Shown: positions 1 to 64,000 of the stretch, piece after piece
Layout of the letters: every line of letters starts with the position of its first letter
Position numbering within the stretch: position 1 is the stretch's first letter
Source of the DNA: Geminicoccus roseus DSM 18922
Lineage (GTDB): Bacteria; Pseudomonadota; Alphaproteobacteria; Geminicoccales; Geminicoccaceae
DNA: 64,000 nucleotides
Assembly (NCBI RefSeq): GCF_000427665.1
Contig: NZ_KE386572.1
Coordinates: forward strand, 2,814,196-2,878,195
Direction: 5' to 3'
The notes under the pieces: generated by a model
What the model saw: the letters and a program-made list of their open reading frames with translations, nothing else
Database searches by the model: none
What the model was told of the DNA's origin: nothing
Program-made: the position numbers and the translations under genes

Positions 1-1365
<1,365 letters not shown>

Positions 1366-1683
1366 ACCTTCCTCTCGCGCATCAGGCGAAGAGACTTCGC
1401 ATAGGATGTTTCGAACGCGCCCGGCACGAGTTGAGCGGGCAATGGGCAGTAAGACGCTCGACTGGCCAGCATATAGTTAAGCACCTCAGGAGCCGCAACC
1501 GATGTGCAGGTCGCCAAAACTCGCCTTTTTCGGCAATTCCTCACGCACCAGGGGAGGCGAGGGCTTGTGTGCCCGCCGCGCCACCATCGGCCGATCCGGC
1601 TCCTGGCCCTGGCGCCCGTCGGGCGATAGGTTCCCGCCAGCCACGGGCCGACCGCCCGCAACGAACGAGGTCATGGAGTGCAG
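1366..1683. other. Divergent intergenic region between dnaK and the flavoprotein gene
   Basis: No gene is seen in these 318 bases. They must carry the dnaK promoter on the minus strand and the promoter of the flavoprotein gene on the plus strand. A weak sigma-70-like pair (TTGCGG, 17 bases, TATATG) can be read on the minus strand around 1468-1498, but the -35 match is poor. Confidence 0.5.
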
Positions 1684-3075
1684 ATGGTGACGAGAAGTGC
1701 GAACGCAACGCGGGTCATTGAAGCGTTGCAAGGACGCTTCGGCGCCAGGCTCTCGACCAACCGCGACATCCTGGAGCGCCACGGGCTGAACGAGGGCCAT
1801 CATCGCGGCATCCCGCCGGACGCCGTGTTCTTCGCCGAGACCACCGAGGAGGTCGCCCTGGCCGTCACCTTGTGCGCCGCCGAGAAGGTGCCGGTGATCG
1901 CGTTCGGGACCGGTACTGCCCTGGAGGGCCATGTCGCCGCGGTGAATGGCGGGCTGTGCATCGACCTCTCGCAGATGAACCGGATCCTGGAGGTCAATGC
2001 CGAGGACCTGGACGTGCTGGTGCAGGCGGGGGTGACCCGCAAGCAGCTCAACACCGACCTGCGCGACACCGGCCTGTTCTTCCCGATCGACCCAGGCGCC
2101 GACGCGTCCCTGGGCGGCATGGCGGCGACCCGGGCGTCCGGGACCAACGCGGTGCGCTACGGCACCATGAAGGAGAACGTGCTGGGGCTGACCGTGGTCA
2201 TGGCCGACGGGCAGATCATCCGGACCGGCGGACGCGCCAAGAAGTCCTCGGCCGGCTACGACCTGACCCGGCTGTTCGTGGGGTCGGAAGGCACGCTCGG
2301 CATCATCACGGAGGTGCGCCTGCGCCTCTACGGCATTCCTGAAGCGATCACCGCGGCGGTCTGCAGCTTCCCCTCGATCGAGGCTGCCGCAAACACGGTG
2401 ATCCTGACGATCCAGTCCGGCATCCCGGTGGCGCGGATCGAGCTGATGAACGAGGGCCAGCTCCAGGCGGTAGTGGCCTACAACAAGCTCGAGGGCTTCG
2501 AGATCGCGCCGCATCTCTTCTACGAGTTCCACGGCACCGAGAGCGGGGCCAGGGAGCAGGCCGAGCGTGCCCAGGAGATCGCGGCGGAGTTCGGCGGCAG
2601 CGGCTTCCGCTGGGCCTCCACGCTGGAGGAGCGCAACCGGCTCTGGGCCGCCCGCCACGACGTCTACCATGCGACCTGCGCGATCCGGCCGGGTGCGCGG
2701 GTCTGGTCCACCGACGTGTGCGTGCCGATCAGCCGGCTGGCCGAGCTTATCGAGGCGACCCGGGTGGACCTGGAGGGCAACGGCCTCCTGCCGCTGATCG
2801 TGGGCCATGCCGGCGACGGCAATTTCCACCTGGGGCTGCTCTACGACGAGGAAGGCTCGGAGGAGTACCAGCGCTGCAAGGCGGTCAACGACCGGCTGGT
2901 CGACCGGGCGCTGGCCATGGGCGGCACCTGCACCGGCGAGCACGGCGTCGGCATGGGCAAGATCGCCAAGGTCGAGAAGGAGCACGGGCCCGCGGTCGAG
3001 GTGATGCGCACCATCAAGCGCGCCCTCGATCCGGACAACATCATGAACCCCGGCAAGGTGGTGCGGATGAACTGA
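1684..3075 (+). CDS. FAD-linked oxidase, D-lactate dehydrogenase (cytochrome)/glycolate oxidase GlcD family
   Basis: Flavoprotein of about 463 residues that probably oxidises D-lactate or another D-2-hydroxy acid and passes electrons to cytochrome c or the quinone pool. The N-terminal half is a PCMH-type FAD-binding domain: the stretch [20 protein letters not shown] near residue 140 and [13 protein letters not shown] near residue 205 are typical. The C-terminal half carries the substrate/metal-site motifs GHAGDGNFH and GEHGVGMGK found in D-LDH and GlcD. The reading frame can start at GTG 1678 or ATG 1684; the upstream AACGAGG fits either. It lies 56 bases before panB on the same strand, but has no obvious pathway link with it. 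Substrate cannot be settled from sequence; D-lactate is the best guess because of similarity to LDHD-type proteins. Confidence 0.85.
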
Positions 3076-3131
3076 GGCGGGTGCTGGTCAGCCCTGCATC
3101 CTCGTCGCCCTCGGACCGGACAGAGATCAAG

Positions 3132-3974
3132 ATGAGCGTCACCAACAAGACGAAGCGGATCACCGCACGGGACATCCGGCTGCGCTCGGGCGGCCAGCCG
3201 ATCGTGGCGCTGACGGCCTACACCACCCCGATGGCCCGCGCGCTGGACCCGCATTGCGACCTCCTGCTGGTCGGCGATTCGCTGGGGATGGTGGTCTACG
3301 GGATGCCGACCACGCTGGGCGTCACCCTGGACATGATGATCGCCCACGGCCAGGCGGTGATGCGCGGGACCGAGCGGGCCTGCGTGGTGGTGGACATGCC
3401 GTTCGGCTCCTACCAGGAGAGCCCGCAGCAGGCGTTCCGCACCGCTGCCCGGATCATGGCCGAGACCAACGCCTCGGCGGTGAAGCTGGAAGGCGGGGTC
3501 GAGATGGCCGCGACCGTCGCGTTTCTGGTCGAGCGGGGCGTGCCGGTGCTGGGCCATGTCGGCCTGAAGCCGCAATCGGTGCACGGCCATGGCGGCTTCC
3601 GCACGGTCGGCCGCGGCGACGAGGCGGCCCAGGTCATGGCCGATGCCGAGGCGATCGCCGCCGCAGGAGCGTTCGCGATCGTGATCGAGGGAACGCTGGA
3701 GCCGCTGGCCCGGGCGATCACCGAGCGGCTGCCGGTCCCCACGATCGGCATCGGCGCCTCGCCCGCCTGCGACGGCCAGATCCTGGTCACCGAGGACGTG
3801 ATGGGGCTGTTCGCCGACTTCACGCCGCGCTTCGTCAAGCGCTACGCCGAGCTGAACGCGCAGATCGCCGCCGCTGCCGCCGCCTATGCCGAGGACGTGC
3901 GCGCCCGCCGCTTTCCCGGGCCGGAGCACTGCGTGGCCGGCACGAGGCCGGCGCCCGGCAAGGCTGGCGAGTGA
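3132..3974 (+). CDS. panB: 3-methyl-2-oxobutanoate hydroxymethyltransferase (ketopantoate hydroxymethyltransferase)
   Basis: First enzyme of pantothenate (vitamin B5, coenzyme A) synthesis: transfers a hydroxymethyl group from 5,10-methylene-tetrahydrofolate to 2-oxoisovalerate to give ketopantoate. The 280-residue length is normal for this TIM-barrel enzyme. Visible family motifs are LTAYTTPMA and DSLGMVVYG near the N terminus (Asp is a Mg2+ ligand), VKLEGG mid-protein, [10 protein letters not shown], and [15 protein letters not shown] near residue 215. The chosen ATG lies 56 bases after the flavoprotein stop. panC follows after 10 bases, so the two are co-transcribed. Cytoplasmic. Identification is secure. 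Confidence 0.97.
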
Positions 3975-3984
3975 GGGCGTGACC

Positions 3985-4836
3985 ATGCACATCGTCCGCG
4001 ACCTGCCGGTCCTGCGCGACCTGGTACGGGAGGCCCGGGCGGCCGGGCGGCGCATCGGGCTGGTGCCGACCATGGGCGCCCTTCACCAGGGCCATCTGGC
4101 GCTGGTGTCGGCGGCGCGCGCGGCCGCCGACCTCGTGGTCACCTCGATCTTCGTCAACCCGCTCCAGTTCGGGCCGGGCGAGGACCTGGACCAGTATCCG
4201 CGCGACGAGGCGGGCGACCTGGAGAAGCTGCGCCGGGGCGGCTGCGACCTGGTCTGGATGCCGCCGGTGCCGGTGATGTATCCGCCGGGCGGCGCCACCC
4301 GGATCGAGGTGGGCGGGCCGTCGGAAGGCTTTGAAGGGGCGATCCGGCCCGGGCATTTCAGGGGCGTCGCCACGGTCTGCACCAAGCTCTTCCTGCAGAC
4401 CGGGGCCGACCTTGCCGTGTTCGGCGAGAAGGACTGGCAGCAGCTGCAGGTGATCCGCCGGATGGTCCTGGACCTGGACCTGCCGATCCGCATCCAGGGC
4501 CACGCCACGGTACGCGAGCCGGACGGGCTCGCATGCTCGTCGCGCAACCAGCGGCTGGCCCCCGCGGAACGTACGCTCGCGGCAAAACTGCCGCGGACAA
4601 TGGGCGAGGCGGTCGACGTCCTGCAACGCGGCGGCGCCGTCGACCAGGTTCTCGGCGAGGCCAGGGCGCGGCTCGCCGCGGCCGGGTTCGGCCTGGACTA
4701 TCTCTCGCTGGTCGAGCCAGCGACGCTCCAGGCCTGGCCGCCCGGCGCGCCGGGGGAGGCGCGGCTGCTGGCGGCGGCGCGGCTTGGCAAGGTCCGCCTG
4801 CTGGACAACATGGCGGTCCGGATCCCCGCCGGCTGA
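3985..4836 (+). CDS. panC: Pantoate-beta-alanine ligase (pantothenate synthetase)
   Basis: Last step of pantothenate synthesis: ATP-dependent condensation of pantoate and beta-alanine through a pantoyl-adenylate. The 283-residue protein shows the nucleotidyltransferase HIGH-type motif in PTMGALHQGH near residue 30, the ATP/pantoate-binding GEKDWQQL near residue 150, and CSSRNQRL (the KMSKS-equivalent region) near residue 185. The start ATG is 10 bases after the panB stop, with GAGGGCG just upstream. The following gene is convergent, and only four bases separate the two stop codons, so no dedicated terminator fits between them. Identification is secure. Confidence 0.97.
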   Translation: MHIVRDLPVLRDLVREARAAGRRIGLVPTMGALHQGHLALVSAARAAADLVVTSIFVNPLQFGPGEDLDQYPRDEAGDLEKLRRGGCDLVWMPPVPVMYPPGGATRIEVGGPSEGFEGAIRPGHFRGVATVCTKLFLQTGADLAVFGEKDWQQLQVIRRMVLDLDLPIRIQGHATVREPDGLACSSRNQRLAPAERTLAAKLPRTMGEAVDVLQRGGAVDQVLGEARARLAAAGFGLDYLSLVEPATLQAWPPGAPGEARLLAAARLGKVRLLDNMAVRIPAG

Positions 4837-4840
4837 GCGT

Positions 4841-5746
4841 TCAGGGGAACAGGTCGCGCGCCGCCACGTGCAGCAGGGCATGGCGTGCGACCAGCTGGTC
4901 CACGTCCTGGCCGTAGCCGCCGCCCATCACCCCGGTGAGCGGGACCCGCCGGCGCCGGCAATGCTCCAGCACCATGCGCTCGCGGGCGAGCAGCCCGTCA
5001 TCGGTCAGCGCCAGCCGGCCCAGCCGGTCGTCGACATGCGGATCGACTCCGGCATTGTAGAACACCAGGTCGGGACGGACCCGGTCCATGAGGCTCCCCA
5101 CCACCCGGTCGGCCAGCGCCAGGTAGTCGGCGTCGCCGGTGCCCGGGTCGAGCGCGATGTCCAGGCTGCTCTGCTTCTTGTGGGCCGGATAGTTGGCGCG
5201 GCAGTGCAGGGAGAAGGTGGTCACGTTCGGATCGCCCGCCAGGATGTCGGCGGTGCCGTCGCCCTGGTGCACGTCCAGGTCGACCACCAGGACGCGGTGG
5301 ACCGCCCCCTCGTCCAGCAGCAGGCGCGCGGCCACCGCGACGTCGTTGAACACGCAGAAGCCGGCGCCGCCGGCATGGTGGGCATGGTGGCTGCCGCCCG
5401 CGGTGTTGGCGGCAAAGCCGTCCTCCAGCGCCAGCCGCGCAGCCAGCACGGTGCCGCCGGTGGCGGCCCGGGCGCGTGTGGCCAGGCCCGCATCCACCGG
5501 GAAGCCCAGGCGCCGCTCGTCGGCCGGCGCCACGTCGGCCGCGAGCACCGCGTCGACCCATTCCACCGCATGGGCGCGCACCAGCCAGCTCCGCTCCGCC
5601 AGGCGCGGGGTGACCAGGCGGGCGTCGAACTTCGGGTCGTCCCGGCGCAGCCGGTGTGACATTCGTACATATTTCGGCATGGGGAATCGATGCCCTGCCG
5701 GGATGCTGACCGAATAGTCGGGATGGGCAACGATCTTGTAGCTCAA
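4841..5746 (-). CDS. Histone deacetylase family protein (AcuC/HDAC-like deacylase)
   Basis: Zn-dependent deacylase of the arginase/deacetylase fold, 301 residues. Bacterial members act on acetylpolyamines, acetyl-lysine proteins or related amides; the substrate here is not predictable. Catalytic features are all present: the tandem histidines in GGSHHAHHAGGAGFC, the Zn ligands in DLDVHQGDGT (Asp and His), and the third ligand Asp in YNAGVDPHVDDRLG. It has no signal peptide, so it should be cytoplasmic. It is transcribed against panC and away from the polysaccharide operon; its promoter must share the 190-base region with the rfbG leader. No functional link to either neighbour is apparent. Confidence 0.88.
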   Translation of the reverse strand: MSYKIVAHPDYSVSIPAGHRFPMPKYVRMSHRLRRDDPKFDARLVTPRLAERSWLVRAHAVEWVDAVLAADVAPADERRLGFPVDAGLATRARAATGGTVLAARLALEDGFAANTAGGSHHAHHAGGAGFCVFNDVAVAARLLLDEGAVHRVLVVDLDVHQGDGTADILAGDPNVTTFSLHCRANYPAHKKQSSLDIALDPGTGDADYLALADRVVGSLMDRVRPDLVFYNAGVDPHVDDRLGRLALTDDGLLARERMVLEHCRRRRVPLTGVMGGGYGQDVDQLVARHALLHVAARDLFP

Positions 5747-5805
5747 GGCGTTAGGCCGCCCCCTTCATTTCCTGGCCAAGCTCCGATCGCAGATCTCCCC
5801 GTCGA

Positions 5806-5859
5806 TATCTAGCCAATTGCGCGCAATCACGAATTTTTCTGCTCGCAATCGGCTAGATA
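5806..5859. repeat. Inverted repeat with embedded palindrome upstream of the polysaccharide operon
   Basis: Arms TATCTAGCCAATTGC (5806-5820) and GCAATCGGCTAGATA (5845-5859) are complementary over 15 bases with one mismatch, separated by 24 bases. A perfect 12-base palindrome ATTGCGCGCAAT (5816-5827) overlaps the left arm, and GCAATC occurs twice. It lies in the unusually A/T-rich region between the divergent deacylase and rfbG genes. It could be an operator for a dimeric or tetrameric regulator, or a cruciform/terminator structure; the sequence alone does not decide. Confidence 0.6.
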
Positions 5860-5935
5860 CCAAGGCAGAACTAACGCGAAGGTTGAATATCGCGTTGCCA
5901 GTCAAGCCGGTGACGCACTCTCTTCCAGGGTCGGA

Positions 5936-7078
5936 GTGACAGCAGTGCCGGAGATCGATCCGCGTTTCTGGGAAGGCCGCAAGGTCCTGGTCACGGGCCA
6001 TACCGGCTTCAAGGGCAGCTGGCTTACCGCCTGGCTCACGCAGATGGGATCGAGGGTCACCGGGTTCGCCGGCACGCCGCCCACCGATCCGTCCCTGTTC
6101 GCCGCCGCCGGCTTGGCCGGGCGGATCGAGCATCGCGAAGGCGATGTCGCCGATCCGGAGGCGCTGCGGGCGGTGGTCGAGGAGGCTCAACCCGAGGTGG
6201 TGCTCCATCTGGCCGGGCAGGCGATCCTGCAGCAGGGCCACGACGATCCGGTCGGCACGTTCCGAACCAACCTGATGGGCACCGTCGCGATGCTGGACGC
6301 GATCCGCCGGATAGGCTCGGTCCGGGCCGCGGTGCTGGTGACCTCCGACAAATGCTACCTGGACCAGCGCCGGACCTGCGCCGAGGACGACCCGCTCGGC
6401 GGCTACGAGGCCTATGGCGCATCCAAGGCCTGCGCCGAGATCGCGATCCAGTCGTTCCGGGCCTCCTATTTCCCGGGCAGCCTGACCTGCGGCCTTGCCT
6501 CGGCACGGGCCGGCAACGTGTTAGGGGCCGGCGACTTCGCGCCGCACCGGCTGGTCCCGGATCTCGCCCGGGCCTTCCTGCAGGGCGAACCGCCCAGGCT
6601 GCGCAATCCCGACGCGGTGCGGCCATGGCAGCACGTGCTGGACGCGGTCTCGGGCTATCTCCTGCTGGCCCAGAGGCTGCACGAGCGGCCCGAGGCCCAT
6701 GCCACTGCCTGGAACTTCGGGCCGCCGGCGGGCAGCGAGTGGACCGTGGCCAGGATCGCGGAGACGCTGGCCGGCGCGTTCGGCATCCAGGGCTGGGAGG
6801 CGGCACCGCCGCTCTCCGCCCGCGAGGAGGCGGTGCTGCGGCTGAACACCGGCCGGGCCGGACGCCGCCTGTCCTGGCAGCCCCGGCTCGGCATGGCCGA
6901 GGCGCTGCGCTGGACCGCCCAGGGCTACAAGCGCCTGGCCCGCGACGGCGATGCCGGCTGGCTGGACGAGCAGATCGCCCTCTACCGCAGCCGCACCGGC
7001 ACGCTCGATCAGCCGGACGGCGCCACGTTGCTGGATCTCCCTGCCCATGCCCGGAGACACGCCCATGTCGCGGCCTGA
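5936..7078 (+). CDS. rfbG: CDP-glucose 4,6-dehydratase
   Basis: Short-chain dehydrogenase/reductase that converts CDP-D-glucose to CDP-4-keto-6-deoxyglucose, the branch point for CDP-linked deoxyhexoses of surface polysaccharides. About 380 residues. The N terminus has the NAD+ motif VTGHTGFKGSWL (the GHTGFKGSW form is characteristic of RfbG), followed by LVTSDKCY and the catalytic YGASK near residue 162, then RAGNVLGAGDFAPHRLVPD and the PWQHV motif of this family. Start is GTG 5936 or GTG 5945, both with plausible ribosome binding sites. First gene of a polysaccharide operon; its product and that of rfbF supply consecutive steps. Confidence 0.93.
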   Translation: MTAVPEIDPRFWEGRKVLVTGHTGFKGSWLTAWLTQMGSRVTGFAGTPPTDPSLFAAAGLAGRIEHREGDVADPEALRAVVEEAQPEVVLHLAGQAILQQGHDDPVGTFRTNLMGTVAMLDAIRRIGSVRAAVLVTSDKCYLDQRRTCAEDDPLGGYEAYGASKACAEIAIQSFRASYFPGSLTCGLASARAGNVLGAGDFAPHRLVPDLARAFLQGEPPRLRNPDAVRPWQHVLDAVSGYLLLAQRLHERPEAHATAWNFGPPAGSEWTVARIAETLAGAFGIQGWEAAPPLSAREEAVLRLNTGRAGRRLSWQPRLGMAEALRWTAQGYKRLARDGDAGWLDEQIALYRSRTGTLDQPDGATLLDLPAHARRHAHVAA

Positions 7079-7889
7079 GCCGGCGGAGGTCCCGGTCTTC
7101 ATCCTGTGCGGCGGGTTCGGCACGCGCCTGGGCCATCTGGCCGCCGATCGCCCCAAGCCCATGGTCGAGATCGGCGACCGGCCGATCCTCCAGCACATCA
7201 TGGAGGTCTACGGCCGCCAGGGCTTCCGCCGCTTCGTGCTCTGCACCGGCTGGCGCGCCGACGTGATCGGCGAGTTCTTCGCCCACTGGCATCTGTGGAA
7301 CGCCGACTTCACCGTCAACCTGCGCGACCGCTCGGTCGCCTGGCACCAGACCCGCGCCTGGCCGGACTGGGACGTCACCGTCGCACAGACCGGCGTCGGC
7401 ACCATGACCGGCGCCCGGATCGCCCGGGCCGCCGCGCGCTATCTGGGCGATGCCGAGCATTTCGCGGTCACCTATGGCGACGGCCTGGCTGATGTCGACC
7501 TGATGGCCGAGTTCGACTTCCATCGCGACCATGACCGGCTGGCCACCATGCTGGGGGTGCAGCCGCCCTCGCAGTTCGGCCAGATCCAGCTCGACGGCGA
7601 CGGCCCGACCCGGTTCACCGAGAAGCCGCCGCGCACCGACCAGTGGATCAACGGCGGCTACTTCTTCTTCCGCCGCGGCATGCTCGGCTACCTGTCCGAG
7701 CAGCCGGGCTGCGTCCTCGAGGCCGAGCCGCTGCAGCGCCTGGCCGAGGACAACCAGCTGCGCGTGCACAAGCATGCCGGGTTCTGGTCCTGCATGGACA
7801 CCAGCCGCGACAAGGAGCGGATCGAGGCGCTCTGGGAAGCCGGCGCCGCCCCCTGGGCCGGCCGGGTCGGAGGGCTGCTTGATGCGTGA
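7065..7889 (+). CDS. rfbF: Glucose-1-phosphate cytidylyltransferase
   Basis: Makes CDP-glucose from CTP and glucose-1-phosphate, the substrate of RfbG. The 274-residue protein carries the nucleotidyltransferase loop LCGGFGTRLGHLAADRPKPM at the N terminus, YGDGLADVD (metal-binding Asp) near residue 135, and the RfbF-specific WINGGYFFF and HAGFWSCMDTSRDK segments. The ATG at 7065 has GGAG eight bases upstream and overlaps the end of rfbG by 14 bases; an in-frame ATG at 7047 is a less likely alternative. The inverted order rfbG-rfbF relative to many gamma-proteobacterial clusters does not affect the pathway. Confidence 0.94.
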   Translation: MSRPEPAEVPVFILCGGFGTRLGHLAADRPKPMVEIGDRPILQHIMEVYGRQGFRRFVLCTGWRADVIGEFFAHWHLWNADFTVNLRDRSVAWHQTRAWPDWDVTVAQTGVGTMTGARIARAAARYLGDAEHFAVTYGDGLADVDLMAEFDFHRDHDRLATMLGVQPPSQFGQIQLDGDGPTRFTEKPPRTDQWINGGYFFFRRGMLGYLSEQPGCVLEAEPLQRLAEDNQLRVHKHAGFWSCMDTSRDKERIEALWEAGAAPWAGRVGGLLDA

Positions 7890-8433
7890 GATCGGCCGGC
7901 CGCTCCCGGGCATGCGGGTGTTCGACCTGGACCCCCGCGCGGACGAGCGCGGCTCGTTCACCCGCCTGTTCTGCCAGTCGACGCTGGCCGAACTCGGCTT
8001 CGACGCCGGTGCCGTCCAGGTCAACCTGTCCCGCTCGACCCGGGCCGGCACCCTGCGCGGCCTGCACTACCAGCTCGGAGATGCGGCGGAGTTCAAGCTC
8101 GTCACGGTCCTGGCCGGGGCCGCCCAGGACGTGGTGCTGGATCTTCGCCCCGGCAGCCCGAGCTTCGGCGCCCATGCCAGCCTGCGCCTGGATGCCGGGC
8201 GGCCCCAGGCTGTCCTGGTCCCGGCCGGCTGCGCCCATGGCTTCCTGACCGCGACCGACGCCACCGTGCTGCTCTACGTCACCTCGCGCCCGCACGCGCC
8301 GGTCCACGAGCGCGGGGTGCGCTGGGACGATCCGGCGTTTCGGATCGGCTGGTCGGGCGCGCCGCTGGTGCTGTCCGCGAAGGACCGGAGCCTGCCGGAC
8401 TTCGATCCCCGTTGGCATCTGGCGGCAGCGTGA
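7882..8433 (+). CDS. Nucleotide-sugar 3,5-epimerase (RmlC-like cupin)
   Basis: RmlC-type epimerase of 183 residues that should invert C3 and/or C5 of a 4-keto-6-deoxyhexose nucleotide. Catalytic residues of RmlC are present: His62 in RGLHYQ, His119 in VPAGCAHGFL, and Tyr132. It overlaps the rfbF stop by eight bases, so it most likely works on CDP-4-keto-6-deoxyglucose rather than on the dTDP sugar; no dTDP-glucose genes (rmlA, rmlB) are in the window. The combination is inference from context. In dideoxyhexose pathways such as CDP-ascarylose an epimerase of this type also occurs, but the 3-dehydrase expected there is absent here. Confidence 0.85.
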   Translation: MREIGRPLPGMRVFDLDPRADERGSFTRLFCQSTLAELGFDAGAVQVNLSRSTRAGTLRGLHYQLGDAAEFKLVTVLAGAAQDVVLDLRPGSPSFGAHASLRLDAGRPQAVLVPAGCAHGFLTATDATVLLYVTSRPHAPVHERGVRWDDPAFRIGWSGAPLVLSAKDRSLPDFDPRWHLAAA

Positions 8434-8443
8434 GGAGGCCGGC

Positions 8444-9448
8444 ATGCGCGTCCTGATGACCGGTGCGAGCTCGTTCACCGGCGCCTGGATGGCCAGGCGC
8501 CTGGCCGGATCCGGGGCGGTGGTGACCGCCGCCCGCCGCGGCCGGACGGCCGAGGATGGTCCGCGGGTCCGCGAGCGCAGCGCGCTCCTGGCCCGGCGGG
8601 TACGCCAGGTCGACGAGGCGCCGTTCGGGTCCGACCGCTTCCTCGACCTGCTGGCGAACGAGGGTCCCCACGACATCCTGTGCATGCACGGCGCAACCGT
8701 CGGCGACCATCGCGCCGCCGACTTCGACGTGGTCGGGGCGCTGCGCGCCGACACCCATCGGATCAACCGGGTCCTGGAGCGGTTCGCCGCGCGCGGCGGC
8801 CGCACCCTCGTCTTCACCGGCACAGTGTTCGAGGCCGACGAGGGGCGCAGCGAAGCGCCCTGGGGCGCCATCGGCGGCTATGGCCTTGCCAAGTCGCTGA
8901 CCTGGCAGGTGGTCCGCCACGCCGCCGAGGAACGCCAGCTGTCCTTGGGCAAGTTTGTGATCCCCCATCCGTTCGGGCCGATGGAGAAGCCTGGCCTCAC
9001 CAGCATGCTGGCAGAATCCTGGCTCACCGGACAGGTGCCGACCCTGAAGGAGCCTGGCCTCGTCCGCGACCACATCCATGTCGACCTCCTGGCGCACGCC
9101 TATGCGCGGTTCGTGCACGAGACCCATGGCCGCCCGGACCCGAAGACGGTCCGGCATTGCGGACCCTCCGGCCGCGTCGAGACGATCGCCGGCTTCACCG
9201 CCCGCTTCGCCCGGGCCCTGGGCCCGCTCTTCGGCGTGCCGACCCGCTGGTCCGCGCAGAGCGGCCCGGGCGACCGGGTCCAGCCGCGGATCCGCTGCAA
9301 CACCGAGCCCACCGCCACCCTGCACCCGGATTTCGACGAGGCGCGGGCGTTCGAGGAACTGGCGGTCTGGTACCTGCAGCGCTTTGGCGGGGGCGGGCAT
9401 GCGCGGCGGCTGGCACGCCTGGTCGAACGCGTCTTCGAGCCGGCGTGA
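8444..9448 (+). CDS. NAD-dependent epimerase/dehydratase (SDR), probable 4-ketoreductase of the CDP-sugar branch
   Basis: Extended short-chain dehydrogenase of 334 residues. The N terminus has a Rossmann dinucleotide motif TGASSFTGAW, and the catalytic Tyr-Lys pair is in GGYGLAKS near residue 147. HPFGPMEKPG and RDHIHVDLL are segments typical of nucleotide-sugar reductases/epimerases. Placed 10 bases after the 3,5-epimerase, it is the natural candidate for the final 4-keto reduction to a CDP-6-deoxyhexose. Whether it reduces or epimerises cannot be read from the sequence. Cytoplasmic. Confidence 0.8.
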   Translation: MRVLMTGASSFTGAWMARRLAGSGAVVTAARRGRTAEDGPRVRERSALLARRVRQVDEAPFGSDRFLDLLANEGPHDILCMHGATVGDHRAADFDVVGALRADTHRINRVLERFAARGGRTLVFTGTVFEADEGRSEAPWGAIGGYGLAKSLTWQVVRHAAEERQLSLGKFVIPHPFGPMEKPGLTSMLAESWLTGQVPTLKEPGLVRDHIHVDLLAHAYARFVHETHGRPDPKTVRHCGPSGRVETIAGFTARFARALGPLFGVPTRWSAQSGPGDRVQPRIRCNTEPTATLHPDFDEARAFEELAVWYLQRFGGGGHARRLARLVERVFEPA

Positions 9449-9453
9449 CGGCG

Positions 9454-10392
9454 ATGCCCGGCCGCCCCGACATCGGCGTGATCGTGGTGACCCATGCAAG
9501 CCGCCGCCACCTGGACCGCTGCCTGCCGCCGCTGCTGGAGGCGCCGGAGCGGCCGCGGGTCCTGGTGGTCAACTCGTCCTCCGGCGACGGCACCGTCGAG
9601 CGGGCCCGGGCGCTGGGGGCGGAGACCTGGCTGGTGCCGCGGCAAAGCTTCAACCATGGCGCCACCCGCGAGCAGGCCCGCCGCCTGCTGGGCACCCCGG
9701 TCGTGGTGATGCTGACGCCGGACGCCTATCCGGCAGGGCCCAGCGAACTCGGTCGGCTGGTCCACCCGGTCCGGACCGGCCAGGCCGCCTGTGCCTATGG
9801 CCGCCAGCTCCCGCATGAGGGAGCCGATGCGGTCGAGGCGTTCGGCCGCGCCTTCAGCTATCCCGGCCAGAGCGAGCTGCGCTCCGCCCGCGACCAGGCC
9901 CGGCTCGGCAGCGGCGTGCATTTCTGTTCCAACGCCTGGGCCGCCTGGTCCAGCGCCGCCCTCGACCGGATCGGCGGGTTCCAACCGACCCTGGTGAGCG
10001 AGGAGACCATCGCGGTCGCCCGGCTGCTCCAGGCCGGCGAACGGGTCGCCTATGTCGCCGACGCCGTTGTCCGACACTCCCACCGCTACGGGCCGGTGCA
10101 GGAGTTCCGCCGCCATTTCGACATCGGCTGGACCCGCGCCCACCACGCCGCCCTGCTGCTGGCTTCCGGCGGCGACCAGGCCCGGGGCCGCCGGTTCGCC
10201 CGCCTGCTGCTGCGCGACCTGGCTGCCCGGGCGCCGGCGCGGCTTCCGGGCGTGCTCGTCGCGCTGGCCGCCAAGTGGCTGGGCTACCGGGCCGGCATGC
10301 TCGGCGCCCACCTGCCGAACCCGCTGGCCGCCATCCTGTCGGGCCAGGACTTCTTCTGGCGCAGCGACTTTGCACCGGGGAGGCAGCCATGA
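9454..10392 (+). CDS. Glycosyltransferase family 2
   Basis: GT-A fold glycosyltransferase of 312 residues, probably adding a 6-deoxyhexose or other sugar to a polyprenyl-linked oligosaccharide at the inner membrane. The start has the GT2 pattern IGVIVVTHASRRHLDRCL, VVNSSSGDGT (nucleotide-binding Asp) follows near residue 45, LTPDAYP is in the DXD position, and GGFQPTLVSEE is the acceptor-side acidic motif. The fold resembles bacterial rhamnosyltransferases, where an insertion of this size follows the DXD. Translation can start at ATG 9454 or at GTG 9445, which overlaps the preceding stop. Donor and acceptor are unknown. Confidence 0.85.
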   Translation: MPGRPDIGVIVVTHASRRHLDRCLPPLLEAPERPRVLVVNSSSGDGTVERARALGAETWLVPRQSFNHGATREQARRLLGTPVVVMLTPDAYPAGPSELGRLVHPVRTGQAACAYGRQLPHEGADAVEAFGRAFSYPGQSELRSARDQARLGSGVHFCSNAWAAWSSAALDRIGGFQPTLVSEETIAVARLLQAGERVAYVADAVVRHSHRYGPVQEFRRHFDIGWTRAHHAALLLASGGDQARGRRFARLLLRDLAARAPARLPGVLVALAAKWLGYRAGMLGAHLPNPLAAILSGQDFFWRSDFAPGRQP

Positions 10393-11510
10393 GGATCGCG
10401 ATCGTCACCAACAACGTGCTGCCGCCGCGGGAAGGGATCGGCCGGCATGTTCTGGAGACCGCGCAGCGCCTGGCCGCACGCGGCCACCAGGTCGAGGTGC
10501 TGGCCAAGGGCGAGGCGTTCGGCGAGGTCCGCACCAGCAAATTCGACCGGGTCCGCGTCCACCACTGGCCGCACCGGCCGCTGCGCCCTTTCCATCACCA
10601 GGCCACCCGCCCGCTGCTCCAGGACCTCCTGGACCGCCTGGGGCCATTCGACCTGCTGCACGCCCACCTGCCGCTCCTGCCGCTCCTGCGCACCGATGCC
10701 CGGGTGGTGGTCACCTGCCATGGCACCCTTGCCGCCGACACCGAATCCTTCACCGAGCGGTCCTGGCGCGCCGGGCTGATCCGGGGACAGGCCCGGCTGG
10801 TCGCCCGGCCGATGGAGCGGGCCTGGTTCGGCCGGGCCGAGCGGGTCGTGGCGGTGGCGGACTGCGTGAGGGAGGAGATCGTCCAGCGCTACGGCGTGGC
10901 GCCCGGCAAGGTCGCGGTCGTCCGCAACGGGGTGGACCTCGCCCGGTTTCCCTTCGAGCGCCGGGTGCGCGGCGGGACGCGGCTCCTGTTCGTCGGCCGC
11001 CTGGGCTGGCGCAAGGGCCTGTTCCGGCTGCTCGACGCGATGGCGAGGCTGCCCGACGAGGTCACCCTCGACCTGGTGGGCGAGGGGCCCCTGGAGGCCG
11101 ACCTGCGCAGCCACGCCATCCAGCTCGGGCTGGCGCACCGGCTGCACTTTCACGGCTTTCTGCCCCATCCGGAGGTGATCCTGGCGCATCGCGCCGCCGA
11201 CCTGTTCGTCAATCCCGCCGACTATGAGACCGGTCCGCTGACCCTCCTGGAAGCGATGGCGCTGGGCACGCCCCTGATCACCACCGCCACCGGCCTTGTC
11301 CGGGAAGTCGCGGCCGGCGCGCAGCTGCGCATCGCCGAGCGCACACCCGAGGCGCTGGCCGACGCGATCCGGTCGAGCCTGGGGAGCCCCGCCGAGATGG
11401 CGCGGCGCGCCCGCGACGCCCGCCGCACCGTGGAGCGCCAGCTCGGCTGGGAGCGGACGGTCGACGAACTCGCCGATCTTTTCGAGGAATCTCATCGAAA
11501 GGCTGCCTGA
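10389..11510 (+). CDS. Glycosyltransferase family 4
   Basis: GT-B fold transferase of 373 residues. The N-terminal domain starts MRIAIVTNNVLPPREGIGRHV, with the glycine-rich acceptor loop of GT4, and HAHLPLLPLL near residue 95 is the usual acceptor-domain His region. The C-terminal donor domain begins near residue 195 with LLFVGRLGWRKGL, and carries the E-x7-E type signature in FVNPADYETGPLTLLEAMALG. ATG overlaps the preceding stop (ATGA), showing translational coupling. Membrane-associated assembly of the repeat unit is likely. Donor sugar unknown. Confidence 0.88.
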   Translation: MRIAIVTNNVLPPREGIGRHVLETAQRLAARGHQVEVLAKGEAFGEVRTSKFDRVRVHHWPHRPLRPFHHQATRPLLQDLLDRLGPFDLLHAHLPLLPLLRTDARVVVTCHGTLAADTESFTERSWRAGLIRGQARLVARPMERAWFGRAERVVAVADCVREEIVQRYGVAPGKVAVVRNGVDLARFPFERRVRGGTRLLFVGRLGWRKGLFRLLDAMARLPDEVTLDLVGEGPLEADLRSHAIQLGLAHRLHFHGFLPHPEVILAHRAADLFVNPADYETGPLTLLEAMALGTPLITTATGLVREVAAGAQLRIAERTPEALADAIRSSLGSPAEMARRARDARRTVERQLGWERTVDELADLFEESHRKAA

Positions 11511-11513
11511 ACC

Positions 11514-13298
11514 ATGACTGGCCACGACGTCCTCGTCTGTTTCGGATTCGAGCAAGATCGCATCCGCCGCCAGCCATGGCATGTCGCGCGCGGCATCGCG
11601 CTCGGCCTGCGCGCGCGCGGCCGGCGGGTGACCATGCTCACCGATGCCGCCGCTCCCCCGGCCGGCGAGCCGTTCGCGGTGGCAAGCGTGCCCAGGCTGT
11701 TCGGACGCGACGAGCCCACCCGGGCGACCCGGGAGGCGCTGGCCGAGCTTCGGCCCGAGCGGATCTTCGTGGTGGTCGGCATCCACGAGTTCCTGCGGCC
11801 TGGCCGGTTCCGGCTGGGGGCGCCCACCTTCCTGGTGGTGGCGGCGCAGCCGTTCCGGCTGGGCGACTTCCTGCGGATCGCGCCGCTGGACCTGTGGCGC
11901 GAGCGCCATCTGCTCGGCCGCGCCCTGCTGGGCTCGCTGCTGCCGGGTGCCATGCTGCGCCGCGGGTTCAGGGCCAGCGGCGCCTCCGGCCTCGTCTTCG
12001 TGTCCGAGGCGGCCAAAGCGCGCTTCGCCGAGCTGGGGATCGAGGCGTCGGTGACCATCCATCCGCAGGTCGAGCCTCCCGCAGCACCGCCCGCCCGGGT
12101 CGGCACCTGGATCCCGACCATCCTCTACAGTGGCCCGCCCTTGGCCCTGCGCGGCGCCGACCTGGCGCTGCAGTCCTTCGAATATGCGAGGGCAGCGGGG
12201 CTGACGGCGCGGCTGCAGCTCCTGCTGCGGCCGGACGACCGGCCGGAGGCCACCCAGCGCTTCCTGGCGCGGGTCGAGCGCTCGCCCTGGCGCGCCTCCA
12301 TCGAGGTGGTGACCGGGATGCTTTCCGCCGACGAGATGAGCCGGCGCCTGTCCGCCGCCGACGTCCACCTGCTGCCGTTCCGGGTCACCGTCTCGGACGC
12401 CCCGCTGGTGGTGATCGAGGCCGGGCTCACCGGCCGGCCGGTCGTGGTGCTGGACACGGCTGGGGTCACCGAGTTCGCCCGCGCCTTCGACGGCCTGGTC
12501 GCGGCCTCCGCCGACGCGCTGCCCGACGCGCTGCGCCAGGCCTGCAGCCGGCCCCGCCAGGCGGTTGCGGCGCAGGGCTGGACCCGCTGGGAGCAGGCGG
12601 TGGCTCCCCTGGCCGAACTGGCGCCGCTCGGGCCCGAGCGCCTGGGCACGGTCGCCCTGATCGGCATCGACGGTGCCGGCAAGTCGGTGCTGGCCCAGCG
12701 GCTGCAGGCCCGCCTGGCGGATGCCGGCCATCGCAGCACCCATGTCTGGAGCCGCTTCCGCAACTATCTGAGCAAGCCCCTCCTGGCCCTGGCCCGCCTG
12801 ACCGGGCACAACCGCAAGCTGGTGGTCGGCGGGGTGAAGGTCGGCGTCCACGATTTCGAGAACCGGTACGGCCGGCCGTTCGTTTTCCTGCAGCGGATCG
12901 ACCTCGTGCTGGATGCCTGGCTGCGGGTGCGGCCCGCTTCGGCGCGCGGGCTCGTGGTGATGGACCGCTGCGCCCTGGACCAGCTGGTGGATGTCGCGGT
13001 CGATACCGGCCTCGACGACGAGCTCATCGACCGGCTGGCGCCGCGCCTGTTCGCGCTCCTGCCGCAGCCGGCCAAGGTGGTGCTGGTCGAGCGCGAGCCG
13101 CTGCTGATCGGCCGGACGCGTCCGGACGCCCTGATGGATCCCAAGCTCCTGCGCCGCCGGGCTGTCTACCGGCGCCTGGCCGCCCGCCTGGGGCTCCCTG
13201 TGCTCCTGAACGACGGCAGCATCGAGGCGGCCGACCAGCAGCTCGACCGGATCGTGGGCCTTGCACCGCCCTCCGACGCGCTAAGGGCGCAGGGTTGA
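11514..13298 (+). CDS. Fusion protein: GT-B glycosyltransferase domain plus thymidylate-kinase-like P-loop kinase domain
   Basis: A 594-residue two-domain protein in one uninterrupted frame. Residues 1-370 look like a GT4-type glycosyltransferase: LFVSEAAKARF-like acceptor segment, ILYSGPPLALRGADLAL, and VSDAPLVVIEAGLTGRPVVV near residue 303 in place of the usual donor-binding E-x7-E. From about residue 378 a P-loop kinase follows: Walker A GIDGAGKS (384-391), VWSRFRN near 422, and the DR motif of thymidylate kinases in MDRCALDQLVD (Asp484-Arg485). The kinase part has no stop or start between it and the transferase. It overlaps the next gene (TTGA). The kinase may phosphorylate a sugar or lipid acceptor; thymidylate itself is unlikely in this context. 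Function is not known. Confidence 0.78.
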   Translation: MTGHDVLVCFGFEQDRIRRQPWHVARGIALGLRARGRRVTMLTDAAAPPAGEPFAVASVPRLFGRDEPTRATREALAELRPERIFVVVGIHEFLRPGRFRLGAPTFLVVAAQPFRLGDFLRIAPLDLWRERHLLGRALLGSLLPGAMLRRGFRASGASGLVFVSEAAKARFAELGIEASVTIHPQVEPPAAPPARVGTWIPTILYSGPPLALRGADLALQSFEYARAAGLTARLQLLLRPDDRPEATQRFLARVERSPWRASIEVVTGMLSADEMSRRLSAADVHLLPFRVTVSDAPLVVIEAGLTGRPVVVLDTAGVTEFARAFDGLVAASADALPDALRQACSRPRQAVAAQGWTRWEQAVAPLAELAPLGPERLGTVALIGIDGAGKSVLAQRLQARLADAGHRSTHVWSRFRNYLSKPLLALARLTGHNRKLVVGGVKVGVHDFENRYGRPFVFLQRIDLVLDAWLRVRPASARGLVVMDRCALDQLVDVAVDTGLDDELIDRLAPRLFALLPQPAKVVLVEREPLLIGRTRPDALMDPKLLRRRAVYRRLAARLGLPVLLNDGSIEAADQQLDRIVGLAPPSDALRAQG

Positions 13299-14401
13299 TC
13301 CGGGTCTTCTACGCCAACGACCCGCAGGCGGCCGACCAGGGCGGCGGCGCCGAGCATTTCCGCGGCATCTTCCGCGCCCTGGCCGGCTCGGACCTGGACT
13401 GGCGGCTGGTGGCGGCCCGCCTGCAGGACCAGGACCATCCCCGGATCGACTACATCTCCCGCAGCTCGCATTTCGGCCGCTGGTACCTGGCCCTGTGGTG
13501 CTGGTTCTGGCGCAACCGCCACCGGATCGGCCGGGACGAGGTCCTGCATTTCCACCGCAACTACGCGGCCTGGCCGAAATACCTGCTTTGCCCCGGGCGC
13601 GGCCGGGTGGTGATCACCTACCACAATGTCAGCGGCCGGGTGCTGGACGGCCTGCTCGGGCGGCTGGCGCGCCCGATCCGCTTCTGGATGAAGCTGCTGG
13701 AGCGCCGGGCGGTGTCCCTGGCCGACCGGCTGGTCTGCGTCAGCGAGCGCGACCGCGCGGAACTGGAGCGCACGGTGGCGCCCGCCGCCTTCGCCCGCGC
13801 CGCCGTGCTGGCAGCCTCCGTGGACCTGCAGGGGCTGGCCGACCCGCCGCCGCGTCCGCCAGGCTCCTGCCAGCACCTCCTCCTGCTCGGCCGGCTGGAG
13901 CACCAGAAGAACCCGGAACGGGCGGTCGAGGTCCTGGAGGAACTGGTCCGACGGGACGACCAGGGCTGGACCCTCAGCATCGCCGGCGCCGGCAGCCTGC
14001 AGGCCCGGCTGGAGCGGCGGATCGCCGCCAGCCTGGCGCGCGGCCGTATCAGCTGTCTGGGCCTGGTCCCGCACGACCGGGTTGCGGCCCTTCTGGATGC
14101 CCACGACCTGCTGCTGCTCACCAGCCGCTACGAGGCCTCGCCGACCGTGGTGAAGGAGGCGTTGCTGCGGCAGCGGCCGGTGGTCGCCACCGATGTCGGC
14201 GACGTCCGGCGCTGGATCGAGCCCGGCAGCGGGCTGGTGTGCGACGACGATCCGGTGGCTCTGGCCGACGGGGTCCGGGCAATGGCGACGGTGCTCTCGT
14301 GCGGCGGCTACCGGCCGTCCAGCCGGCTGTCCGGCGATGTCGAGCGGGACCTGATGCAGCCGCTCATCGACCTCTACCGCACGGTCCTGGCTGGCGCGTG
14401 A
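13295..14401 (+). CDS. Glycosyltransferase family 4
   Basis: GT-B fold transferase of 368 residues, the third transferase of this operon. N-terminal FYANDPQAADQGGGAEHFRG is the glycine-rich loop; VITYHNVSGRVLDGL is the acceptor-domain central segment. The donor domain begins near residue 190 with LLLLGRLEHQKNPERAVEVL, has GLVPHDRVAALLDAHDLLLL, and ends in the donor signature SRYEASPTVVKEALLRQRPVVATDVGD. Start is TTG 13295, overlapping the preceding stop as TTGA, with AAGGG upstream; no ATG or GTG gives a full N-terminal strand. Donor sugar unknown. Confidence 0.86.
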   Translation: MIRVFYANDPQAADQGGGAEHFRGIFRALAGSDLDWRLVAARLQDQDHPRIDYISRSSHFGRWYLALWCWFWRNRHRIGRDEVLHFHRNYAAWPKYLLCPGRGRVVITYHNVSGRVLDGLLGRLARPIRFWMKLLERRAVSLADRLVCVSERDRAELERTVAPAAFARAAVLAASVDLQGLADPPPRPPGSCQHLLLLGRLEHQKNPERAVEVLEELVRRDDQGWTLSIAGAGSLQARLERRIAASLARGRISCLGLVPHDRVAALLDAHDLLLLTSRYEASPTVVKEALLRQRPVVATDVGDVRRWIEPGSGLVCDDDPVALADGVRAMATVLSCGGYRPSSRLSGDVERDLMQPLIDLYRTVLAGA

Positions 14402-15648
14402 CCGCCCTTCAGGATCGCCTGCTGCCGCTGCTGGTCGGTACCGGCGCCCGCCTGGCTGCGGCCTGCATCGGGCTGCTCGGCACCATGGTGGCCGCGCGGG
14501 CGCTGGGTCCGGAAGGCTGGGGCGCCTGGGTGGTGCTGTTCGCGCTGTTTGGCTGGAGCCAGCATGTCGCGGAATGGGGGCTGCGCGGCGTCGCCCTGCA
14601 GGAAGGCGGGCGGCGGGGGCATGCCTGCCCTGGTCTGGTGCGGGACCTGCTGCGGGCGCGGCTCCTGCCGCTTGGGCTGGCGATCGCCGGCCTTGTCGCC
14701 GCGACCCTGCTCTGGCGCCCCGAACTCCTGGTGGCGACGGTTTGGCTGGCCCTGGCCCTGGCCGCGATCGCGGTCAACCTAGACTGGGCGGCCCTGGTGC
14801 GGGGCAGCCCGCTGCCGGCGGGCGCCACCCAGGTCCTGCGCCCGGTCCTGTTCCTGCTGGCCGTGCTGCTCCTGCCGGGGCCGCTGGGTGCTGGCGGGCT
14901 GGCGTTCGCCACCTTCGCCGGCTGGGCGGGCTCGGCGGCGCTGGCGGCGCTGGAGCTCAAGCGGATGCCGCCAGCACCGTTTGGCCGGCGGCCGCTGGGT
15001 GCCGGCCGCCTCCTGTCCGCGGGTACCCCCTATTTCCTGGTCAGCGCCGCCAACCAGCTGGCGCTGTCGGCGGACCTGCTCCTGGTGGCGCTGGTGCTGG
15101 GCACGAAGGCCGCCGGCACGTTCGGTCTGGTGGTCACCATTGCGCAGACCGCGACCCTGGCGGCCCAGGCGAGCGCGCAATGGTGGCTGGCCCAAGGGGG
15201 CCTCGCCCGGGCCGGGTCGCCGGGTCCGGCGCGGCTGCGCCTGGTCCTGGTCGAGACCGGGACGCTCGGCCTGCTGGCGGCAGCCGGCCTGGCGGTGCTG
15301 GGACCGCCCCTGGTGCGGCATCTGTTCGGGCCGGCCTGGCAGGCGGCGGCCCTGCTGTTGCCGATGGCGAGCCTCTATGTGGTGCTGGTCCATGTCTCGG
15401 CGGTGCTGGCGGCTCTGGCCTGCGCGCAAGGCGCGGCGCGCCAGGTGGCCGGGCTGCAGCTCGGCAGCCAGGTCCTGTCCTGGCCGGCACTGCTGCTGCT
15501 GGCCGGGTGGTGGGGGCTGGAGGCGGCGGTCCTGCTGCGCGGCGGCGTCGAGCTGGCGCGGGTGCTGGGGCTGGCATGGATCTGCCGATACCTGCCGGCG
15601 GTGCAGGTCCGACCAGAAGCGAATCCTGATCCGGTGATAATTCAATAA
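14398..15648 (+). CDS. Polysaccharide flippase (Wzx/oligosaccharide translocase type)
   Basis: Integral membrane protein of 416 residues, very rich in Leu, Ala, Val and Gly, with about twelve hydrophobic segments spread over the whole length. The N-terminal segment GLLGTMVAARALGPEGWGAWV is the pattern of the polysaccharide_synt/MATE-like flippases that move undecaprenyl-linked repeat units to the periplasmic face. It starts at GTG 14398 overlapping the previous stop (GTGA) and is the last gene of the operon. No Wzy polymerase, Wzz or initiating phosphoglycosyltransferase is in the window, so polymerisation and export must use genes elsewhere. Confidence 0.83.
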   Translation: MTALQDRLLPLLVGTGARLAAACIGLLGTMVAARALGPEGWGAWVVLFALFGWSQHVAEWGLRGVALQEGGRRGHACPGLVRDLLRARLLPLGLAIAGLVAATLLWRPELLVATVWLALALAAIAVNLDWAALVRGSPLPAGATQVLRPVLFLLAVLLLPGPLGAGGLAFATFAGWAGSAALAALELKRMPPAPFGRRPLGAGRLLSAGTPYFLVSAANQLALSADLLLVALVLGTKAAGTFGLVVTIAQTATLAAQASAQWWLAQGGLARAGSPGPARLRLVLVETGTLGLLAAAGLAVLGPPLVRHLFGPAWQAAALLLPMASLYVVLVHVSAVLAALACAQGAARQVAGLQLGSQVLSWPALLLLAGWWGLEAAVLLRGGVELARVLGLAWICRYLPAVQVRPEANPDPVIIQ

Positions 15649-15818
15649 AATGCCATCCAAATCAGTTTGATATTTGAAAGCAAAGTCGAATCGAATCCGA
15701 AACGATAATGATTGCGAGAAATTGATCTTGGAGATTATTTACTGATGCAGAGGGAAGTGGACGAGAACTTCGCCGGTCGATGTCCCCGCGATGGACCGAC
15801 GGCGAGCGGAGAAACCAG

Positions 15819-16793
15819 ATGGCTGCTTCGACCCGCGAGCTGCATGCGTTGCTCAACCGCGAGAGCCGGGCGTTCCGCGAGGAGCGGCGCAGCGCCACGG
15901 TGACCCGCTTCCCGTCGTGGCGGAGCCGCTCGCCGGAGCTGGAGCTGGAGCATCTGAGCGTGGAGCTGGATGCCTCGGCGGGTCTGCTGTTCGCGCGGAT
16001 GAAGCACCGCGCCCGGGCCTGCTACACCCCGGCCCTGATGCAGGACATGCGCCGCCTGCAGCACCACCTGGTCGAGCTCTATGCCGGCCGCCCGGCCGAG
16101 GAGATCCCGTTCCGCTACCTGGTCTGGGCGTCCGAGGCGCCCAAGGCCTGGAGCCTGGGCGGCGATCTCGCCACCTTCACCGGGATGATCCGTGCCAAGG
16201 ACGAGGCCGGGCTGCGCGCCTACGCCCATCTCGCCATCGACATCCTGCACGACAACCTGACCAGCCTGGGCCTGCCGATCCTGACCGTGGCGCTGATCCA
16301 GGGCGACGCGATCGGCGGCGGCTTCGAGGCGATGCTCACCGACGACCTGGTGATCGCCGAGGCTAGCGCCAAGTTCGGCCTGCCCGAGATCCTGTTCAAC
16401 CTGTTCCCCGGGATGGGCGGCTACAGCTTCCTCAAGCGCAAGCTGGGCGCCGCCCTGGCCCGGCAGATCCTGGAGGACGGCCTGTCCCGCTCGGCGGCCG
16501 AGGTCAAGGCGCTGGGCCTGGTCGACCTGGTCTGCGCCGAGGGTCAGGCCGAGGCGACCTTGCGCGGCTACGTCGCCGACAACGCCCGCCGCTTCAAGAC
16601 CCTGCTCACCCTCAAGCAGGTCCGCGAGCGCGCCGATCCGCCCTGCAAGGCCGAGCTGGTCGACATCGTCGACCTGTGGGTCGACCTCGCCCTCGACCTC
16701 GGCGAGGACGAGCTGCGCCGCATGGACTGCCTCGCCCGTGTCCAGGAAAAAAAGCGGGCGACCCCGGGCGGCCGCAGCTGCACCGCCGCCTGA
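15819..16793 (+). CDS. rpfF: DSF synthase (RpfF, crotonase family)
   Basis: Crotonase-fold enzyme of 324 residues that makes cis-2-unsaturated fatty-acid signals (diffusible signal factor) by dehydrating 3-hydroxyacyl-ACP and releasing the acid. RpfF-specific features are the oxyanion segment WSLGGDLATFTGMIRAKDE (110-129) and the two catalytic glutamates, Glu170 in QGDAIGGGFEAML and Glu190 in GLPEILFNLFPGMGGYSF; these stand 20 residues apart, as Glu141 and Glu161 do in Xanthomonas RpfF. An ordinary enoyl-CoA hydratase would not have the LFNLFPGMG stretch. Start ATG has GGAG eight bases upstream. The gene ends in a strong terminator and faces an RpfC-like kinase operon, as in Xanthomonas. The 170 A/T-rich bases before it contain its promoter. 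Confidence 0.9.
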   Translation: MAASTRELHALLNRESRAFREERRSATVTRFPSWRSRSPELELEHLSVELDASAGLLFARMKHRARACYTPALMQDMRRLQHHLVELYAGRPAEEIPFRYLVWASEAPKAWSLGGDLATFTGMIRAKDEAGLRAYAHLAIDILHDNLTSLGLPILTVALIQGDAIGGGFEAMLTDDLVIAEASAKFGLPEILFNLFPGMGGYSFLKRKLGAALARQILEDGLSRSAAEVKALGLVDLVCAEGQAEATLRGYVADNARRFKTLLTLKQVRERADPPCKAELVDIVDLWVDLALDLGEDELRRMDCLARVQEKKRATPGGRSCTAA

Positions 16794-16826
16794 TCTTCTT
16801 TCCGTTTTTCTCCGCGTTCCCCGCTC

Positions 16827-16865
16827 GGCGCGATGCCTCCCGGCATCGCGCCTTTTCTTTGTTTT
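16827..16865 (+). terminator. Intrinsic terminator of rpfF
   Basis: An 11-base perfect stem, GGCGCGATGCC (16827-16837) and GGCATCGCGCC (16842-16852), with a TCCC loop, is followed by TTTTCTTTGTTTT. It lies 33 bases after the rpfF stop and is a textbook rho-independent terminator. Confidence 0.93.
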
Positions 16866-18135
16866 CCGGGCTATCCGGTTGCAATGGCGATCCAACGCCG
16901 ATGCCAGCCTGGAACGGGCGGCCAGGCCGTCCGGCCACGACCAATGGGATCGGCCGGCGGGCCAACCTCACCCCCTAACCTTGGTCCCGCCCATCCTGAG
17001 AATCGGCCGGGCCGGATCGGCGGTGCTGCAGCTCCGCGCCGCAGGCATGGGCTGGCCGGCATGGGAGCAGTGGGGGGCTGTTCCGGAAGCTTCGCCGTTG
17101 CGGGCGGCCTTCGGGCAGACGCCGAACAGGACAGTCGCGCCGCTCGCACCGGTGCCCTGCTGCCTCGGCTGGCCTGCTCGGGCAGCAGTGACCAGGCGGA
17201 CGCTGCTGCCCGATGTCCGCCGGCAGCCTCTCCAGCACCGCAGGCACCTGCGACATGCTCGCAGCCGGATGGTGGCTCGATGCCGTTGCTGGGCGCGCGG
17301 CGTCCCTCCCGGACGGGAACGGTATGCCGGGTCACCGCCAGGCCCTGTGCGCCTGGATGAGCAATGCATGGCGCCACCGATCAGGTGGTGATGCACTGGA
17401 CCTGCCCCCAGGAGGGGACAGCCTCAGCGCCAGCAACCGGTCCGCCGGCAGAGCGATCAATGACGTGCTGGCAGCGGCTTGGAGGAATGTCGGTCAGCCG
17501 GTGCTGCTCAGGAGGCGCGCCGGCCGCTGCCAGTGGCTGGCGAAGGGGGCAGTGCTTCGGAAGCGGGCCTCCGGATACCACCTGATCCGAGGGAGGTCGC
17601 CGCAGGCGGCCATGTCGGGATGACGAGGAGGCGTTGAGGCCGCTCGAGGCTTGGGGCAGCACTCACCCAGGGGCCATCCCTGGGAAAGCCGCCGGTCGGG
17701 CGGGAGGGGACGCCTGTGTTCTCAGGACGGCCGCTTCGCGCCTCGCGCCCATTGCCGTCTCGGTGGAGCAGCGCCGGCTGAGGCGTTCAGGGTGGCTTTT
17801 CGTTCCGTCACTCGGGTCGGCGGGCCGAAAGTCTTAGGCTGCTGCTGGGACTGCCTGGGAAACGGGAATGGATCTGGTCCCGGCTCCCGGCCATGGCGAA
17901 GGTTTGACGTCGTGCCGGGATGGCGCCTGAAGCGGCCGGACCGCCGGAGGGCCATGCGCCGGGAAGGCGCCTTGAGGAATCCGGCTGCCTTCCATGGGCA
18001 GGTTCCGCGGCGCGGCTTCCGCAACCAGCCCGTTCCGCCCGGTTAAAGCCGGCACGGAGCGGAACGGCCGCCTCGCCAGGGCGCACGGACCTCGGCCACG
18101 GAACGTCCCGGAGCAGGATCCGGATGGACAAGGAT
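16866..18135. other. Long gene-free spacer between convergent rpfF and rpfC
   Basis: About 1.27 kb between the rpfF terminator and the rpfC stop codon. Several open frames cross it on both strands, but none has a ribosome binding site, a recognisable domain or a family resemblance, and the translated products are rich in Arg, Pro and Ala as expected of chance frames in high-GC DNA. I see no tRNA or mobile element. It may hold a decayed gene or a non-coding RNA; neither can be shown here. Confidence 0.5.
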
Positions 18136-20754
18136 CTAGCTTCTCCCGGCGTGCTCGGTTTGCCAGGCCAGCAGGCCGGTCGCGGCCCGTTCCAGTTCCA
18201 GCTGGAGGCGCTGGACTTCCGCCGGGCCGCGCGCCAGCAGCCGGGCGTCGTCCAGGCCGCGCCAGCCCAGCAGCACGTCGAACAGCGCGCTCGCCCCGAC
18301 ATGGGCGGCGCTGCTGCGCAGGGCATGGGCATGGTCGCGCATGGCGGCGGCATCGCCCTCCGCCACCGCCCGCTCGATCGCGTGGATCAGTTCGCCGGCC
18401 TCGGCGACGAAGGTGTCGATCAGCTCCTCCACGAAGCCGTCGCCATGGTCCAGCGCCGCCAGCCCGTCCAGCTTGCGCCGGTCGAGGGCAGGCCGGCCTT
18501 CGCTGGCGGGGGCCAGCGCCAGGGCCGGGCGGGCCTCGGCGGGCGCGGCGGGCCGTGCCGGCAGGTCCGGCCTTGCCGGCGCAGCCGGTCGTGGAGGCGC
18601 CGCCCTCTGGCCTGATGTGGCGGGATGGACGACGCGCAGGCTGGCGGGGGCCGGGGGTGGACTGGCGGGGGGCTGGGGGCGGACGCGGTTCTCGACCAGG
18701 CGGTCGATCTGGGCCAGCAGGATGGGCGCGTCGATCGGCTTCACGGCATGGCCGGCAAAGCCGACCTGGCGGCATTCCTCGACGGTGGCCTCGGTGACGT
18801 CGGCGGTCAGCGCCAGCACCGGCGGCAGCTCGTCCTCGACAAAGCGCAGCAGCTTGAGCGCCTCGATCCCGCTCATGCCCGGCATGTTCAGGTCCATCAG
18901 CACCAGGTCGAACGCCTCGGCGGCGATCCGGTCGACCGCCTCCTGCCCGGAGCCGACCACCACCACCTGGTGCCCGGCGCTCTCCAGGATCCGCCTGGCC
19001 ACCTGCTGGTTGGTCAAATTGTCCTCGGCCACCAGCAGCCGGGCCGGATGCGCCGCCCGCACCGGCGCCGGGCGGCCGTCGGGCAGGGCCTGGTGCGGCG
19101 CCAGCGCCGCGCGCACCAGCACCGGCAGGTCCCGCTCCAGGTCCGGCGCCGCCAGCGCCGCCAGGGCAGCGTCCGGGACCGGCCGCTCCGGCGGCTGCAC
19201 CAGCACCAGGTCGACGCTGCCCTCGATCCGCCGCGCCACCAGCTGGGCCAGCTCGGCCAGGTCCTCGGCCAGCGGCTCGGCCAGCACCAGCAGCTTGCGG
19301 CCATGGCCCAGGCGCAGCGCCCGCACCGCGCTGGCCAGGTCGCCGGCGGCCATGGCCGCAGCGCCGGCCGCCTCCACCGCCGCCCGGGCCCGCGCCGCCA
19401 GGTCTCCCCGGCCCAGCACCACCACGGTGCCGTGCAGCGGGAAGGACGCCACCGTCGGGGCCGGGGCCGGCGCCAGCGGCAGCACGAAGCCGAACCGGGC
19501 GCCTTCGCCCACCGTACTGGCCAGGGTCAGCCGCCCGCCCATCAGCTCCACCAGCTCCTTGGCGATGGTCAGCCCCAGCCCGGTGCCGCCATAGGCCCGG
19601 TTGGTGGTGTCCTCCGCCTGGGTGAAGCTCTCGAAGATCCGCGCCTGCAGCTCAGGCGGGATGCCGATCCCGGTGTCCTCGACCACGAAGCCGACCCCGG
19701 CCCGGCCGTCCGGCAGCGCCGCCCTGGCCACCCGCAGGGTCACCCCGCCCTGCTCGGTGAACTTCAGCGCGTTGGCGACCAGGTTGGCCAGCACCTGCTG
19801 CAGGGCGGCGACGTCGCCCGACAGATGCGGCGGCACGCTTGGGTCCAGCACCAGGCGCAGCCACAGGCCGCGCGCCTGCGCCTGCGGCTCCAGCATGCCG
19901 CGCAGGACGCCCAACAGCGCGTGCAGGTCGAACGGCTTGGTCACCACCACGAACCGGCCGGCCTCGATCTTGGCCGCGTCCAGCACCGCGTCGACCAGCC
20001 CCAAAATGGTGCCGGCCGCGGTGCGGATCGTGCCGACCATCTCGCGCCGGTCGTCGTCGGCCTCGTCCTGGCGCAGCAGGTCGGACAGGCCGATCACCGC
20101 GTTGAGCGGGGTGCGGAACTCGTGACTCATCACCGCCAGGAACCGGCTCTTGGCCTGGTTGGCGGCCTCGGCGCGGCGGATCGCCTGCTCCAGCTTGCGC
20201 AGCAGCACCGACACGTAGGCCGGCAGCACCACCAGGGCCAGGATCATCGCCACGTCCAACGCCGGCACCTGCCGCCAGTCCGGGTTGAGCAGCACCACCA
20301 GCCCGAACAGCACCAGCGACACCGCCGCCGAGCCGAACAGATAGGGCCGGCCATAGCGAAAGCCGTGGCCGAAGATGATCCACAACAGGATCGGGTAGAA
20401 CGGCGCCGCGGTCATCCCCCCCGCCAGCATCACCGCGTTCACCCCGCCGGTGTCGATCAGCATCCCCAAAACCCGGCGCACCACGCTCACCCCGGGCCAC
20501 ACCAGAATATGCACCAGAACCAGAACCGCCAAAACCAGCGCAACCACGCTGATCCCAAGGCCCAGCAGGAGGAACCGGGCCGGATCGGCATGGGTGGGGG
20601 AGGCGGCCAGGATGTAGAGGGCGATCGCCAGCGCGAACCCGATCCGGATCAAGGCCTGCTCGTGCTCGGTGTCCGGACGCGAGGCCAGGCGCTGGCGGAA
20701 CCTGGCCAGGAGGCCCGGCCGCTCGGCCGGCGGGACCGGTTCAGCCGCGGCCAA
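18136..20754 (-). CDS. rpfC: RpfC-like hybrid sensor histidine kinase (TM input, HisKA, HATPase, REC, HPt)
   Basis: 872-residue hybrid kinase, the probable DSF receptor. The cytoplasmic N-terminal stretch RLASRPDTEHEQ (23-34) matches the juxtamembrane input region of RpfC, followed by about five to six membrane segments (residues 36-190). HisKA has His211 in SHEFRTPLN; the ATPase has N-box LVANALKFTE, G1 EDTGIGIP and G2 GGTGLGLTIAKEL. A degenerate receiver-like segment (440-550) precedes a true receiver with Asp578 and phospho-acceptor Asp621 in LMDLNMPGMSG and Lys672. A Pro/Ala-rich linker (692-755) leads to an HPt domain with His810 in AHALRSSAAHVG. Start is TTG 20754, 27 bases after the stop of the response regulator gene, so both are one operon, convergent to rpfF. 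Autophosphorylation and relay to the neighbour are inferred. Confidence 0.88.
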   Translation of the reverse strand: MAAAEPVPPAERPGLLARFRQRLASRPDTEHEQALIRIGFALAIALYILAASPTHADPARFLLLGLGISVVALVLAVLVLVHILVWPGVSVVRRVLGMLIDTGGVNAVMLAGGMTAAPFYPILLWIIFGHGFRYGRPYLFGSAAVSLVLFGLVVLLNPDWRQVPALDVAMILALVVLPAYVSVLLRKLEQAIRRAEAANQAKSRFLAVMSHEFRTPLNAVIGLSDLLRQDEADDDRREMVGTIRTAAGTILGLVDAVLDAAKIEAGRFVVVTKPFDLHALLGVLRGMLEPQAQARGLWLRLVLDPSVPPHLSGDVAALQQVLANLVANALKFTEQGGVTLRVARAALPDGRAGVGFVVEDTGIGIPPELQARIFESFTQAEDTTNRAYGGTGLGLTIAKELVELMGGRLTLASTVGEGARFGFVLPLAPAPAPTVASFPLHGTVVVLGRGDLAARARAAVEAAGAAAMAAGDLASAVRALRLGHGRKLLVLAEPLAEDLAELAQLVARRIEGSVDLVLVQPPERPVPDAALAALAAPDLERDLPVLVRAALAPHQALPDGRPAPVRAAHPARLLVAEDNLTNQQVARRILESAGHQVVVVGSGQEAVDRIAAEAFDLVLMDLNMPGMSGIEALKLLRFVEDELPPVLALTADVTEATVEECRQVGFAGHAVKPIDAPILLAQIDRLVENRVRPQPPASPPPAPASLRVVHPATSGQRAAPPRPAAPARPDLPARPAAPAEARPALALAPASEGRPALDRRKLDGLAALDHGDGFVEELIDTFVAEAGELIHAIERAVAEGDAAAMRDHAHALRSSAAHVGASALFDVLLGWRGLDDARLLARGPAEVQRLQLELERAATGLLAWQTEHAGRS

Positions 20755-20781
20755 GCCGCATCTTCCCGCAGGTCCGCCGCC

Positions 20782-22929
20782 TCATCCGGGCCATCTCCGG
20801 CCGGCGCCCGGATAAAGGCGCTCGAACTCCTCGGCCGGCATCGGCATGCCGATCAGGTGGCCCTGGATCTGGTCGCAGCCGACCCGCTGCAGGGCGGCAC
20901 GCTGACCCTGGGTCTCCACCCCCTCAGCGAGGACGGTCAGCCCCAGGGTGCGGGCGAGCTCCACGATCATGTGCACGATCCGGCCGGACTGAGCGTCGTT
21001 CTCGATCTCGAGCACGAACTGGCGGTCGATCTTGAGCCGGTGCACCGGCAGGCGCTGCAGATAGGCCAGGGACGAATAGCCGGTGCCGAAATCGTCCAGG
21101 GACAAGGACAGGCCGAGCCCGGACAGAAAGCGCATCGTGGCCATCGCCTGGGTGGTGTTCTCGAACAGCGCATCCTCGGTGATCTCGATGTCGATCCATT
21201 TCGGGTCGATCCCGGTCTCCGCCAGGAGCTGGCCGATCTGCCGCTCCACGCCCTTCTCCCGGAACTGGCCGGGGCTGATGTTGACCGACAGGTTGAAGCC
21301 GCCGATCCCGCGCTCCTGCCAGGCGCCCAGCTGCCGGCAGGCCTGCTGCAGCACCCAGTTCGACAAAGGCGCGATCAGCCCGATATCCTCGGCGACATGC
21401 AGGAACTCGCCCGGGCGCACGATGCCGCGATGCGGGTGGTTCCAGCGCACCAGCGCCTCGACGCCCACCAGCTGCCCGGTGCGCAGGTCCTGCTGGGGCT
21501 GGTAGTAGACCGTGAACTGCCGGGAGGTGAGGGCCTGGCGCAGCTCGCGCTCGAGCTGGATCGTGCGCTTGGCGGTGACGTTCATCTCCTCGGCGAAGAA
21601 CCGCCAGGTGTCGCGCCCGGACTGCTTGGCCCGGTGCATGGCAAGCTCGGCATTGCGCAGCAGCTGGTCCAGGTCATGGGCGTCGGTCGGCCAGACGGTG
21701 ACGCCCATCGAGGCGCTGACGCTGATCTCGCGGTCCTCGATCTGGAACGGCTCGGCGAAGATCTCGCTCAAGCGGCCGCACAGCTCGGCGGCCTCGTCCG
21801 GCCGGCGCAGGCCCGGATGCACCACCAGAAACTCGTCGGAGCGCAGGCGGCCCAGGGTCTCGACCTCCTTCATCCGGCTGCGCAGCCGCCGCGCCAGGGC
21901 CTGGAGCAGGGTGCTGCCGAACGCATCGCCATAGGCGTTGTTGAAGCTCTTGAACCGGTCGATGTCGAGATGCACCACGGCCAGCAGCGTGCCGTCGGCG
22001 CTGGTGCGCCCGATCTCCTGGCTGATCCGCTCCAGGAGCGCGGGGAACGAGGGCAGGCCGGTCAGCGCGTCGACCCGCACCGCCGGCTGGACACCGGCCT
22101 CGGCGCGGAGCAGCCCGTCGATCTCCTGCCAGATGGTCAGCACATGGGCGACCTGGCCGGCCGGATCGGCCAGCGGCGCGCAGGTCAGGAGGATGCGCCG
22201 CGCCGCCTCGCCGGTGCCGACCGCCTCGACCCAGGGATGCTCCGGCGCCTGGCCGGTCTCCAGGACCTTGTCGGCCTGGAGCCGGTGGCGCAGCGCAAAC
22301 TCCTCGCCCAGAAGCTCGTCCAGGCGCGGCAGCCGGCCAGGGCGGTGCGGCGCCTGCGGCAGGTCCAGGCCCATCAGGCGGGCCCAGCTGGCGCTGGCCG
22401 CCACCACCCGGCCGAGCGGATCGGTGACGAAGGCCGGCATCTCCAGCCGCTGGCACAAGGCAGCCGGGTCGAGCAGCAGGGCGGCGCTGCCGCCCTCGCC
22501 GACCAGGCGCTGTTCCAGGTCGGCCGCCCGTTCCGCCAGCAGACGCTGCTGGCGGCGCATGGTCAGCAGGTTCTTGACCCGGGCCCGGAACTCCAGATGG
22601 TCGACCGGGCTCAGCAGGAAGTCGGTGGCCCCGGCCTCCAGGGCCCGGTAGCAGAAGTCGCGGTCCTCGTAGACGGTCACCACGATGATCGGGATCAGCT
22701 CGCAGCCGGCCTGGCCGCGCAGCTGGCGGATCAGCTCCGCCCCGTTCATCCCCGGCATGTTGAAGTCGGTGACCACCAGGTCGGGAACGCTGTCCGCCGT
22801 GATCGAGGCCAGGGCGTCGGTCGGGGAGGCGAAGGCCTGCACCCTCAACCCTTCCTCGACCGACTGGGCGAGCCGGGTCAGAACGTTGCGGTTGGTGACC
22901 CGGTCGTCGATCACCATTATCCTGGCCAT
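20782..22929 (-). CDS. Response regulator with REC-PAS-GGDEF-EAL architecture (c-di-GMP phosphodiesterase type)
   Basis: 715-residue regulator upstream of rpfC in the same operon, in the position that rpfG has in Xanthomonas. The receiver (1-125) has Asp8-Asp9 and phospho-acceptor Asp55 in VTDFNMPGMNG, but serine stands where the conserved Lys is expected (LLSPVD). A PAS-like segment spans about 150-275. The GGDEF domain (285-445) is degenerate: the signature reads RSDEF (363-367), so diguanylate cyclase activity is unlikely, although it may still bind GTP. The EAL domain (455-705) looks complete: EALVRW (491-496), NLSVNISPGQF, IEITEDALF, DDFGTGYSSLAYL, KIDRQFV and EGVET. The predicted output is c-di-GMP hydrolysis controlled by phosphotransfer from RpfC. 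Confidence 0.92.
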   Translation of the reverse strand: MARIMVIDDRVTNRNVLTRLAQSVEEGLRVQAFASPTDALASITADSVPDLVVTDFNMPGMNGAELIRQLRGQAGCELIPIIVVTVYEDRDFCYRALEAGATDFLLSPVDHLEFRARVKNLLTMRRQQRLLAERAADLEQRLVGEGGSAALLLDPAALCQRLEMPAFVTDPLGRVVAASASWARLMGLDLPQAPHRPGRLPRLDELLGEEFALRHRLQADKVLETGQAPEHPWVEAVGTGEAARRILLTCAPLADPAGQVAHVLTIWQEIDGLLRAEAGVQPAVRVDALTGLPSFPALLERISQEIGRTSADGTLLAVVHLDIDRFKSFNNAYGDAFGSTLLQALARRLRSRMKEVETLGRLRSDEFLVVHPGLRRPDEAAELCGRLSEIFAEPFQIEDREISVSASMGVTVWPTDAHDLDQLLRNAELAMHRAKQSGRDTWRFFAEEMNVTAKRTIQLERELRQALTSRQFTVYYQPQQDLRTGQLVGVEALVRWNHPHRGIVRPGEFLHVAEDIGLIAPLSNWVLQQACRQLGAWQERGIGGFNLSVNISPGQFREKGVERQIGQLLAETGIDPKWIDIEITEDALFENTTQAMATMRFLSGLGLSLSLDDFGTGYSSLAYLQRLPVHRLKIDRQFVLEIENDAQSGRIVHMIVELARTLGLTVLAEGVETQGQRAALQRVGCDQIQGHLIGMPMPAEEFERLYPGAGRRWPG

Positions 22930-23177
22930 CCGGCCTCCATGCCGAGACCGGCCGGATCCGCTCCGAGCGGCGGGTAGCGTGCGACGGTGCCGGGCGTCCT
23001 CGGTGGCCGAAGCGCCGCGGAAGGGACGGACATGGGCGACACAACGACCTCTTCCCTGATCCCGCAGATGATGCGGGCGAGAAAAATCAAGTCAATGGAT
23101 AGCCTCACGGTTGAGTACGCTATTGTGACATTTCGCGCATATGGAAGTTCCGGCAGGCCGCCCTGCCGGGCCGGGCG

Positions 23178-23618
23178 GTGCTGGTGACGGCGGACCGGCG
23201 GGACTATCCGCCCAACCCGATCGTCGGCGTGGGGGTGGTCGTCCGGCACCAGGGCAAGGTCCTGCTGATCCGGCGCAGCAAGCCGCCACGGGTCGGGCAA
23301 TGGAGCCTGCCCGGGGGACGCCAGCATCTGGGCGAAACCGTGGAGGAGGCGGCGCGCCGGGAAGTCCAGGAGGAGGCGGGCCTGCCGCTGGGAGCTTGCC
23401 GGCTCCTGACGGTGGTCGACCTGATCGAGCGCGACCCTGACGGCCAGGTGGCCTGGCACTACACGCTGATCGATTTCGTGGCGGACGCGCTGCACGACCA
23501 AGCGGTTGCCGGCGACGACGCTGCGGAAGCGGCCTGGTTCACGCCGGCCGAGGCAGACAAGGCGGTCGCCTGGGCGGAGACCCGGCGGATCCTGGCCATG
23601 GCGCTGGCGGCGGACTGA
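23178..23618 (+). CDS. NUDIX hydrolase
   Basis: Small pyrophosphohydrolase of about 146 residues. The complete Nudix box is visible in GGRQHLGETVEEAARREVQEE near residues 47-67 (G-x5-E-x7-REVxEE), preceded by the usual strand VLLIRRSKPPRVGQWSLPGG. Substrate could be an ADP-sugar, a damaged nucleotide or another nucleoside diphosphate derivative; the sequence does not tell. Start is GTG 23178 or GTG 23184; an upstream ATG at 23141 is in another frame. It is divergent from the rpf operon across about 250 bases and convergent with the XRE regulator gene. Confidence 0.88.
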   Translation: MLVTADRRDYPPNPIVGVGVVVRHQGKVLLIRRSKPPRVGQWSLPGGRQHLGETVEEAARREVQEEAGLPLGACRLLTVVDLIERDPDGQVAWHYTLIDFVADALHDQAVAGDDAAEAAWFTPAEADKAVAWAETRRILAMALAAD

Positions 23619-23667
23619 GCCCCGCTCCCTGCGTCCGGCCCCTGGACGGGGCCGGGAACGGCTGGCG

Positions 23668-24099
23668 TCAGGCTTCCTCGCGCTCGGAGCCGGCCAGGAC
23701 GCGTGCCAGGTTGCACAAGGCGTCCTGGTGCTTGCGGTTGCCGATCGACGAGAAGTTGCGCGCCAGCTCCAGGAGCATGCGCTGCTGCGGCATCAGCTCC
23801 TTGTCCTTGGGCTTGGCGTTCTTGTCGGGCTCGACGTCCTCGAAGAAATAGCTGATCTCGACGCCCAGCGCCTGGGCGATCTGGAACAGGCGGCCGGCGG
23901 AGATGCGGTTGATGCCGGTCTCGTATTTATGCGCCTGCTGGTAGGTCACCCCGATCAGCTCGGCCATCTGCTGCTGGGTGAGGCCCAGCATGATGCGGCG
24001 CTGGCGGATGCGCATCGAAACATAATGGTCGACATCGAGAGCCCGGGACCGGCCGCCGGTCCCGCGGGCGACGACCTTGGTGGTGGCCACCTGATTCAT
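23668..24099 (-). CDS. XRE-family transcriptional regulator (PraR/PhrR-like)
   Basis: 143-residue DNA-binding protein with one Cro/C1-type helix-turn-helix at residues 23-80: LDVDHYVSMRIRQRRIMLGL leads into LTQQQMAELIGVTYQQAHKYE, followed by ISAGRLFQIAQALGVEISYFF. This arrangement, with an acidic linker and a C-terminal helical tail, is that of the small regulators common in alphaproteobacteria; PraR/PhrR of rhizobia, which affects quorum sensing and biofilm genes, is one example. That homology is my recollection of the family, not a search result. ATG 24099 has GGAG upstream; longer in-frame starts lack a site. It stands next to another XRE gene and 0.7 kb from the DSF operon. Confidence 0.86.
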   Translation of the reverse strand: MNQVATTKVVARGTGGRSRALDVDHYVSMRIRQRRIMLGLTQQQMAELIGVTYQQAHKYETGINRISAGRLFQIAQALGVEISYFFEDVEPDKNAKPKDKELMPQQRMLLELARNFSSIGNRKHQDALCNLARVLAGSEREEA

Positions 24100-24240
24100 G
24101 AGGCGAAATCTCCAACCGCGTTCGAGACTCCCTCGGAACCCGGTTCCGTCTCGCGTCCCGATCGATTTCGCTAAAATACCGACAAATTTGCCGGAAGCCA
24201 GCACTTCGATAATTTCTCATCAACCATGATAGCTGGGCTC

Positions 24241-24849
24241 CTAGAGTTCCTCCGCCCGGGCCGTGCCGACGGCCGTGGCCTCCAGCACCCCCAGCACCGG
24301 CCGCGCCTCGGCGACCGCGGCCAGCATCGCGCCGCCGCCGCCGGCCAGGCAGAGCAGCATGGTTTCCGGACGGGGGCCCGGCAGCACCCGGCGCAGCAGC
24401 TCGCGGCCATCGCCCAGGCGCACCAGGGCATCGCGGCCGGCCACCTCGGCCGGATCGACCGGGTCGGCTGCCACCAGCGCCAGCTGGCCGGCCCGATAGA
24501 ACGGAGCGTTGCTGTTGTCCTCGACCAGCCAGGCCTGGAGCCGTTCAACCCGCAGGGAAAACGGCGGAAGCGGCGTCGCCAGCGGCGAGCCGATGCCACC
24601 GGCACCGATCCGGCCGGCTGCGGTCAGCGCCGGGCGGTCCGGACTGCGGCCGAACCAAAGATATTCCGGGGTGGTCTCAAGCAGCTCGGCGATCCGGTCG
24701 ACCACCTCGCGCGGCGGGGCATACTCGTCGCGCTCATAGGGACCGATCGTGGTGGGGTGGCGCCGGATCAGCCGGGCCAGCTCCACCTGGGACAAGCCCT
24801 TGGCAGAGCGCAGCGCCCGCAGGCGCGTGCCAAAGCTGTCGCCGATCAT
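24241..24849 (-). CDS. XRE-family regulator with C-terminal S24/LexA-like fold
   Basis: 202-residue protein: N-terminal helix-turn-helix (residues 5-60; LRALRSAKGLSQVELARLI, then TTIGPYERDEYAPP and IAELLETTPEYLWFG), then a flexible linker and a C-terminal region (80-200) that looks like the S24 peptidase/LexA dimerisation fold of CI-type repressors, with RAGQLALVAADPVDPAEVAGRDAL and RELLRRVLPG. I cannot point to a confident Ser-Lys catalytic pair, so self-cleavage is uncertain. ATG 24849 follows GGGAGGG closely; a GTG at 24879 would add ten residues. No prophage genes are nearby. Targets unknown. Confidence 0.78.
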   Translation of the reverse strand: MIGDSFGTRLRALRSAKGLSQVELARLIRRHPTTIGPYERDEYAPPREVVDRIAELLETTPEYLWFGRSPDRPALTAAGRIGAGGIGSPLATPLPPFSLRVERLQAWLVEDNSNAPFYRAGQLALVAADPVDPAEVAGRDALVRLGDGRELLRRVLPGPRPETMLLCLAGGGGAMLAAVAEARPVLGVLEATAVGTARAEEL

Positions 24850-25018
24850 CCTGCCCTCCCGAACTACACCCCGGTCCACCTGCGGTTCATCGACTAGGGT
24901 GAATATCTCAGTTCATCGAGAAAAACTATATCATCCTCGGGTTGTTGGGAGCCACTGGGAGTGCGGCGATGTTCCGGGAAGGGCGGACGTGGAGGTTGTA
25001 GCGCCCGATCAAGCCGGC

Positions 25019-27361
25019 TCACCGGGCGGCCGGCGTCAGCTCCAGCCGGACCGGCAGGTCGCGCGAGGGCAGCGTGGTCCGCCGGTCGGCGGCGTAGCGG
25101 TCGACCCCGTCGCCGAACCAGCGCGACCAGGGATGCCCGCTCTGTCCGCCGGCGGCGACGATCTGGATCGCGTCGGGCTCCGCCAGGTCCACCAGGATCC
25201 GCAGGCTGGCTGCGTGGGTGACGGTCCGGCGCACCAGGGCCGGATCGACCGAGGCACCGGCGACGTCGACGCTGTACGGATCGCCGGCCTTCCTGGCGGC
25301 GTGGCCGAACAGGCGGCCCAGGACGGGCACGCTGTCCAGCACCGGATGCGGCAGGAGCGCGGTCTGGACCTCGTGCAGGGACCAGGCCTCCCGCTCCGGC
25401 CCGAACGTCGCCACCAGGGCCTGGTGCGCCTGCGCCAGGGCCCGGGCGGCCAGCGCCGCGCAGTCTTCCGTCACCGGAGTGCGCCGGTCGTCGCACCAGG
25501 CCTGTCGCTGGCGGACCACCCGGACCAGGAACGCACCGCGCAGGCCGCCGACTTCGCCGGCGGCAGCGCCCAGTTCGTCGCTGCGGACCAGCCGCGACAG
25601 ATGCTCGGCGAACGCCAGGAACAGCCCGGCCCGCCAGCTGTCCTCGGCCATCGTGCCGTCCCAGCCGCGCATGGCGTCGCGCAGTTCCGCCAGGGCCGGC
25701 GGCAACCCGTCCGTCCGGAGCAGGACCGGCAGCAGGTCGCGGGCGAAGCCGGAGCGATGGTCGCGCTGGATCCGGATCAGGTCGGTGCCGTCCAGCCGGT
25801 CGCGCCCCGCCAGGAGGGCCTCGATCCGCCGGCGCCGCCAGACCGGCTCGGCGGTGGCGCTGATCGTGTAGGGGTAGTCGCCGTCCTCGACCCGGTCGTT
25901 GCCGTTGGCGACAACGCCCGTGGCCGGATCGAGCCTGACCGGCAGCTGGTCGGCCGGGATCGTTCCGACCCAGTCGGACTCCCCGCTGGCGCCGTCGCCC
26001 GGCATGGAGCCGTCGCCGCTGCGCCGGATCGGCACCGCGCCGGCCACCAGCAGCCCGACCGCGCCGGTCGCGTCGGCGGCGACGAAGTTCTGGACCGGGT
26101 TGCGATACGCCGCCAGCACGGTGCGCAGTTCCTGGAGGTCGGCGGCATGAGCCAGGCGGAAGCCCGCCGCGATCGTGGTGTCGGCGGGATCGAGCGCCGT
26201 CCAGGAAAGGCTCAGCACCGTGCCGGGCCGGGCGGCATCCTCCATGAGGTCGGAGATCACCGGGCCGTGCCGGGTCCGGCGCACCTCAAGCGTCTCTGGC
26301 TGGCCGCCCGCGACCCGGATCGTCTCCTGGCGCAGCTCGAACGGCTGCGGACCGTCCGGGGTGAGGTAGCGGGACGGATCGGCCGGATCCAGGGTCTCGA
26401 CGAACAGGTCCTGCACGTCGGCGCCGGTGGTGGTCAGGCTCCAGGCAAGCGTGTCGTTGCGGCCGATCACCACGAACGGCAGGCCCGGCATGGTGGCGCC
26501 GGTGACGGCAAGGCCGGGGGCGCGCAGATGCGCCAGGTACCACACCCCGGGCGTGCGCAGTTCGAGATGCGGGTCGCCGGCCAGGAGGGCGGCGCCGCTG
26601 GCGCTGCGCGAGGCCGCCACCGCGAAGGCGTTGGAGCCGGTGCCGGGCCCGGGAGGAGCCGGGAGCGTCGCCAAGAGCCGGCTGGCCCGGGCCGCCGGCA
26701 GGGCCTGCCGCTCCGGCTCTGGCGCTTGGATGCCCGGCCAGAGGTCCTGGAGCTGGTCCGGCGAGAGCAGCCCGGCTAGGCGGCTGCGCAGCAGCTCGCC
26801 GTTCATGTCGCCGTCCAGGGTCAGCGCCATCATCTTGATCCAGACCGCGCTGTCCGCCGCGGTCCAGGGCTCCGGCTCGTGCCAGAAGATCCAGAACTCC
26901 GGCGGCAGCAGGCGGTCGCGGCCCTCGATCCAGTCGTTGATGCCCCGGACATAGGCGTCCAGCAGGTCGCGGGAATGGGGATCCAGTGCCGCCAGCGACG
27001 CTTCGGCCGCCTGGCGCAGGCCCAGCACCCGCAGGTAGCGGTCCACCGGCAGCGCTGCGGCGCCGACCACCTCCGCCAGCCTGCCCTGGGCGACCCGGCG
27101 CTGGAACTCCATCTGCCAGAGCCGGTCCTGCGCCTGGGCGTAGCCCAGCGCCCGGTAGGCGTCGCGCTCGCTGGACGCCTGAATATGCGGCACGCCGAAC
27201 ACGTCGCGGGCGATGGTGGCCGGGCCGTCCAGCCCCTGAAGCGCCTGGCTGCCGCGGATCCCGGGCAGCGAGCCGATCCCGATCGCCAGGACCGGGAGCG
27301 CAGCGGCGGCGGCCGCGAGGGCGAGGGCGCCGGCCAGCCGGCGCAGCGCCCGCCTGGCCAT
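25019..27361 (-). CDS. Penicillin acylase family protein (Ntn-hydrolase), exported
   Basis: 780-residue precursor of an N-terminal-nucleophile amidohydrolase. Residues 1-30 form a signal anchor/peptide (RRALRRLAG followed by an Ala/Leu core), so it acts in the periplasm. The alpha-chain begins with ATIARDVFGVPHIQA and GYAQAQDRLWQME. The autoproteolytic nucleophile is Ser243 in PGTGSNAFAV, followed by LLAGDPHLEL, and NDTLAWSLTTTGADVQD lies in the oxyanion region, as in penicillin G acylase and quorum-signal acylases. Members cleave penicillins, N-acyl homoserine lactones or other amides; substrate is not predictable. Start ATG overlaps the HAD gene stop (TGATG), so the two are translated from one message. 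Confidence 0.9.
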   Translation of the reverse strand: MARRALRRLAGALALAAAAAALPVLAIGIGSLPGIRGSQALQGLDGPATIARDVFGVPHIQASSERDAYRALGYAQAQDRLWQMEFQRRVAQGRLAEVVGAAALPVDRYLRVLGLRQAAEASLAALDPHSRDLLDAYVRGINDWIEGRDRLLPPEFWIFWHEPEPWTAADSAVWIKMMALTLDGDMNGELLRSRLAGLLSPDQLQDLWPGIQAPEPERQALPAARASRLLATLPAPPGPGTGSNAFAVAASRSASGAALLAGDPHLELRTPGVWYLAHLRAPGLAVTGATMPGLPFVVIGRNDTLAWSLTTTGADVQDLFVETLDPADPSRYLTPDGPQPFELRQETIRVAGGQPETLEVRRTRHGPVISDLMEDAARPGTVLSLSWTALDPADTTIAAGFRLAHAADLQELRTVLAAYRNPVQNFVAADATGAVGLLVAGAVPIRRSGDGSMPGDGASGESDWVGTIPADQLPVRLDPATGVVANGNDRVEDGDYPYTISATAEPVWRRRRIEALLAGRDRLDGTDLIRIQRDHRSGFARDLLPVLLRTDGLPPALAELRDAMRGWDGTMAEDSWRAGLFLAFAEHLSRLVRSDELGAAAGEVGGLRGAFLVRVVRQRQAWCDDRRTPVTEDCAALAARALAQAHQALVATFGPEREAWSLHEVQTALLPHPVLDSVPVLGRLFGHAARKAGDPYSVDVAGASVDPALVRRTVTHAASLRILVDLAEPDAIQIVAAGGQSGHPWSRWFGDGVDRYAADRRTTLPSRDLPVRLELTPAAR

Positions 27362-27996
27362 CAGCCGGCCGGGCCCAACAGGCCCTGCTCCACCAGCCAG
27401 GCGCGCAGCAAAGCGGGCTCGGTGAACCGATGGGCCCGCCAGCCGCGGGCCTGGGCCGCCGCCACGTTGGCCGGGTTGTCGTCGATGAACAGGAGCCGGT
27501 CCGGCGCCTTGCCCAGATCGTCCTCGACATGGGCGAAGATGCGCGGGTCGGGCTTGATCATCTTCAGCTCGCCGGAGACGTAGATCTTCGCGAACTCCTC
27601 GAAGAACGGGTAGCCCGGGTCGTGGCGGACCAGCGGCAGGGTCTCGACCGACCAGTTGGTCAGCGCCACCAGATGGGTGTCGCGCGCCGCCAGCTCATCC
27701 AGGATCGCGACGCTGCCATGGATCGGCCCCTTGATCATCTCGATCCAGCGGCTCTTCCAGGCGCGCAGCGGCATCTCGTGATGCGGATGGGCCGCCAGCA
27801 GCTCGGCGATCCCCTCGTCCATCATGCGGCCGGCATCGAACTGCTCGTTCCAGGCGCCGCTCGCGACATGGGTGAGGAAATGCTCCATCGCCGCCGGATC
27901 GTCGAAGATCGTCCGGTACAGGTAGCGGGGGTTCCAGTCGACCAGCACGCCGCCCAAGTCGAACACCACCGTCTCGACGCCGCGATCTTCCGTCAT
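27361..27996 (-). CDS. HAD-superfamily hydrolase (subfamily IA phosphatase)
   Basis: 211-residue haloacid-dehalogenase-type phosphatase. Motif I is VVFDLGGVLVDWNP near residue 10 (Asp nucleophile; the second Asp position is Gly, as in the YihX/epoxide-hydrolase-N subgroup), motif II is ALTNWS near residue 115, motif III Lys is in GELKMIKPDPRIF, and motif IV is LLFIDDNPANV. It precedes the penicillin acylase gene with a one-base overlap. Substrate unknown, probably a sugar phosphate or small phosphoester. Confidence 0.9.
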   Translation of the reverse strand: MTEDRGVETVVFDLGGVLVDWNPRYLYRTIFDDPAAMEHFLTHVASGAWNEQFDAGRMMDEGIAELLAAHPHHEMPLRAWKSRWIEMIKGPIHGSVAILDELAARDTHLVALTNWSVETLPLVRHDPGYPFFEEFAKIYVSGELKMIKPDPRIFAHVEDDLGKAPDRLLFIDDNPANVAAAQARGWRAHRFTEPALLRAWLVEQGLLGPAG

Positions 27997-28162
27997 GCGA
28001 TCCGTCCCTGAAAATAAGCTGGGATGCCGCTACGACCGGCCCGAAGCATCATCAAGTCGCTTCTCGACGGGCCGGTGACACGGCGGCATCTTGGCCCGGC
28101 CTGCGTCACACCCCGGGCACACCGGCCTTACCGGGTCCCACCGTCTCCTTGGGGTTCCTTTC

Positions 28163-28717
28163 ATGCCGCTCGTTCCGATCGCCCCTCCCGATTTCGATGT
28201 CGAGATCGACCTGCGCTATGCGACGGAGCGCAACTTCACCGGCCGGCCCGTCTATGCCCGTGCCCTGCCGCTCCTGCACCCGGCCGCCGCGGCAGGACTG
28301 CGGCGGGCCATCGACCTTGCGCGGCCGCTCGGCCTGCGTCTGAAGCTGTTCGACCTGTACCGGCCGCCGGAAGCGCAGTGGAAGCTCTGGAACCATACGC
28401 CCGACCCGGAATTCCTGGCGGTGCCCTGGCGCGGCTCGCCCCATGGCCGCGGGGTCGCGGTGGACCTGACCCTCCTGGACGAGCAAGGCCGGGAACTCGA
28501 CATGGGGACCGAGTTCGACGCGTTCACGCCCCGCTCTCACCATGGCGACCAGGAGATCCCGGTGGCGGCCCAGCGCAACCGTCTCGTCCTGCTCGGGCTC
28601 ATGACCGCCGCCGGGTTCGACTTCTATCGGGCCGAGTGGTGGCACTACCAGCTGTTCGACGCGCGCGCCCTTTATCCCCTGATCGCGGACGGTGCGGCGG
28701 CGCCCGCCATGATGTGA
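28163..28717 (+). CDS. D-alanyl-D-alanine dipeptidase (VanX/DdpX family)
   Basis: 184-residue Zn-dependent dipeptidase that splits D-Ala-D-Ala. The VanX signature is complete: SPHGRGVAVDLTL near residue 92 (His and Asp Zn ligands), EWWHYQ near residue 164 (catalytic Glu and Zn-ligand His), and RPPEAQ with the Arg that stabilises the intermediate. No signal peptide is seen. Without vanH/vanA neighbours it is more likely a wall-recycling enzyme than a glycopeptide-resistance factor, as in other Gram-negative bacteria. A CCCGCC/GGCGGG hairpin lies between its stop and the FMN riboswitch. Confidence 0.92.
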   Translation: MPLVPIAPPDFDVEIDLRYATERNFTGRPVYARALPLLHPAAAAGLRRAIDLARPLGLRLKLFDLYRPPEAQWKLWNHTPDPEFLAVPWRGSPHGRGVAVDLTLLDEQGRELDMGTEFDAFTPRSHHGDQEIPVAAQRNRLVLLGLMTAAGFDFYRAEWWHYQLFDARALYPLIADGAAAPAMM

Positions 28718-28780
28718 CGGCGCTTGCGGGCGGCGTGCAGCGCATCCTATTGCTTCTCCGCCCGCCGACCGGCGGGTGAT

Positions 28781-28932
28781 GATCTCAGGGCGGGGCGGAA
28801 ATCCCCACCGGCGGTGGTCGCGGCGGAAACGCCGCGCGAGCCCGCGAGCGCCTGCCGGCCGGAAGGCCGGCTGGGTCAGCAGACTCCGGTGCGATCCCGG
28901 GGCCGACGGTCACAGTCCGGATGAAAGAGATC
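28781..28932 (+). promoter_or_regulatory. FMN riboswitch (RFN element)
   Basis: The closing helix P1 is GATCTC (28781-28786) with GAGATC (28927-28932). Between them are the conserved blocks of the RFN element: AGGGCGGGGCGGAAATCCCCACCGGCGG split over the first helices, AGCCCGCGAGC, GGTCAGCAGACTCCGGTG, and GGGGCCGACGGTCACAGTCCGGATGAAAG (each cited in part). FMN binding normally lowers expression of the gene downstream, here ribH2, whose start is 78 bases beyond. No clear poly-U terminator follows, so control may act on translation. Confidence 0.95.
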
Positions 28933-29010
28933 GGCCGCCTCGTCCTGTTCCGGCCGGGGCTGCTGTCACCATGCCCTGATTCATGAACCGGCAACCCGAG
29001 GAAGCCGCCC

Positions 29011-29466
29011 GTGGATCAGTCTTCTTCCCGTTTCGCCTTCGTCCAGGCCTGCTGGCACAAGGACATCGTCGACCAGAGCCGTGACGCCTTCCTGCAGGCC
29101 ATGGCCGAGGGCGGCGTCGCCCGTTCCCAGATCGACCTGTTCGAGGTGCCCGGCGCGTTCGAGATTCCCCTGCACGCCAAGCTGCTGGCGAAGTCCGGCC
29201 GCTACCAGGCGGTGGTCGGCGCCGGCCTGGTGGTCGACGGCGGCATCTATCGCCACGAGTTCGTCGCCCAGGCGGTGATCTCCGGGCTGATGCAGGTCCA
29301 GCTCGAGACCGAGGTGCCGGTCCTCTCGGCGGTCCTGACCCCGCAGCACTTCCACGAGCACGCCATCCACCAGGAATTCTTCACCCGCCACTTCCAGGTG
29401 AAGGGCCGCGAGGCGGCGTCGGCCTGCCTGGCGATCACCGCGGCGGTGGCGAAGCTGCCGCGATGA
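29011..29466 (+). CDS. ribH: 6,7-dimethyl-8-ribityllumazine synthase, type II
   Basis: Penultimate step of riboflavin synthesis: condenses 5-amino-6-ribitylaminouracil with 3,4-dihydroxy-2-butanone 4-phosphate. The 151-residue protein reads VPGAFEIPLHAKLL and GAGLVVDGGIYRHEFVAQAV, then LETEVPVLSAVLTPQHFHEH; the tryptophan in QACWHKDIV at the substrate site and the HFHEH stretch are of the decameric RibH2 form known from Brucella and rhizobia. Start is GTG 29011 with GAGGAAG seven bases upstream; an ATG at 28983 is out of frame. It stands alone behind its riboswitch, without ribB, ribD or ribE. Confidence 0.94.
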   Translation: MDQSSSRFAFVQACWHKDIVDQSRDAFLQAMAEGGVARSQIDLFEVPGAFEIPLHAKLLAKSGRYQAVVGAGLVVDGGIYRHEFVAQAVISGLMQVQLETEVPVLSAVLTPQHFHEHAIHQEFFTRHFQVKGREAASACLAITAAVAKLPR

Positions 29467-29544
29467 AGGGCAGGGGGTCCCGTCCGCACGGGACGGGGCC
29501 CCGGCCGCCGAGAGCTGCCGGCGCCGCTGTCGACCGCGCCATCG

Positions 29545-29781
29545 TCAACCTTCCTCCTGGTCCGGGTTCTCCGCGAGCCATTCCTTGAAGGAAAGGCGGG
29601 TCTTGGCCGGGATCGCGCTCTGGATGACCGACCGCACGTGCTCGGCCTTGCGGTCATTGCCGGCAAGGGCCCGGGCCACATGCCGGATGAGTTCGGCATC
29701 CTCTTCCCGTATCGACACCTCGACCCGCTTCATGCCGGCCTTCTTCATGCGATGGCGATAGGCTTGCAGAGACTCCTTCAT
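29545..29781 (-). CDS. Small antitoxin-like protein, no toxin partner seen
   Basis: 78-residue basic/acidic protein. The N-terminal part MKESLQAYRHRMKKAGMKRV followed by EVSIREEDAELIRHVARAL resembles small antitoxin-like proteins in which a basic helix leads into a short strand and a helix (ribbon-helix-helix or MazE-like); the C-terminal tail LSFKEWLAENPDQEEG could be a partner-binding segment. AAGGAAA sits eight bases before the ATG, supporting a real gene. No toxin-like gene lies within 200 bases on either side, so the antitoxin role is only a resemblance. Confidence 0.6.
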   Translation of the reverse strand: MKESLQAYRHRMKKAGMKRVEVSIREEDAELIRHVARALAGNDRKAEHVRSVIQSAIPAKTRLSFKEWLAENPDQEEG

Positions 29782-29935
29782 GGGCTGGATTTCCTTTTGG
29801 CGGCCGGATTATCGGGGTGAAGAACAAAATCGGACCATCATGAATCGATGGGTGAAATCCTGGATCATGATCAATCTGCCAAGTATTCGTCGTCATCCGG
29901 CTGCCTGAGGCCAGCCGGAGGCAGGAAAGTCCGGC

Positions 29936-30991
29936 TCAACCGAAAATGAAGTCGGCCGGCTTGAGCACGAGCGGGTCCTGCCCGATAGTCTGCACGAGGA
30001 CGTCGCTGCGATCGTCGAACCAGACCGTCACCGCGGTCGTGCCGTTGTCGAAGATGTCGAGCTGGTCGAACCCGTCGATCTCGTAGCCGCTGACGTCGAT
30101 CCGGTCCTTGCCGCTCTCGAAATCGCCGATCAGGTCGTAGCCGCTGTTCGGGCCGAGCACGAACACGTCGCGGCCGCCGGTCACCTCGCCTTCGACAAAG
30201 GCGAAATCGCCCCACAGGACGTCGTTGCCGGGTCCGCCGACCAGCACGTCGTCGCCGCCCCGAACGTCGAGCGCCGGCCGGCCGATGCCGGCCTCGAAGG
30301 CGTCGCCGAACAGGCTGTCATTGCCGGAGCCGCCGACGAGCCGGTCGTTCTGGCCCCAGGCGGCGCCGGACATCTCGTAGGCGTCGCCATACAGCTGGTC
30401 CTGGCCGTCGCCGCCATGGAGATGGTCGCGGCCGCCACGCGTCTCGTGGGCCATGGTGTAGGCATCGCCGAACAGCCGGTCGTCGCCCTGGCCGCCATAG
30501 AGATGGTCGGCGGTGCCCCAGGCGTCGCCCCACATCTCGTAGGCCTCGCCGAACATGTTGTCCCGGCCCAGGCCGCCATAGAGATAGTCGGAGCCGCCGA
30601 GCGTCCGGTTGGACATCTCGAAGGCGTCGCCGAACAAATTGTCGTGGCCCCAGCCGCCGAAGATCTGGTCGCCGCCGCCTTCCGCCCGGCCGGTCATCGT
30701 GAAGGCGTCGCCGAACAGGTTGTCCTGGCCGCGCCCGCCGTCGATGCGGTCGCTGCCGCCGTGGCCGTGGGCGGTGAGCACCCAGGCATCGCCCAGCACG
30801 TTGTCCTGCGCGGCTCCGCCCGTGATCACGTCATGGCCGCCCTGCCGGTTCAGGAAGCCGCCGACTTCCTCCACCCCGTCCGGATTGCCGGCGGTGTAGC
30901 GGTCGCCGAAAATATAGTTGTCCTCGTCGTCGCCGAAGATGAAGTCGCTTGCATTGGCAGCCTTGCCCATGCCGCCGATGATGATTGCCAT
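29936..30991 (-). CDS. RTX calcium-binding repeat protein, probable type I secretion substrate
   Basis: 351-residue acidic Gly/Asp-rich protein with no signal peptide. The core is a series of repeats of the form xDxLxGGxGxDxLFGDAxxMxxxxxGG; the leading Asp of each falls at residues 54, 81, 108, 135, 162, 189, 216, 248 and 275, an exact 27-residue period apart from one five-residue insertion. Each holds an RTX nonapeptide that should bind Ca2+ in a parallel beta-roll. The last 75 residues (DVFVLGPNSGYDLIGDFESG onward) are the usual RTX C-terminal secretion region. ATG 30991 has AGGGAG eight bases upstream. No HlyB/HlyD/TolC genes are in the window. It is the last gene after three Asn/Gly-repeat genes on the same strand. 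Confidence 0.87.
   Translation of the reverse strand: MAIIIGGMGKAANASDFIFGDDEDNYIFGDRYTAGNPDGVEEVGGFLNRQGGHDVITGGAAQDNVLGDAWVLTAHGHGGSDRIDGGRGQDNLFGDAFTMTGRAEGGGDQIFGGWGHDNLFGDAFEMSNRTLGGSDYLYGGLGRDNMFGEAYEMWGDAWGTADHLYGGQGDDRLFGDAYTMAHETRGGRDHLHGGDGQDQLYGDAYEMSGAAWGQNDRLVGGSGNDSLFGDAFEAGIGRPALDVRGGDDVLVGGPGNDVLWGDFAFVEGEVTGGRDVFVLGPNSGYDLIGDFESGKDRIDVSGYEIDGFDQLDIFDNGTTAVTVWFDDRSDVLVQTIGQDPLVLKPADFIFG
30169..30838 (-). repeat. 81-base in-frame repeats of the RTX gene
   Basis: The DNA encoding the 27-residue RTX units repeats every 81 bases (one interval is 96). Copies have diverged at many positions but the GGxGxDxLFGDA coding core is kept, which indicates old duplication under protein-level selection. 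Confidence 0.8.
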
Positions 30992-31101
30992 GGCTTTCAC
31001 TCCCTGATCTGATGTCAACGGTTCTGGCTGGATCACCGTCCCCGACGGGCTGGACCTTGTCTGCAGGACGTCCGCGGGATGCTGAACGAGCGGTGCTCGT
31101 G

Positions 31102-31575
31102 TCAGCGACCGTTGCCGTTGCCGTTTCCGTTGCCGCTACCGGTGTTGCCATTCCCGTTGCCATTGCCGTTGCCGCTGGCACCGCCCTGGCCGGAACCGCT
31201 GCTGCCGTTGCCGCGTGAATCGCCGACGCCGTCATTGCCGCGGTTGTTGCCGAGATTGTTGTTGCCGTTGTTATTGCCGAGATTGTTGTTGCCGTTGTTG
31301 TTGCCCTGGCCGTCGCTGCTCAGGGTGGGCGTGTCGGGTCCGCCCGCTTTTGCATCCGACCTCCCGGCCAGCTGGGAGTCGTCGCCGAACCAGCGCTGCC
31401 AGTAGTCGGTCAGGTAGCGGTCCTCGGCGACCCGGCGGACACCCAGGTCAAGTTCCGGCGGCCCGACCCAGGACATCGCGGCGGCGCTGGTGGATCCGGC
31501 CATGAACAGGAGCGGGGCAAGCAGCATCCGGGGGAGCGGCCTGGTGTTCCGCCCGGGCCCGCCGGGGCCGCTCAT
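31102..31575 (-). CDS. Secreted Asn/Gly-rich repeat protein with a unique N-terminal segment
   Basis: 157 residues. A long signal peptide (RMLLAPLLFMAGSTSAAA, cleavage near residue 33) is followed by a non-repetitive segment of about 55 residues (WVGPPELDLGVRRVAEDRYL through SQLAGRSDAKAGG) and then a low-complexity tail of Gly, Asn and Ser (GNNNGNNNLG units, then GNGNGNGN). The ATG overlaps the stop of the preceding repeat gene (ATGA, 31572-31575), so the two are translationally coupled. The function is unknown; the unique segment may be an anchor or adaptor and the tail may pack with the neighbouring repeat proteins. I recognise no family for the unique part. Confidence 0.78.
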   Translation of the reverse strand: MSGPGGPGRNTRPLPRMLLAPLLFMAGSTSAAAMSWVGPPELDLGVRRVAEDRYLTDYWQRWFGDDSQLAGRSDAKAGGPDTPTLSSDGQGNNNGNNNLGNNNGNNNLGNNRGNDGVGDSRGNGSSGSGQGGASGNGNGNGNGNTGSGNGNGNGNGR

Positions 31576-32054
31576 CGGTCGATCCCGTTGCCGTTGCCGT
31601 TGAAGCGGCCGATGTTGCGGTTGCCGTTCAGGTTTCCGCCGTTCCGGTTGCCGTTGAAGCTGCCGATATTGGCGTTGCCGTTGCCGTTGCCGGAATTGTA
31701 GCTGCCGTTGTTCCGGCCGATATTGGCGTTGCCATTGTCGCTGCCGGTATTGTGGCTGCCGTTGCCGATCCCGATGTTGTGGTTGCCGTTGTTATGGCCG
31801 GAGTTCTGGTAACCGTTGTGGTTGCCGATGTTGCCATGGCCGCCGTTGTGGTTGCCGACGTTATTGTTGCCGGTGTTGTTGTTGCCGACATTGTTGGTGC
31901 CGGTGTTGTTCCGTCCGACATTGCCGTTGTCGAACATGCCGCCGGCAAACGACGAGAACGAGCGTGTTCCGTTGCCCTGCGCGGCGGCCTGGTCGATCGC
32001 CAGGAGCGGCGCGGCGGCAAGGGCGATGACGGCGATGGCTGTCGCTGGTCTCAT
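31572..32054 (-). CDS. Secreted Asn/Gly pentapeptide-repeat protein
   Basis: 160 residues: a signal peptide (AIAVIALAAAPLLAIDQAAA, cleavage after about residue 25), a short lead-in, then almost the whole mature chain in five-residue units of the form (V/T/I/S)GxxN, such as VGRNN TGTNN VGNNN TGNNN VGNHN. This is the pattern of the Pentapeptide_2 type repeat best known from mycobacterial PPE proteins and expected to form a regular beta-helix-like rod. AGGAAAGG precedes the ATG. It is the middle gene of three related ones and is coupled to the next. No enzymatic motif is visible; a structural role at the cell surface is inference. Confidence 0.8.
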   Translation of the reverse strand: MRPATAIAVIALAAAPLLAIDQAAAQGNGTRSFSSFAGGMFDNGNVGRNNTGTNNVGNNNTGNNNVGNHNGGHGNIGNHNGYQNSGHNNGNHNIGIGNGSHNTGSDNGNANIGRNNGSYNSGNGNGNANIGSFNGNRNGGNLNGNRNIGRFNGNGNGIDR

Positions 32055-32155
32055 GGCGTTGATCCTTTCCTGGGTGGGGCGGGGACATCCCCCGTGCCGG
32101 GGAAGGCACGGGGGACTCCTCGCGACGTCAGAAGGTCATCGGTGACCTGTCTGGA

Positions 32156-32593
32156 TCACCACGCCCGGCCGCGATTGCCGTTGCCGTTGTAGTTGCCGTT
32201 GTCGTTGCCGCGGTTTCCGCTGCCGTTGTAGCTGCCGTTGTTGCTGCCGCGGTTGTCGTTGCCGTTGACGTTACCGTTGCCGTAGCCGCGGTTGTATCGG
32301 CCGTTCAGGTTGCCGTTGGCCGAGCCGTAGTTGAAGTTGCCGTTCTCGTTGCCGTTGTAGGAGCCCTTGTTGTGGCTGCCGTTCTTGTTGCCGTTCCAGT
32401 TGCCCCTGTTGTCGTTGCCGTTGCCGTTGCCATTGTAGGACCCGGCATTGGAGTTGCCGTTGTAGTTGCCGTTATGGTTGCCGACATTGCCATTCCCGTT
32501 CCCATTGCCGTTGTTGTTGCCTCCCGCCATTGCGGTCGCGGAGACCAGGCCGAGAACGGCAACCGAGCAGAGAAGAATTTTCAGACCACGCAT
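32156..32593 (-). CDS. Secreted Asn/Gly-repeat protein, first gene of the repeat operon
   Basis: 145 residues: signal peptide RGLKILLCSVAVLGLVSATAMA, then a 122-residue mature chain of which about three-quarters is Asn or Gly. The repeat is close to GNxNG/GSYNGN with aromatic or charged residues (Tyr, Trp, Phe, Asp, Arg, Lys) spaced through it. GGGAG precedes the ATG at 32593. Transcription would start in the A/T-rich region upstream and could continue through the other two repeat genes to the RTX gene; gaps are 101 bases, minus 4 and 110. It lacks the Gln positions of curlin repeats, so it is not a curli subunit in the known sense. Function unknown. Confidence 0.8.
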   Translation of the reverse strand: MRGLKILLCSVAVLGLVSATAMAGGNNNGNGNGNGNVGNHNGNYNGNSNAGSYNGNGNGNDNRGNWNGNKNGSHNKGSYNGNENGNFNYGSANGNLNGRYNRGYGNGNVNGNDNRGSNNGSYNGSGNRGNDNGNYNGNGNRGRAW

Positions 32594-33374
32594 TGCAATA
32601 CTCCCGACATCCCTTCGACGAATATCCTCCGGGGAATTCCGGAACTATCGAGGGATATTTTTGGGATATCATGAATTTTCTGGATAACAACGAAAAAATG
32701 ATTAAAATTTTCTGCTTTTATTTCCCAATATTTGGGCGCGGGTAATCGTTCCGCCTTCGTGCCAGAAGGCGGCGGCGAGGGCGCCAAGCAGCCGGCCCGA
32801 GAATTTCCCGTGTCAGCCGGCGACGTTGTTTCAGCGGATTGGCGGACGGCCTGTCAGCGACAGGCCCATGCTCCAGGTTGCTTTTGTTCTGCGCATGCCG
32901 GGGATCGACCGCCGGCCGGGAGGACGTCCGCTGAAGCGGATTCTCGTTTCACTCACTATTCTGGTAGTTTCCAGATGGTGACTTGTCGATGCCTGGATAG
33001 AAGAACCACCTTTCCCGATTTGGTTTTGGCGCAATCCTCGACGGAGTGCAGGAAAGAATCGGAAGGGTGAAAGTACGTAACTGAAAGATATTACCTTGAA
33101 GGATCCAGCCATGATCGCGTTTCCATTCCAAATTATTTATGTGTGACCAGAAATGCCAATTGTTCCAATTTTTATTTTCAGATTATTAGCAGAGCCAGAT
33201 CGGATAATCCAAAATTGGTAGTAATATTCCTACAGATAACATAGAATATTCTTTTGGAACAAGAACATTCGTTCCGGAACCGGCTGCTCGGAGGGCCCCC
33301 GCAAGAATCAGCGGGTGGCGCGGCCGCCAAGCAGCGCCGCATCGGAGCCTCCGATCCTGTCCTGAAAGGAGAAG
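32594..33374. other. A/T-rich gene-free region upstream of the repeat-protein operon
   Basis: About 780 bases with no supportable gene. Two stretches (32600-32740 and 33070-33270) are far richer in A and T than the rest of the window. They include repeated ATATCCC units on the minus strand near the repeat operon start, and, near 33243-33252, the palindrome AGAATATTCT. The region must carry the promoter of the repeat operon. The base composition suggests silencing-protein binding or acquired DNA, but no mobile-element ends are visible. Confidence 0.55.
32724..32736. promoter_or_regulatory. Candidate operator palindrome upstream of the repeat operon
   Basis: CCCAATATTTGGG has arms CCCAA and TTGGG around a TAT centre, 131 bases before the first repeat-protein start codon. 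It could bind a dimeric regulator; no consensus is recognised. Confidence 0.35.
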
Positions 33375-33394
33375 CCCGTTCCGTCGGGAACGGG
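33375..33394 (-). terminator. Hairpin downstream of metZ, possible terminator
   Basis: CCCGTTCC (33375-33382) and GGAACGGG (33387-33394) pair perfectly around a four-base loop, about 20 bases beyond the metZ stop. On the minus strand the stem is followed by CTTCTCCTTTC, a weak T-rich tract. Confidence 0.6.
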
Positions 33395-33415
33395 AAACGG
33401 CCGGCGGTCGGCCGG

Positions 33416-34588
33416 TCAGCCCAGGGCCTGGTCCAGGTCCTCGATCAGGTCGTCGGCGTCCTCCAGCCCGACCGACAGCCGGACCAGGTCGTCATGGATG
33501 CCGATGCGGACCCGCTCCTCGCGCGACAGCCGGCCATGGGTCGTGGTGCCCGGGTGGGTCACGATGGTGCGGGTGTCGCCCAGATTGTTGGTGATCTCGA
33601 TCACCTGGAGCCGGCGCAGCATCGCGAAGGCCCCCTCCTTGCCGCCGCCGGTCCGAAAGGCCAGCAGCGTGCCGCCGTTCAGCATCTGCCGCAGCGCCAC
33701 GTCATGGTGCGGGTCGTCCGGCAATCCCGGATAGCGCACCGAGCCAGGAGCCAGCCGCCCGTTCAGGAAGGTGGCGATCCGGGCGGCGCTCTCCGCCATC
33801 CGCAGCACCCGCAGTTCCAGCGTCTCCAGGCTCTTCAGCAGCACCCAGGCGTTGAACGGGGAAAGCACCGGGCCGGTATGCTTGATGAACGGGTGGAGCA
33901 GCTCGTCCCGGGTGGCCCGGTCGCAGGCGATCAGCCCGCCCAGCACCCGGCCCTGGCCATCGGCATGCTTGGTGGCGGACGTCACCACGATGTCGGCGCC
34001 GTGCTCGGCGGCGCGCTGGCAAATCGGCGAGGCCAGCGCGTCGTCCACCACGAGCTTCGCGCCCGCCGCATGGGCCAGGTCCGCAACCGCGCGGATGTCG
34101 ACCAGGTCCAGGGTCGGGTTGGCCGGGGTCTCCAGCAGGACCAGGTTCGCCGGACGGGCCAGGGCGCGGGCGAAGCCGTCCAGGTCGCCGGCATGCACCA
34201 GATCGACCTGCACGCCGTAGCGGGGCAGCAGGTCGGTGCACAGCCAGAAGCACGAGCCGAACAGCGGCTGGGAGGCAACCAGCCGGTCGCCCGCCTTCAG
34301 CGACGCCATCAGCACCGCCTGCACCGCGGCCATCCCGCTCGCCGTGCTGATCGCGGCCTCGGTGCCTTGCAGCAGGGCCCAGCGGTCCTCCAGCGCATGA
34401 ACGGTGGGATTGCCCACCCGCGTGTAGCAGTAGCGCCCGCCGGGCTCGGCAAAGCCCGGCTCCGCCTCCTCGCCGCTCGCATAGGAGAAGCTGGCGGTCA
34501 AAAACAGCGCGTCGGAGGTTTCGCCGAACTCGCTGCGAACCCTCGGGCGATGGATCATCGCCGTGGCGCGGCGCAACTTGCTGGCCAA
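33416..34588 (-). CDS. metZ: O-succinylhomoserine sulfhydrylase
   Basis: PLP enzyme of methionine synthesis that makes homocysteine directly from O-succinylhomoserine and sulfide. About 390 residues. The Cys/Met-metabolism family features are YCYTRVGNPTVHALEDRWA near residue 55, ISTASGMAA (cofactor phosphate region), VVDDALASP, and the PLP lysine in SATKHADGQGRVLGG; the ADGQGR form around the lysine is characteristic of MetZ rather than cystathionine enzymes. The first codon is TTG 34588, with GGAG ten bases upstream and three bases after the pyrD stop; ATG 34558 is possible. Third gene of a cysQ-pyrD-metZ operon, so no SAM riboswitch is expected directly upstream, and none is seen. Confidence 0.92.
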   Translation of the reverse strand: MASKLRRATAMIHRPRVRSEFGETSDALFLTASFSYASGEEAEPGFAEPGGRYCYTRVGNPTVHALEDRWALLQGTEAAISTASGMAAVQAVLMASLKAGDRLVASQPLFGSCFWLCTDLLPRYGVQVDLVHAGDLDGFARALARPANLVLLETPANPTLDLVDIRAVADLAHAAGAKLVVDDALASPICQRAAEHGADIVVTSATKHADGQGRVLGGLIACDRATRDELLHPFIKHTGPVLSPFNAWVLLKSLETLELRVLRMAESAARIATFLNGRLAPGSVRYPGLPDDPHHDVALRQMLNGGTLLAFRTGGGKEGAFAMLRRLQVIEITNNLGDTRTIVTHPGTTTHGRLSREERVRIGIHDDLVRLSVGLEDADDLIEDLDQALG

Positions 34589-34591
34589 CTC

Positions 34592-35713
34592 TCAGGACTC
34601 CGCTGGGCGCTCGGGAATCGGGCGATCTGGATGCGCTTGCCGGGTCCCCTTCGTCAATGGCGCGTGCAGCACCGCCAATGGCGCCCGGGGGCCGGACACG
34701 TCGCGCAGATGGGCGATTCCCTCCGCCTCCAGCCTTGCCCGCAGGCCGAAGCGAAGCTGGCGGGCGAGGCCAGCGCCCTGGCTGACCATGCCGCTGTAGA
34801 CCTGGATGGCGTCGGCGCCGGCACGGAATTTCTGGAAGGCGCGCTCCACCGAATCGATCCCGCCGACCCCGATGATCGGCATGGCCGGCAGGCGGGCGCG
34901 GAACCGGCGCAGCAGGTCGGTGGACGGCTGGAACAAGGGCGCTCCGGACAGCCCGCCGGTCTCGTCCTTGTGGCTGGAGCGCAGGCCGGGCGGCCTGGCC
35001 ACCGTCGTGTTCGACACGATCAGCCCGTCGGCGCCCTCGGCCAGCAGCACCCGGGCGATCGCATCCTCGTCGTCCGGCTCCAGGTCCGGCGCCACCTTGA
35101 CGAAGAAGGGCCGCGCCCGGCCGGCGGCCGCCACCTGGTCGCGGGCGGCCCGCACCTCGGCCACCAGCCGCGCCAGCGCGTCCTGCTTCTGCAGCAGCCG
35201 CAGGCCCGGCGTGTTCGGCGAACTGACGTTCAGGACCAGATAGTCGACCAAGTCGTGCAGCCGGCGCACGCAGGTCCGGTAGTCGGCGATCGGATCGGCG
35301 GAATCCTTGTTGGCGCCGACATTGGCGCCCAGCACCGGCCCCTTGGGAGAGCGCCGCTCCAGCCGGGCGGCGACGGCGTCCAGGCCGTCATTGTTGAAGC
35401 CCATCCGGTTGATCACCGCCTGGTCCTCGTCCAGGCGGAACAGGCGGGGCTTCGGGTTGCCCGGCTGGGGCCTGGGCGTCACCGAGCCGATCTCGACGAA
35501 GCCGAACCCCATCCGCCCGAACCCGTCGAACGCTTCCGCGTTCTTGTCGAACCCGGCCGCCAGGCCGATCGGAACCGGCAGGTCGAGTCCGGCCAGTTCG
35601 GTGCGCAGCAAAGGCTCTGGTACCGGTCTGCCGGCCGGGAGCAGGGCAGTGCCGCGCACGGCCGCGCGGTGCGCGGCCTCGGACGGCAGCAGGCGGAGCA
35701 GGTGGTGCAGCAT
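34592..35713 (-). CDS. pyrD: Dihydroorotate dehydrogenase (quinone), class 2
   Basis: Fourth step of pyrimidine synthesis, oxidising dihydroorotate and reducing ubiquinone at the inner membrane. 373 residues, with the N-terminal helix MLHHLLRLLPSEAAHRAAV that anchors class 2 enzymes. FMN-binding and active-site motifs follow: LPVPIGLAAGFDKNAEA, GSVTPRPQPGNPKPRLFRL, NRMGFNN, NVSSPNTPGLR (catalytic Ser), KVAPDL, SNTT, GGLSGAPL, GVGGI and QVYSGM. It starts eight bases after the cysQ stop and is followed by metZ. Identification is secure. Confidence 0.97.
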   Translation of the reverse strand: MLHHLLRLLPSEAAHRAAVRGTALLPAGRPVPEPLLRTELAGLDLPVPIGLAAGFDKNAEAFDGFGRMGFGFVEIGSVTPRPQPGNPKPRLFRLDEDQAVINRMGFNNDGLDAVAARLERRSPKGPVLGANVGANKDSADPIADYRTCVRRLHDLVDYLVLNVSSPNTPGLRLLQKQDALARLVAEVRAARDQVAAAGRARPFFVKVAPDLEPDDEDAIARVLLAEGADGLIVSNTTVARPPGLRSSHKDETGGLSGAPLFQPSTDLLRRFRARLPAMPIIGVGGIDSVERAFQKFRAGADAIQVYSGMVSQGAGLARQLRFGLRARLEAEGIAHLRDVSGPRAPLAVLHAPLTKGTRQAHPDRPIPERPAES

Positions 35714-35721
35714 CGGCCGGC

Positions 35722-36480
35722 TCAAGAACCCCGTGCGATGAACTCGGGATTCTCGAAGCCGGGCTTGGCATAGCACAAGGGCTTGCCGTCCAGGCGCAGG
35801 ACCTGGCCGCCCGCCGCCTCCAGCACGCCCTGGCCGGCCGCCGTGTCCCATTCCATGGTCCGCCCGAAGCGCGGGTAGAGGTCGGCCTTCGCCTCGGCCA
35901 CCCGGCAGAACTTCAGGGAACTGCCCGCCGAGACGATGTTGGCGACCTTATTCTCCGCCAGCCAGGCATCGGTGCGCGCGTCGCGATGCGAGCGGCTGGC
36001 GACCGCCACCGGGGCGTCCGGCACCGGCCGCGCCTGGATGGGCCGGGTCCCATCGGCGTCGCGCACCGTGGCGCCGTGGCCGAGCGCCCCCCACCAGGTG
36101 GTGCGGATCGCCGGCGCCAGCACCACGCCCAGGATCGGCCGGTGGTTGTCGATCAGGGCGATGTTGACGGTGAACTCGCCGTTGCGGGCGATGAATTCGC
36201 GGGTCCCGTCCAGGGGGTCGACCAGCCAGAACTGGCCGGCGCCCACCTCGGGAATGTCGCCAGCGGCGGCGGCTTCCTCGGCCACCACCGGGATCGAGGG
36301 GGTCAGCTCCTTCAGCGCCGCCAGGATCAGCGCCTCGGCGTCCTGGTCGGCCGCGGTGACCGGGGAGCCGTCCCCCTTGGTGCTGACGGCGGCGCCTTGG
36401 GCGTAGTGCTGGAGGATGGCTTCCCCGGCGCGATCGGCGATCGCCACGACCTGGGGCAGGATGAGGATGGGCGGGAACAA
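35722..36480 (-). CDS. cysQ: 3'(2'),5'-bisphosphate nucleotidase CysQ
   Basis: Mg2+-dependent, Li+-sensitive phosphatase of the inositol monophosphatase fold that removes PAP made during sulfate assimilation. 252 residues. Metal-site motifs are present: VAEE near residue 65, WLVDPLDGTREFIARNGEFTV (in parts) near residues 85-105, and EWDTAAGQGVLEAAGG near residue 210. Operon leader for pyrD and metZ; metZ uses sulfide produced by the same sulfate pathway, which supports the assignment to sulfur metabolism. Start ATG 36480 is upstream of the 440-base divergent region. Confidence 0.95.
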   Translation of the reverse strand: MFPPILILPQVVAIADRAGEAILQHYAQGAAVSTKGDGSPVTAADQDAEALILAALKELTPSIPVVAEEAAAAGDIPEVGAGQFWLVDPLDGTREFIARNGEFTVNIALIDNHRPILGVVLAPAIRTTWWGALGHGATVRDADGTRPIQARPVPDAPVAVASRSHRDARTDAWLAENKVANIVSAGSSLKFCRVAEAKADLYPRFGRTMEWDTAAGQGVLEAAGGQVLRLDGKPLCYAKPGFENPEFIARGS

Positions 36481-36919
36481 GGGCGGCGCTCTCCAGGGCG
36501 AGAAAACGGCTGGTGTCCAATGCGGGCTACAGCCGACAGAGCGGCTTTACCTTCGTTCCGCCTTCTCCTGCCAGCGTGAAGCGGACATGGCGGCTGCGCA
36601 GGAACGCCACGGCCGCCAGGGTGCAGCCCGGCCTCCACCCTTACATGGGTGCATAAGCCTAGAACGGCCAGGACGGTCCATCTGCCGGCGCTGGCCGGGA
36701 TGGTCATCTGGGAACGGGACAAACCGGGCCGCGCGCGACGCCTCCGGGATCCGCAGGCTCCGTGCCCCGATTTACACGAACGAACCCAAGCAGGCCTGCG
36801 ACAGGATGGATCACCGCCTCCGGCGGGGAAACATCTGGATGTCTAGAGATCGTAGCGAAGTTTCGGTACGGCGCGTATCCAGGAGAAAGGACGGCTGGTG
36901 AAGGCTTGGAGGCATAATT
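36481..36919. other. Divergent intergenic region between cysQ and acetoacetyl-CoA synthetase
   Basis: About 440 bases without a supportable gene. It must hold both divergent promoters. GGAGG eight bases before 36920 is the ribosome binding site of the synthetase. No riboswitch or repeat was recognised. Confidence 0.55.
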
Positions 36920-38863
36920 ATGAACGCGATCCTATTTGAGCCCTCGGCAGAGCGGATCGCGGCGAGCAACTGGACCGCGTTTCGTGACGGCTGGGCCTCC
37001 CGTGATCCAGCGGTGCCGGAGGATGCGCGCGGCCTGTGGCGGCGGTCGGTCGAAGATGCCCCGGCCTTCTGGCAGGAACTGCGCCGGTTCGCCGGCGTGA
37101 TCGACGAGGGCGACCCGGAGCCGGCGCTGCAAGGCCAGGCGATGCCGGGCGCCCGCTGGTTTCCCGATCTGCGCCTTTCCTATGCGGAGAATCTCCTGCG
37201 CCGCTGCGACGACGGCGTCGCGCTGATCGCCCGGGACGAACGCGGCCGGCGCAGCGAGGTCAGCTTTGCCGAACTGAACCAGCAGACGGCGGGCTTAGCC
37301 GCGTTCCTGGAGCGGATCGGGGTTGGCGAGGGCGATCGCGTGGCCGCCATGCTGCCAAACATTCCCGAAGCCATTGTCGGCCTGCTCGCCACCAACGCCC
37401 TGGGCGGGATCTGGTCGTCCTGCTCGCCGGACTTCGGCCTGCAGGGCGTGCTCGACCGGTTCGGCCAGATCGAGCCCACCGTGCTGATCGCGGTTGACGG
37501 CTACAGCTATGGCGGCAAGCCGATCGACGTGCGCGCCAAGGTCGCCGACATCGCCAGGGCGATCCCGTCCCTGCGCGCGGTCGTGGTGGTCCCCTACCTG
37601 GAGGAGGCCCCGGACCTGGCGCCGATCCCGGACTCGGTGATCTATGCCGAGGCGATCGCGGGGGCGGCGCAGCGGCCGACGTTCCGCCGCCTGCCGTTCG
37701 ATCACCCGCTGATGATCCTCTACAGCTCCGGCACCACCGGCAAGCCCAAGGCGATCGTCCACGGCCAGGGCGGCACCCTGTTCCAGCATCTCAAGGAACA
37801 CCGGCTGCATGGCGACCTGAAGGACGGCGACCGGCTGTTCTACTTCACCACGACCTCCTGGATGATGTGGAACTGGCTGGTCAGCGGCCTAGCCTGCAGC
37901 GCCACGCTCGTGCTCTGGGAAGGATCGCCGTTCCATCCCGACCCGGCGATCCTCTGGCGTGTCGCCGAGGAGGAGCGTCTCACCCAGTTCGGCACCTCGG
38001 CCAAGTACATGGACGCCTGCAAGAAGGCCGGCGTGCGGCCAGACCAGTTCGACCTGGCGCCCCTGCGCAGCCTGTTCTCCACCGGCTCGCCGCTCCTGCC
38101 CGAGAGCTTTGCCTGGATCTACGAGGCGGTGAAGCAGGACCTGCAGGTCGCCTCCATCTCCGGCGGCACCGACATCGTCTCCTGCTTCGTGCTGGGCTAC
38201 CCGACGCTGCCGGTGCGGATGGGCGAGATCCAGGGGCCGGGACTGGGCCTCGCGGTGGACGTGTGGAACGACGACGGCCAGCCGGTGCGCGGCGAGAAGG
38301 GCGAGCTGGTCTGCACCCGGCCGTTTCCCTGCATGCCGGTCTCGTTCTGGAACGACCCGGACGGCAGCCGCTACCGCGCCGCCTATTTCGAACGTTTCCC
38401 CGGCATCTGGCATCATGGCGACTATGCCGAGATCACCGAGAGCGGCGGCCTGGTGATCCATGGCCGCTCCGACGCGGTCCTGAACCCGGGCGGGGTCAGG
38501 ATCGGCACCGCCGAGATCTATCGCCAGGTCGAGCAGGTCGAGGAGGTGCTGGAGGCGATCTGCGTCGGCCAGGACTGGCAGGGCGACGTGCGCGTCGTGC
38601 TGTTCGTGAAGCTGCGGCCGGGGGTGGCGCTGGACGACGCGCTGCGCGACCGGATCCGCAAGCAGGTCCGGGCCAACGCCACGCCGCGCCACGTGCCGGC
38701 GAAGATCGTCCAGGTCGCCGACATCCCGCGCACCATGAGCGGCAAGATCACCGAGATCGCGGTGCGCGACATCATCCATGGAAGGCAGGTCAAGAACACC
38801 GAGGCGCTGGCCAACCCGCAGGCCCTCGACCATTACCGCGACCTGGAAGAACTGCGCTCTTGA
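36920..38863 (+). CDS. Acetoacetate-CoA ligase (acetoacetyl-CoA synthetase)
   Basis: AMP-forming ligase of 647 residues that activates acetoacetate to acetoacetyl-CoA, feeding poly-3-hydroxybutyrate reuse or ketone catabolism. The adenylate-forming motifs are [15 protein letters not shown] (phosphate loop, near residue 268), [52 protein letters not shown] and the catalytic lysine in [12 protein letters not shown] near the C terminus. Length and the [13 protein letters not shown] segment fit acetoacetyl-CoA rather than acetyl-CoA synthetase. Its stop overlaps the start of phoR (TTGA), an odd partner that suggests read-through transcription into the phosphate regulon. Confidence 0.92.
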
Positions 38864-40251
38864 GCGAGGCACCGCCCTTCCTCGCGGCGCGCGGGACCTG
38901 GATGGAGGCGGTGGTCTGGAGCCTGCCCGGCTGGATCCCGCTGGGCCTGCTCTGGTTCGTGGGCCTGGTCGACAGCCAGGACGCGCTGATCGGTGGGGCC
39001 GTCGCGGTTGCCATCGGCGCGGTGGTCGCCTGGTGGCGGGTCCGCCAGCTGGCGCCGCTGATCGCCTGGGTCGAGCGGCTGCGGGTCGGCACCACCCAGC
39101 CAGGCTCGGTGCCGGACAGTTTCTTCTACGGCCGCCTGCCCCGTGCCTTGCTGGCGATGGAGCGGGAGACCCAGGGCCTGCGCCGCCGGGTCGCGGCCTC
39201 CGACGAGCTTCAGCGCGCCTTGGTCGATGCCATCCCCGACCCGGTGCTGGTGGTGGACAGCCGCGGCTATGTCCGCCTGGCCAACCCCACCGCCGAGCAG
39301 CATTTCGACCAGAAGCTCGCCGGTCATCCGCTCGGACGGTTCCTGCGCGACCCGGGCATCCTGGCGGCGATCGATTCCGCCATCCGCGCCGACGTCTCGT
39401 CCACGGTCAGCTTCAGTCCGCTGCTCGACCGGACCCGGCACTATACCTGCCGGATTCAGCCGATGCTCACGGTCGACGGCGAGCCGGCCGCGATCCTGTC
39501 GCTGCGCGAGACATCCGAGCAGGTCGCGATCGAGCGGATGCGCTCCGACTTCATCGCCAACGCCAGCCACGAGCTGCGCACGCCGCTCACCGCGCTGAAC
39601 GGCTTCGTGGAGACCCTCAAGGGCCCGGCCCGGGACGACCCTTCGGCGCAGGCGATGTTCCTCGACATCATGGAAGCCGAATCCTCGCGGATGACCCGGC
39701 TGATCGACGATCTTCTGTCGCTGTCCAAGCTGGAGGCGGACGTGCACCGGCCGGTCTCCGAGGACGTCGATCTTGCCGAACTGGTGCAGGTGGCGGTCAG
39801 CGGGCTGGAGCCGCAGCTGCGCAAGAACCGGACCACGGTGGAGACGGAGGTCGAGGACCGGCCGATGCGCGTGCGCGGCGATCCCGACCAGCTCCAGCAG
39901 CTGGTGGCGAACCTGATCGACAATGCTTCGAAGTACGGCCGCCCCGGCACGCCGGTGCGGATCGAGCTCGCCTGCCTCGACCCGGCCGGCGACAAGGCCG
40001 GCCCGCTGGCCGGACGGCCGGCGATCCGCCTGTCGGTGATCGACCAGGGCGAGGGCATCGCCGCCGAGCACCTGCCGCGCCTGACCGAGCGCTTCTACCG
40101 GGTCGACCGCAGCCGCTCGCGGCGGGCGGGCGGAACCGGGCTGGGACTTGCGATCTGCAAGCACATCATCAAGCGGCATGGCGGCCACCTGAACGTGGAA
40201 AGCAAGCTGGGCGAGGGGTCCCGGTTCAGCGTGTTCATCCCGGTGCGCTGA
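38860..40251 (+). CDS. phoR: Phosphate-regulon sensor histidine kinase PhoR
   Basis: 463-residue membrane kinase that, with PhoB, controls the phosphate-starvation response. Two N-terminal membrane helices (about 17-35 and 43-58) are separated by only a few residues, so there is no periplasmic sensor, as in PhoR generally. A PAS domain spans about 118-215 (LVDAIPDPVLVVDSRGYVRL). HisKA has His237 in NASHELRTPLTALNGF; the ATPase has N-box NLIDNASKYG, DQGEGIAAEHLPRLTERFYRVD, and GGTGLGLAICKHIIKRHGG. Start is TTG 38860, overlapping the preceding stop. pstS follows 95 bases later behind a Pho box; signal input is expected from PstSCAB and PhoU. Confidence 0.93.
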   Translation: MSEAPPFLAARGTWMEAVVWSLPGWIPLGLLWFVGLVDSQDALIGGAVAVAIGAVVAWWRVRQLAPLIAWVERLRVGTTQPGSVPDSFFYGRLPRALLAMERETQGLRRRVAASDELQRALVDAIPDPVLVVDSRGYVRLANPTAEQHFDQKLAGHPLGRFLRDPGILAAIDSAIRADVSSTVSFSPLLDRTRHYTCRIQPMLTVDGEPAAILSLRETSEQVAIERMRSDFIANASHELRTPLTALNGFVETLKGPARDDPSAQAMFLDIMEAESSRMTRLIDDLLSLSKLEADVHRPVSEDVDLAELVQVAVSGLEPQLRKNRTTVETEVEDRPMRVRGDPDQLQQLVANLIDNASKYGRPGTPVRIELACLDPAGDKAGPLAGRPAIRLSVIDQGEGIAAEHLPRLTERFYRVDRSRSRRAGGTGLGLAICKHIIKRHGGHLNVESKLGEGSRFSVFIPVR

Positions 40252-40255
40252 GGCG

Positions 40256-40284
40256 CAGTCACGCTGCTGTCACACAAGCGCCAT
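40256..40284 (+). promoter_or_regulatory. Pho box upstream of pstS
   Basis: Three seven-base half-sites with an 11-base period: CAGTCAC (40256-40262), CTGTCAC (40267-40273) and GCGCCAT (40278-40284), separated by four-base spacers GCTG and ACAA. The known PhoB consensus is CTGTCAT repeated at 11 bases. The first two match well and the third weakly. It overlaps the phoR stop and lies 63 bases before the pstS ATG. Confidence 0.75.
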
Positions 40285-40346
40285 AAAAGCGGCACCGCCA
40301 TGGGTCATCTCAGCGCCCATCGCACGCCACCTATGGAGCCTTCCAG

Positions 40347-41372
40347 ATGAAGCATCTGGCTTATGCCGCGGCCGCCCTGGCCCTCGGCGCCTTCGCGACC
40401 GACGCCCACGCCCGGGACCAGATCCGCATCGTCGGCAGCTCGACCGTGTTTCCGTTCTCCACCGCCGTGGCCGAGCAGTTCGGCGCCAAGTCCGGCATGC
40501 CCGTCCCCGTGGTCGAGAGCACCGGCACCGGCGGCGGCATGAAGCTGTTCTGCAGCGGCGTCGGCGAGAGCAATCCCGACATCACCAACGCGTCGCGCCG
40601 CATGAAGGCCTCGGAGCTGGAAAGCTGCGCCAAGGCGGGCGTCGAGCAGGTCACCGAGGTCCAGATCGGCTTCGACGGCATCGTGCTGGCCTCCGACAAG
40701 TCCGCGCCGGACGTCAACCTGACCATCCCGCAGATCTTCCTGGCCCTTGCCAAGGAAGTCCCGGTGGACGGCCAGCTGGTCGCCAACCCCTATCGCAACT
40801 GGAGCGAGATCGACGCGTCGCTGCCCGACGTGAAGATCGAGGTGCTCGGCCCGCCCCCGACCTCGGGCACCCGCGACGCCTTCGTCGAGCTGGTCATGGA
40901 TCATGGCTGCGAGACCTTCCCCGAAATCGAGGCGCTGGAAGGCGACGACAAGAAGGCGGCCTGCCAGACGATCCGCGAGGATGGCGGCTATATCGAGGCC
41001 GGCGAGAACGACAACCTGATCGTGCAGAAGCTGCAGGCCAACCCGAATGCCGTCGGCATCTTCGGCTACAGCTTCCTCGACCAGAACATGGACAGCCTGA
41101 ACGGCCATCCGATCGACGGCAACGAGCCGACCTTCGAGAACATCGCCGACGGCACCTATCCGGTCTCCCGCTCGATCTACTTCTACGTGAAGAACGCCCA
41201 TGTCGGGATGATTCCGGGCATCAAGGAGTTCATCGAGGAGTTCACCAGCGAGGCCGCGTTCGGCGAGGACGGCTACCTGGTCGACAAGGGCCTGATCCCG
41301 CTGCCGGAAGAGAAGCGCGAGGAGGTCCGCGAGCAGGCCCTGGCCCTGACGCCGGTCAGCCTGGGCTCCTGA
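40347..41372 (+). CDS. pstS: Phosphate ABC transporter substrate-binding protein PstS
   Basis: Periplasmic phosphate-binding protein of 341 residues. Signal peptide KHLAYAAAALALGAFATDAHA, cleaved before RDQIRIVGSST. Phosphate-contact motifs are GSSTVFPFS near residue 30 and PPPTSGTRDAF near residue 170, with ESTGTGGGMKLFCSG and NASRRM between. The form is that of the alphaproteobacterial/PstS-SphX group. It is preceded by a Pho box and followed by a stem-loop before pstC, which would allow excess PstS over the permease. Role: high-affinity phosphate uptake in starvation, together with PstCAB. Confidence 0.96.
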   Translation: MKHLAYAAAALALGAFATDAHARDQIRIVGSSTVFPFSTAVAEQFGAKSGMPVPVVESTGTGGGMKLFCSGVGESNPDITNASRRMKASELESCAKAGVEQVTEVQIGFDGIVLASDKSAPDVNLTIPQIFLALAKEVPVDGQLVANPYRNWSEIDASLPDVKIEVLGPPPTSGTRDAFVELVMDHGCETFPEIEALEGDDKKAACQTIREDGGYIEAGENDNLIVQKLQANPNAVGIFGYSFLDQNMDSLNGHPIDGNEPTFENIADGTYPVSRSIYFYVKNAHVGMIPGIKEFIEEFTSEAAFGEDGYLVDKGLIPLPEEKREEVREQALALTPVSLGS

Positions 41373-41387
41373 TCGAGACCTGAGGGC

Positions 41388-41409
41388 GAGGCGGTCTGCG
41401 GACCGCCTC
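41388..41409 (+). terminator. Stem-loop between pstS and pstC (partial terminator or mRNA stabiliser)
   Basis: GAGGCGGTC (41388-41396) and GACCGCCTC (41401-41409) form a perfect nine-base stem with a TGCG loop, followed by GTATCTTTC. It stands 15 bases after the pstS stop. The T-tract is weak, so partial termination is likely. Confidence 0.65.
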
Positions 41410-41482
41410 GTATCTTTCGGGGCCGACGGGGCGGTGCCAGCCCCCGGCCTGTCGAGCGAGTTCCGCGGCCGGGCGGTAAGTA

Positions 41483-42856
41483 ATGTATATTTTAGCGATC
41501 ATTCTGGTCATGGCGGCGGGAGCGTACACGTTCTCGCGGCAACGGGCCTGGGCGATGGCGGGGGGGCGATCCAACGCCCTGCACAGTCGTCCCGGATATT
41601 ATGGCTGGTACGCGGCGCTCCTCTCCGGAGGTCCGGCCCTGCTGGTCGTGCTGTTGTGGTTCCTGTTTTCCGGCCCGCTCGTCAGCTGGATTGTCACGTC
41701 CAGCCTGTCGGACGGGATCCGCAACGAGGCGCCGGAAGTCCTGCAGTTCTTCATGCAGGACGTGCGCCGGGTTGCGGCGGGCCTGTCGCCCACCCGTGAG
41801 CCCACCGCGGAACTGCTGGACGCCGGCAGCACCTATGCGACGGTGATGCTCATCGGGAACTGGGTGTTCGGCCTCATCGGCGTGGCGCTGGCGGGATGGC
41901 TCGGCTGGACCGCTTATCGCAGTGTCGATCCGGCCTTCCGCGCACGCAACCACGTCGAAAGCTGGATGGACTATCTCCTTCTGGCCGCCGCGGCGATCTC
42001 GGTCCTGATCACCGCCGGAATCGTCTTCTCGGTCCTGTTCGAGACCCTGCGCTTCTTCACCATGGTCTCGCCGATCGAGTTCTTCTTCGGGCTGAACTGG
42101 AGCCCGCAGACCGCGATCCGCGCCGACCAGACCGGCTCGAGCGGCAGTTTCGGTGCCGTGCCGCTGATCACCGGCACCCTGCTGATCACCTTCATCGCGA
42201 TCTGTGTCGCCGGCCCGATCGGGATCATGGCTGCGATCTGGCTGTCGCAGTATGCGCCCAAGAAGGTGCGCGACGTCGCCAAGCCGCTGATGGAGATCCT
42301 GGCCGGCGTCCCGACCGTGGTCTACGGCTTCTTTGCCGCGCTGACGGTAGCTCCCTTCTTCCGCGGGCTGGGCGAGGCGGTCGGCCTGGACGTCGCCTCG
42401 GAAAGCGCGCTGGCCGCGGGCGTGGTCATGGGCATCATGATCATCCCGTTCGTGTCCTCCCTGTCCGACGATGCGATCAACGCGGTGCCCACCGCGATGC
42501 GCGACGGTTCGTTCGGGCTGGGCGCCACCAAGGCCGAGACCATCCAGCGGGTGATCATCCCGGCGGCGCTGCCCGGCATCATCGCCGGCTTCCTGCTCGC
42601 GGTCAGCCGCGCCATCGGCGAGACCATGATCGTGGTGATGGCCGCCGGGCTTGCCGCCAACCTGACCGCCAATCCGTTCGCCGCGGTGACCACCGTCACC
42701 GTCCAGATCGTGACCCTGCTGGTGGGCGACCAGGAGTTCGACAGCGCCAAGACGCTGGCCGCCTTCGCGCTCGGCCTGTTCCTGTTCGGCATCACCCTGA
42801 TCCTGAACATCGTCGCCCTGTACATCCTCCAGCGCTTCCGGGAACGCTATGACTGA
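41483..42856 (+). CDS. pstC: Phosphate ABC transporter permease PstC
   Basis: 457-residue inner-membrane permease. The core has the ABC permease coupling segment AAIWLSQYAPKKVRDVAKPLMEILAGVPTVVYGFFA and the EAA-type loop LGATKAETIQRVIIPAALPGIIAGFLLAVSRAIGETM (both cited from parts). The N-terminal extension of about 190 residues, with two or three extra membrane segments and a periplasmic piece (WIVTSSLSDGIRNEAPEVL), is longer than in E. coli and typical of alphaproteobacteria. Start ATG 41483; it overlaps pstA by eight bases. Couples PstB ATP hydrolysis to phosphate import. Confidence 0.95.
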   Translation: MYILAIILVMAAGAYTFSRQRAWAMAGGRSNALHSRPGYYGWYAALLSGGPALLVVLLWFLFSGPLVSWIVTSSLSDGIRNEAPEVLQFFMQDVRRVAAGLSPTREPTAELLDAGSTYATVMLIGNWVFGLIGVALAGWLGWTAYRSVDPAFRARNHVESWMDYLLLAAAAISVLITAGIVFSVLFETLRFFTMVSPIEFFFGLNWSPQTAIRADQTGSSGSFGAVPLITGTLLITFIAICVAGPIGIMAAIWLSQYAPKKVRDVAKPLMEILAGVPTVVYGFFAALTVAPFFRGLGEAVGLDVASESALAAGVVMGIMIIPFVSSLSDDAINAVPTAMRDGSFGLGATKAETIQRVIIPAALPGIIAGFLLAVSRAIGETMIVVMAAGLAANLTANPFAAVTTVTVQIVTLLVGDQEFDSAKTLAAFALGLFLFGITLILNIVALYILQRFRERYD

Positions 42857-44177
42857 CATGGTAACCACCGGAGGCCGGTTCGCCGCGATCACGCAGCGCC
42901 CGCCCCGGCCCGACGCGGAGGTCGCCGCGCACGTTCGTCGCCGCTATGCCCGCGAGCGTCGCTTCAAGGCGATCGGCATGGGTGCGGTGATGGTGGCGAT
43001 CGGCCTCCTGGCGATCCTGCTGACCACCGTCCTGAGCCAGGGCTTGGGCGCCTTCCAGACGACCTACGCCGCGCTGGACGTGACGTTCGACGCCGCCGAG
43101 ATCGATCCGTCGGGCAGCCGCGACCCGGAGCAGCTGGCCGATGCCGACTATCAGGCCGTCCTGAACCAGGCGCTCTACGCCACCTTCCCGGAGGTCACCG
43201 ACCGGCTCGGCCGGCGCGCCCTGCGCGGGCTCCTGGCCAGCAGCAGCGCCATCGAGCTGCGCTCCATGGTCCTGGACGACCCGTCCATCATCGGCACCAC
43301 CCAGAAGGTGCGCTTCCTGCTGGACGACGAGCGCGACCAGTACGTGAAGGGCGAGGTCGACCCGTCGATCCCCGAGGCGAACCGCCGCCTGAAGGACCGC
43401 GACATCGCCCTGGTCGATCAGCTGACGGAGCAGGGACGGATCGAGACCGGCTTCAACTGGGTGCTGTTCAGCAACGCGGACAGCCGCGAGCCCGAGCAGG
43501 CCGGCCTGCGCGCGGCCCTGGTCGGGTCGGCCTGGATGATGCTGATCTGCTTCTGCTTCGCGGTGCCGATCGGGGTGGCCGCCGCGGTCTATCTGGAAGA
43601 GTTCGCGCCCAAGAGCCGCTGGATCGACCTGATCGAGGTCAACGTCAACAACCTGGCGGCGGTGCCCTCGATCGTGTTCGGCCTGCTGGGCCTGGCGATC
43701 TTCCTGAACCTGTTCGGGATCCCGCGCTCGGCCTCGCTGGCAGGCGGCCTGACCCTGGCGCTGATGACCCTGCCGGTGATCATCGTGGTGACCCGGGCCG
43801 CGCTGCGCGCGGTGCCGCCCTCGATCCGCGCGGCAGCACTGGGCGTAGGCGCCTCGCCCCTGCAGGTGGTCACCCACCATGTCCTGCCGCTGGCCCTGCC
43901 GGGCATCCTGACCGGCACGATCATCGGCATGGCGCGGGCGCTGGGCGAGACCGCCCCGCTGCTCATGATCGGCATGGTGGCGTTCATCGCCAACGTGCCG
44001 TCCGGCCCGATGGATCCGGCCACGGCCCTGCCGGTGCAGATCTATCTGTGGTCGGACAGCCCGGAACGGGCCTTCACCGAGCGGATGGCGGCGGCGATCA
44101 TCGTCCTGCTGGGCTTCCTGATCGTGATGAACCTGATCGCGGTCCTGCTGCGTAAGAAATTCGAACGGACGTGGTGA
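42849..44177 (+). CDS. pstA: Phosphate ABC transporter permease PstA
   Basis: 442-residue inner-membrane permease, partner of PstC. After the first membrane helix (about 42-62) comes a soluble periplasmic insertion of about 140 residues (to about 210), the DUF3333-type region found in alphaproteobacterial PstA. The permease core follows with [40 protein letters not shown] and the EAA loop [21 protein letters not shown]. It overlaps pstC by eight bases and abuts pstB, whose start codon lies at its stop. Confidence 0.95.
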
Positions 44178-44182
44178 GCACC

Positions 44183-44998
44183 ATGGCGACTGCAGTCAAA
44201 GTCAACGACCTGCCGAAGACGGTGTCGCCCGCGCAGGCGGACGTGCCGAAGATGGCGGCGCGCAAGGTCAAGCTCTGGTACGGCGAGAAGCAGGCCCTGT
44301 TCGATGTCGACCTCGACGTCGCCAAGAACTCGGTCGTGGCGCTGATCGGGCCGTCCGGCTGTGGCAAGTCGACGTTCCTGCGCTGCCTGAACCGGATGAA
44401 CGACACGATCGACGGCTGCCGGATCGAGGGCGACATCCGCCTGGACGGCAAGGACGTCTACGATCGCAGCGTGGACGTGGTGCAGCTGCGCCAGCATGTC
44501 GGCATGGTGTTCCAGAAGCCAAACCCGTTCCCGAAGTCGATCTACGAGAACGTCGCCTACGGCCCGCGCATCCATGGGCTGGCCAGCAGCAAGGCCGAGT
44601 TCGACGAGATCGTCGAGACCAGCCTCAAGGGTGCTGGCTTGTGGAAGGAGGTCGCCGACCGCCTCCACCAGCCGGGCAACAGCCTGTCGGGCGGCCAGCA
44701 GCAGCGCCTGTGCATCGCCCGCGCCATCGCGGTGGCGCCCGACGTGATCTTGATGGACGAGCCCTGTTCCGCTCTCGACCCGATCGCGACGGCCAAGATC
44801 GAGGAGCTGATCGACGAGCTGCGCCAGCACTTCACCATCTGCATTGTCACCCACAACATGCAGCAGGCGGCGCGCGTGTCGCAGAAGACCGCGTTCTTCC
44901 ACCTGGGCAAGCTGATCGAGTTCGGGGACACCGACGAGATCTTCACCAATCCCAAGCAGCAGATGACCCAGGACTACATCACCGGCCGGTTCGGCTGA
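44183..44998 (+). CDS. pstB: Phosphate ABC transporter ATP-binding protein PstB
   Basis: ATPase of the phosphate importer, about 271 residues from ATG 44183; GTG 44171 or 44174, overlapping the pstA stop, would add three or four residues. Walker [11 protein letters not shown]-loop [10 protein letters not shown], signature [16 protein letters not shown], Walker [13 protein letters not shown] and the switch His in VTHNM are all intact. LRCLNRMND after Walker A is diagnostic for PstB. The N-terminal 30 residues are an extension without motif. It is also part of the signalling complex that inhibits PhoR when phosphate is plentiful. Confidence 0.96.
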
Positions 44999-45014
44999 CG
45001 GGAAGGGAGGATCC

Positions 45015-45716
45015 ATGACCATGACCGACAGCGGGCCGATCAAGAAGCACCTGGTTCGTTCCTACGACGACGACATCGAGCAGATCACCAAGCTGATCAC
45101 CGAGATGGGCGCGGTGGTCGAGCAGCAGGTCGCCTTCGCCGCCCAGGCCCTGATGGATGGCGACGAGCGCATCGCCCGCACCGTGATCGACCGGGATCCG
45201 CAGGTGGACGGGCTGGAGGAGAAGCTCGACCAGACCGCGATCAAGGTGCTGGCGATCCGGCAGCCCATGGCGATCGATCTGCGGATCATCGCGATGGCGC
45301 TCAAGATCTCCAACGATCTGGAGCGGATGGGCGACTATGCGGTGAACATCGCCAAGCGCGTCATCCGGCTGCAGACCCAGACGCCGATGCGGCCGATCCC
45401 GACCATGTCGCTGATGGCCGAGATGTGCCAGGAGATGGTCAAGGACATCCTGGACGCCTACATCGCCCGCGATCCCGAGAAGGCGATGGCGGTCTGGAAG
45501 CGCGACCAGGAAGTCGACAACGCACACAACAGCGTTTTCCGCGAGCTCCTGACCTACATGCTCGAGGACCCGCGCAAGATCACGCCCTGCATCGACCTGA
45601 TCTTCATCGCCAAGAACCTGGAACGGATCGGCGACCACGCGACCAACATCGCGGAGAAGATTCACTACATGATCCATGGCGACGAGATCAATCGCAGCCG
45701 GGACGAGGACAAATGA
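45015..45716 (+). CDS. phoU: Phosphate transport system regulator PhoU
   Basis: 233-residue all-helical protein made of two PhoU repeats. Each repeat shows the metal-binding E/DxxxD pattern: LKISNDLERMGDYAVNIA in the first and IAKNLERIGDHATNIAEKI in the second. It links PstSCAB to PhoR and keeps the Pho regulon off when phosphate is high. GGGAAGGGAGG precedes the ATG, and its stop overlaps the phoB start (ATGA). Cytoplasmic, membrane-associated. Confidence 0.97.
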   Translation: MTMTDSGPIKKHLVRSYDDDIEQITKLITEMGAVVEQQVAFAAQALMDGDERIARTVIDRDPQVDGLEEKLDQTAIKVLAIRQPMAIDLRIIAMALKISNDLERMGDYAVNIAKRVIRLQTQTPMRPIPTMSLMAEMCQEMVKDILDAYIARDPEKAMAVWKRDQEVDNAHNSVFRELLTYMLEDPRKITPCIDLIFIAKNLERIGDHATNIAEKIHYMIHGDEINRSRDEDK

Positions 45717-46435
45717 AGCCGATGATCCTGGTCGTCGAGGACGAGCCGCCTCTCCAGCAATTGCTGAGCTACAACCTGAAGGCGGCGGGCTTCGAGGTGG
45801 CGCAGGCCTATGACGGGGAGGAGGCGCTCCAGCTGATCGACGAGCGCACGCCCGACCTGGTCCTGCTCGACTGGATGCTGCCGGAGATTTCCGGCGTGGA
45901 ATTGTGCCGGCGTCTGCGGCGGCGCAGCGACACCGCGCGGGTGCCGATCATCATGCTGACCGCGCGCACCGAGGAGCATGACCGGCTGCGCGGGCTGGAG
46001 ACCGGTGCTGACGACTACGTCACCAAGCCGTTCTCGCCGGTCGAGCTGATCGCGCGGATCCGGGCGGTGCTGCGCCGGGTCCGCCCGGCCTTCTCCGAGC
46101 AGGCGCTGAGCTTCCACGATCTGCGCATGGACCTGACCGCCCACCGGGTGTTCCGCAACGGCCGTGAGGTCCATCTTTCGCCCACCGAGTTCCGTCTGCT
46201 CCGCTATCTCCTGGAGAATCCTGGTCGGGTCTTCAACCGTGCCCAGCTGCTCGACCGGGTCTGGGGCACCGACCTGGAGATCGAGTTGCGCACCGTCGAC
46301 GCCACCGTGCGCCGCCTGCGCCGCTCCCTGAACCAGAACGGCGAGACCGATCTTCTCCGCACCGTGCGGGCTGAGGGCTATTCCCTGGACCTCAAGCACG
46401 GCGTCGCCAGCGAAGGAATGGCCGAAACCGGCTGA
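45713..46435 (+). CDS. phoB: Phosphate regulon response regulator PhoB
   Basis: 240-residue OmpR-family regulator. The receiver has VVEDEPPL, phospho-acceptor Asp53 in LLDWMLPEISG, switch Thr in MLTART, and the Lys in YVTKPFSPVEL. The winged-helix DNA-binding domain (about 130-228) includes HLSPTEFRLLRYLLENPGRVF, LLDRVWG, and RTVDATVRRLRRSL, with GYSLD at the end. It would bind the Pho box before pstS. Last gene of the phoR-pst-phoU-phoB set; 440 gene-free bases follow. Confidence 0.96.
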   Translation: MKPMILVVEDEPPLQQLLSYNLKAAGFEVAQAYDGEEALQLIDERTPDLVLLDWMLPEISGVELCRRLRRRSDTARVPIIMLTARTEEHDRLRGLETGADDYVTKPFSPVELIARIRAVLRRVRPAFSEQALSFHDLRMDLTAHRVFRNGREVHLSPTEFRLLRYLLENPGRVFNRAQLLDRVWGTDLEIELRTVDATVRRLRRSLNQNGETDLLRTVRAEGYSLDLKHGVASEGMAETG

Positions 46436-46875
46436 AGGCCGCACCCCCTCAGCTTCCGTCGCGGGGCATCCCCGCGCGTCGGGCCTCTTCAGGTCCGCCG
46501 GCCAGGCAGCACCTGGGGAAGTCGGCACCTGGGAAAGTCGGCGGCCAGGGCAAGGCGGGAGGCCAGCCATGCCGCCTCGTGAGCCGACATCCGCCTGCGC
46601 GGAGGCGGTCGTCGCGGGAATGAACAGCGGGTCGTCGACGACCGCTCGCGCCGGACCGTTCCGGTGCTGGCGAGGCCGGTACCGTCCGCGACAGGATGCC
46701 GGCGCCGGCGGCGTGGCGCGAGAGCATCGGCACGACGTTCCGTACTGCATCATCGGCCACCTGCGACCGGGCCCCGCGCGTTCCGGTTGCCCATCCTGGC
46801 ATCCTGTCTTGCCGATCCGCTCCGCCCCGATGCGCCGAACTCCGCCGGAAGGGGCGGGCAGAGGTAACACATGGC
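46436..46875. other. Gene-free region between phoB and flgH (convergent)
   Basis: 440 bases between two convergent operons. It holds a GCGGGG/CCCCGC hairpin (46461-46475) soon after phoB that lacks a T-tract, and a short tandem repeat. No supportable gene. Confidence 0.5.
46509..46540. repeat. Tandem duplication of a 16-base unit
   Basis: GCACCTGGGGAAGTCG (46509-46524) is directly followed by GCACCTGGGAAAGTCG (46525-46540), one mismatch. It lies in the spacer after phoB; no role is evident. Confidence 0.75.
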
Positions 46876-47691
46876 TCAGAACGGGAGCAGGATATCGAGG
46901 GCCTGCTGGCCATAGCGCGGCTGCTGGACATCGGTGATCTGGCCGCGGCCGCCATAGGCGACCCGCAGTTCCGCGATCTTCTCGTGGGCGATCGTGTTCT
47001 CGGAGGTGATGTCCTGGGGACGGACCACGCCGGCCAGCACCAGCTCGCGCACCTCGAAGTTGACGCGGATCTCCTGGCGTCCCCGGATCACCAGGTTGCC
47101 GTTGGGCAGGACCTGGGTGACCACCGCCGCCACCGAGAGCCGGATCTCCTCGTCGCGGCTCACGGTTCCGCGGCCGCGATTGGTGGACTGGCTGTTCAGC
47201 CCGACGAAATCGCCATCGTCGGACTCATCGCTCAGCATGTCCTGGACCGTGCCGGCCACCCCGAACATGCTGTCGATGCCCAAATCCTCACTGCTCTTGC
47301 GCGAGCGGGTGCTCTCGTTGTTCAGCTGGGCCCGGTCCGCCATGGTGACGCGCACCGTCAGCACGTCGCCCACGTCCCGCGCGCGCTGGTCCTTGAAGAA
47401 GGCTCGCGCACCGCTGCGCCACAAGGAATTGGCGCCAGCGCTCGGTGCCTCCGCGGCAGGGGGCATGGGCAGGGATACCGGCTGGTAGCCGGCCACCGCC
47501 ACCGGGTTCTCGATCGGGGTGAGGGGCGGGGTCTTGCCGATCATCTCCAGCCGCTCCGGGATCCCGCAGCCACAAAGGATCAGCGGCAAGATGGCCCAGC
47601 CAGTGCCCCGCCTCCTGGCGCTCCTTACCGCGCCATGCGCACCGGCGGGGCTTCTGGCCGCCGCCGGCCAAGGCAGGGTATGTCGCATCAT
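46876..47691 (-). CDS. flgH: Flagellar basal body L-ring protein FlgH
   Basis: 271-residue outer-membrane lipoprotein forming the L ring. A lipoprotein-type signal ends in LPLILCGCGIPERL, with the first or second Cys as the lipidated residue. FlgH motifs follow: SLWRSGARAFFKDQRARDVGDVLTV near residue 75, ADRAQLNNESTRSRKSSEDLG, VTQVLPNGNLVIRGRQEIRVNFE, and GVVRPQDITSENTIAHEKIAELRVAYGGRG (all cited in part). ATG 47691 overlaps the flgA stop. It is the last of four flagellar genes; flgI would be expected next but the strand ends here. Confidence 0.95.
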   Translation of the reverse strand: MMRHTLPWPAAARSPAGAHGAVRSARRRGTGWAILPLILCGCGIPERLEMIGKTPPLTPIENPVAVAGYQPVSLPMPPAAEAPSAGANSLWRSGARAFFKDQRARDVGDVLTVRVTMADRAQLNNESTRSRKSSEDLGIDSMFGVAGTVQDMLSDESDDGDFVGLNSQSTNRGRGTVSRDEEIRLSVAAVVTQVLPNGNLVIRGRQEIRVNFEVRELVLAGVVRPQDITSENTIAHEKIAELRVAYGGRGQITDVQQPRYGQQALDILLPF

Positions 47692-48485
47692 GGTCCAGAA
47701 CCTCCGATCACGATCTCGCCCGGCGCCACGACCCGGCCCTGCACCTGCCGGTTGGTGGTCGTGTTGATCGCACGGCCGAGTTCGCCCACCGCCGCGTCTT
47801 CCAGTGCGTGGCCGGTCACGGTGAGCTGAAGGCCGCGGTCGACAAAGACGATCCGCACCGGCTCGCCGCGATGGATCGCCCGGGCGGCGCGCAAGGCCGC
47901 GCGCCGGATCGGCCGGCCCGCCGGAAGGCGCCGCGCCAGTTCCAGGCCAGCCAGTTCGTCCAGCGAACGGATGACATCGTCCTCCAGCCGCGACCTGGGC
48001 CAAGCGGCCTCCCCGAACAATTCCGGTGCTGCGACCATGCCCGCGGCCAGCGGGCGGAGCGGCACCGGGATCGTCTCCAGGACCTGCAGCTCCGCAACGA
48101 GCCGCAGCCTGGCGCCATGACCTCGGGCATCGGTGGCCCGCAGCCAGCCGTTCACCCGTTCGGGCCCCCGGCCTCCCTCCATGGGCTTGGCCTCATCCAG
48201 GGCCACGGTGATCGAAAGAGGCTCGGCGGCAGGATTGAACAGGGGCAGTCCGGGCTGGACGATCCGGATCGACCATTCGCCGCCCTCCGGCCCGGGAAGG
48301 CTGCGGCGCACCAGGTCCTCGAGCGTCGCCGCATCAAGTGAATCGCCGGGCGTCACGACGACCGATCCGTCGGCGCAGACCGGCTGCGGAAGGACCATAA
48401 TGCCGGCCAGGACGGCAGCCAGTGCTGCGTGGGGCAGGATCATGCGGAGGCGGCTCGGCCACGTCCAGGGCAGGCGGCTCATCAC
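47688..48485 (-). CDS. flgA: Flagella basal body P-ring formation protein FlgA
   Basis: 265-residue periplasmic chaperone for FlgI. Signal peptide in the first 38 residues (RMILPHAALAAVLAGIMVLP, then PVCADG). The C-terminal SAF-like domain is recognised by LRPLAAGMVAAPELF, LAGLELARRLPAGRPIRRAAL, VRIVFVDRGLQLTVTGHALEDAAVGELGRAIN and the terminal VVAPGEI. It sits eight bases after flgG and overlaps flgH, the usual alphaproteobacterial order. Confidence 0.92.
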   Translation of the reverse strand: MMSRLPWTWPSRLRMILPHAALAAVLAGIMVLPQPVCADGSVVVTPGDSLDAATLEDLVRRSLPGPEGGEWSIRIVQPGLPLFNPAAEPLSITVALDEAKPMEGGRGPERVNGWLRATDARGHGARLRLVAELQVLETIPVPLRPLAAGMVAAPELFGEAAWPRSRLEDDVIRSLDELAGLELARRLPAGRPIRRAALRAARAIHRGEPVRIVFVDRGLQLTVTGHALEDAAVGELGRAINTTTNRQVQGRVVAPGEIVIGGSGP

Positions 48486-48493
48486 CGGCTTCC

Positions 48494-49282
48494 TCAGCCA
48501 CGCAGCTGGGTGACGGTGCCCATCATCGAATCAGTGGCGGTGATCACCCGCGAGTTCAGTTCATAGGCGCGCTGGGCGGTGATCAGGCTGGTGATCTCGG
48601 CGACCGGATTGACGTTCGAGCTCTCCAGGTAGCGCTGCAGGATGGTGCCGAAGCCTTCCGATCCGGGCGTGCCGATGCTGGGAGGCCCGGAGGCGGCGGT
48701 TTCCGCATAGAGGTTGGTCCCGAGCGGCTCGAGGCCCACCTCGTTGACGAAGCTCGCCAGTTCGAGCTGGCCCAGCTCCTGCATCTCGACCTGGCCCGGC
48801 ACACGAACGCTGACACCGCCTTCGGGGTTGATCGTCAGCTCCAGCGCATTGCTCGGCACCGTGATCCCGGGGGCCACCGGGTAGCCGTCCGCGGTGACAA
48901 GCTGTCCCTCGGGGCCAAGCTGCAGATTGCCAGAGCGGCTGTACGCGACCTCGCCGGACGGCAGCTCGACGGCAAGATAGCCGCGGCCCTGGATCGCGAT
49001 GTCGAGATCATCCTCGGTCCCGACCAGCGGCCCCTGCTCCAGCACGCGGTAGATGGCCGCGGTCTTGACCCCCAGGCCGACTTCGACCCCGGCCGGCACC
49101 AGGGTGCCGTTCTCCGACGATGCGGCGCCACCCTGACGCTGGCTCTGGTAGAGCAGGTCCTGAAATTCCGGGCGGGCCCGCTTGAAGCCCGTGGTCGTCA
49201 TGTTGGCGATGTTGTTGGAGATGATGTCGACGTTGAGCTGCTGGGCAGCCATGCCGGTGGCGGCGATGTTCAGCGAGCGCAT
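48494..49282 (-). CDS. flgG: Flagellar distal rod protein FlgG
   Basis: 262-residue axial protein of the distal rod. The N terminus MRSLNIAATGMAAQQLNVDI followed by ISNNIANMTTTGFKRARPEFQDLLY is the flagellar rod/hook signature. DLDIAIQGRGYLAVELPSG and YSRSGNLQL are in the core, and LESSNVNPVAEITSLITAQRAYELNSRVI is the C-terminal heptad coil. It is exported by the flagellar type III apparatus without a cleaved signal. ATG 49282 fits the conserved start; upstream frame is not conserved. Confidence 0.97.
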   Translation of the reverse strand: MRSLNIAATGMAAQQLNVDIISNNIANMTTTGFKRARPEFQDLLYQSQRQGGAASSENGTLVPAGVEVGLGVKTAAIYRVLEQGPLVGTEDDLDIAIQGRGYLAVELPSGEVAYSRSGNLQLGPEGQLVTADGYPVAPGITVPSNALELTINPEGGVSVRVPGQVEMQELGQLELASFVNEVGLEPLGTNLYAETAASGPPSIGTPGSEGFGTILQRYLESSNVNPVAEITSLITAQRAYELNSRVITATDSMMGTVTQLRG

Positions 49283-49319
49283 GGGGCTTTCCGTTCCGGT
49301 ACGGGAGGGGGCAGACAGG

Positions 49320-50042
49320 TCAGTCCGACGAGGACAGCATGCGGTCGACGGTTCGCCGCGCCAGGTCGTGATGGGTTTCCAGGAGCTTCTGGGTGCTCTC
49401 GAAAGCACGTGTCACCGCGATCAGGCGGGTCATCTCGGCGACCGGCTGGACATTGGAGCCTTCCAGCGATCCCTGGACGACCCTGGCCTCCCCGGCCGCC
49501 ACCAGGGGGGCATCGGTCCGGTAGAGGCCCGCACCTTCCGGGATCAGGCCGGCACCTGCGGCCGGTTCGACGACCCCCAGCCGCCCGACCACGACCTGGT
49601 CGGCCGAGATGGTCCCGTCGGCCGCCACGGTGATCGTCCTGGCATCGATCGGCAGGACCAGCGGGGCGCCCGCCTCGTCCAGGAGCGGTGCGGCGGTGCT
49701 GGTGACGAGCCTGCCCTCGGCATCCTTGGCGAAGTGGCCGGCTCGCGTCAGCCGGTCCCCCTCGGCGGTCTGGACCCGGAACCAGCCCGCGCCGACCAGC
49801 GCCAGGTCGAGCATGCCGCCGGTGCTGCGCAGGGGGCCCTCCTGCTGGTCGACCACGGTGCCGCGGTCCTCGCCGAAGGACACCGCTCCAGGCTGGCCCG
49901 CCCGGCGGAGGTTCTGCTCGAACAGCAGATCCTGCCGGCGGTAGCCGGTGGTGTCGACATTCGCCACGTTGACTGCAAGGACATCCATCGCCCGCTGCAG
50001 GCCGATGCCGCGGCCGAGGCCGAGATAGCCGGTGAGGTCCAT
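49320..50042 (-). CDS. flgF: Flagellar proximal rod protein FlgF
   Basis: 240-residue axial rod protein, shorter and less conserved than FlgG. N-terminal LQRAMDVLAVNVANVDTTGYRRQDLLFEQ and C-terminal LEGSNVQPVAEMTRLIAVTRAFESTQKLLE are the paired coiled-coil signatures; GAGWFRVQTAEGDRLTRAGHF is the core. It is the first gene of the flgFGAH block. No clear sigma-28 or sigma-54 promoter was found in the 480 bases upstream, although a GGCGATAA that resembles a FliA -10 occurs on the minus strand near 50195. Confidence 0.93.
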   Translation of the reverse strand: MDLTGYLGLGRGIGLQRAMDVLAVNVANVDTTGYRRQDLLFEQNLRRAGQPGAVSFGEDRGTVVDQQEGPLRSTGGMLDLALVGAGWFRVQTAEGDRLTRAGHFAKDAEGRLVTSTAAPLLDEAGAPLVLPIDARTITVAADGTISADQVVVGRLGVVEPAAGAGLIPEGAGLYRTDAPLVAAGEARVVQGSLEGSNVQPVAEMTRLIAVTRAFESTQKLLETHHDLARRTVDRMLSSSD

Positions 50043-50525
50043 TCAGCGTCTCCGGGCAGCGCCAGTCGCGGGATAGCCCACGACTTGCACGGGCGGGATC
50101 CACTGCCTGCCCGGGGCGAGGTAGCTCGACGTCATGCGCAGCAACTCCGCTTCGTCCGACGAAGGGAGCATGGCAGAGGCTGGTTAACGAAAGCTTATCG
50201 CCGAAGCGAAAACCGGCGCGCCGGCACGGAGGTCGATCCCTGATGGCGCGAGGATCGCCGGGAGAATCCTCTGGGCCACCACTGCTCAGCACCGGATGCG
50301 GGAACGCCCGAGGCGCCGCGCCATCAGCCTTCCTTCGTCAGGGATGGACAAACGGAGCGGGACGTCCGCAGGAACAGCAGGGGCGCGACGCTCAAGGCGG
50401 GCTGGGCTGGCGCGAAGACGAGGTTGCCGCGATCAGGACCAGCCGTGACGGTCGCAGGCACGCAGGTGCACTGGATGCCGGCGCTGCGAGCGGCCACCCC
50501 TTCGGGGGGGCGGCCGAACCCCGTG
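50043..50525. other. Gene-free region between flgF and glmM
   Basis: About 480 bases. The flgF promoter must lie here on the minus strand. Open frames crossing it are chance frames. A hairpin of GGCC and C/G runs near 50489-50515 follows the glmM stop and may aid termination. Confidence 0.5.
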
Positions 50526-51884
50526 TCAGTGCGTGCCGGTGGCCGCGTAGGTCTCGATCGCCCCGCTGATCGATCCGAGGATGTCGGCCAGAAGGGCCTC
50601 GTCCTCGGCTTCGACCATCACGCGGATCAGCGGCTCGGTGCCGGAGGCCCGCACCAGCAGCCGGCCCTTGCGGCCCAGCCGCTCCTGGCCGTCCCGGATC
50701 AGGCTCTCGATGGCCGGCGCGGTGAGGTCGATGCGCTGCTTCACCCGGACATTGGAGAGACGCTGGGGAAGGGGAAGGAACGGCCGGGCGACCTCGCTCA
50801 CCGGCCGGTTCTTCTTCAAGAGCACCGCCAGCACCTGCAATGCGGCCAGGAGGCCGTCGCCGGTGGTGCCGAAATCGGTCATGATGATGTGGCCGGACTG
50901 CTCGCCGCCCAGATTGAAACCGCCTGCGCGCATCTTCTCCACGACGTAGCGGTCGCCCACCTTGGTGCGGTGCAGGGGAAGGCCGCGCTCGGCCAGGAAA
51001 TTCTCCAGGCCCAGATTGGACATCAGGGTCGCGACGACGCCGCCGCCGGTCAGCCGGCTCTCCTCCTGCCACTGCGAGGCGATCAGGGCGAGGACCTGGT
51101 CGCCGTCGATGACCTGCCCATGCTCGTCGACCATCACGACCCGATCGGCGTCGCCATCCAGGGCGATGCCCAGATCGGCGCCGTGGGCCAGCACGGCGCG
51201 GGCGACGTTCTCCGGATGGGTCGAGCCGCACTCATGGTTGATGTTGAAGCCGTTCGGCGAGGTGCCGACCCGGACCACCTCGGCGCCCAGCTCCCAGAAC
51301 AGGTCCGGGGCGATGTGGTAGGCCGCGCCGTTGGCGCAATCCACAGCGATCTTCAGGCCCGACAGGGTCATTCCCCGCGGAAAGCTGCTCTTCAGGTATT
51401 CGATGTAGCGGCCATGCGCGTCGTCGATCCGCAGTGCCCGGCCAAGCTCGGCAGGCCCGGCCAGCGCCTGCGCCGTCTCCGCAAGAATTGCCCGTTCGAT
51501 CTCTATCTCGATCGCATCGGACAGCTTGTAGCCGTCGGGGCCGAACAGCTTGATGCCATTGTCCTGATAGGCATTGTGCGAGGCGGAGATGACGACGCCC
51601 AGATCAGCACGCAGGGTGCGGGTCAGGAATGCCGCTGCCGGCGTCGGCAGCGGTCCGGCCAGCATCACGTCCATCCCGGCCGATACGAAGCCTGCGGTCA
51701 GCGCAGGCTCGATCATGTATCCGGAGAGCCGGGTGTCCTTGGCGATCACGACGCGGTGGCGATGATCGCCACGAACGAACACGCGCCCGGCCGCCTGACC
51801 AAGCCTCAGCGCCATATCGGCGGTCATCGGCCAAGTGTTCGCGGTGCCACGCACCCCATCCGTTCCGAACAGCCGCCGTTCCAT
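50526..51884 (-). CDS. glmM: Phosphoglucosamine mutase
   Basis: Interconverts glucosamine-6-phosphate and glucosamine-1-phosphate for UDP-GlcNAc, hence peptidoglycan and LPS. 452 residues. FGTDGVRG at the N terminus, the phosphoserine Ser102 in [14 protein letters not shown], the metal loop DGDADR near residue 245, sugar-binding GGEQSGH near residue 330, and the phosphate-binding [12 protein letters not shown] near residue 420 are all present. Alone in its orientation, with no folP or ftsH gene adjacent as in some other bacteria. Confidence 0.97.
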
Positions 51885-52124
51885 AACCTGCCCGCCTCCA
51901 TACGCGTCGCGGTGTCATCGTCCAACTGCAACCCTTGTGGGCGCAAGTCCATCAAAGTCGTAGCGTCCAGCCACCCGTGATGTCGCACCGCAGCAACCTT
52001 GCCACAGTGATTGCCATCACGTTCCCGGAGAACCGGTCGGTTGCGGCGCGGGCACTTCATCGCCTCGAAGCGGCTCGACTTGCGAAGCGGCCGTACCGGG
52101 AGGTAGCCCGACACCGCCGCGCGC
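51885..52124. other. Divergent intergenic region between glmM and a small gene
   Basis: Carries the glmM promoter on the minus strand. No gene is seen; the promoter of the 66-residue protein begins at its right end. Confidence 0.5.
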
Positions 52125-52153
52125 TCGACCACATACGCTCTAAATCCTATAAG
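52125..52153 (+). promoter_or_regulatory. Sigma-70-type promoter of the 66-residue protein
   Basis: TCGACC (52125-52130) and TATAAG (52148-52153) are spaced by exactly 17 bases, 40 bases before the ATG. Both boxes match four or five of six consensus positions. Confidence 0.55.
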
Positions 52154-52193
52154 TCATCTTGCGAGCGGATTAAGCTTCACCAAGGAGGTCGCG

Positions 52194-52394
52194 ATGGAAG
52201 CCGGGGACCGCGGCGAGATCCTATGGCCTGACGGCCGCTGCGAGCCGATCGAACGGCGTACCCGGCATCGGCATCTGCTGGTTTACGGCCGCTCGGCCGG
52301 CAAGAGTGCAGGACAGGAATCGGTGGACCGCCGGGCTCGCCAGCGCCCGGTCGACCTGATCCTGCGGGGGCGCGTCGTGGACCTGCTCCGCTAA
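52194..52394 (+). CDS. Small hypothetical protein (66 residues)
   Basis: A short basic protein with no recognised family. It is supported by an excellent ribosome binding site, AAGGAGG, seven bases before the ATG, and by a plausible promoter with 17-base spacing. The sequence begins MEAGDRGEILWPDGRCEPIE and is rich in Arg (RRTRHRHLLVYGRSAG), with a hydrophobic end RPVDLILRGRVVDLLR. No signal peptide or membrane helix. It lies between divergent glmM and convergent rlmE, ending 17 bases before the rlmE stop. Function unknown; a regulatory or ribosome-associated role is conceivable from its charge only. Confidence 0.6.
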   Translation: MEAGDRGEILWPDGRCEPIERRTRHRHLLVYGRSAGKSAGQESVDRRARQRPVDLILRGRVVDLLR

Positions 52395-52411
52395 GAACGG
52401 GTTCCGGCTGT

Positions 52412-53098
52412 TCAGTCCGAAGGGCCTGGGTCGTCGGAGGCACTCGTCGGTGGCAGGCGTTCCAGGCCGAGCAGGAAGCACTCGGAACTGTCGCTCCGGG
52501 TGGCGTCTGGGCGGATGATCCGGACGCTCTTGAAGATGTCCTTGGCCTGCTTCTGCAGGACCGCCTCCGCACCCCGGACCAGCTTGATCAGCACTGAACC
52601 GCCCGGCACCACATGAATGTCGGCGAACACCAGGACCGCTTCGCCGAGCTGCTCGGCACGCAGGCGGTCGACCAGCTTGCGGCCGGTAGAGGATGCGGCC
52701 ATGTCGCTGAGCACGAGGTCCACCCGGGCGCCGACGCTCTCCGACAGCGCCCTTTCCGTTTCCTCGGAAAGAAAGTCCCCCTCGATGATCTTCACGCCGG
52801 GGATCGGCTCCATCGGCTGGAGATCGACCGCCACCACGGTGGCGCCCTTCTTGACGGCGTACTGGCTCCAGGATCCCGGCGCGGCACCCAGGTCGACCAC
52901 GACCTGACCGGGCCGGATCAATCCGAACCGCTTCTCGATCTCCTCGAGCTTGAACACCGAGCGTGCCCGGTAGCCCAGCGCCTTCGCACGCTTCACGTAG
53001 GGGTCGTTGAGCTGCCGGTTCAGCCAGCGCTGCGACGAGGAGGAGTGGGCCCGCGCATCCTTCAGCCGGACCCGGGTACGGGAGCCATCACTGCTCAT
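52412..53098 (-). CDS. rlmE: 23S rRNA (uridine-2552-2'-O)-methyltransferase RlmE (FtsJ/RrmJ)
   Basis: SAM-dependent 2'-O-methyltransferase acting on U2552 of 23S rRNA in late 50S assembly. 228 residues. KRAKALGYRARSVFKLEEIE carries the catalytic Lys, VVDLGAAPGSWSQYAVKKG the SAM loop, DLVLSDMAASSTG the catalytic Asp, GGSVLIKLVRG the second Lys, and SSECFLLGLE the Glu; thus the K-D-K-E tetrad is complete. The ATG overlaps the stop of the exopolyphosphatase gene (ATGA). Identification is secure. Confidence 0.95.
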   Translation of the reverse strand: MSSDGSRTRVRLKDARAHSSSSQRWLNRQLNDPYVKRAKALGYRARSVFKLEEIEKRFGLIRPGQVVVDLGAAPGSWSQYAVKKGATVVAVDLQPMEPIPGVKIIEGDFLSEETERALSESVGARVDLVLSDMAASSTGRKLVDRLRAEQLGEAVLVFADIHVVPGGSVLIKLVRGAEAVLQKQAKDIFKSVRIIRPDATRSDSSECFLLGLERLPPTSASDDPGPSD

Positions 53099-54135
53099 GC
53101 AAAGAATCCGACAGGAGCCAGGAGTTGGTGCAGGTTCTTGCCGAGCAGTCCGTTCAGGATGCCCTCGCGCACGCCGCGGTCCGCAACATGGAGGCGCTCG
53201 ATCGGCCAGACCCGGCAGACCGCGTCCAGGATGGCGCAGCCTGCCACCACCAGATCGGCGCGGCCCTTGCCGATGCAAGGGTGCGCCGCACGTTCGGCAT
53301 TGCTGAGGGTGCGCAGGTGGCGGCCGACCGAATCGAGGACATCATAGTCCAGCAGCGCGCCGTCCACCCGGCGCCGGTCGTAGCGGCGCAGGCCCAGATG
53401 AATGGCCGCCATGGTCGTGACGGTCCCGGAGGTGCCCAGGACTTGCGTGGTGCCCTGCAGCCCATGGCGGGCGAAGTGCTGGATCTGCTCGTAGGCCGTG
53501 AGACGGCGCTCGACAAAGCCGACCATGCGATCATAGCGCTCGGCGTTCGGGTCCGACCCGAAGCTCTCCGACAAGGTGACCACGCCCAGCGGCAGCGACA
53601 GCGACACCGCACCGCCATCCTCCGGGGTGCGGGTCCGGTCCAGCCACATCAGCTCCGTCGAACCGCCGCCGATGTCGATCATCAGCAGATGCCGCGCATC
53701 CTGGTCGACCAGGGGGAGGCAGCCGAGCAGCGCCAGGGCGGCCTCCTCCTCCTGATCCAGCACCTCCAGCTGGATCCCCGTCTGCCGGTAGACCCGCTCG
53801 ACAAAGGCCGGTCCGTTCTCGGCCCGTCGGCACGCCTCGGTCGCCACGCAGCGTGCCAGGGTTACCCCGCGCTTCGCCATGATGCTGCGGCAGACCCGGA
53901 TCGCCGCGATGGTGCGGGCCATGGCGCCATCGGACAGGCGACCGGTATAGGCGAGGCCTTCGCCCAGCCGGACAATCCTGGAAAAGCTGTCGACCACGTC
54001 GAAGCTGCTGCCGGCCTCCTTGGCCACGAGCAGCCTGCAATTGTTGGTGCCGAGGTCGAGAGCCGCCAGCACAGGAGCGATCTCTGCGTCAGACTCGCCT
54101 GCTTCCAGAAGTTCGTTGTCATCCTCGGCTAACAT
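53095..54135 (-). CDS. Ppx/GppA family phosphatase (exopolyphosphatase/pppGpp phosphatase)
   Basis: 346-residue member of the ASKHA-fold Ppx/GppA family that hydrolyses polyphosphate and/or pppGpp. ALDLGTNNCRLLVA is the phosphate-1 loop, ATEACRRAENG the linker, LMIDIGGGSTEL the phosphate-2 loop, and GTSGTVTTMAAIHLG the C-terminal adenosine-side loop. It lacks the C-terminal HD-type half of E. coli Ppx, so it is the short form. Start ATG 54135 is preferred over an ATG-like extension at 54186. Co-translated with rlmE. Link to the phosphate genes 8 kb away is only thematic. Confidence 0.93.
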   Translation of the reverse strand: MLAEDDNELLEAGESDAEIAPVLAALDLGTNNCRLLVAKEAGSSFDVVDSFSRIVRLGEGLAYTGRLSDGAMARTIAAIRVCRSIMAKRGVTLARCVATEACRRAENGPAFVERVYRQTGIQLEVLDQEEEAALALLGCLPLVDQDARHLLMIDIGGGSTELMWLDRTRTPEDGGAVSLSLPLGVVTLSESFGSDPNAERYDRMVGFVERRLTAYEQIQHFARHGLQGTTQVLGTSGTVTTMAAIHLGLRRYDRRRVDGALLDYDVLDSVGRHLRTLSNAERAAHPCIGKGRADLVVAGCAILDAVCRVWPIERLHVADRGVREGILNGLLGKNLHQLLAPVGFFA

Positions 54136-54342
54136 AAAACGATCATAGTGCCGCGCCGGCCCCGTACGCAACGTACGCCGATGCAAGGGCGCCCGGCGCC
54201 ATCGTCAAAGGCCCGGCTTGCTTGCGGGACCCAAGCGGTCCCTGCTACCGGCATTCTCCATCCGCGGGGGGGTGGCAGGTGCCGCCATACCTCGCCGCCG
54301 CCAGAGCTCCATGAGACGGCAGCCTGCCGAAACCGGGTGAAG

Positions 54343-54927
54343 ATGAGCACGATCCGATCGCTTCTCGCAGCTGCCGTCGTTCTCGGCCTGGGGGCATGTT
54401 CCAGCGACAATGCCGGGTTCGGGAGCACAGCTCCCTACTGCCCCCGGCCAACCCTGGTCGCCGACCTGCAGTCCACCGAGAAGGGCGACGAGACTGGGCA
54501 GCTGGCATGGACGGCGCGGCTGGGCGATCTCGCCTCGATCTGCGATCCGCGCGAGTTCGACTATTTCGTAGAGATGGACGTCACCGTCGACCTGCGGACC
54601 GGCCCGGCCTTTGACGGAAGCCCGGTGCAGCTCGCCTATTTCGTCGCCGTCACCAACGAGAGCGGCGAGGTCGTCGACAAGCAGACCTTTCCCGTGGTGA
54701 TGCAGCCCGGGCGCAACGAGCGCCGGGCGCTGCGCCGGGAAACCCTGCGCCAGCGCCTGCCGCGGACCTACCAGGACGAGCCGGCGATCTGGTCGGTCCT
54801 GGTGGGCTTTGAGCCGACGGCACAGCAGGTGCGCGACCGGACCGGCGAGGCGCCGGCCACGGCCGAGCCTCCGGTCGCGCCCGAGCCGCCTGCGACCGAA
54901 GGGAATGCGGCGGGAAGTGGACAGTAG
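54343..54927 (+). CDS. Hypothetical lipoprotein
   Basis: 194-residue exported lipoprotein. Signal peptide STIRSLLAAAVVLGLGACSS with lipobox LGAC, lipidated Cys near residue 20. The mature part has a beta-rich domain (LAWTARLGDLASICDPREFD and FVEMDVTVDLRTGPAFDG, then VQLAYFVAVTNESGEVV) that looks like a small immunoglobulin-like or secretion-associated domain, and a Pro/Ala/Glu-rich tail from about residue 165 (PATAEPPVAPEPPATEG). I do not recognise the family. It stands alone, 137 bases before hppA. Confidence 0.8.
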   Translation: MSTIRSLLAAAVVLGLGACSSDNAGFGSTAPYCPRPTLVADLQSTEKGDETGQLAWTARLGDLASICDPREFDYFVEMDVTVDLRTGPAFDGSPVQLAYFVAVTNESGEVVDKQTFPVVMQPGRNERRALRRETLRQRLPRTYQDEPAIWSVLVGFEPTAQQVRDRTGEAPATAEPPVAPEPPATEGNAAGSGQ

Positions 54928-55063
54928 CCGACCGGCACCCTTAGAACTTTGCCCCATACCCGGCCGATGACGTTAGCCCGTCGATCGGCCGGCCACGTGG
55001 CACGGGCGACCGCCCGACCTCTCCAGGCCGGGTGCATCCCCTTGCCGCCTAGGGGGGCAAAAG

Positions 55064-57169
55064 ATGACGGGCTTCGAGATCTTCCTATACTTCGTGGTGA
55101 TCGCCTGCGGGGTGGCCGGGCTTGGCTATGGCGTGATGACGCGTGCCCAGGTCCTGGCACTCCCCGCAGGCAATGAACGAATGCAAGAGATCGCCAGCGC
55201 CATCCAGGAGGGTGCCGGGGCGTATCTGAACCGGCAGTACACCACCATCGCGATCGTCGGGGTGGTGATCCTGGTGATCCTCGGCGTCCTGCTCGGGATC
55301 TACCCGGCGATCGGGTTCGCGATCGGGGCACTGCTCTCGGGCGCGGCCGGGTTCATCGGCATGAACGTTTCGGTCCGGGCCAATGTCCGCACGGCGGAAG
55401 CAGCCCGCCAGGGGCTGGCGCGGGGCCTGGACGTGTCCTTCAAGGCGGGTGCCGTTACCGGCATGCTCGTGGTCGCCCTGGGCCTCTTGGGCGTGTCGCT
55501 CTATTTCGGCCTGCTCCTCGCCATGGGCGTCGATGAGCGCAAGATCCTGGAAGCCCTTGTCGGCCTGTCCTTCGGCGCCTCTCTGATCTCGATTTTTGCT
55601 CGACTTGGCGGCGGCATCTTCACCAAGGGTGCCGATGTAGGCGCCGACCTGGTTGGCAAGGTCGAGGCAGGCATTCCTGAGGATGACCCGCGCAATCCGG
55701 CCGTGATCGCGGACAATGTCGGCGACAATGTCGGCGACTGCGCCGGCATGGCCGCCGACCTGTTCGAAACCTACGCGGTGACCATGGTCGCCACCATGCT
55801 GCTTGGCGCAATCTTCTTTGACGGCGCCCAGCAGGCTACCCTGATGCTGTTCCCGCTGGTGGTGGGCGGCGCCTGCCTGATCGCGTCGATCGTGGGCACC
55901 TACTTCGTCAAGCTCGGCGCGAACAACAACATCATGACAGCCCTCTACAAGGGCTTCATCGTGGCGGCGGCGATCTCGGCGGTCCTGCTGCTGCTCTTCT
56001 GCCTCATCATGCTGGGCGGGGTGGACTTCACGCCCTCCGTCGGCAGGCCGTTCGGCTGGCTCAACGTGTTTGGCTGCACGCTGGTGGGCCTGGCGGTCAC
56101 CGGCCTCATGATGTGGATCACCGACTACTACACGTCGACCGCTCATGGTCCGGTCCGCTCGATCGCGAAGTCCAGCGAGACCGGCCACGGCACCAACGTG
56201 ATCCAGGGACTGGCGGTGTCCATGGAAGGGACCGCGCTTCCGGTTCTGGTGATCTGCGCCGGGATCCTGGTCAGCTACCTGCTGGCCGGCATCTACGGCA
56301 TCGCCGTCGCCGCGACGACGATGCTGGCGCTGACCGGCGTGGTGGTCGGCCTGGATGCCTACGGGCCGGTGACCGACAATGCCGGCGGCATCGCCGAGAT
56401 GGCGGACCTGCCCAAGGAGGTCCGTGTCACGACCGATGCGCTGGATGCCGTGGGCAACACCACCAAGGCGGTCACCAAGGGCTACGCGATCGGCTCCGCG
56501 GGCCTCGCCGCGGTGGTGCTGTTCGCCGCCTACGTGCAGGATCTGGGGCATTACTTCCCGCAGTACGCCAATCTCGCCTTCAACCTGTCCGACCCCTATG
56601 TGGTGATCGGCCTCTTCGTCGGCGGCCTGCTGCCCTATCTGTTCGGCTCCATGGGGATGAAGGCGGTCGGCCGCTCGGCTGGGGCGATCGTCGAGGAGGT
56701 TCGCCGCCAGTTCCGCGAGAATCCCGGCATCATGGCCGGCACCTCCAAGCCGGACTACAGCCGGGCGGTTGATATGCTGACCAAGGCTGCGATCAAGGAG
56801 ATGATCCTGCCGTCGCTGCTGCCGGTCCTGGCGCCGATCGTGCTCTACCTGATCATCGCGGCCGTCGACAGCCAGGCCCAGGCCTTCGTGGCGCTGGGCG
56901 CGATGCTGCTCGGCACCATCGTGACCGGCATCTTCGTGGCGATCTCGATGACCACCGGCGGTGGTGCGTGGGACAATGCGAAGAAGCTGATCGAGGAGGG
57001 GCATCACGGCGGCAAGGGCTCCGACGCCCACAAGGCCGCGGTGACCGGCGACACGGTCGGCGATCCCTATAAGGACACGGCCGGTCCGGCGATCAATCCA
57101 ATGATCAAGATCATCAACATCGTGGCGCTGCTGATTCTTGCGGCGATGGGCGGCATGGCCGCAGGCTGA
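55064..57169 (+). CDS. hppA: K+-insensitive proton-pumping inorganic pyrophosphatase
   Basis: Integral membrane pump of 701 residues with about sixteen transmembrane segments; couples pyrophosphate hydrolysis to H+ export. The catalytic loops are [43 protein letters not shown] (cited in parts), [13 protein letters not shown], and [20 protein letters not shown] near the C terminus. In the sixth-loop segment [18 protein letters not shown] the Lys marks the K+-independent class (Ala there in K+-dependent pumps). AGGGGGG precedes the ATG. Common in Rhodospirillales, where it helps energy conservation under low light or low energy. Confidence 0.97.
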
Positions 57170-57196
57170 CCAAGCCGGATCCATCGGCAAAAACTG

Positions 57197-57222
57197 GCCC
57201 GGCCGGAGCGATCCGGCCGGGC
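57197..57222 (+). terminator. Stem-loop terminator after hppA
   Basis: GCCCGGCCGG (57197-57206) pairs with CCGGCCGGGC (57213-57222) around an AGCGAT loop, followed by TTCGTC. It lies 28 bases after the hppA stop and between the convergent hppA and bamE, so it may serve both. Confidence 0.8.
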
Positions 57223-57251
57223 TTCGTCATGTTGGGAGCGCTGGAACCCGC

Positions 57252-57749
57252 TCAGCTGCCGGGGCGGCCTGTCTGGCTCCAGAAGGGTGGCGCCCGGTCA
57301 CGCGGCTTGGAGTCGGTGTTGAAGCGCCCGATATTGCCCAGGAGCTGCTGCGCGAGGCTGAGCTCATTGCCGGTCGTCGGGGTCACGTCAGTGACCGGCG
57401 TGATCGGTTCGGCCTGGGAAAGGTCCGCGCGCTGGATGTCGCTGACCAGCCCGTCCTCGCCGAACGTGATCGCCAGGACCTGCTGGTCGGTGATCTCCGC
57501 CTGATAGAACGACTTGCGTTCCGTCTTCTGAGACACGTAGTACCACTGGTTGTCTTCGAACGTCGCCAGTGCGGAGGGCGAGCCCATCAGCCGCGTCACC
57601 TCCTGCTTGGATGTCACCCCCGGAATGATGGCTCCGGCCATATCGGCATCGAACCGATGGCCGTGGTTGTCGATCGTGGGCGAACACGCTCCGAGGCCGA
57701 ACAGGGCCAGTGCAGGAAGCATGAGCCGAATCGTGCGGCGCGACGTCAT
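57252..57749 (-). CDS. bamE: Outer membrane protein assembly factor BamE
   Basis: 165-residue lipoprotein of the BAM complex, which folds beta-barrel proteins into the outer membrane. Signal peptide MLPALALFGLGACS with lipobox LGAC (Cys near residue 22). The SmpA/OmlA domain is recognised by AGAIIPGVTSKQEVTRLMGSP near residue 38, FEDNQWYYVSQ, and VLAITFGEDGLVSDI. A C-terminal extension of about 45 residues beyond the usual fold (PVTDVTPTTGNELSLAQQLL) is typical of alphaproteobacteria. It is divergent from the cytochrome chaperone gene. Confidence 0.93.
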   Translation of the reverse strand: MTSRRTIRLMLPALALFGLGACSPTIDNHGHRFDADMAGAIIPGVTSKQEVTRLMGSPSALATFEDNQWYYVSQKTERKSFYQAEITDQQVLAITFGEDGLVSDIQRADLSQAEPITPVTDVTPTTGNELSLAQQLLGNIGRFNTDSKPRDRAPPFWSQTGRPGS

Positions 57750-57821
57750 CGGAAGGGCTCGATCCTTAACCTTGGCGGGCGGGACACCGGCCTGCGACCA
57801 GCGTCACGGAAACTTAATCGC

Positions 57822-58364
57822 ATGAACTCTGCGCAACAAGGCGGGATCGTCGCCCGCCTCCGGAGGCTGGTCTCCTCCGGTGGAAAGGAAACCGCCGCGG
57901 CCACTCTCTATGCTGAGGCGGTGAGAAGGGCGCGGCGCCCGGAACTGTTCAACCAGTTCGGGGTGCCCGACACGCCCGCAGGGCGCTACGAGATGGTGGC
58001 GTGGCAGGTGCTGGTGCAACTCGCGGCGCTGACCGGCCGGAGCGGGGTGGACCCGCGTCTCGGTCAGGTCCTGGTCGACCACATGTTCACGGACATGGAC
58101 CGCTCGCTGCGCGAGATCGGCGTCGGGGACCTCTCCGTGGGACGGGAGATGCGCAAGCTCGGGGAGACCTGGCAGGCCAGGGTCGTCCTGGCGGAGCGGG
58201 TGCTTCCGCTGCCGGGCCGGTCGACCGGGCCGGAGGCCCTGCAGGAACTCGCGGCGTTCCTGGAGAAGAACCTGGCCGGTGACGAGGGAAGTGCCGACGT
58301 CGACGGGCCGGGGCTTGCCCGGGATCTGCTGGCGGTTCTCCAGCGCCTTCGCGCCGAGGGCTGA
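57822..58364 (+). CDS. Ubiquinol-cytochrome c chaperone family protein (CBP3-like)
   Basis: 180-residue homologue of mitochondrial Cbp3, which helps assemble the cytochrome bc1 complex. Family features are LYAEAVRRARRPELFNQFGVPDTPAGRYEMV (in parts) near residue 28, and MFTDMDRSLREIGVGDLSVGREM near residue 90. No signal peptide or membrane helix, so it acts at the cytoplasmic face. The neighbourhood bamE, this gene, yceD, plsX is a conserved alphaproteobacterial order. Start ATG 57822. Confidence 0.9.
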   Translation: MNSAQQGGIVARLRRLVSSGGKETAAATLYAEAVRRARRPELFNQFGVPDTPAGRYEMVAWQVLVQLAALTGRSGVDPRLGQVLVDHMFTDMDRSLREIGVGDLSVGREMRKLGETWQARVVLAERVLPLPGRSTGPEALQELAAFLEKNLAGDEGSADVDGPGLARDLLAVLQRLRAEG

Positions 58365-58551
58365 GACCGGCGATCCATTCCGCGCACCTTGACCCCCCAA
58401 AGTCCGGGCCCTACTTTCCGCGCCCAATCGTGGGTAGCCATGCAACCAGGGCCCGGTCATCAATCCGGCCGAAGGTCGGCCTTGTCGTTTCGTAGCTGGT
58501 ATCCATCCTATGGTGCTGAGGTGGCGCGCGGGGACGATGGCGCTGCGGGGG

Positions 58552-59073
58552 ATGTGCGTGGACTGGTCGGTTGAATTCCAGCGTCGCCAGAAGGTGGACC
58601 AGGTCACTGGCACGCCGGTGATGGTGCACATCGAGGCGAAGCCGGATGAGCGGGTTGCAGTGGCCAAGCGACTCGAACTTCAGGACGTCGAAGCGCTGCA
58701 GGCGGAATGCACCCTGGATCGGCCGGCGCCAGGCGACAATGTCCGCCTGCGCGGACGTCTGAAGGCGAAGGTGACCCAGACCTGCGTGGTCACGCTCGAG
58801 CCGCTGCCGGTGGAACTCTCCGCAGAGTTCGAGCGGCTGTATGTGCCGGGATGGACCCCCTCCATGGAGGAGGGGGCCGAGACGATCGACGCCGAGGCAC
58901 CCGACATGGAGCCCCTGGAAGGCGATACGATCGATCTGGGCGAAACGGTCGTGGAAGAACTGTCGCTGGCGCTGGATCCTCATCCGCGCCTGCCGGGAGT
59001 CGAGCCCGACCTTGCAGGAGGGGACGATGCCCCAAGCCCGTTCCAGGCCCTTGCGGCGCTCCGCCGATCATGA
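58552..59073 (+). CDS. DUF177 (YceD) domain protein
   Basis: About 173 residues from ATG 58552; the same frame is open from 58510 and has in-frame starts at 58537 and 58558, and I cannot choose firmly. VDWSVEFQRRQKVDQVTG starts the conserved domain, and the YceD signature is ALQAECTLDRPAPGDNVRLR followed by CVVTLEPLPVELSAEFERLY. The acidic region EPLEGDTIDLGETVVEELSLALDPHP is typical. YceD is linked to 23S rRNA processing and usually precedes rpmF; here rpmF is missing and plsX follows directly with an ATGA overlap. Confidence 0.88.
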   Translation: MCVDWSVEFQRRQKVDQVTGTPVMVHIEAKPDERVAVAKRLELQDVEALQAECTLDRPAPGDNVRLRGRLKAKVTQTCVVTLEPLPVELSAEFERLYVPGWTPSMEEGAETIDAEAPDMEPLEGDTIDLGETVVEELSLALDPHPRLPGVEPDLAGGDDAPSPFQALAALRRS

Positions 59074-60110
59074 GCCTGATCATCGCGCTTGACCTCATGG
59101 GTGGCGACAACGCGCCCGAGATCGTCGTCGACGGCGCGGCCCTCGCCCGCAAGCGCTTTCCCGAGGTGAGCTTCCTGCTGTTCGGCGACGAAGCCAAGGT
59201 CCGGCCGCATCTGGCCCGGCATCCCGAGATCGCGGCGATGCCGCTGGTCCACACCGCCGATTTTGTTGCGGGCGATGCCAAGCCCTCGCTGGCGTTGCGC
59301 CAGGGGCGTCAGTCGTCGATGCGGCTGGCGATCAACGCGGTGAAGGACGGCTCGGCCGCGGCCGCCGTTTCGGCCGGCAACACCGGCGCCCTGATGGCGA
59401 TGGCGAAGTTCGTCCTGAAGACGCTGCCGGGCATCGACCGGCCGGCGATCGCCGGACCGATGCCGACCAAGCAGAACACCGCGGTGGTCCTCGATCTTGG
59501 CGCCAACGTCGACTGCAACGTCGAGCATCTGGTCCAGTTCGCGGTGATGGGGCATGTGTTCGCGCGGATCGTCACCGGGGTGGCGGAACCCAAGATCGGC
59601 CTGCTCAACATCGGCACCGAGGACCTCAAGGGCAACGAGGTCATCCGGGGTGCCGCGGCTACCTTGCGGGCCAGTCCCCTTGGCCGGGATTTCTATGGGT
59701 TCGTGGAAGGTACCGACGTCACCAACGGTGCGGTCGACGTGGTGGTCACCGACGGCTTCACCGGGAATGTCGCGCTCAAGATCGCCGAGGGAACTGCCAG
59801 CATGTACAGTTCCTTCCTGCGACAGGCCTTCCGTTCGGGCTGGCGAGCCAAGATCGGCTATCTGCTCGCCAAGCCGGCCCTGGACGGGCTCCGCACCCGC
59901 CTCGACCCGCGCCGCTACAACGGCGCCATGCTGCTCGGGCTGAACGGCGTCGTGGTGAAGAGCCATGGCGGAACCGACGCCGTCGGGTTCGGGCATGCGA
60001 TCGGCGCGGCGGTCGAGTTGGTCCGGGCCAGCGCGAACGAGCGGATCATCGAGGAAATGACCAGCGTCGCCGGGCGGGATGCCGGCGCACCTGCCGCTGT
60101 GGCCGGCTGA
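59070..60110 (+). CDS. plsX: Phosphate acyltransferase PlsX
   Basis: Makes acyl-phosphate from acyl-ACP for phospholipid synthesis. 346 residues. [18 protein letters not shown] at the N terminus, [19 protein letters not shown] near residue 105, [10 protein letters not shown] near residue 190, [16 protein letters not shown] near residue 230 and [16 protein letters not shown] near residue 295 are the family motifs. ATG overlaps the yceD stop; fabH follows after eight bases. Peripheral membrane enzyme. Confidence 0.97.
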
Positions 60111-60118
60111 GGTTCATC

Positions 60119-61090
60119 ATGTTGCGTTCGATCGTCCTCGGTATCGGCTCCTATCTTCCTGCGCGGATGGTCACCAACGACGAGCTCGCGCAGACCGTCG
60201 ACACATCGGACGAGTGGATCCGCGAGCGGACCGGCATCACCCGCCGCTACTTCGCCGCCGAAGGCGAGACCACCTCGGATCTGGCCGTGGCGGCTGCCAT
60301 GCGGGCGATCGAGGATGCCGGGATCGAGCCCGCCTCCATCGATCTGGTGCTGGTCGCCACGTCCACCCCCGACAACACCTTTCCTGCCACCGCCACGGCG
60401 GTCCAGCGCAAGCTTGGTCTCCCGGTCGGGGTCGCGTTCGACATCCAGGCCGTCTGCGCCGGGTTCGCCTACGCGCTCTCGGTGGCCGACGCGATGCTGG
60501 TCACCGGCCGTGTCAGGCGGGCGCTGGTGATCGGCGCGGAGACCTTCTCGCGCATCCTCGACTTCGGTGATCGCTCGACCTGCGTCCTGTTCGGCGATGG
60601 CGCCGGCGCGATGATCCTGAGCGCAGTGGAAGCCTCGGGGCGGGTGACCGACCGTGGCGTTCTCGCCACCGCCCTGGGTGCGGATGGCCGCCAGTACGAT
60701 CATCTCTACGTCGATGGCGGCGTTTCCGCGACCAGGACGGTGGGTGTCCTGCGGATGAACGGGCGGGAAGTCTTCCGCCATGCCGTGCAGCGGCTGTCGG
60801 AGGCCGCGATCGAGGTCGTCGCGAAGGCTGGCCTCCGGCTTGCCGATGTCGACTACCTGATCCCGCACCAGGCCAACCGGCGGATCATCGAGGCGGTGGG
60901 CAAGCGCCTGGATCTGTCGGCCGATCATGTCGTGATGACCGTCGATCAGCATGCCAATACGTCGGCTGCGTCGATTCCTTTGGCGCTGGACGTCGCGGTG
61001 AAGGATGGGCGGATCAGTCAAGGCGACCTGCTCGTGCTGAATGCGATGGGAGGTGGCTTCACCTGGGGCGCTACCCTGCTCCGCTGGTGA
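60119..61090 (+). CDS. fabH: 3-oxoacyl-[acyl-carrier-protein] synthase III
   Basis: Starts fatty-acid synthesis by condensing acetyl-CoA with malonyl-ACP. 323 residues. The catalytic triad is complete: Cys113 in [12 protein letters not shown], His250 in [10 protein letters not shown], and Asn280 in [12 protein letters not shown]. The C-terminal [13 protein letters not shown] is canonical. Supplies acyl-ACPs also needed by the DSF synthase. Part of the yceD-plsX-fabH-ihfA-merR operon. Confidence 0.97.
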
Positions 61091-61239
61091 CCAATCCGCG
61101 TCTGCCGCCCGCCAGTCATCTCCCTCCGGTTGCTATCGCCTCTGGCGCGAACTGATCGACGCTCTTCTCTTGCGTTGAAGGATCGCGTTGATTTACCGTG
61201 ACTTGGCGAGTGGTTCTGCCGAGAGGGACGAGATCCAGC

Positions 61240-61563
61240 ATGGCCGAGCGGACGGTCACACGGGCGCATCTGGCGGAGGCCGTCTTCCAGGAGGTTGGGC
61301 TGTCCCGGAGCGAATCGGCGACCCTGGTCGACGAGGTGCTTGATCGGGTCTCCGAAGCCCTGATCTCCGATGGAACGGTGAAGATCTCGTCGTTCGGCAC
61401 CTTTGCGGTGCGCCAGAAGGGCGAGCGGCTGGGGCGCAATCCCAAGACCGGCGAGGAAGTGCCGATCCTGCCGAGGCGGGTGCTGGTGTTCCGGCCGTCG
61501 CAGGTGCTCAAGGCCCGGTTGAACGGCGAAGATCCGCCGACCGCGGCGGATCGCGACGCATGA
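61240..61563 (+). CDS. ihfA: Integration host factor subunit alpha
   Basis: 107-residue DNA-bending protein of the HU/IHF family. [22 protein letters not shown] at the N terminus (the TRADLA form of IhfA), [30 protein letters not shown] (in parts) with the DNA-intercalating Pro and the arms, and [16 protein letters not shown] at the end. It works as a heterodimer with IhfB in recombination, replication and sigma-54 transcription. Start ATG 61240; a longer frame from 61198 is not conserved. Its stop overlaps the merR start. Confidence 0.95.
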
Positions 61564-62129
61564 GCGAGACCTTGGTCGGAGCAGCAGGCGGAACCAGCGA
61601 CCGCTCCGTGCGCTCGACCAAGGCGGCCAGCGCATTTCGCACCATCAGCGAGGTGGCGGAGGAACTGGACGTGGCGCAGCACGTCCTCCGCTTCTGGGAA
61701 AGCAAGTTTCCGCAGGTCCGTCCGCTCAAGCGGGGTGGCGGTCGCCGTTATTATCGACCCGAGGACATCGATCTCCTTCGCCGGATCCGCAGCCTGCTCT
61801 ATGACGAGGGCTATACGATCAAGGGCGTGCAGAAGCTCCTGCGGGTACGGCGGCGTGGGCCGTCCGACGCAGGCGAGGCTGCGGCCAACGCTCCCGGCAG
61901 CCAGCCCGAGATCCCGCGGATCCCGGCACCGTCGAATCCGCCGGTTCCGGCTGCCGTGCCGCCCGGCCTCCCGGACGACCGGCCGTCGCCGGACCGGCAG
62001 GGGGCGGCAGCCCCGGAGATGGCGGAGCAGCGTCAGGCTCTGGTCGAGCTTCGGGATGAATTGCTTGTCCTGGCCGAGTATGCCCAGCAAATCGCGGATC
62101 AGGCAAAGCTGTCATTGTCGGAACCCTGA
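61560..62129 (+). CDS. MerR-family transcriptional regulator
   Basis: 189-residue regulator with a MerR helix-turn-helix at residues 27-95: [48 protein letters not shown], and [21 protein letters not shown] (cited in parts). The rest is a Pro/Ala linker (100-150) and a C-terminal helix ([21 protein letters not shown]), probably for dimerisation. Conserved behind ihfA in alphaproteobacteria; the target is not established. No metal-binding Cys motif is present, so it is not a metal sensor. Confidence 0.93.
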
Positions 62130-62153
62130 TACGGTGCTATCGACCCCTCCGCA

Positions 62154-62231
62154 CGGAGCGTGGCGCAGCCCGGTTAGCGCACCAGTCTGGGGGACTGGGG
62201 GTCGGGAGTTCGAATCTCCCCGCTCCGACCA
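62154..62231 (+). tRNA. tRNA-Pro, anticodon GGG, CCA encoded
   Basis: Acceptor stem CGGAGCG (62154-62160) pairs with CGCTCCG (62221-62227), followed by A and CCA. D arm GCGCAGCCCGGTTAGCGC, anticodon stem CCAGT/ACTGG with loop CTGGGGG (anticodon GGG), and T arm with GTTCGAATC are all in place. It decodes CCC and CCU codons. Confidence 0.97.
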
Positions 62232-63313
62232 TTCTCCCGAGTGAGGCGGCCCGCTGATGTTCTGGCCCAGGACAGCCGCTAAGCGTACCGATCCGGGCGC
62301 TGATGTTCCGCCCCGATATCTGCTCTCCCAAGCCTGCGCAGGACCTTCTGCTGCTGCCTTCCAGCCAGCGACGCCGTCTGGGGCTACGTGAAGCGGTGGT
62401 GGCGGTTCATTTCAAAGACAGAACGATCCACGGCCGGTAGAACCTTCAACGATGGCCCTGAGAAGAGCTTCACCGACCTTGCGCGTAACTTCGCAAGAGG
62501 TCGCAAGGTCTCGGATCGGCTCGAAGCTGGGTTCAATGCGGATTGAAACGTTGCCGCAGCTCCCGGCGACTCGGCCCCGGATGTTCAATTGCTTGACCAG
62601 AAGCCTCTCGCGGATTCGGCTCTTGGTCGTATCGGCCCCAGCATCGTCTCGCCGTGGTAGAGGCGGCTTGGCAGGAGGGGCGTGAGGTCGGGGTTGGCCG
62701 CGCTGTGCGGATGCGGAGACCTTCTGCTCGACCCCCAGAGACACCTGTCGGCCTTGACCGGTCGACAAAATATCCATAATGCTGGATGTATCGATATCAA
62801 GGGGTCTGCCGAGGCCTTGGCTGCCTTTGCACGGACGATCCGGCTGGAAACCTTCTGCGTGCTCATGAGGCGTGGGCCTGTTGACGCCTTCAATTGCAGA
62901 ACTCCTCCTATGTTGCCCATCGAATGGGACAACCTCATGACGGAAGACTTCCCAAGATGCCGCTCCGTGGATCAGCGATGCCGCCCGGCTTCGGGCAGGC
63001 TTGGTCAGAGAACGGAGGAGCTTGGGGCTCGGAACGGGCCAGCCTCGACCACGGTGCCAGCCATGAGCGTCACGGCCACCATCTATGGCCGCGTCGCCGA
63101 TGAGGCTCCTCCAGTCTGGCCGGGGCGCTTGAACGCCATTCATGGCGGTGCCCCGGGTTTGGCAGCCGCCGTCGCACGTCGGATGGCCCAGAAGCCGAAA
63201 TGGCGAGCTCGAGATTTGATCAGCCTGCCGGGACGCTCGCTCCACCGGCTGGGCGCGAGATGTGCGGCGAAGGCGATCGGGCGCCTTCATCCGGATGCGG
63301 AGGATTCAACGTC
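62232..63313. other. 1.1-kb region without recognisable gene after tRNA-Pro
   Basis: Open frames exist on both strands (for example 62412-63290 minus and 62682-63317 plus), but the products show no family signature, are of mixed composition and have poor start sites. It separates the tRNA from the glyceraldehyde-3-phosphate dehydrogenase gene. It may be a remnant of inserted DNA; no transposase, integrase or direct repeat of the tRNA 3' end was found. Confidence 0.5.
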
Positions 63314-64000
63314 ATGAAGGTCGCGATCAACGGGATGGGTCGGATCGGCCGGCTGGCGCTGCGTGCCGCCTTCGGCGGCGTCGGCACGGGCATGCCCAGC
63401 CTGGATATTGTTCATCTCAACGAGATCAAGGGTGGACCGGCCGCCACCGCCCATCTGCTGGAGTTCGACAGCACCCATGGACGCTGGCGCACGGAGATCG
63501 CGGCGGACGATGGTGGGATTGCCATCGCAGGCAAGCAGCTTCGTTTCACGGAAGCGCCGCAGCCTGGAACGCTGAATTGGGGCGACCTCGGCATCGACAT
63601 CGTCCTGGAATGCAGCGGCAAGTTCGTCACGGCGAAGTCGCTGGCTCCCTATTTCGAGCGGGGGGCAAAAGCCGTCATCGTAGCGGCTCCCGTCAAGGAT
63701 GGGGCGCTGAACGTGGTGATGGGCTGCAACGACCATCTCTACAATCCGGCCGAGCATCGGCTGCTGACCGCCGCCTCCTGCACCACCAACTGCCTCGCAC
63801 CGATCGTCAAGGTGATCCATGAGGGCATCGGGATCCGCCATGGCGCCGTCACGACCATCCATGACGTCACCAACACGCAGGTGCTGGTGGATGCGCCGCA
63901 CAAGGACTTGCGGCGGGCTCGCTCCGCGCTGACCTCGCTGATCCCGACCACCACCGGATCGGCCACCGCGATCGGCCTGATCTATCCCGAGCTGCAGGGC
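63314..64000 (+). CDS. Glyceraldehyde-3-phosphate dehydrogenase, ArsJ-associated type, 3' end outside window
   Basis: 229 residues are visible of about 330. The NAD-binding start [20 protein letters not shown], the catalytic Cys156 in TAASCTTNC, and [16 protein letters not shown] identify a GAPDH. Compared with the glycolytic enzyme, the segments [27 protein letters not shown] and [21 protein letters not shown] are of the kind that is encoded next to arsJ; these enzymes make 1-arseno-3-phosphoglycerate from arsenate, which ArsJ then exports. That sub-family call rests on my memory of the family. GGAGG lies ten bases before the ATG. The partner gene, if present, is beyond the window. Confidence 0.87.

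Follow-up and report, generated by a model that had tools for sequence, protein, structure and literature searches.

A glycosyltransferase fused to a thymidylate-kinase-like domain in Geminicoccus roseus, a candidate enzyme of glycan phosphorylation

The window analysed here is the whole 64-kb stretch of DNA (64,000 nucleotides) taken from Geminicoccus roseus DSM 18922. It carries a nine-gene glycan operon, one member of which is a single reading frame that joins a glycosyltransferase domain (GTf) to a P-loop kinase domain (K). The genes of the operon, with the fusion divided into its two parts, are as follows.

5945..7078, + strand: CDP-glucose 4,6-dehydratase (NCBIfam CDP_4_6_dhtase, 370 bits, cut-off 278)
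7065..7889, + strand: glucose-1-phosphate cytidylyltransferase-like protein (NCBIfam G1P_cyt_trans, 269 bits, below the cut-off of 300)
7882..8433, + strand: RmlC-like sugar epimerase (Pfam dTDP_sugar_isom, E 2e-51)
8444..9448, + strand: SDR, presumed from its Pfam Epimerase match to act as a sugar ketoreductase
9454..10392, + strand: GT2-type glycosyltransferase (Pfam Glyco_tranf_2_3)
10389..11510, + strand: GT4a, a GT4-type glycosyltransferase (its homologue Haur_5094 precedes GTf-K in Herpetosiphon, phmmer E ~5e-43)
11514..12638, + strand: GTf, the GT4-type glycosyltransferase domain of the fusion (residues 1-375, boundary at about 375)
12639..13298, + strand: K, the thymidylate-kinase-like P-loop kinase domain of the fusion (residues 376-594 and the stop)
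13295..14401, + strand: GT4b, a GT4-type glycosyltransferase (Pfam Glycos_transf_1)
14398..15648, + strand: putative Wzx-type flippase (weak match to Pfam Polysacc_synt, 20.2 bits, cut-off 28.2; conserved position in the operon)

The order of this block, namely dehydratase, cytidylyltransferase, RmlC-like epimerase, SDR, GT2, GT4a, fusion, GT4b and flippase, is kept around the fusion (script gene calls, 22 of 23 loci, no genes being called in L049). Homologues of genes one to nine occur at 17, 18, 16, 19, 19, 20, 19, 18 and 10 other loci, respectively; for GT4a and the fusion, the split locus L083 (see below) may be among those counted, and in all these figures contig ends and missed gene calls are taken together as the source of absent genes. 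The block was not found at L048 (G003). The first four genes (5945-9448), among which there is no dideoxy-sugar enzyme, are predicted to be a CDP-6-deoxyhexose pathway. No ABC transporter was matched in the nine-gene operon, and no Wzy_C protein in the operon or the 64-kb window; eight Wzy_C matches lie elsewhere in the genome. An earlier note on this DNA took the surrounding genes to be polysaccharide genes throughout, which describes the block from 5945 to 15648 but not what lies beyond it. Adjoining the operon are a crotonase-family protein (15819-16793; NCBIfam PRK08788 above the cut-off, the RpfF model below it) and two frames (18136-20754 and 20782-22917) whose translations resemble a hybrid sensor kinase and a response regulator of the GGDEF/EAL type; the genes of 15819-22917 are perhaps a DSF-type signalling set.

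The fusion frame (11514-13298, + strand) begins with ATG and encodes 594 amino acids with no internal stop. Its length alone is no proof of a gene, because long antisense frames (up to 855 amino acids) arise by chance in this GC-rich window, and the case for the fusion therefore rests on homology. GTf is homologous along its whole length to separate glycosyltransferase genes that adjoin a kinase elsewhere, and it scores 32.7 bits against Pfam Glyco_trans_1_4 (cut-off 27) over residues 213-343. The match of K to Pfam Thymidylate_kin stays below the cut-off of 27, at 16.5 bits (residues 384-407) within the whole fusion and at 20.4 bits for the domain alone. The frame is 70% identical to that of Geminicoccus harenae (L028), and in each half the third codon position accounts for most of the differences between the two (84/66/173 by codon position in the glycosyltransferase half, 34/38/92 in the kinase half). 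Could a sequencing error have joined two genes, as the earlier note allowed? Whole fusions recur in independent assemblies, in 18 of 31 genomes of the family, so a joining error is ruled out as the origin of the frame, and the first reading of one uninterrupted frame holding a transferase and a P-loop kinase is borne out by both homology and recurrence.

The glycosyltransferase half belongs to GT4 by its Pfam GT4-type domain, which scores above the cut-off. The motif of GT4 enzymes is EX7E; in 11 aligned GTf sequences the second Glu (302) is invariant, and the first position (294) is an invariant Ser. This deviation leaves GTf in the GT4 fold family, many members of which may deviate as well.

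The kinase half carries four conserved motifs.

12663..12686, + strand: Walker A, GIDGAGKS (residues 384-391; none of the 18 fusions or the 15 aligned kinases departs from GxDGxGK)
12747..12779, + strand: signature WSRFRNYLSKP (residues 412-422; W and the first R invariant in 15 kinases)
12963..12992, + strand: DRxxxDxxVD motif (residues 484-493; its R and its two later D the same in all 15 kinases)
13119..13127, + strand: RPD (residues 536-538, presumed to lie in the LID region; among 15 kinases the R never varies and the P hardly ever)

The Walker A and DR motifs named in the first reading are thus present, from residue 384 onward and at 484-485. All 18 aligned fusions (the window, L028 and 16 others) retain in their kinase part GxDGxGK, W412, R414, R416, S420, P422, DR 484-485, D489, D493, RPD 536-538 and R548. 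In the alignment of 15 kinases, which takes in fused and split genes, the invariant positions are the equivalents of G384, D386, G387, G389, K390, W412, R414, G431, F456, D463, R485, D489, D493, R536, D542 and R548; the residue before the invariant R of the DR motif (D484-R485 in the fusion) is D or E. Homologues lacking catalytic residues, which would have refuted the first reading, were not encountered among the 15 kinases, where the motifs are kept. This retention bears on the idea that K transfers no phosphate, being instead a pseudo-kinase or a module for regulation or assembly that is driven by ATP. Its acceptor region is indeed unlike that of any family matched in Pfam, but even distant lineages retain the Walker A Lys, the DR motif and several Arg and Asp, a pattern expected of an active enzyme, and we regard the idea as very improbable.

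The closest relationship of K is to thymidylate kinase (TMK). A K profile set against an alignment of 10 TMKs from relatives gives a probability of 95 (E 3.2e-8), and the kinase homologue of G610 exceeds the Pfam Thymidylate_kin cut-off (29.1 vs 27). A low-confidence predicted model of K (2 sequences, mean pLDDT 55), from which no residue claims are drawn, has a TMK as its best Foldseek match (E 2.7e-5) and superposes on TMK in VIA-align with Z 11.3 and rmsd 3.9 over 163 aligned residues. While K shares this profile similarity, the P-loop and the DR motif with dTMP kinases (PF02223), it differs in its acceptor motifs and in being fused to or paired with a glycosyltransferase. The TREPGG motif, invariant in the 10 TMKs, and the D-S-x-x-x-Y-Q-G stretch that follows DR in them are found in none of the 15 aligned kinases, which have WSRFRNYLSKP and DRxxxDxxVD; the former stands where TMKs have TREPGG, an equivalence judged from where the two motifs lie, beyond the first helix and strand, and not from a residue alignment. 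Because TREPGG and DS...YQG are missing and the genome has a separate canonical tmk (C5:4521339-4521908), K is most likely a TMK relative with another acceptor, and a role as dTMP kinase is disfavoured. The TMK relationship could also suggest that K, as a kinase of the NMP type, recycles the nucleotide that GTf sets free. Against such recycling, however, stand the missing TREPGG and YQG, the existence of a housekeeping tmk, the occurrence of the same GTf-K pair beside different sugar pathways (see below), and the chemistry of GT4 enzymes, whose product nucleotide is NDP and not NMP; we judge it very improbable.

The whole fusion is found in 18 of the 31 genomes of the family, G. roseus included (the order comprises the same 31), and also in G. 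harenae. The kinase profile matches 23 of the 31 at E 0.001 or better; G003 matches at the P-loop only, so that 22 carry the kinase, with the fusion cut into pieces at contig ends in G022, G025, G026 and G028. The fusion is missing from nine of the 31, G003 among them, and in one of these, G001, the absence may be an assembly gap, since that genome is in 1150 contigs and no tmk was seen in it either. No stand-alone kinase was seen in the family. Among 385 genomes drawn from the class, the full-length kinase occurs in four, all of the same family, and in 16 others the match is confined to short profile segments around the P-loop; among 398 drawn from the phylum, it occurs in G. roseus and G610, with 12 others matching about the P-loop only. 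In the class of G610 it is found in one of 78 genomes, 48 others matching short stretches, mostly about the P-loop. A scan of genome contigs with a single-protein query, which reaches close relatives only, found L028 alone. Plasmid records yielded the kinase in Herpetosiphon alone. A phage origin is rejected: phage records gave no match to two stand-alone kinases, and viral contigs gave no kinase match.

Outside the family, the two halves of the fusion are encoded by neighboring genes. A GTf homologue lies directly upstream of the strong stand-alone kinase at 10 of 10 loci (eight in genomes from another class, one in a genome from a third, and one on the Herpetosiphon plasmid pHAU01), and the gap between the two genes is -25 to +2 bp in the nine pairs that could be measured. 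On pHAU01 of Herpetosiphon aurantiacus, Haur_5092 ('Thymidylate kinase-like') overlaps the glycosyltransferase gene Haur_5093, whose product is homologous to the glycosyltransferase half of the fusion (E ~1e-28) and has the fusion glycosyltransferase as its best match in all three genomes compared (G000, G006 and G014). The gene order GT4a-GTf-K is common to the window and pHAU01 (Haur_5094, Haur_5093, Haur_5092). The stand-alone kinase of G610, from the phylum draw of 398 genomes, overlaps its GTf by 11 bp. In the class that supplied the eight genomes (369 genomes), 10 genomes have a kinase match at 1e-10 or better, and in eight of them it is strong (E 2e-67 to 8e-53), each time with a GTf homologue immediately upstream, the reading at L148 being uncertain. 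There (L148:9718-13812) the frame of GTf shares a long stretch with that of the kinase, and a nucleotidyltransferase lies on the other strand, a layout that could be a frameshift, a rearrangement or a gene-call artefact.

The pairing is also seen from the side of the transferase. A GTf profile has matches at 1e-20 or better in 53 of the same 369 genomes, near-full-length only in the same eight (E 1.6e-51 or better, seven of the eight having been used to build the profile), and the next best (3e-29) extends over the C-terminal half. The search that the earlier note proposed, for the same fusion and for split versions, has thus turned up both, and K goes with GTf in every strong case examined, supporting the view that the kinase would act with the transferase. 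Distance matrices of GTf and K correlate over 11 pairs (r 0.93, Mantel p 5e-5), which fits joint inheritance and may reflect nothing more. The neighboring sugar pathways differ, with CDP-sugar genes in the window vs RmlA/B/C-like genes in some split loci, the latter named from weak matches and readings. Weaker kinase matches in G852 and G858 (three loci, E ~1e-14, profile positions ~1-134) lack an adjacent GTf and were left out of the member count. The kinases of L151, L152 and L153, weakly similar over the first 130 residues and without an adjacent GTf, are perhaps a related subfamily.

The split clusters contain further glycan genes. Alg14 and Alg13-like genes occur in 8 of the 10 loci, and 7 of the 10, L143 included, have a GT2 resembling the one in L143. 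Among the split loci scanned for export and polymerization genes (L143, L144, L147, L150 and L083), L143, L144 and L150 encode both flippase and Wzy_C proteins; a flippase is encoded in L147 and a Wzy_C protein in L083. A bifunctional ATP sulfurylase/APS kinase lies beside GTf-K in L143 (Pfam), with homologues in L144, L145 and L147, and sulfotransferases are encoded in L083, L144 and L147; the polysaccharides of GTf-K clusters with such genes may be sulfated.

A kinase in a glycan operon has a precedent in WbdD of E. coli O9a, likewise encoded with glycan assembly genes, and the earlier note had suggested, as an example, that the fusion caps or terminates a chain as WbdD does. Phosphorylation of the non-reducing end would then stop chain growth and set its length. 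According to the published account (PMC3482155), the kinase of WbdD adopts a eukaryotic protein-kinase fold and is linked to a methyltransferase, and the O-antigen that it serves is exported through an ABC transporter. Fold, partner domain and apparent export route all differ, and their counterparts are absent from the fusion and its operon: the kinase of the fusion is a P-loop TMK relative by profile, no methyltransferase domain matches the fusion at E 0.1, and the export gene looks like that of a flippase rather than an ABC transporter. The split clusters scanned for them, moreover, have flippase and/or Wzy-type genes, and in Wzx/Wzy systems chain length is set outside the cytoplasm. WbdD-type capping is disfavoured by the P-loop kinase, the missing methyltransferase match and the flippase-like export gene, and we consider it improbable.

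The split clusters have a third partner, a protein of ~215-270 amino acids with hydrophobic segments and a nucleotidyltransferase motif of the Pol-beta type (GS..SDxD). A profile search finds this membrane nucleotidyltransferase at every one of the 10 split loci; six of the 10 went into the profile, and L145, L146, L148 and L049 are the independent finds. The GS..SDxD pattern is present in nine, L049 reading GS...ADLD, and the Pfam NTP_transf_2 model is matched at 21.9 bits in L143 (cut-off 21) and below the cut-off in L144 and L150. The gene adjoins K in seven of the 10 (L143-L147, L149 and L049); in L083 a single gene separates the two, in L150 it is found upstream and in L148 on the other strand, and in L149 it is joined to an Alg14-like part. 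On pHAU01 its open frame (L049:10563-11216), directly after Haur_5092, is missing from the incomplete gene table. None of 21 fusion-bearing sources (the window, L028 and L029-L047) has it.

Considering this partner, the strongest rival to a joint action of GTf and K on a glycan is that K phosphorylates a small sugar or alditol, which the nucleotidyltransferase activates and GTf or another transferase places on the glycan. Such a pathway would explain why the nucleotidyltransferase accompanies K at every split locus, next to it in seven, and sugar-nucleotide genes do lie in the same operon. A known chain of this kind is LicA-LicC-LicD of the phosphocholine pathway (kinase, cytidylyltransferase and transferase), in which, as in the split loci, a kinase and nucleotidyltransferase-fold proteins serve a glycan; LicA is not known to be TMK-like, however, and the Lic pathway is not present in the window operon. 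Moreover, the Pol-beta type motif and the hydrophobic segments are as compatible with a transferase as with a synthetase, it is not obvious why a precursor kinase should be fused to a glycosyltransferase, and the nucleotidyltransferase was not found in the 21 fusion-bearing sources. That last absence favors, for the window, a kinase acting after sugar transfer, without settling the matter, and we think the precursor pathway unlikely.

How, then, might the fusion work? We give about even chances to a two-step enzyme of glycan assembly that transfers a sugar and then phosphorylates the product on its lipid carrier, before flipping. Working on the cytoplasmic side of the membrane, the N-terminal GT4 domain would extend a lipid-linked oligosaccharide by a sugar, which may be the CDP-6-deoxyhexose that genes one to four of the operon are predicted to make; the C-terminal TMK-like kinase would move a phosphate from ATP to a hydroxyl of the added sugar or of its neighbor; and the flippase would then carry the product across the membrane. 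The substrate of the kinase would most likely be a lipid-linked glycan or its immediate precursor. The fusion itself presumably arose by the joining of two overlapping, co-inherited genes, GTf and K, that are still separate in other bacteria. The spread of the fusion, its operon, the GTf-K pairing, the invariant catalytic-type residues and the separate tmk all speak for the two-step enzyme; against it, the nucleotidyltransferase of the 10 split loci fits a precursor pathway as well, the sugar pathways differ, and the first Glu of EX7E is Ser in GTf.

A wider proposal, which we offer tentatively and with the odds somewhat against it, is that GTf and K make up a glycan-modification cassette not yet described, joined in most lineages by the membrane nucleotidyltransferase. 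In it, a kinase family related to TMK would be dedicated to phosphorylating lipid-linked glycans, as part of a single enzyme in the Geminicoccus group, and elsewhere the nucleotidyltransferase would then add to the phosphate or pass it on. No recognisable paper on a glycosyltransferase-kinase pair was among the matches listed from open-licence PMC articles, which are not all that is in print. Together, the fusion and the distant pairs of neighboring genes suggest an undescribed kind of sugar-chain phosphorylation, with a predicted chemistry. To our knowledge, the known bacterial glycan kinases (WbdD, WaaP and KdkA) all have protein-kinase-type folds. The lipopolysaccharide core kinases WaaP and KdkA, which K may resemble in decorating a glycan with phosphate, have a protein-kinase-like fold that is not of the P-loop type, whereas K is a P-loop kinase. 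If the proposal is true, glycan phosphorylation would have a second evolutionary origin, in a P-loop relative of nucleotide kinases that works with one particular glycosyltransferase, and phosphate on surface polysaccharides would become predictable from sequence. The fused form provides a single protein in which the coupling of sugar transfer to phosphorylation could be tested directly.

Follow-up and report, generated by a model that had tools for sequence, protein, structure and literature searches.

Organization of the rpf locus

We analyzed a 64,000-nucleotide stretch of the Geminicoccus roseus DSM 18922 genome (5.7 Mb, 5 contigs), referred to here as the window, and found three genes of a putative DSF signaling module, each where a first-pass annotation of the window had placed it. 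The features of the locus are as follows.

15819..16793, plus strand: rpfF, DSF-type synthase of the crotonase superfamily (Pfam, solved relatives, residues)
16794..18135, no strand: 1.34-kb gap between the convergent rpfF and rpfC (single copy, no Pfam or Rfam match)
18136..20754, minus strand: rpfC, hybrid sensor kinase (HisKA His211, HATPase, REC Asp621, HPt His810)
20657..20680, minus strand: rpfC codons of the sensing motif RPDTEHEQ, residues 26-33 (essential residues from PMC5391125)
20782..22929, minus strand: EAL response regulator at the place of rpfG (REC, PAS_4, degenerate GGDEF reading RSDEF, intact EAL)
20815..22104, minus strand: GGDEF-EAL output half of the regulator (trees, residues, fold search)
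22525..22929, minus strand: receiver domain of the regulator, orthologous to the RpfG receiver (receiver search, tree, residues)

The regulator gene is the first of a minus-strand operon, with rpfC starting 27 bases downstream (first start TTG), and rpfF is convergent with this operon. The start of rpfF at 15819 is supported by the methionine at this position, which is invariant in the module-linked RpfF family. The gap between rpfF and rpfC matched nothing in Pfam or Rfam and occurs once in the genome, arguing against a mobile element or an RNA in that interval. Mapping of gene order across genomes, which the first-pass annotation had suggested, recovered the same layout in 17 Geminicoccaceae and in many other families. 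Order and orientation of rpfF, rpfC and the EAL regulator are common to the source organism and 16 other Geminicoccaceae genomes, and the arrangement is therefore far beyond chance.

The RpfF synthase

The synthase gave a Pfam match to ECH_1. In a search against solved structures its best relatives were RpfF-type synthases (Xanthomonas RpfF 3m6m, E 4e-45), whereas ordinary crotonases matched only from E 2e-14. The genome holds 23 crotonase-like candidates, and just three of these match RpfF at E<=1e-20, namely RpfF itself and two further rpfF copies. Four residues, G86, G138, E141 and E161, are needed for DSF synthesis (PMC9040811), and their equivalents are conserved here as G128, G180, E183 and E203, numbered from an upstream ATG at 15780. 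The protein thus keeps both catalytic glutamates (E183 and E203), as had been claimed from the sequence, along with the equivalents of the thioesterase glycines (G128 and G180).

We considered whether rpfF might simply encode an ordinary enoyl-CoA hydratase in an accidental neighborhood, and find this scarcely credible. The narrow NCBIfam RpfF equivalog model scored the protein at 175.7 bits, short of its cut-off of 550, but the broader family model PRK08788 was passed (285.8 bits against a cut-off of 177), RpfF structures outscored other crotonases by about 30 orders of magnitude, and the linkage of rpfF is conserved. Comparison with solved relatives therefore keeps the protein within the RpfF group and apart from the ordinary enoyl-CoA hydratases.

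The RpfC sensor kinase

The Pfam architecture of RpfC is HisKA-HATPase-REC-Hpt, and five hydrophobic segments follow the sensing stretch, in keeping with a five-helix input ahead of the HK-REC-HPt series. DSF sensing by Xanthomonas RpfC requires Arg15, Asp17, Ser18, Glu19 and Gln22, with Thr tolerated in place of Ser18 (PMC5391125). The stretch R-P-D-T-E-H-E-Q of the G. roseus protein (R26 to Q33) presents all five at the right spacing, with Thr for Ser18. The first-pass annotation had described an RpfC-like hybrid kinase keeping the RLASRPDTEHEQ input region; the motif was confirmed and its DSF-sensing residues are intact. All five were kept in the RpfC of 17/17 Geminicoccaceae. The equivalent of Gln22 was also present in kinases of the HD-GYP-type modules (9/9) and of modules whose regulator ends in a histidine kinase (23/24), and was Met, Ile, Leu or Thr in all 42 EAL types from outside the Geminicoccaceae. 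The Geminicoccaceae modules thus join the full Xanthomonas-like sensing signature to an EAL output, and the replacement of Gln22 raises the possibility of a different ligand for EAL types outside this family. The phosphorelay residues were invariant throughout (kinase His 116/116, HPt His 116/116, regulator Asp 99/99), and the Asp of the RpfC receiver is conserved as well.

The genome carries a second rpfF-rpfC pair (L051) at contig position 2.234-2.238 Mb, which lacks an EAL partner, and a third rpfF that is an orphan elsewhere in the genome. In DNA sequence the rpfF of this second pair matches that of the main pair at 99% identity across 867 bases, and its rpfC matches at 97% across 2100 bases. 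The second pair differs at the start of rpfF, in the loop between membrane helices 1 and 2, and from the linker through the HPt domain; its HPt is far less like the HPts of relatives than that of the main RpfC, and its flanks have a much lower G+C content. This pattern suggests an island copy that underwent gene conversion. Since the second pair lacks an EAL partner, RpfC may have roles besides signal output.

These observations bear on the possibility that the kinase-regulator pair answers a cue other than DSF, with rpfF serving another receptor or making another fatty acid. RpfC-like inputs do occur in kinases unlinked to rpfF, such as PA1396 (cited in PMC4504480), and rpfF stands without rpfC in several Geminicoccaceae as well as in the third copy of the source genome. 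The strict co-localization with rpfF over many families, together with the retention of all five sensing residues throughout the Geminicoccaceae, argues against such an uncoupling, which we judge to be clearly improbable.

A REC-PAS-GGDEF-EAL regulator in the place of RpfG

The Pfam architecture of the regulator is REC-PAS_4-GGDEF-EAL, in agreement with the earlier proposal of an EAL-type regulator at the rpfG position. An rpf-linked REC-HD-GYP RpfG from a gammaproteobacterial MAG (L129), used as a query, matched only receivers in the source genome and revealed no HD-GYP domain there; its best match was the receiver of the EAL regulator (E 1e-35), followed by the next at 5e-13. A search with the HD-GYP family model (PF13487) likewise found none in the source genome, and the same search was positive in other genomes. 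An RpfG with an HD-GYP domain elsewhere in the genome that might pair with RpfC, which the first-pass annotation had named among the findings that would count against it, was thus absent by both the family model and the RpfG query. Judged by gene position and by the descent of its receiver, the EAL regulator is the local substitute for RpfG.

The putative phosphoacceptor is Asp55, as stated previously, and the acidic pair D8 and D9, Asp55 and Thr85 were kept in every regulator compared. The receiver departs from the canonical form at one checked residue, where Ser107 occupies the place of the switch lysine; solved PleD has Lys at the matching position. In the nine rpf-linked HD-GYP regulators the switch residue was Lys in eight and Arg in one, and the other 90 rpf-linked regulators had Ser, Thr or Ala (Ser in 17/17 Geminicoccaceae). 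None of the alphaproteobacterial regulators examined retained the lysine, and serine was its most frequent substitute. With this replacement, phosphorylation of the receiver might not have its usual mode of action.

In the output half, all nine metal- and substrate-binding residues of the EAL domain are present (E491, N550, E582, E585, D612, D613, K633, E669 and Q689) and are invariant in 26 homologues; the roles of these residues are well established in RocR-type enzymes. The GGDEF motif reads RSDEF, a degeneracy that the first-pass annotation had missed. The regulator and its eleven nearest relatives share the form [RA]SDE[FL], in which both glycines of the active loop are absent, and the motif is intact in distant Geminicoccaceae and in most other EAL types. 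With RSDEF in this position, the cyclase half of the regulator is probably inactive. A GGDEF-EAL protein may serve as a cyclase, a phosphodiesterase or a receptor. A net output of c-di-GMP synthesis, or a bifunctional switch, has to be weighed, since an intact or near-intact GGDEF is present in several family members and in all the Rhizobiales and Acetobacteraceae types scored. The [RA]SDE[FL] form in the regulator and its closest relatives and the intact EAL domain make this outcome very improbable here. The earlier prediction of c-di-GMP breakdown as the output is consistent with the complete EAL signature and the degenerate GGDEF motif.

A structure model of the regulator (mean pLDDT 86, pTM 0.50) contained REC, PAS, GGDEF and EAL folds; with these values the domain folds are reliable and the packing of the domains is not. 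A fold search with the model returned the GGDEF-EAL proteins PA0575 and MorA first, followed by DosP, PA0861 and RocR; PA0575, MorA and RocR are phosphodiesterases.

Distribution and output types of rpf-linked regulators

We detected rpfF at E<=1e-40 in 27 of 387 evenly drawn alphaproteobacterial genomes and in 51 of 397 pseudomonadotal genomes. After removal of duplicates, 116 loci contained both rpfF and rpfC. In this set, in which close relatives of the G. roseus module are over-represented, the regulator was of the GGDEF-EAL type in 59 loci, REC-PAS-HisKA-HATPase in 24, HD-GYP in 9 and of neither kind in 7, and was absent from 17. The seven comprised REC-PAS alone in Roseomonas and Crenalkalicoccus and a HisKA_2 output in Skermanella. 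In the evenly drawn sample of the class, the kinase type was commoner than the EAL type. All nine HD-GYP types lay outside the Alphaproteobacteria. EAL-type modules occurred in at least a dozen alphaproteobacterial families besides Geminicoccaceae, with Gluconacetobacter, Roseococcus, Rhizobium sp., Aureimonas, Pseudovibrio, Microvirga and Inquilinus among the carriers. Several Geminicoccaceae had rpfF without rpfC, and one genome of the same genus showed no rpfF. At least two genomes with the kinase type (G100 and G133) encode neither an EAL nor an HD-GYP domain anywhere, offering a lead that their modules, if working, may act without a known c-di-GMP phosphodiesterase.

Descent of the receiver-PAS region and its outputs

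The linker and PAS domain were homologous across the EAL, kinase and PAS-only types (hhalign 99-100%). The alphaproteobacterial regulator is a conserved receiver-PAS chassis that carries exchangeable outputs, being GGDEF-EAL, HisKA, HisKA_2 or none. The Geminicoccaceae profile of the linker-PAS region reached 100% against rpf-linked kinase-type regulators and 65% against the PAS domain of RpfR. On the RpfF+RpfC tree the Geminicoccaceae formed one clade (SH-aLRT 99) among the kinase types and away from the other EAL types, and the receiver tree agreed with this placement. When set against 59 background proteins, the GGDEF-EAL halves of rpf-linked regulators fell into one cluster (SH-aLRT 89, not starred), as they did with a smaller background (SH-aLRT 95). 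A single EAL clade on the RpfF+RpfC tree was not rejected (p-AU 0.22). The EAL output on the rpf receiver may therefore have been gained once and then lost, exchanged, or gained twice.

The first-pass annotation had viewed the locus as a join of the RpfC/RpfG and RpfR designs. The pairing of an RpfC-type kinase with an EAL output stands; joint descent does not, as RpfR falls in a separate clade. Ten RpfR-type rows formed a clade of their own (SH-aLRT 100) on the GGDEF-EAL tree, apart from the rpf-linked regulators, and descent of the EAL regulator from RpfR was rejected on this ground. On that tree the GGDEF-EAL half of the G. roseus regulator sits among those of other rpf-linked response regulators, away from RpfR, and its likeness to RpfR is thus convergent.

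Proposed mechanism

We consider it reasonably probable that the locus encodes a DSF-family quorum-sensing module in which a signal from RpfF acts, via an RpfC relay, on c-di-GMP hydrolysis by the EAL protein. RpfF would make a cis-2-unsaturated fatty acid from 3-hydroxyacyl-ACP, and the putative signal would bind RpfC in the short stretch that precedes its first membrane helix, switching on the autokinase. From the conserved residues, we infer that phosphate would pass from His211 to Asp621, then to His810 and finally to Asp55 of the regulator. The receiver-PAS region would relay the signal to the GGDEF-EAL half, where the EAL domain is predicted to hydrolyze c-di-GMP and the GGDEF domain, having lost its catalytic motif, would probably be at most a GTP-binding regulatory part. 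High cell density would then lead to lower c-di-GMP, the outcome of RpfG reached through an unrelated fold.

LapD- or trigger-type proteins act through protein contacts, and the regulator might similarly be mainly a scaffold or c-di-GMP receptor, with a constitutive or phosphorylation-independent contact to RpfC and a GGDEF-EAL half that works by protein contacts. The replacement of the switch lysine by serine in all Geminicoccaceae receivers fits such a role, as do the Roseomonas regulators that consist of REC-PAS with no output, in which the chassis is evidently kept without an enzyme. The invariance of the nine EAL catalytic residues across the 26 homologues and the presence of Asp55 and Thr85 in every sequence speak against it, and we regard this explanation as unlikely while giving it some weight. 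PAS_4 binds DSF in RpfS, raising the rather doubtful prospect that the alphaproteobacterial receiver-PAS_4 chassis, with its non-canonical receiver and freely exchangeable output, is a second fatty-acid receptor. DSF would then be perceived outside the cell by RpfC and inside by the PAS domain, and lineages devoid of c-di-GMP phosphodiesterase would pass the signal to a second kinase.

A third DSF design, from RpfC kinase to a predicted EAL enzyme, appears widespread among Alphaproteobacteria, culturable genera included; if the hydrolytic reading favored above holds, the coupling of DSF to c-di-GMP arose via different enzymes. The sister type with a kinase output would provide a test of whether DSF signaling needs c-di-GMP. 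Modules with the same sensor and receiver and a different output could serve as a natural series for the exchange of output domains in response regulators, and we find these interchangeable outputs on the receiver-PAS chassis more interesting than the original observation.

Comparison with known systems

A 2015 review recognized two core designs of DSF signaling, RpfC/RpfG and RpfR, and its list of other bacteria with rpfF-rpfG-rpfC includes no alphaproteobacterium (PMC4504480); a 2026 review describes the same two designs (PMC13220807). In the full-text literature that we searched, most subscription journals lying outside it, no alphaproteobacterial EAL regulator was described as a partner of RpfC and RpfF. 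The EAL-type module is likely novel, a third wiring of DSF signaling. The view that such a system had gone uncharacterized in an alphaproteobacterium of this kind is consistent with the literature searched. The module is not confined to the source organism.

With Xanthomonas RpfF/RpfC/RpfG the G. roseus module shares the catalytic residues of the synthase, the sensing residues and five hydrophobic segments of RpfC, an orthologous receiver, and an operon of rpfC and the regulator convergent to rpfF (layout in PMC4504480). It differs in its PAS-GGDEF-EAL output, where RpfG is REC-HD-GYP, in Ser for the switch Lys, and in a genome without HD-GYP. The RpfF/RpfR systems of Burkholderia and Enterobacterales resemble it in placing RpfF beside a PAS-GGDEF-EAL protein with predicted c-di-GMP breakdown; however, RpfR has neither receiver nor kinase partner, whereas the G. 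roseus regulator has a receiver and an adjacent kinase gene, and the GGDEF-EAL half of RpfR lies in a separate, fully supported clade with a PAS domain that is only distantly alike. RocR/PvrR-type EAL regulators have in common a receiver with an EAL output and an intact phosphodiesterase signature, but they are not linked to a DSF synthase or RpfC and have no PAS-GGDEF between receiver and EAL. The rpfF-rpfC-REC-PAS-HisKA modules that we found in Kiloniellales and other Alphaproteobacteria share the synthase, the kinase, the receiver-PAS chassis and the layout, and differ in that their output is a second histidine kinase.

Surroundings of the rpf module

We located the following features around the module in the window:
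window:5936-15648, polysaccharide-type cluster immediately ahead of rpfF
window:16794-18135, long intergenic stretch separating rpfF from rpfC, present once in the genome
window:25019-27361, member of the penicillin amidase family, near the module
window:29936-31036, RTX-repeat protein
window:31572-32593, pair of small proteins that begin with secretion-like sequence and carry repeats rich in Asn and Gly

The rpfF-rpfC gap is longer than in most relatives measured, where it spans 11-560 bases, and searching it against Pfam and Rfam gave no match. The polysaccharide-type cluster is a possible target of the signalling. Its genes encode epimerases, a nucleotidyl transferase and group 1 glycosyltransferases. 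The penicillin amidase family includes AHL acylases among its members.

Further rpfF copies in the genome

Two other rpfF loci are present in the same genome (G000):
L051:8330-11953 (G000:C5:2234329-2237952), second rpfF-rpfC pair
L052:8937-9830, third rpfF, an orphan without rpfC

The second pair, which has low-GC flanks and no EAL partner, is a mosaic relative to the window copy; the cores are near-identical, but the rpfF start, the RpfC TM1-TM2 loop and the HPt differ. Gene conversion with an island copy appears to account for this mosaic. The orphan rpfF (53% identical) neighbors LysR-like and tripartite-transporter-like genes. The sole same-genus genome examined (G001) had no rpfF match at E<=1e-20.

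Regulator outputs, receiver and RpfC sensing residue

Regulators with a kinase output occur in the rpfF-rpfC modules L170 (G100), L165 (G357) and L167 (G133), and neither EAL nor HD-GYP domains were found in genomes G100 and G133. Some regulators of Roseomonas and Crenalkalicoccus are REC-PAS_4 proteins without an output domain:
L102:12264-13028
L114:12274-13035
L105:12404-13264

In the gammaproteobacterial, small-genome family f174 (L193, L194, L196-L199 and others), rpfF-rpfC is present and most members have no adjoining regulator.

The receiver switch lysine is substituted, mostly by serine, in all alphaproteobacterial rpf-linked regulators examined, whether of EAL, kinase or no output; HD-GYP rpf-linked regulators still have Lys or Arg there. 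In the window regulator the residue is Ser107:
window:22607-22609, Ser107 codon

On the sensing side, every non-Geminicoccaceae EAL-type module (42/42; e.g. L099, L121, L142 and L158) has Met, Ile, Leu or Thr at the RpfC position equivalent to Gln22. Gln22 is essential for DSF sensing in Xanthomonas (PMC5391125).
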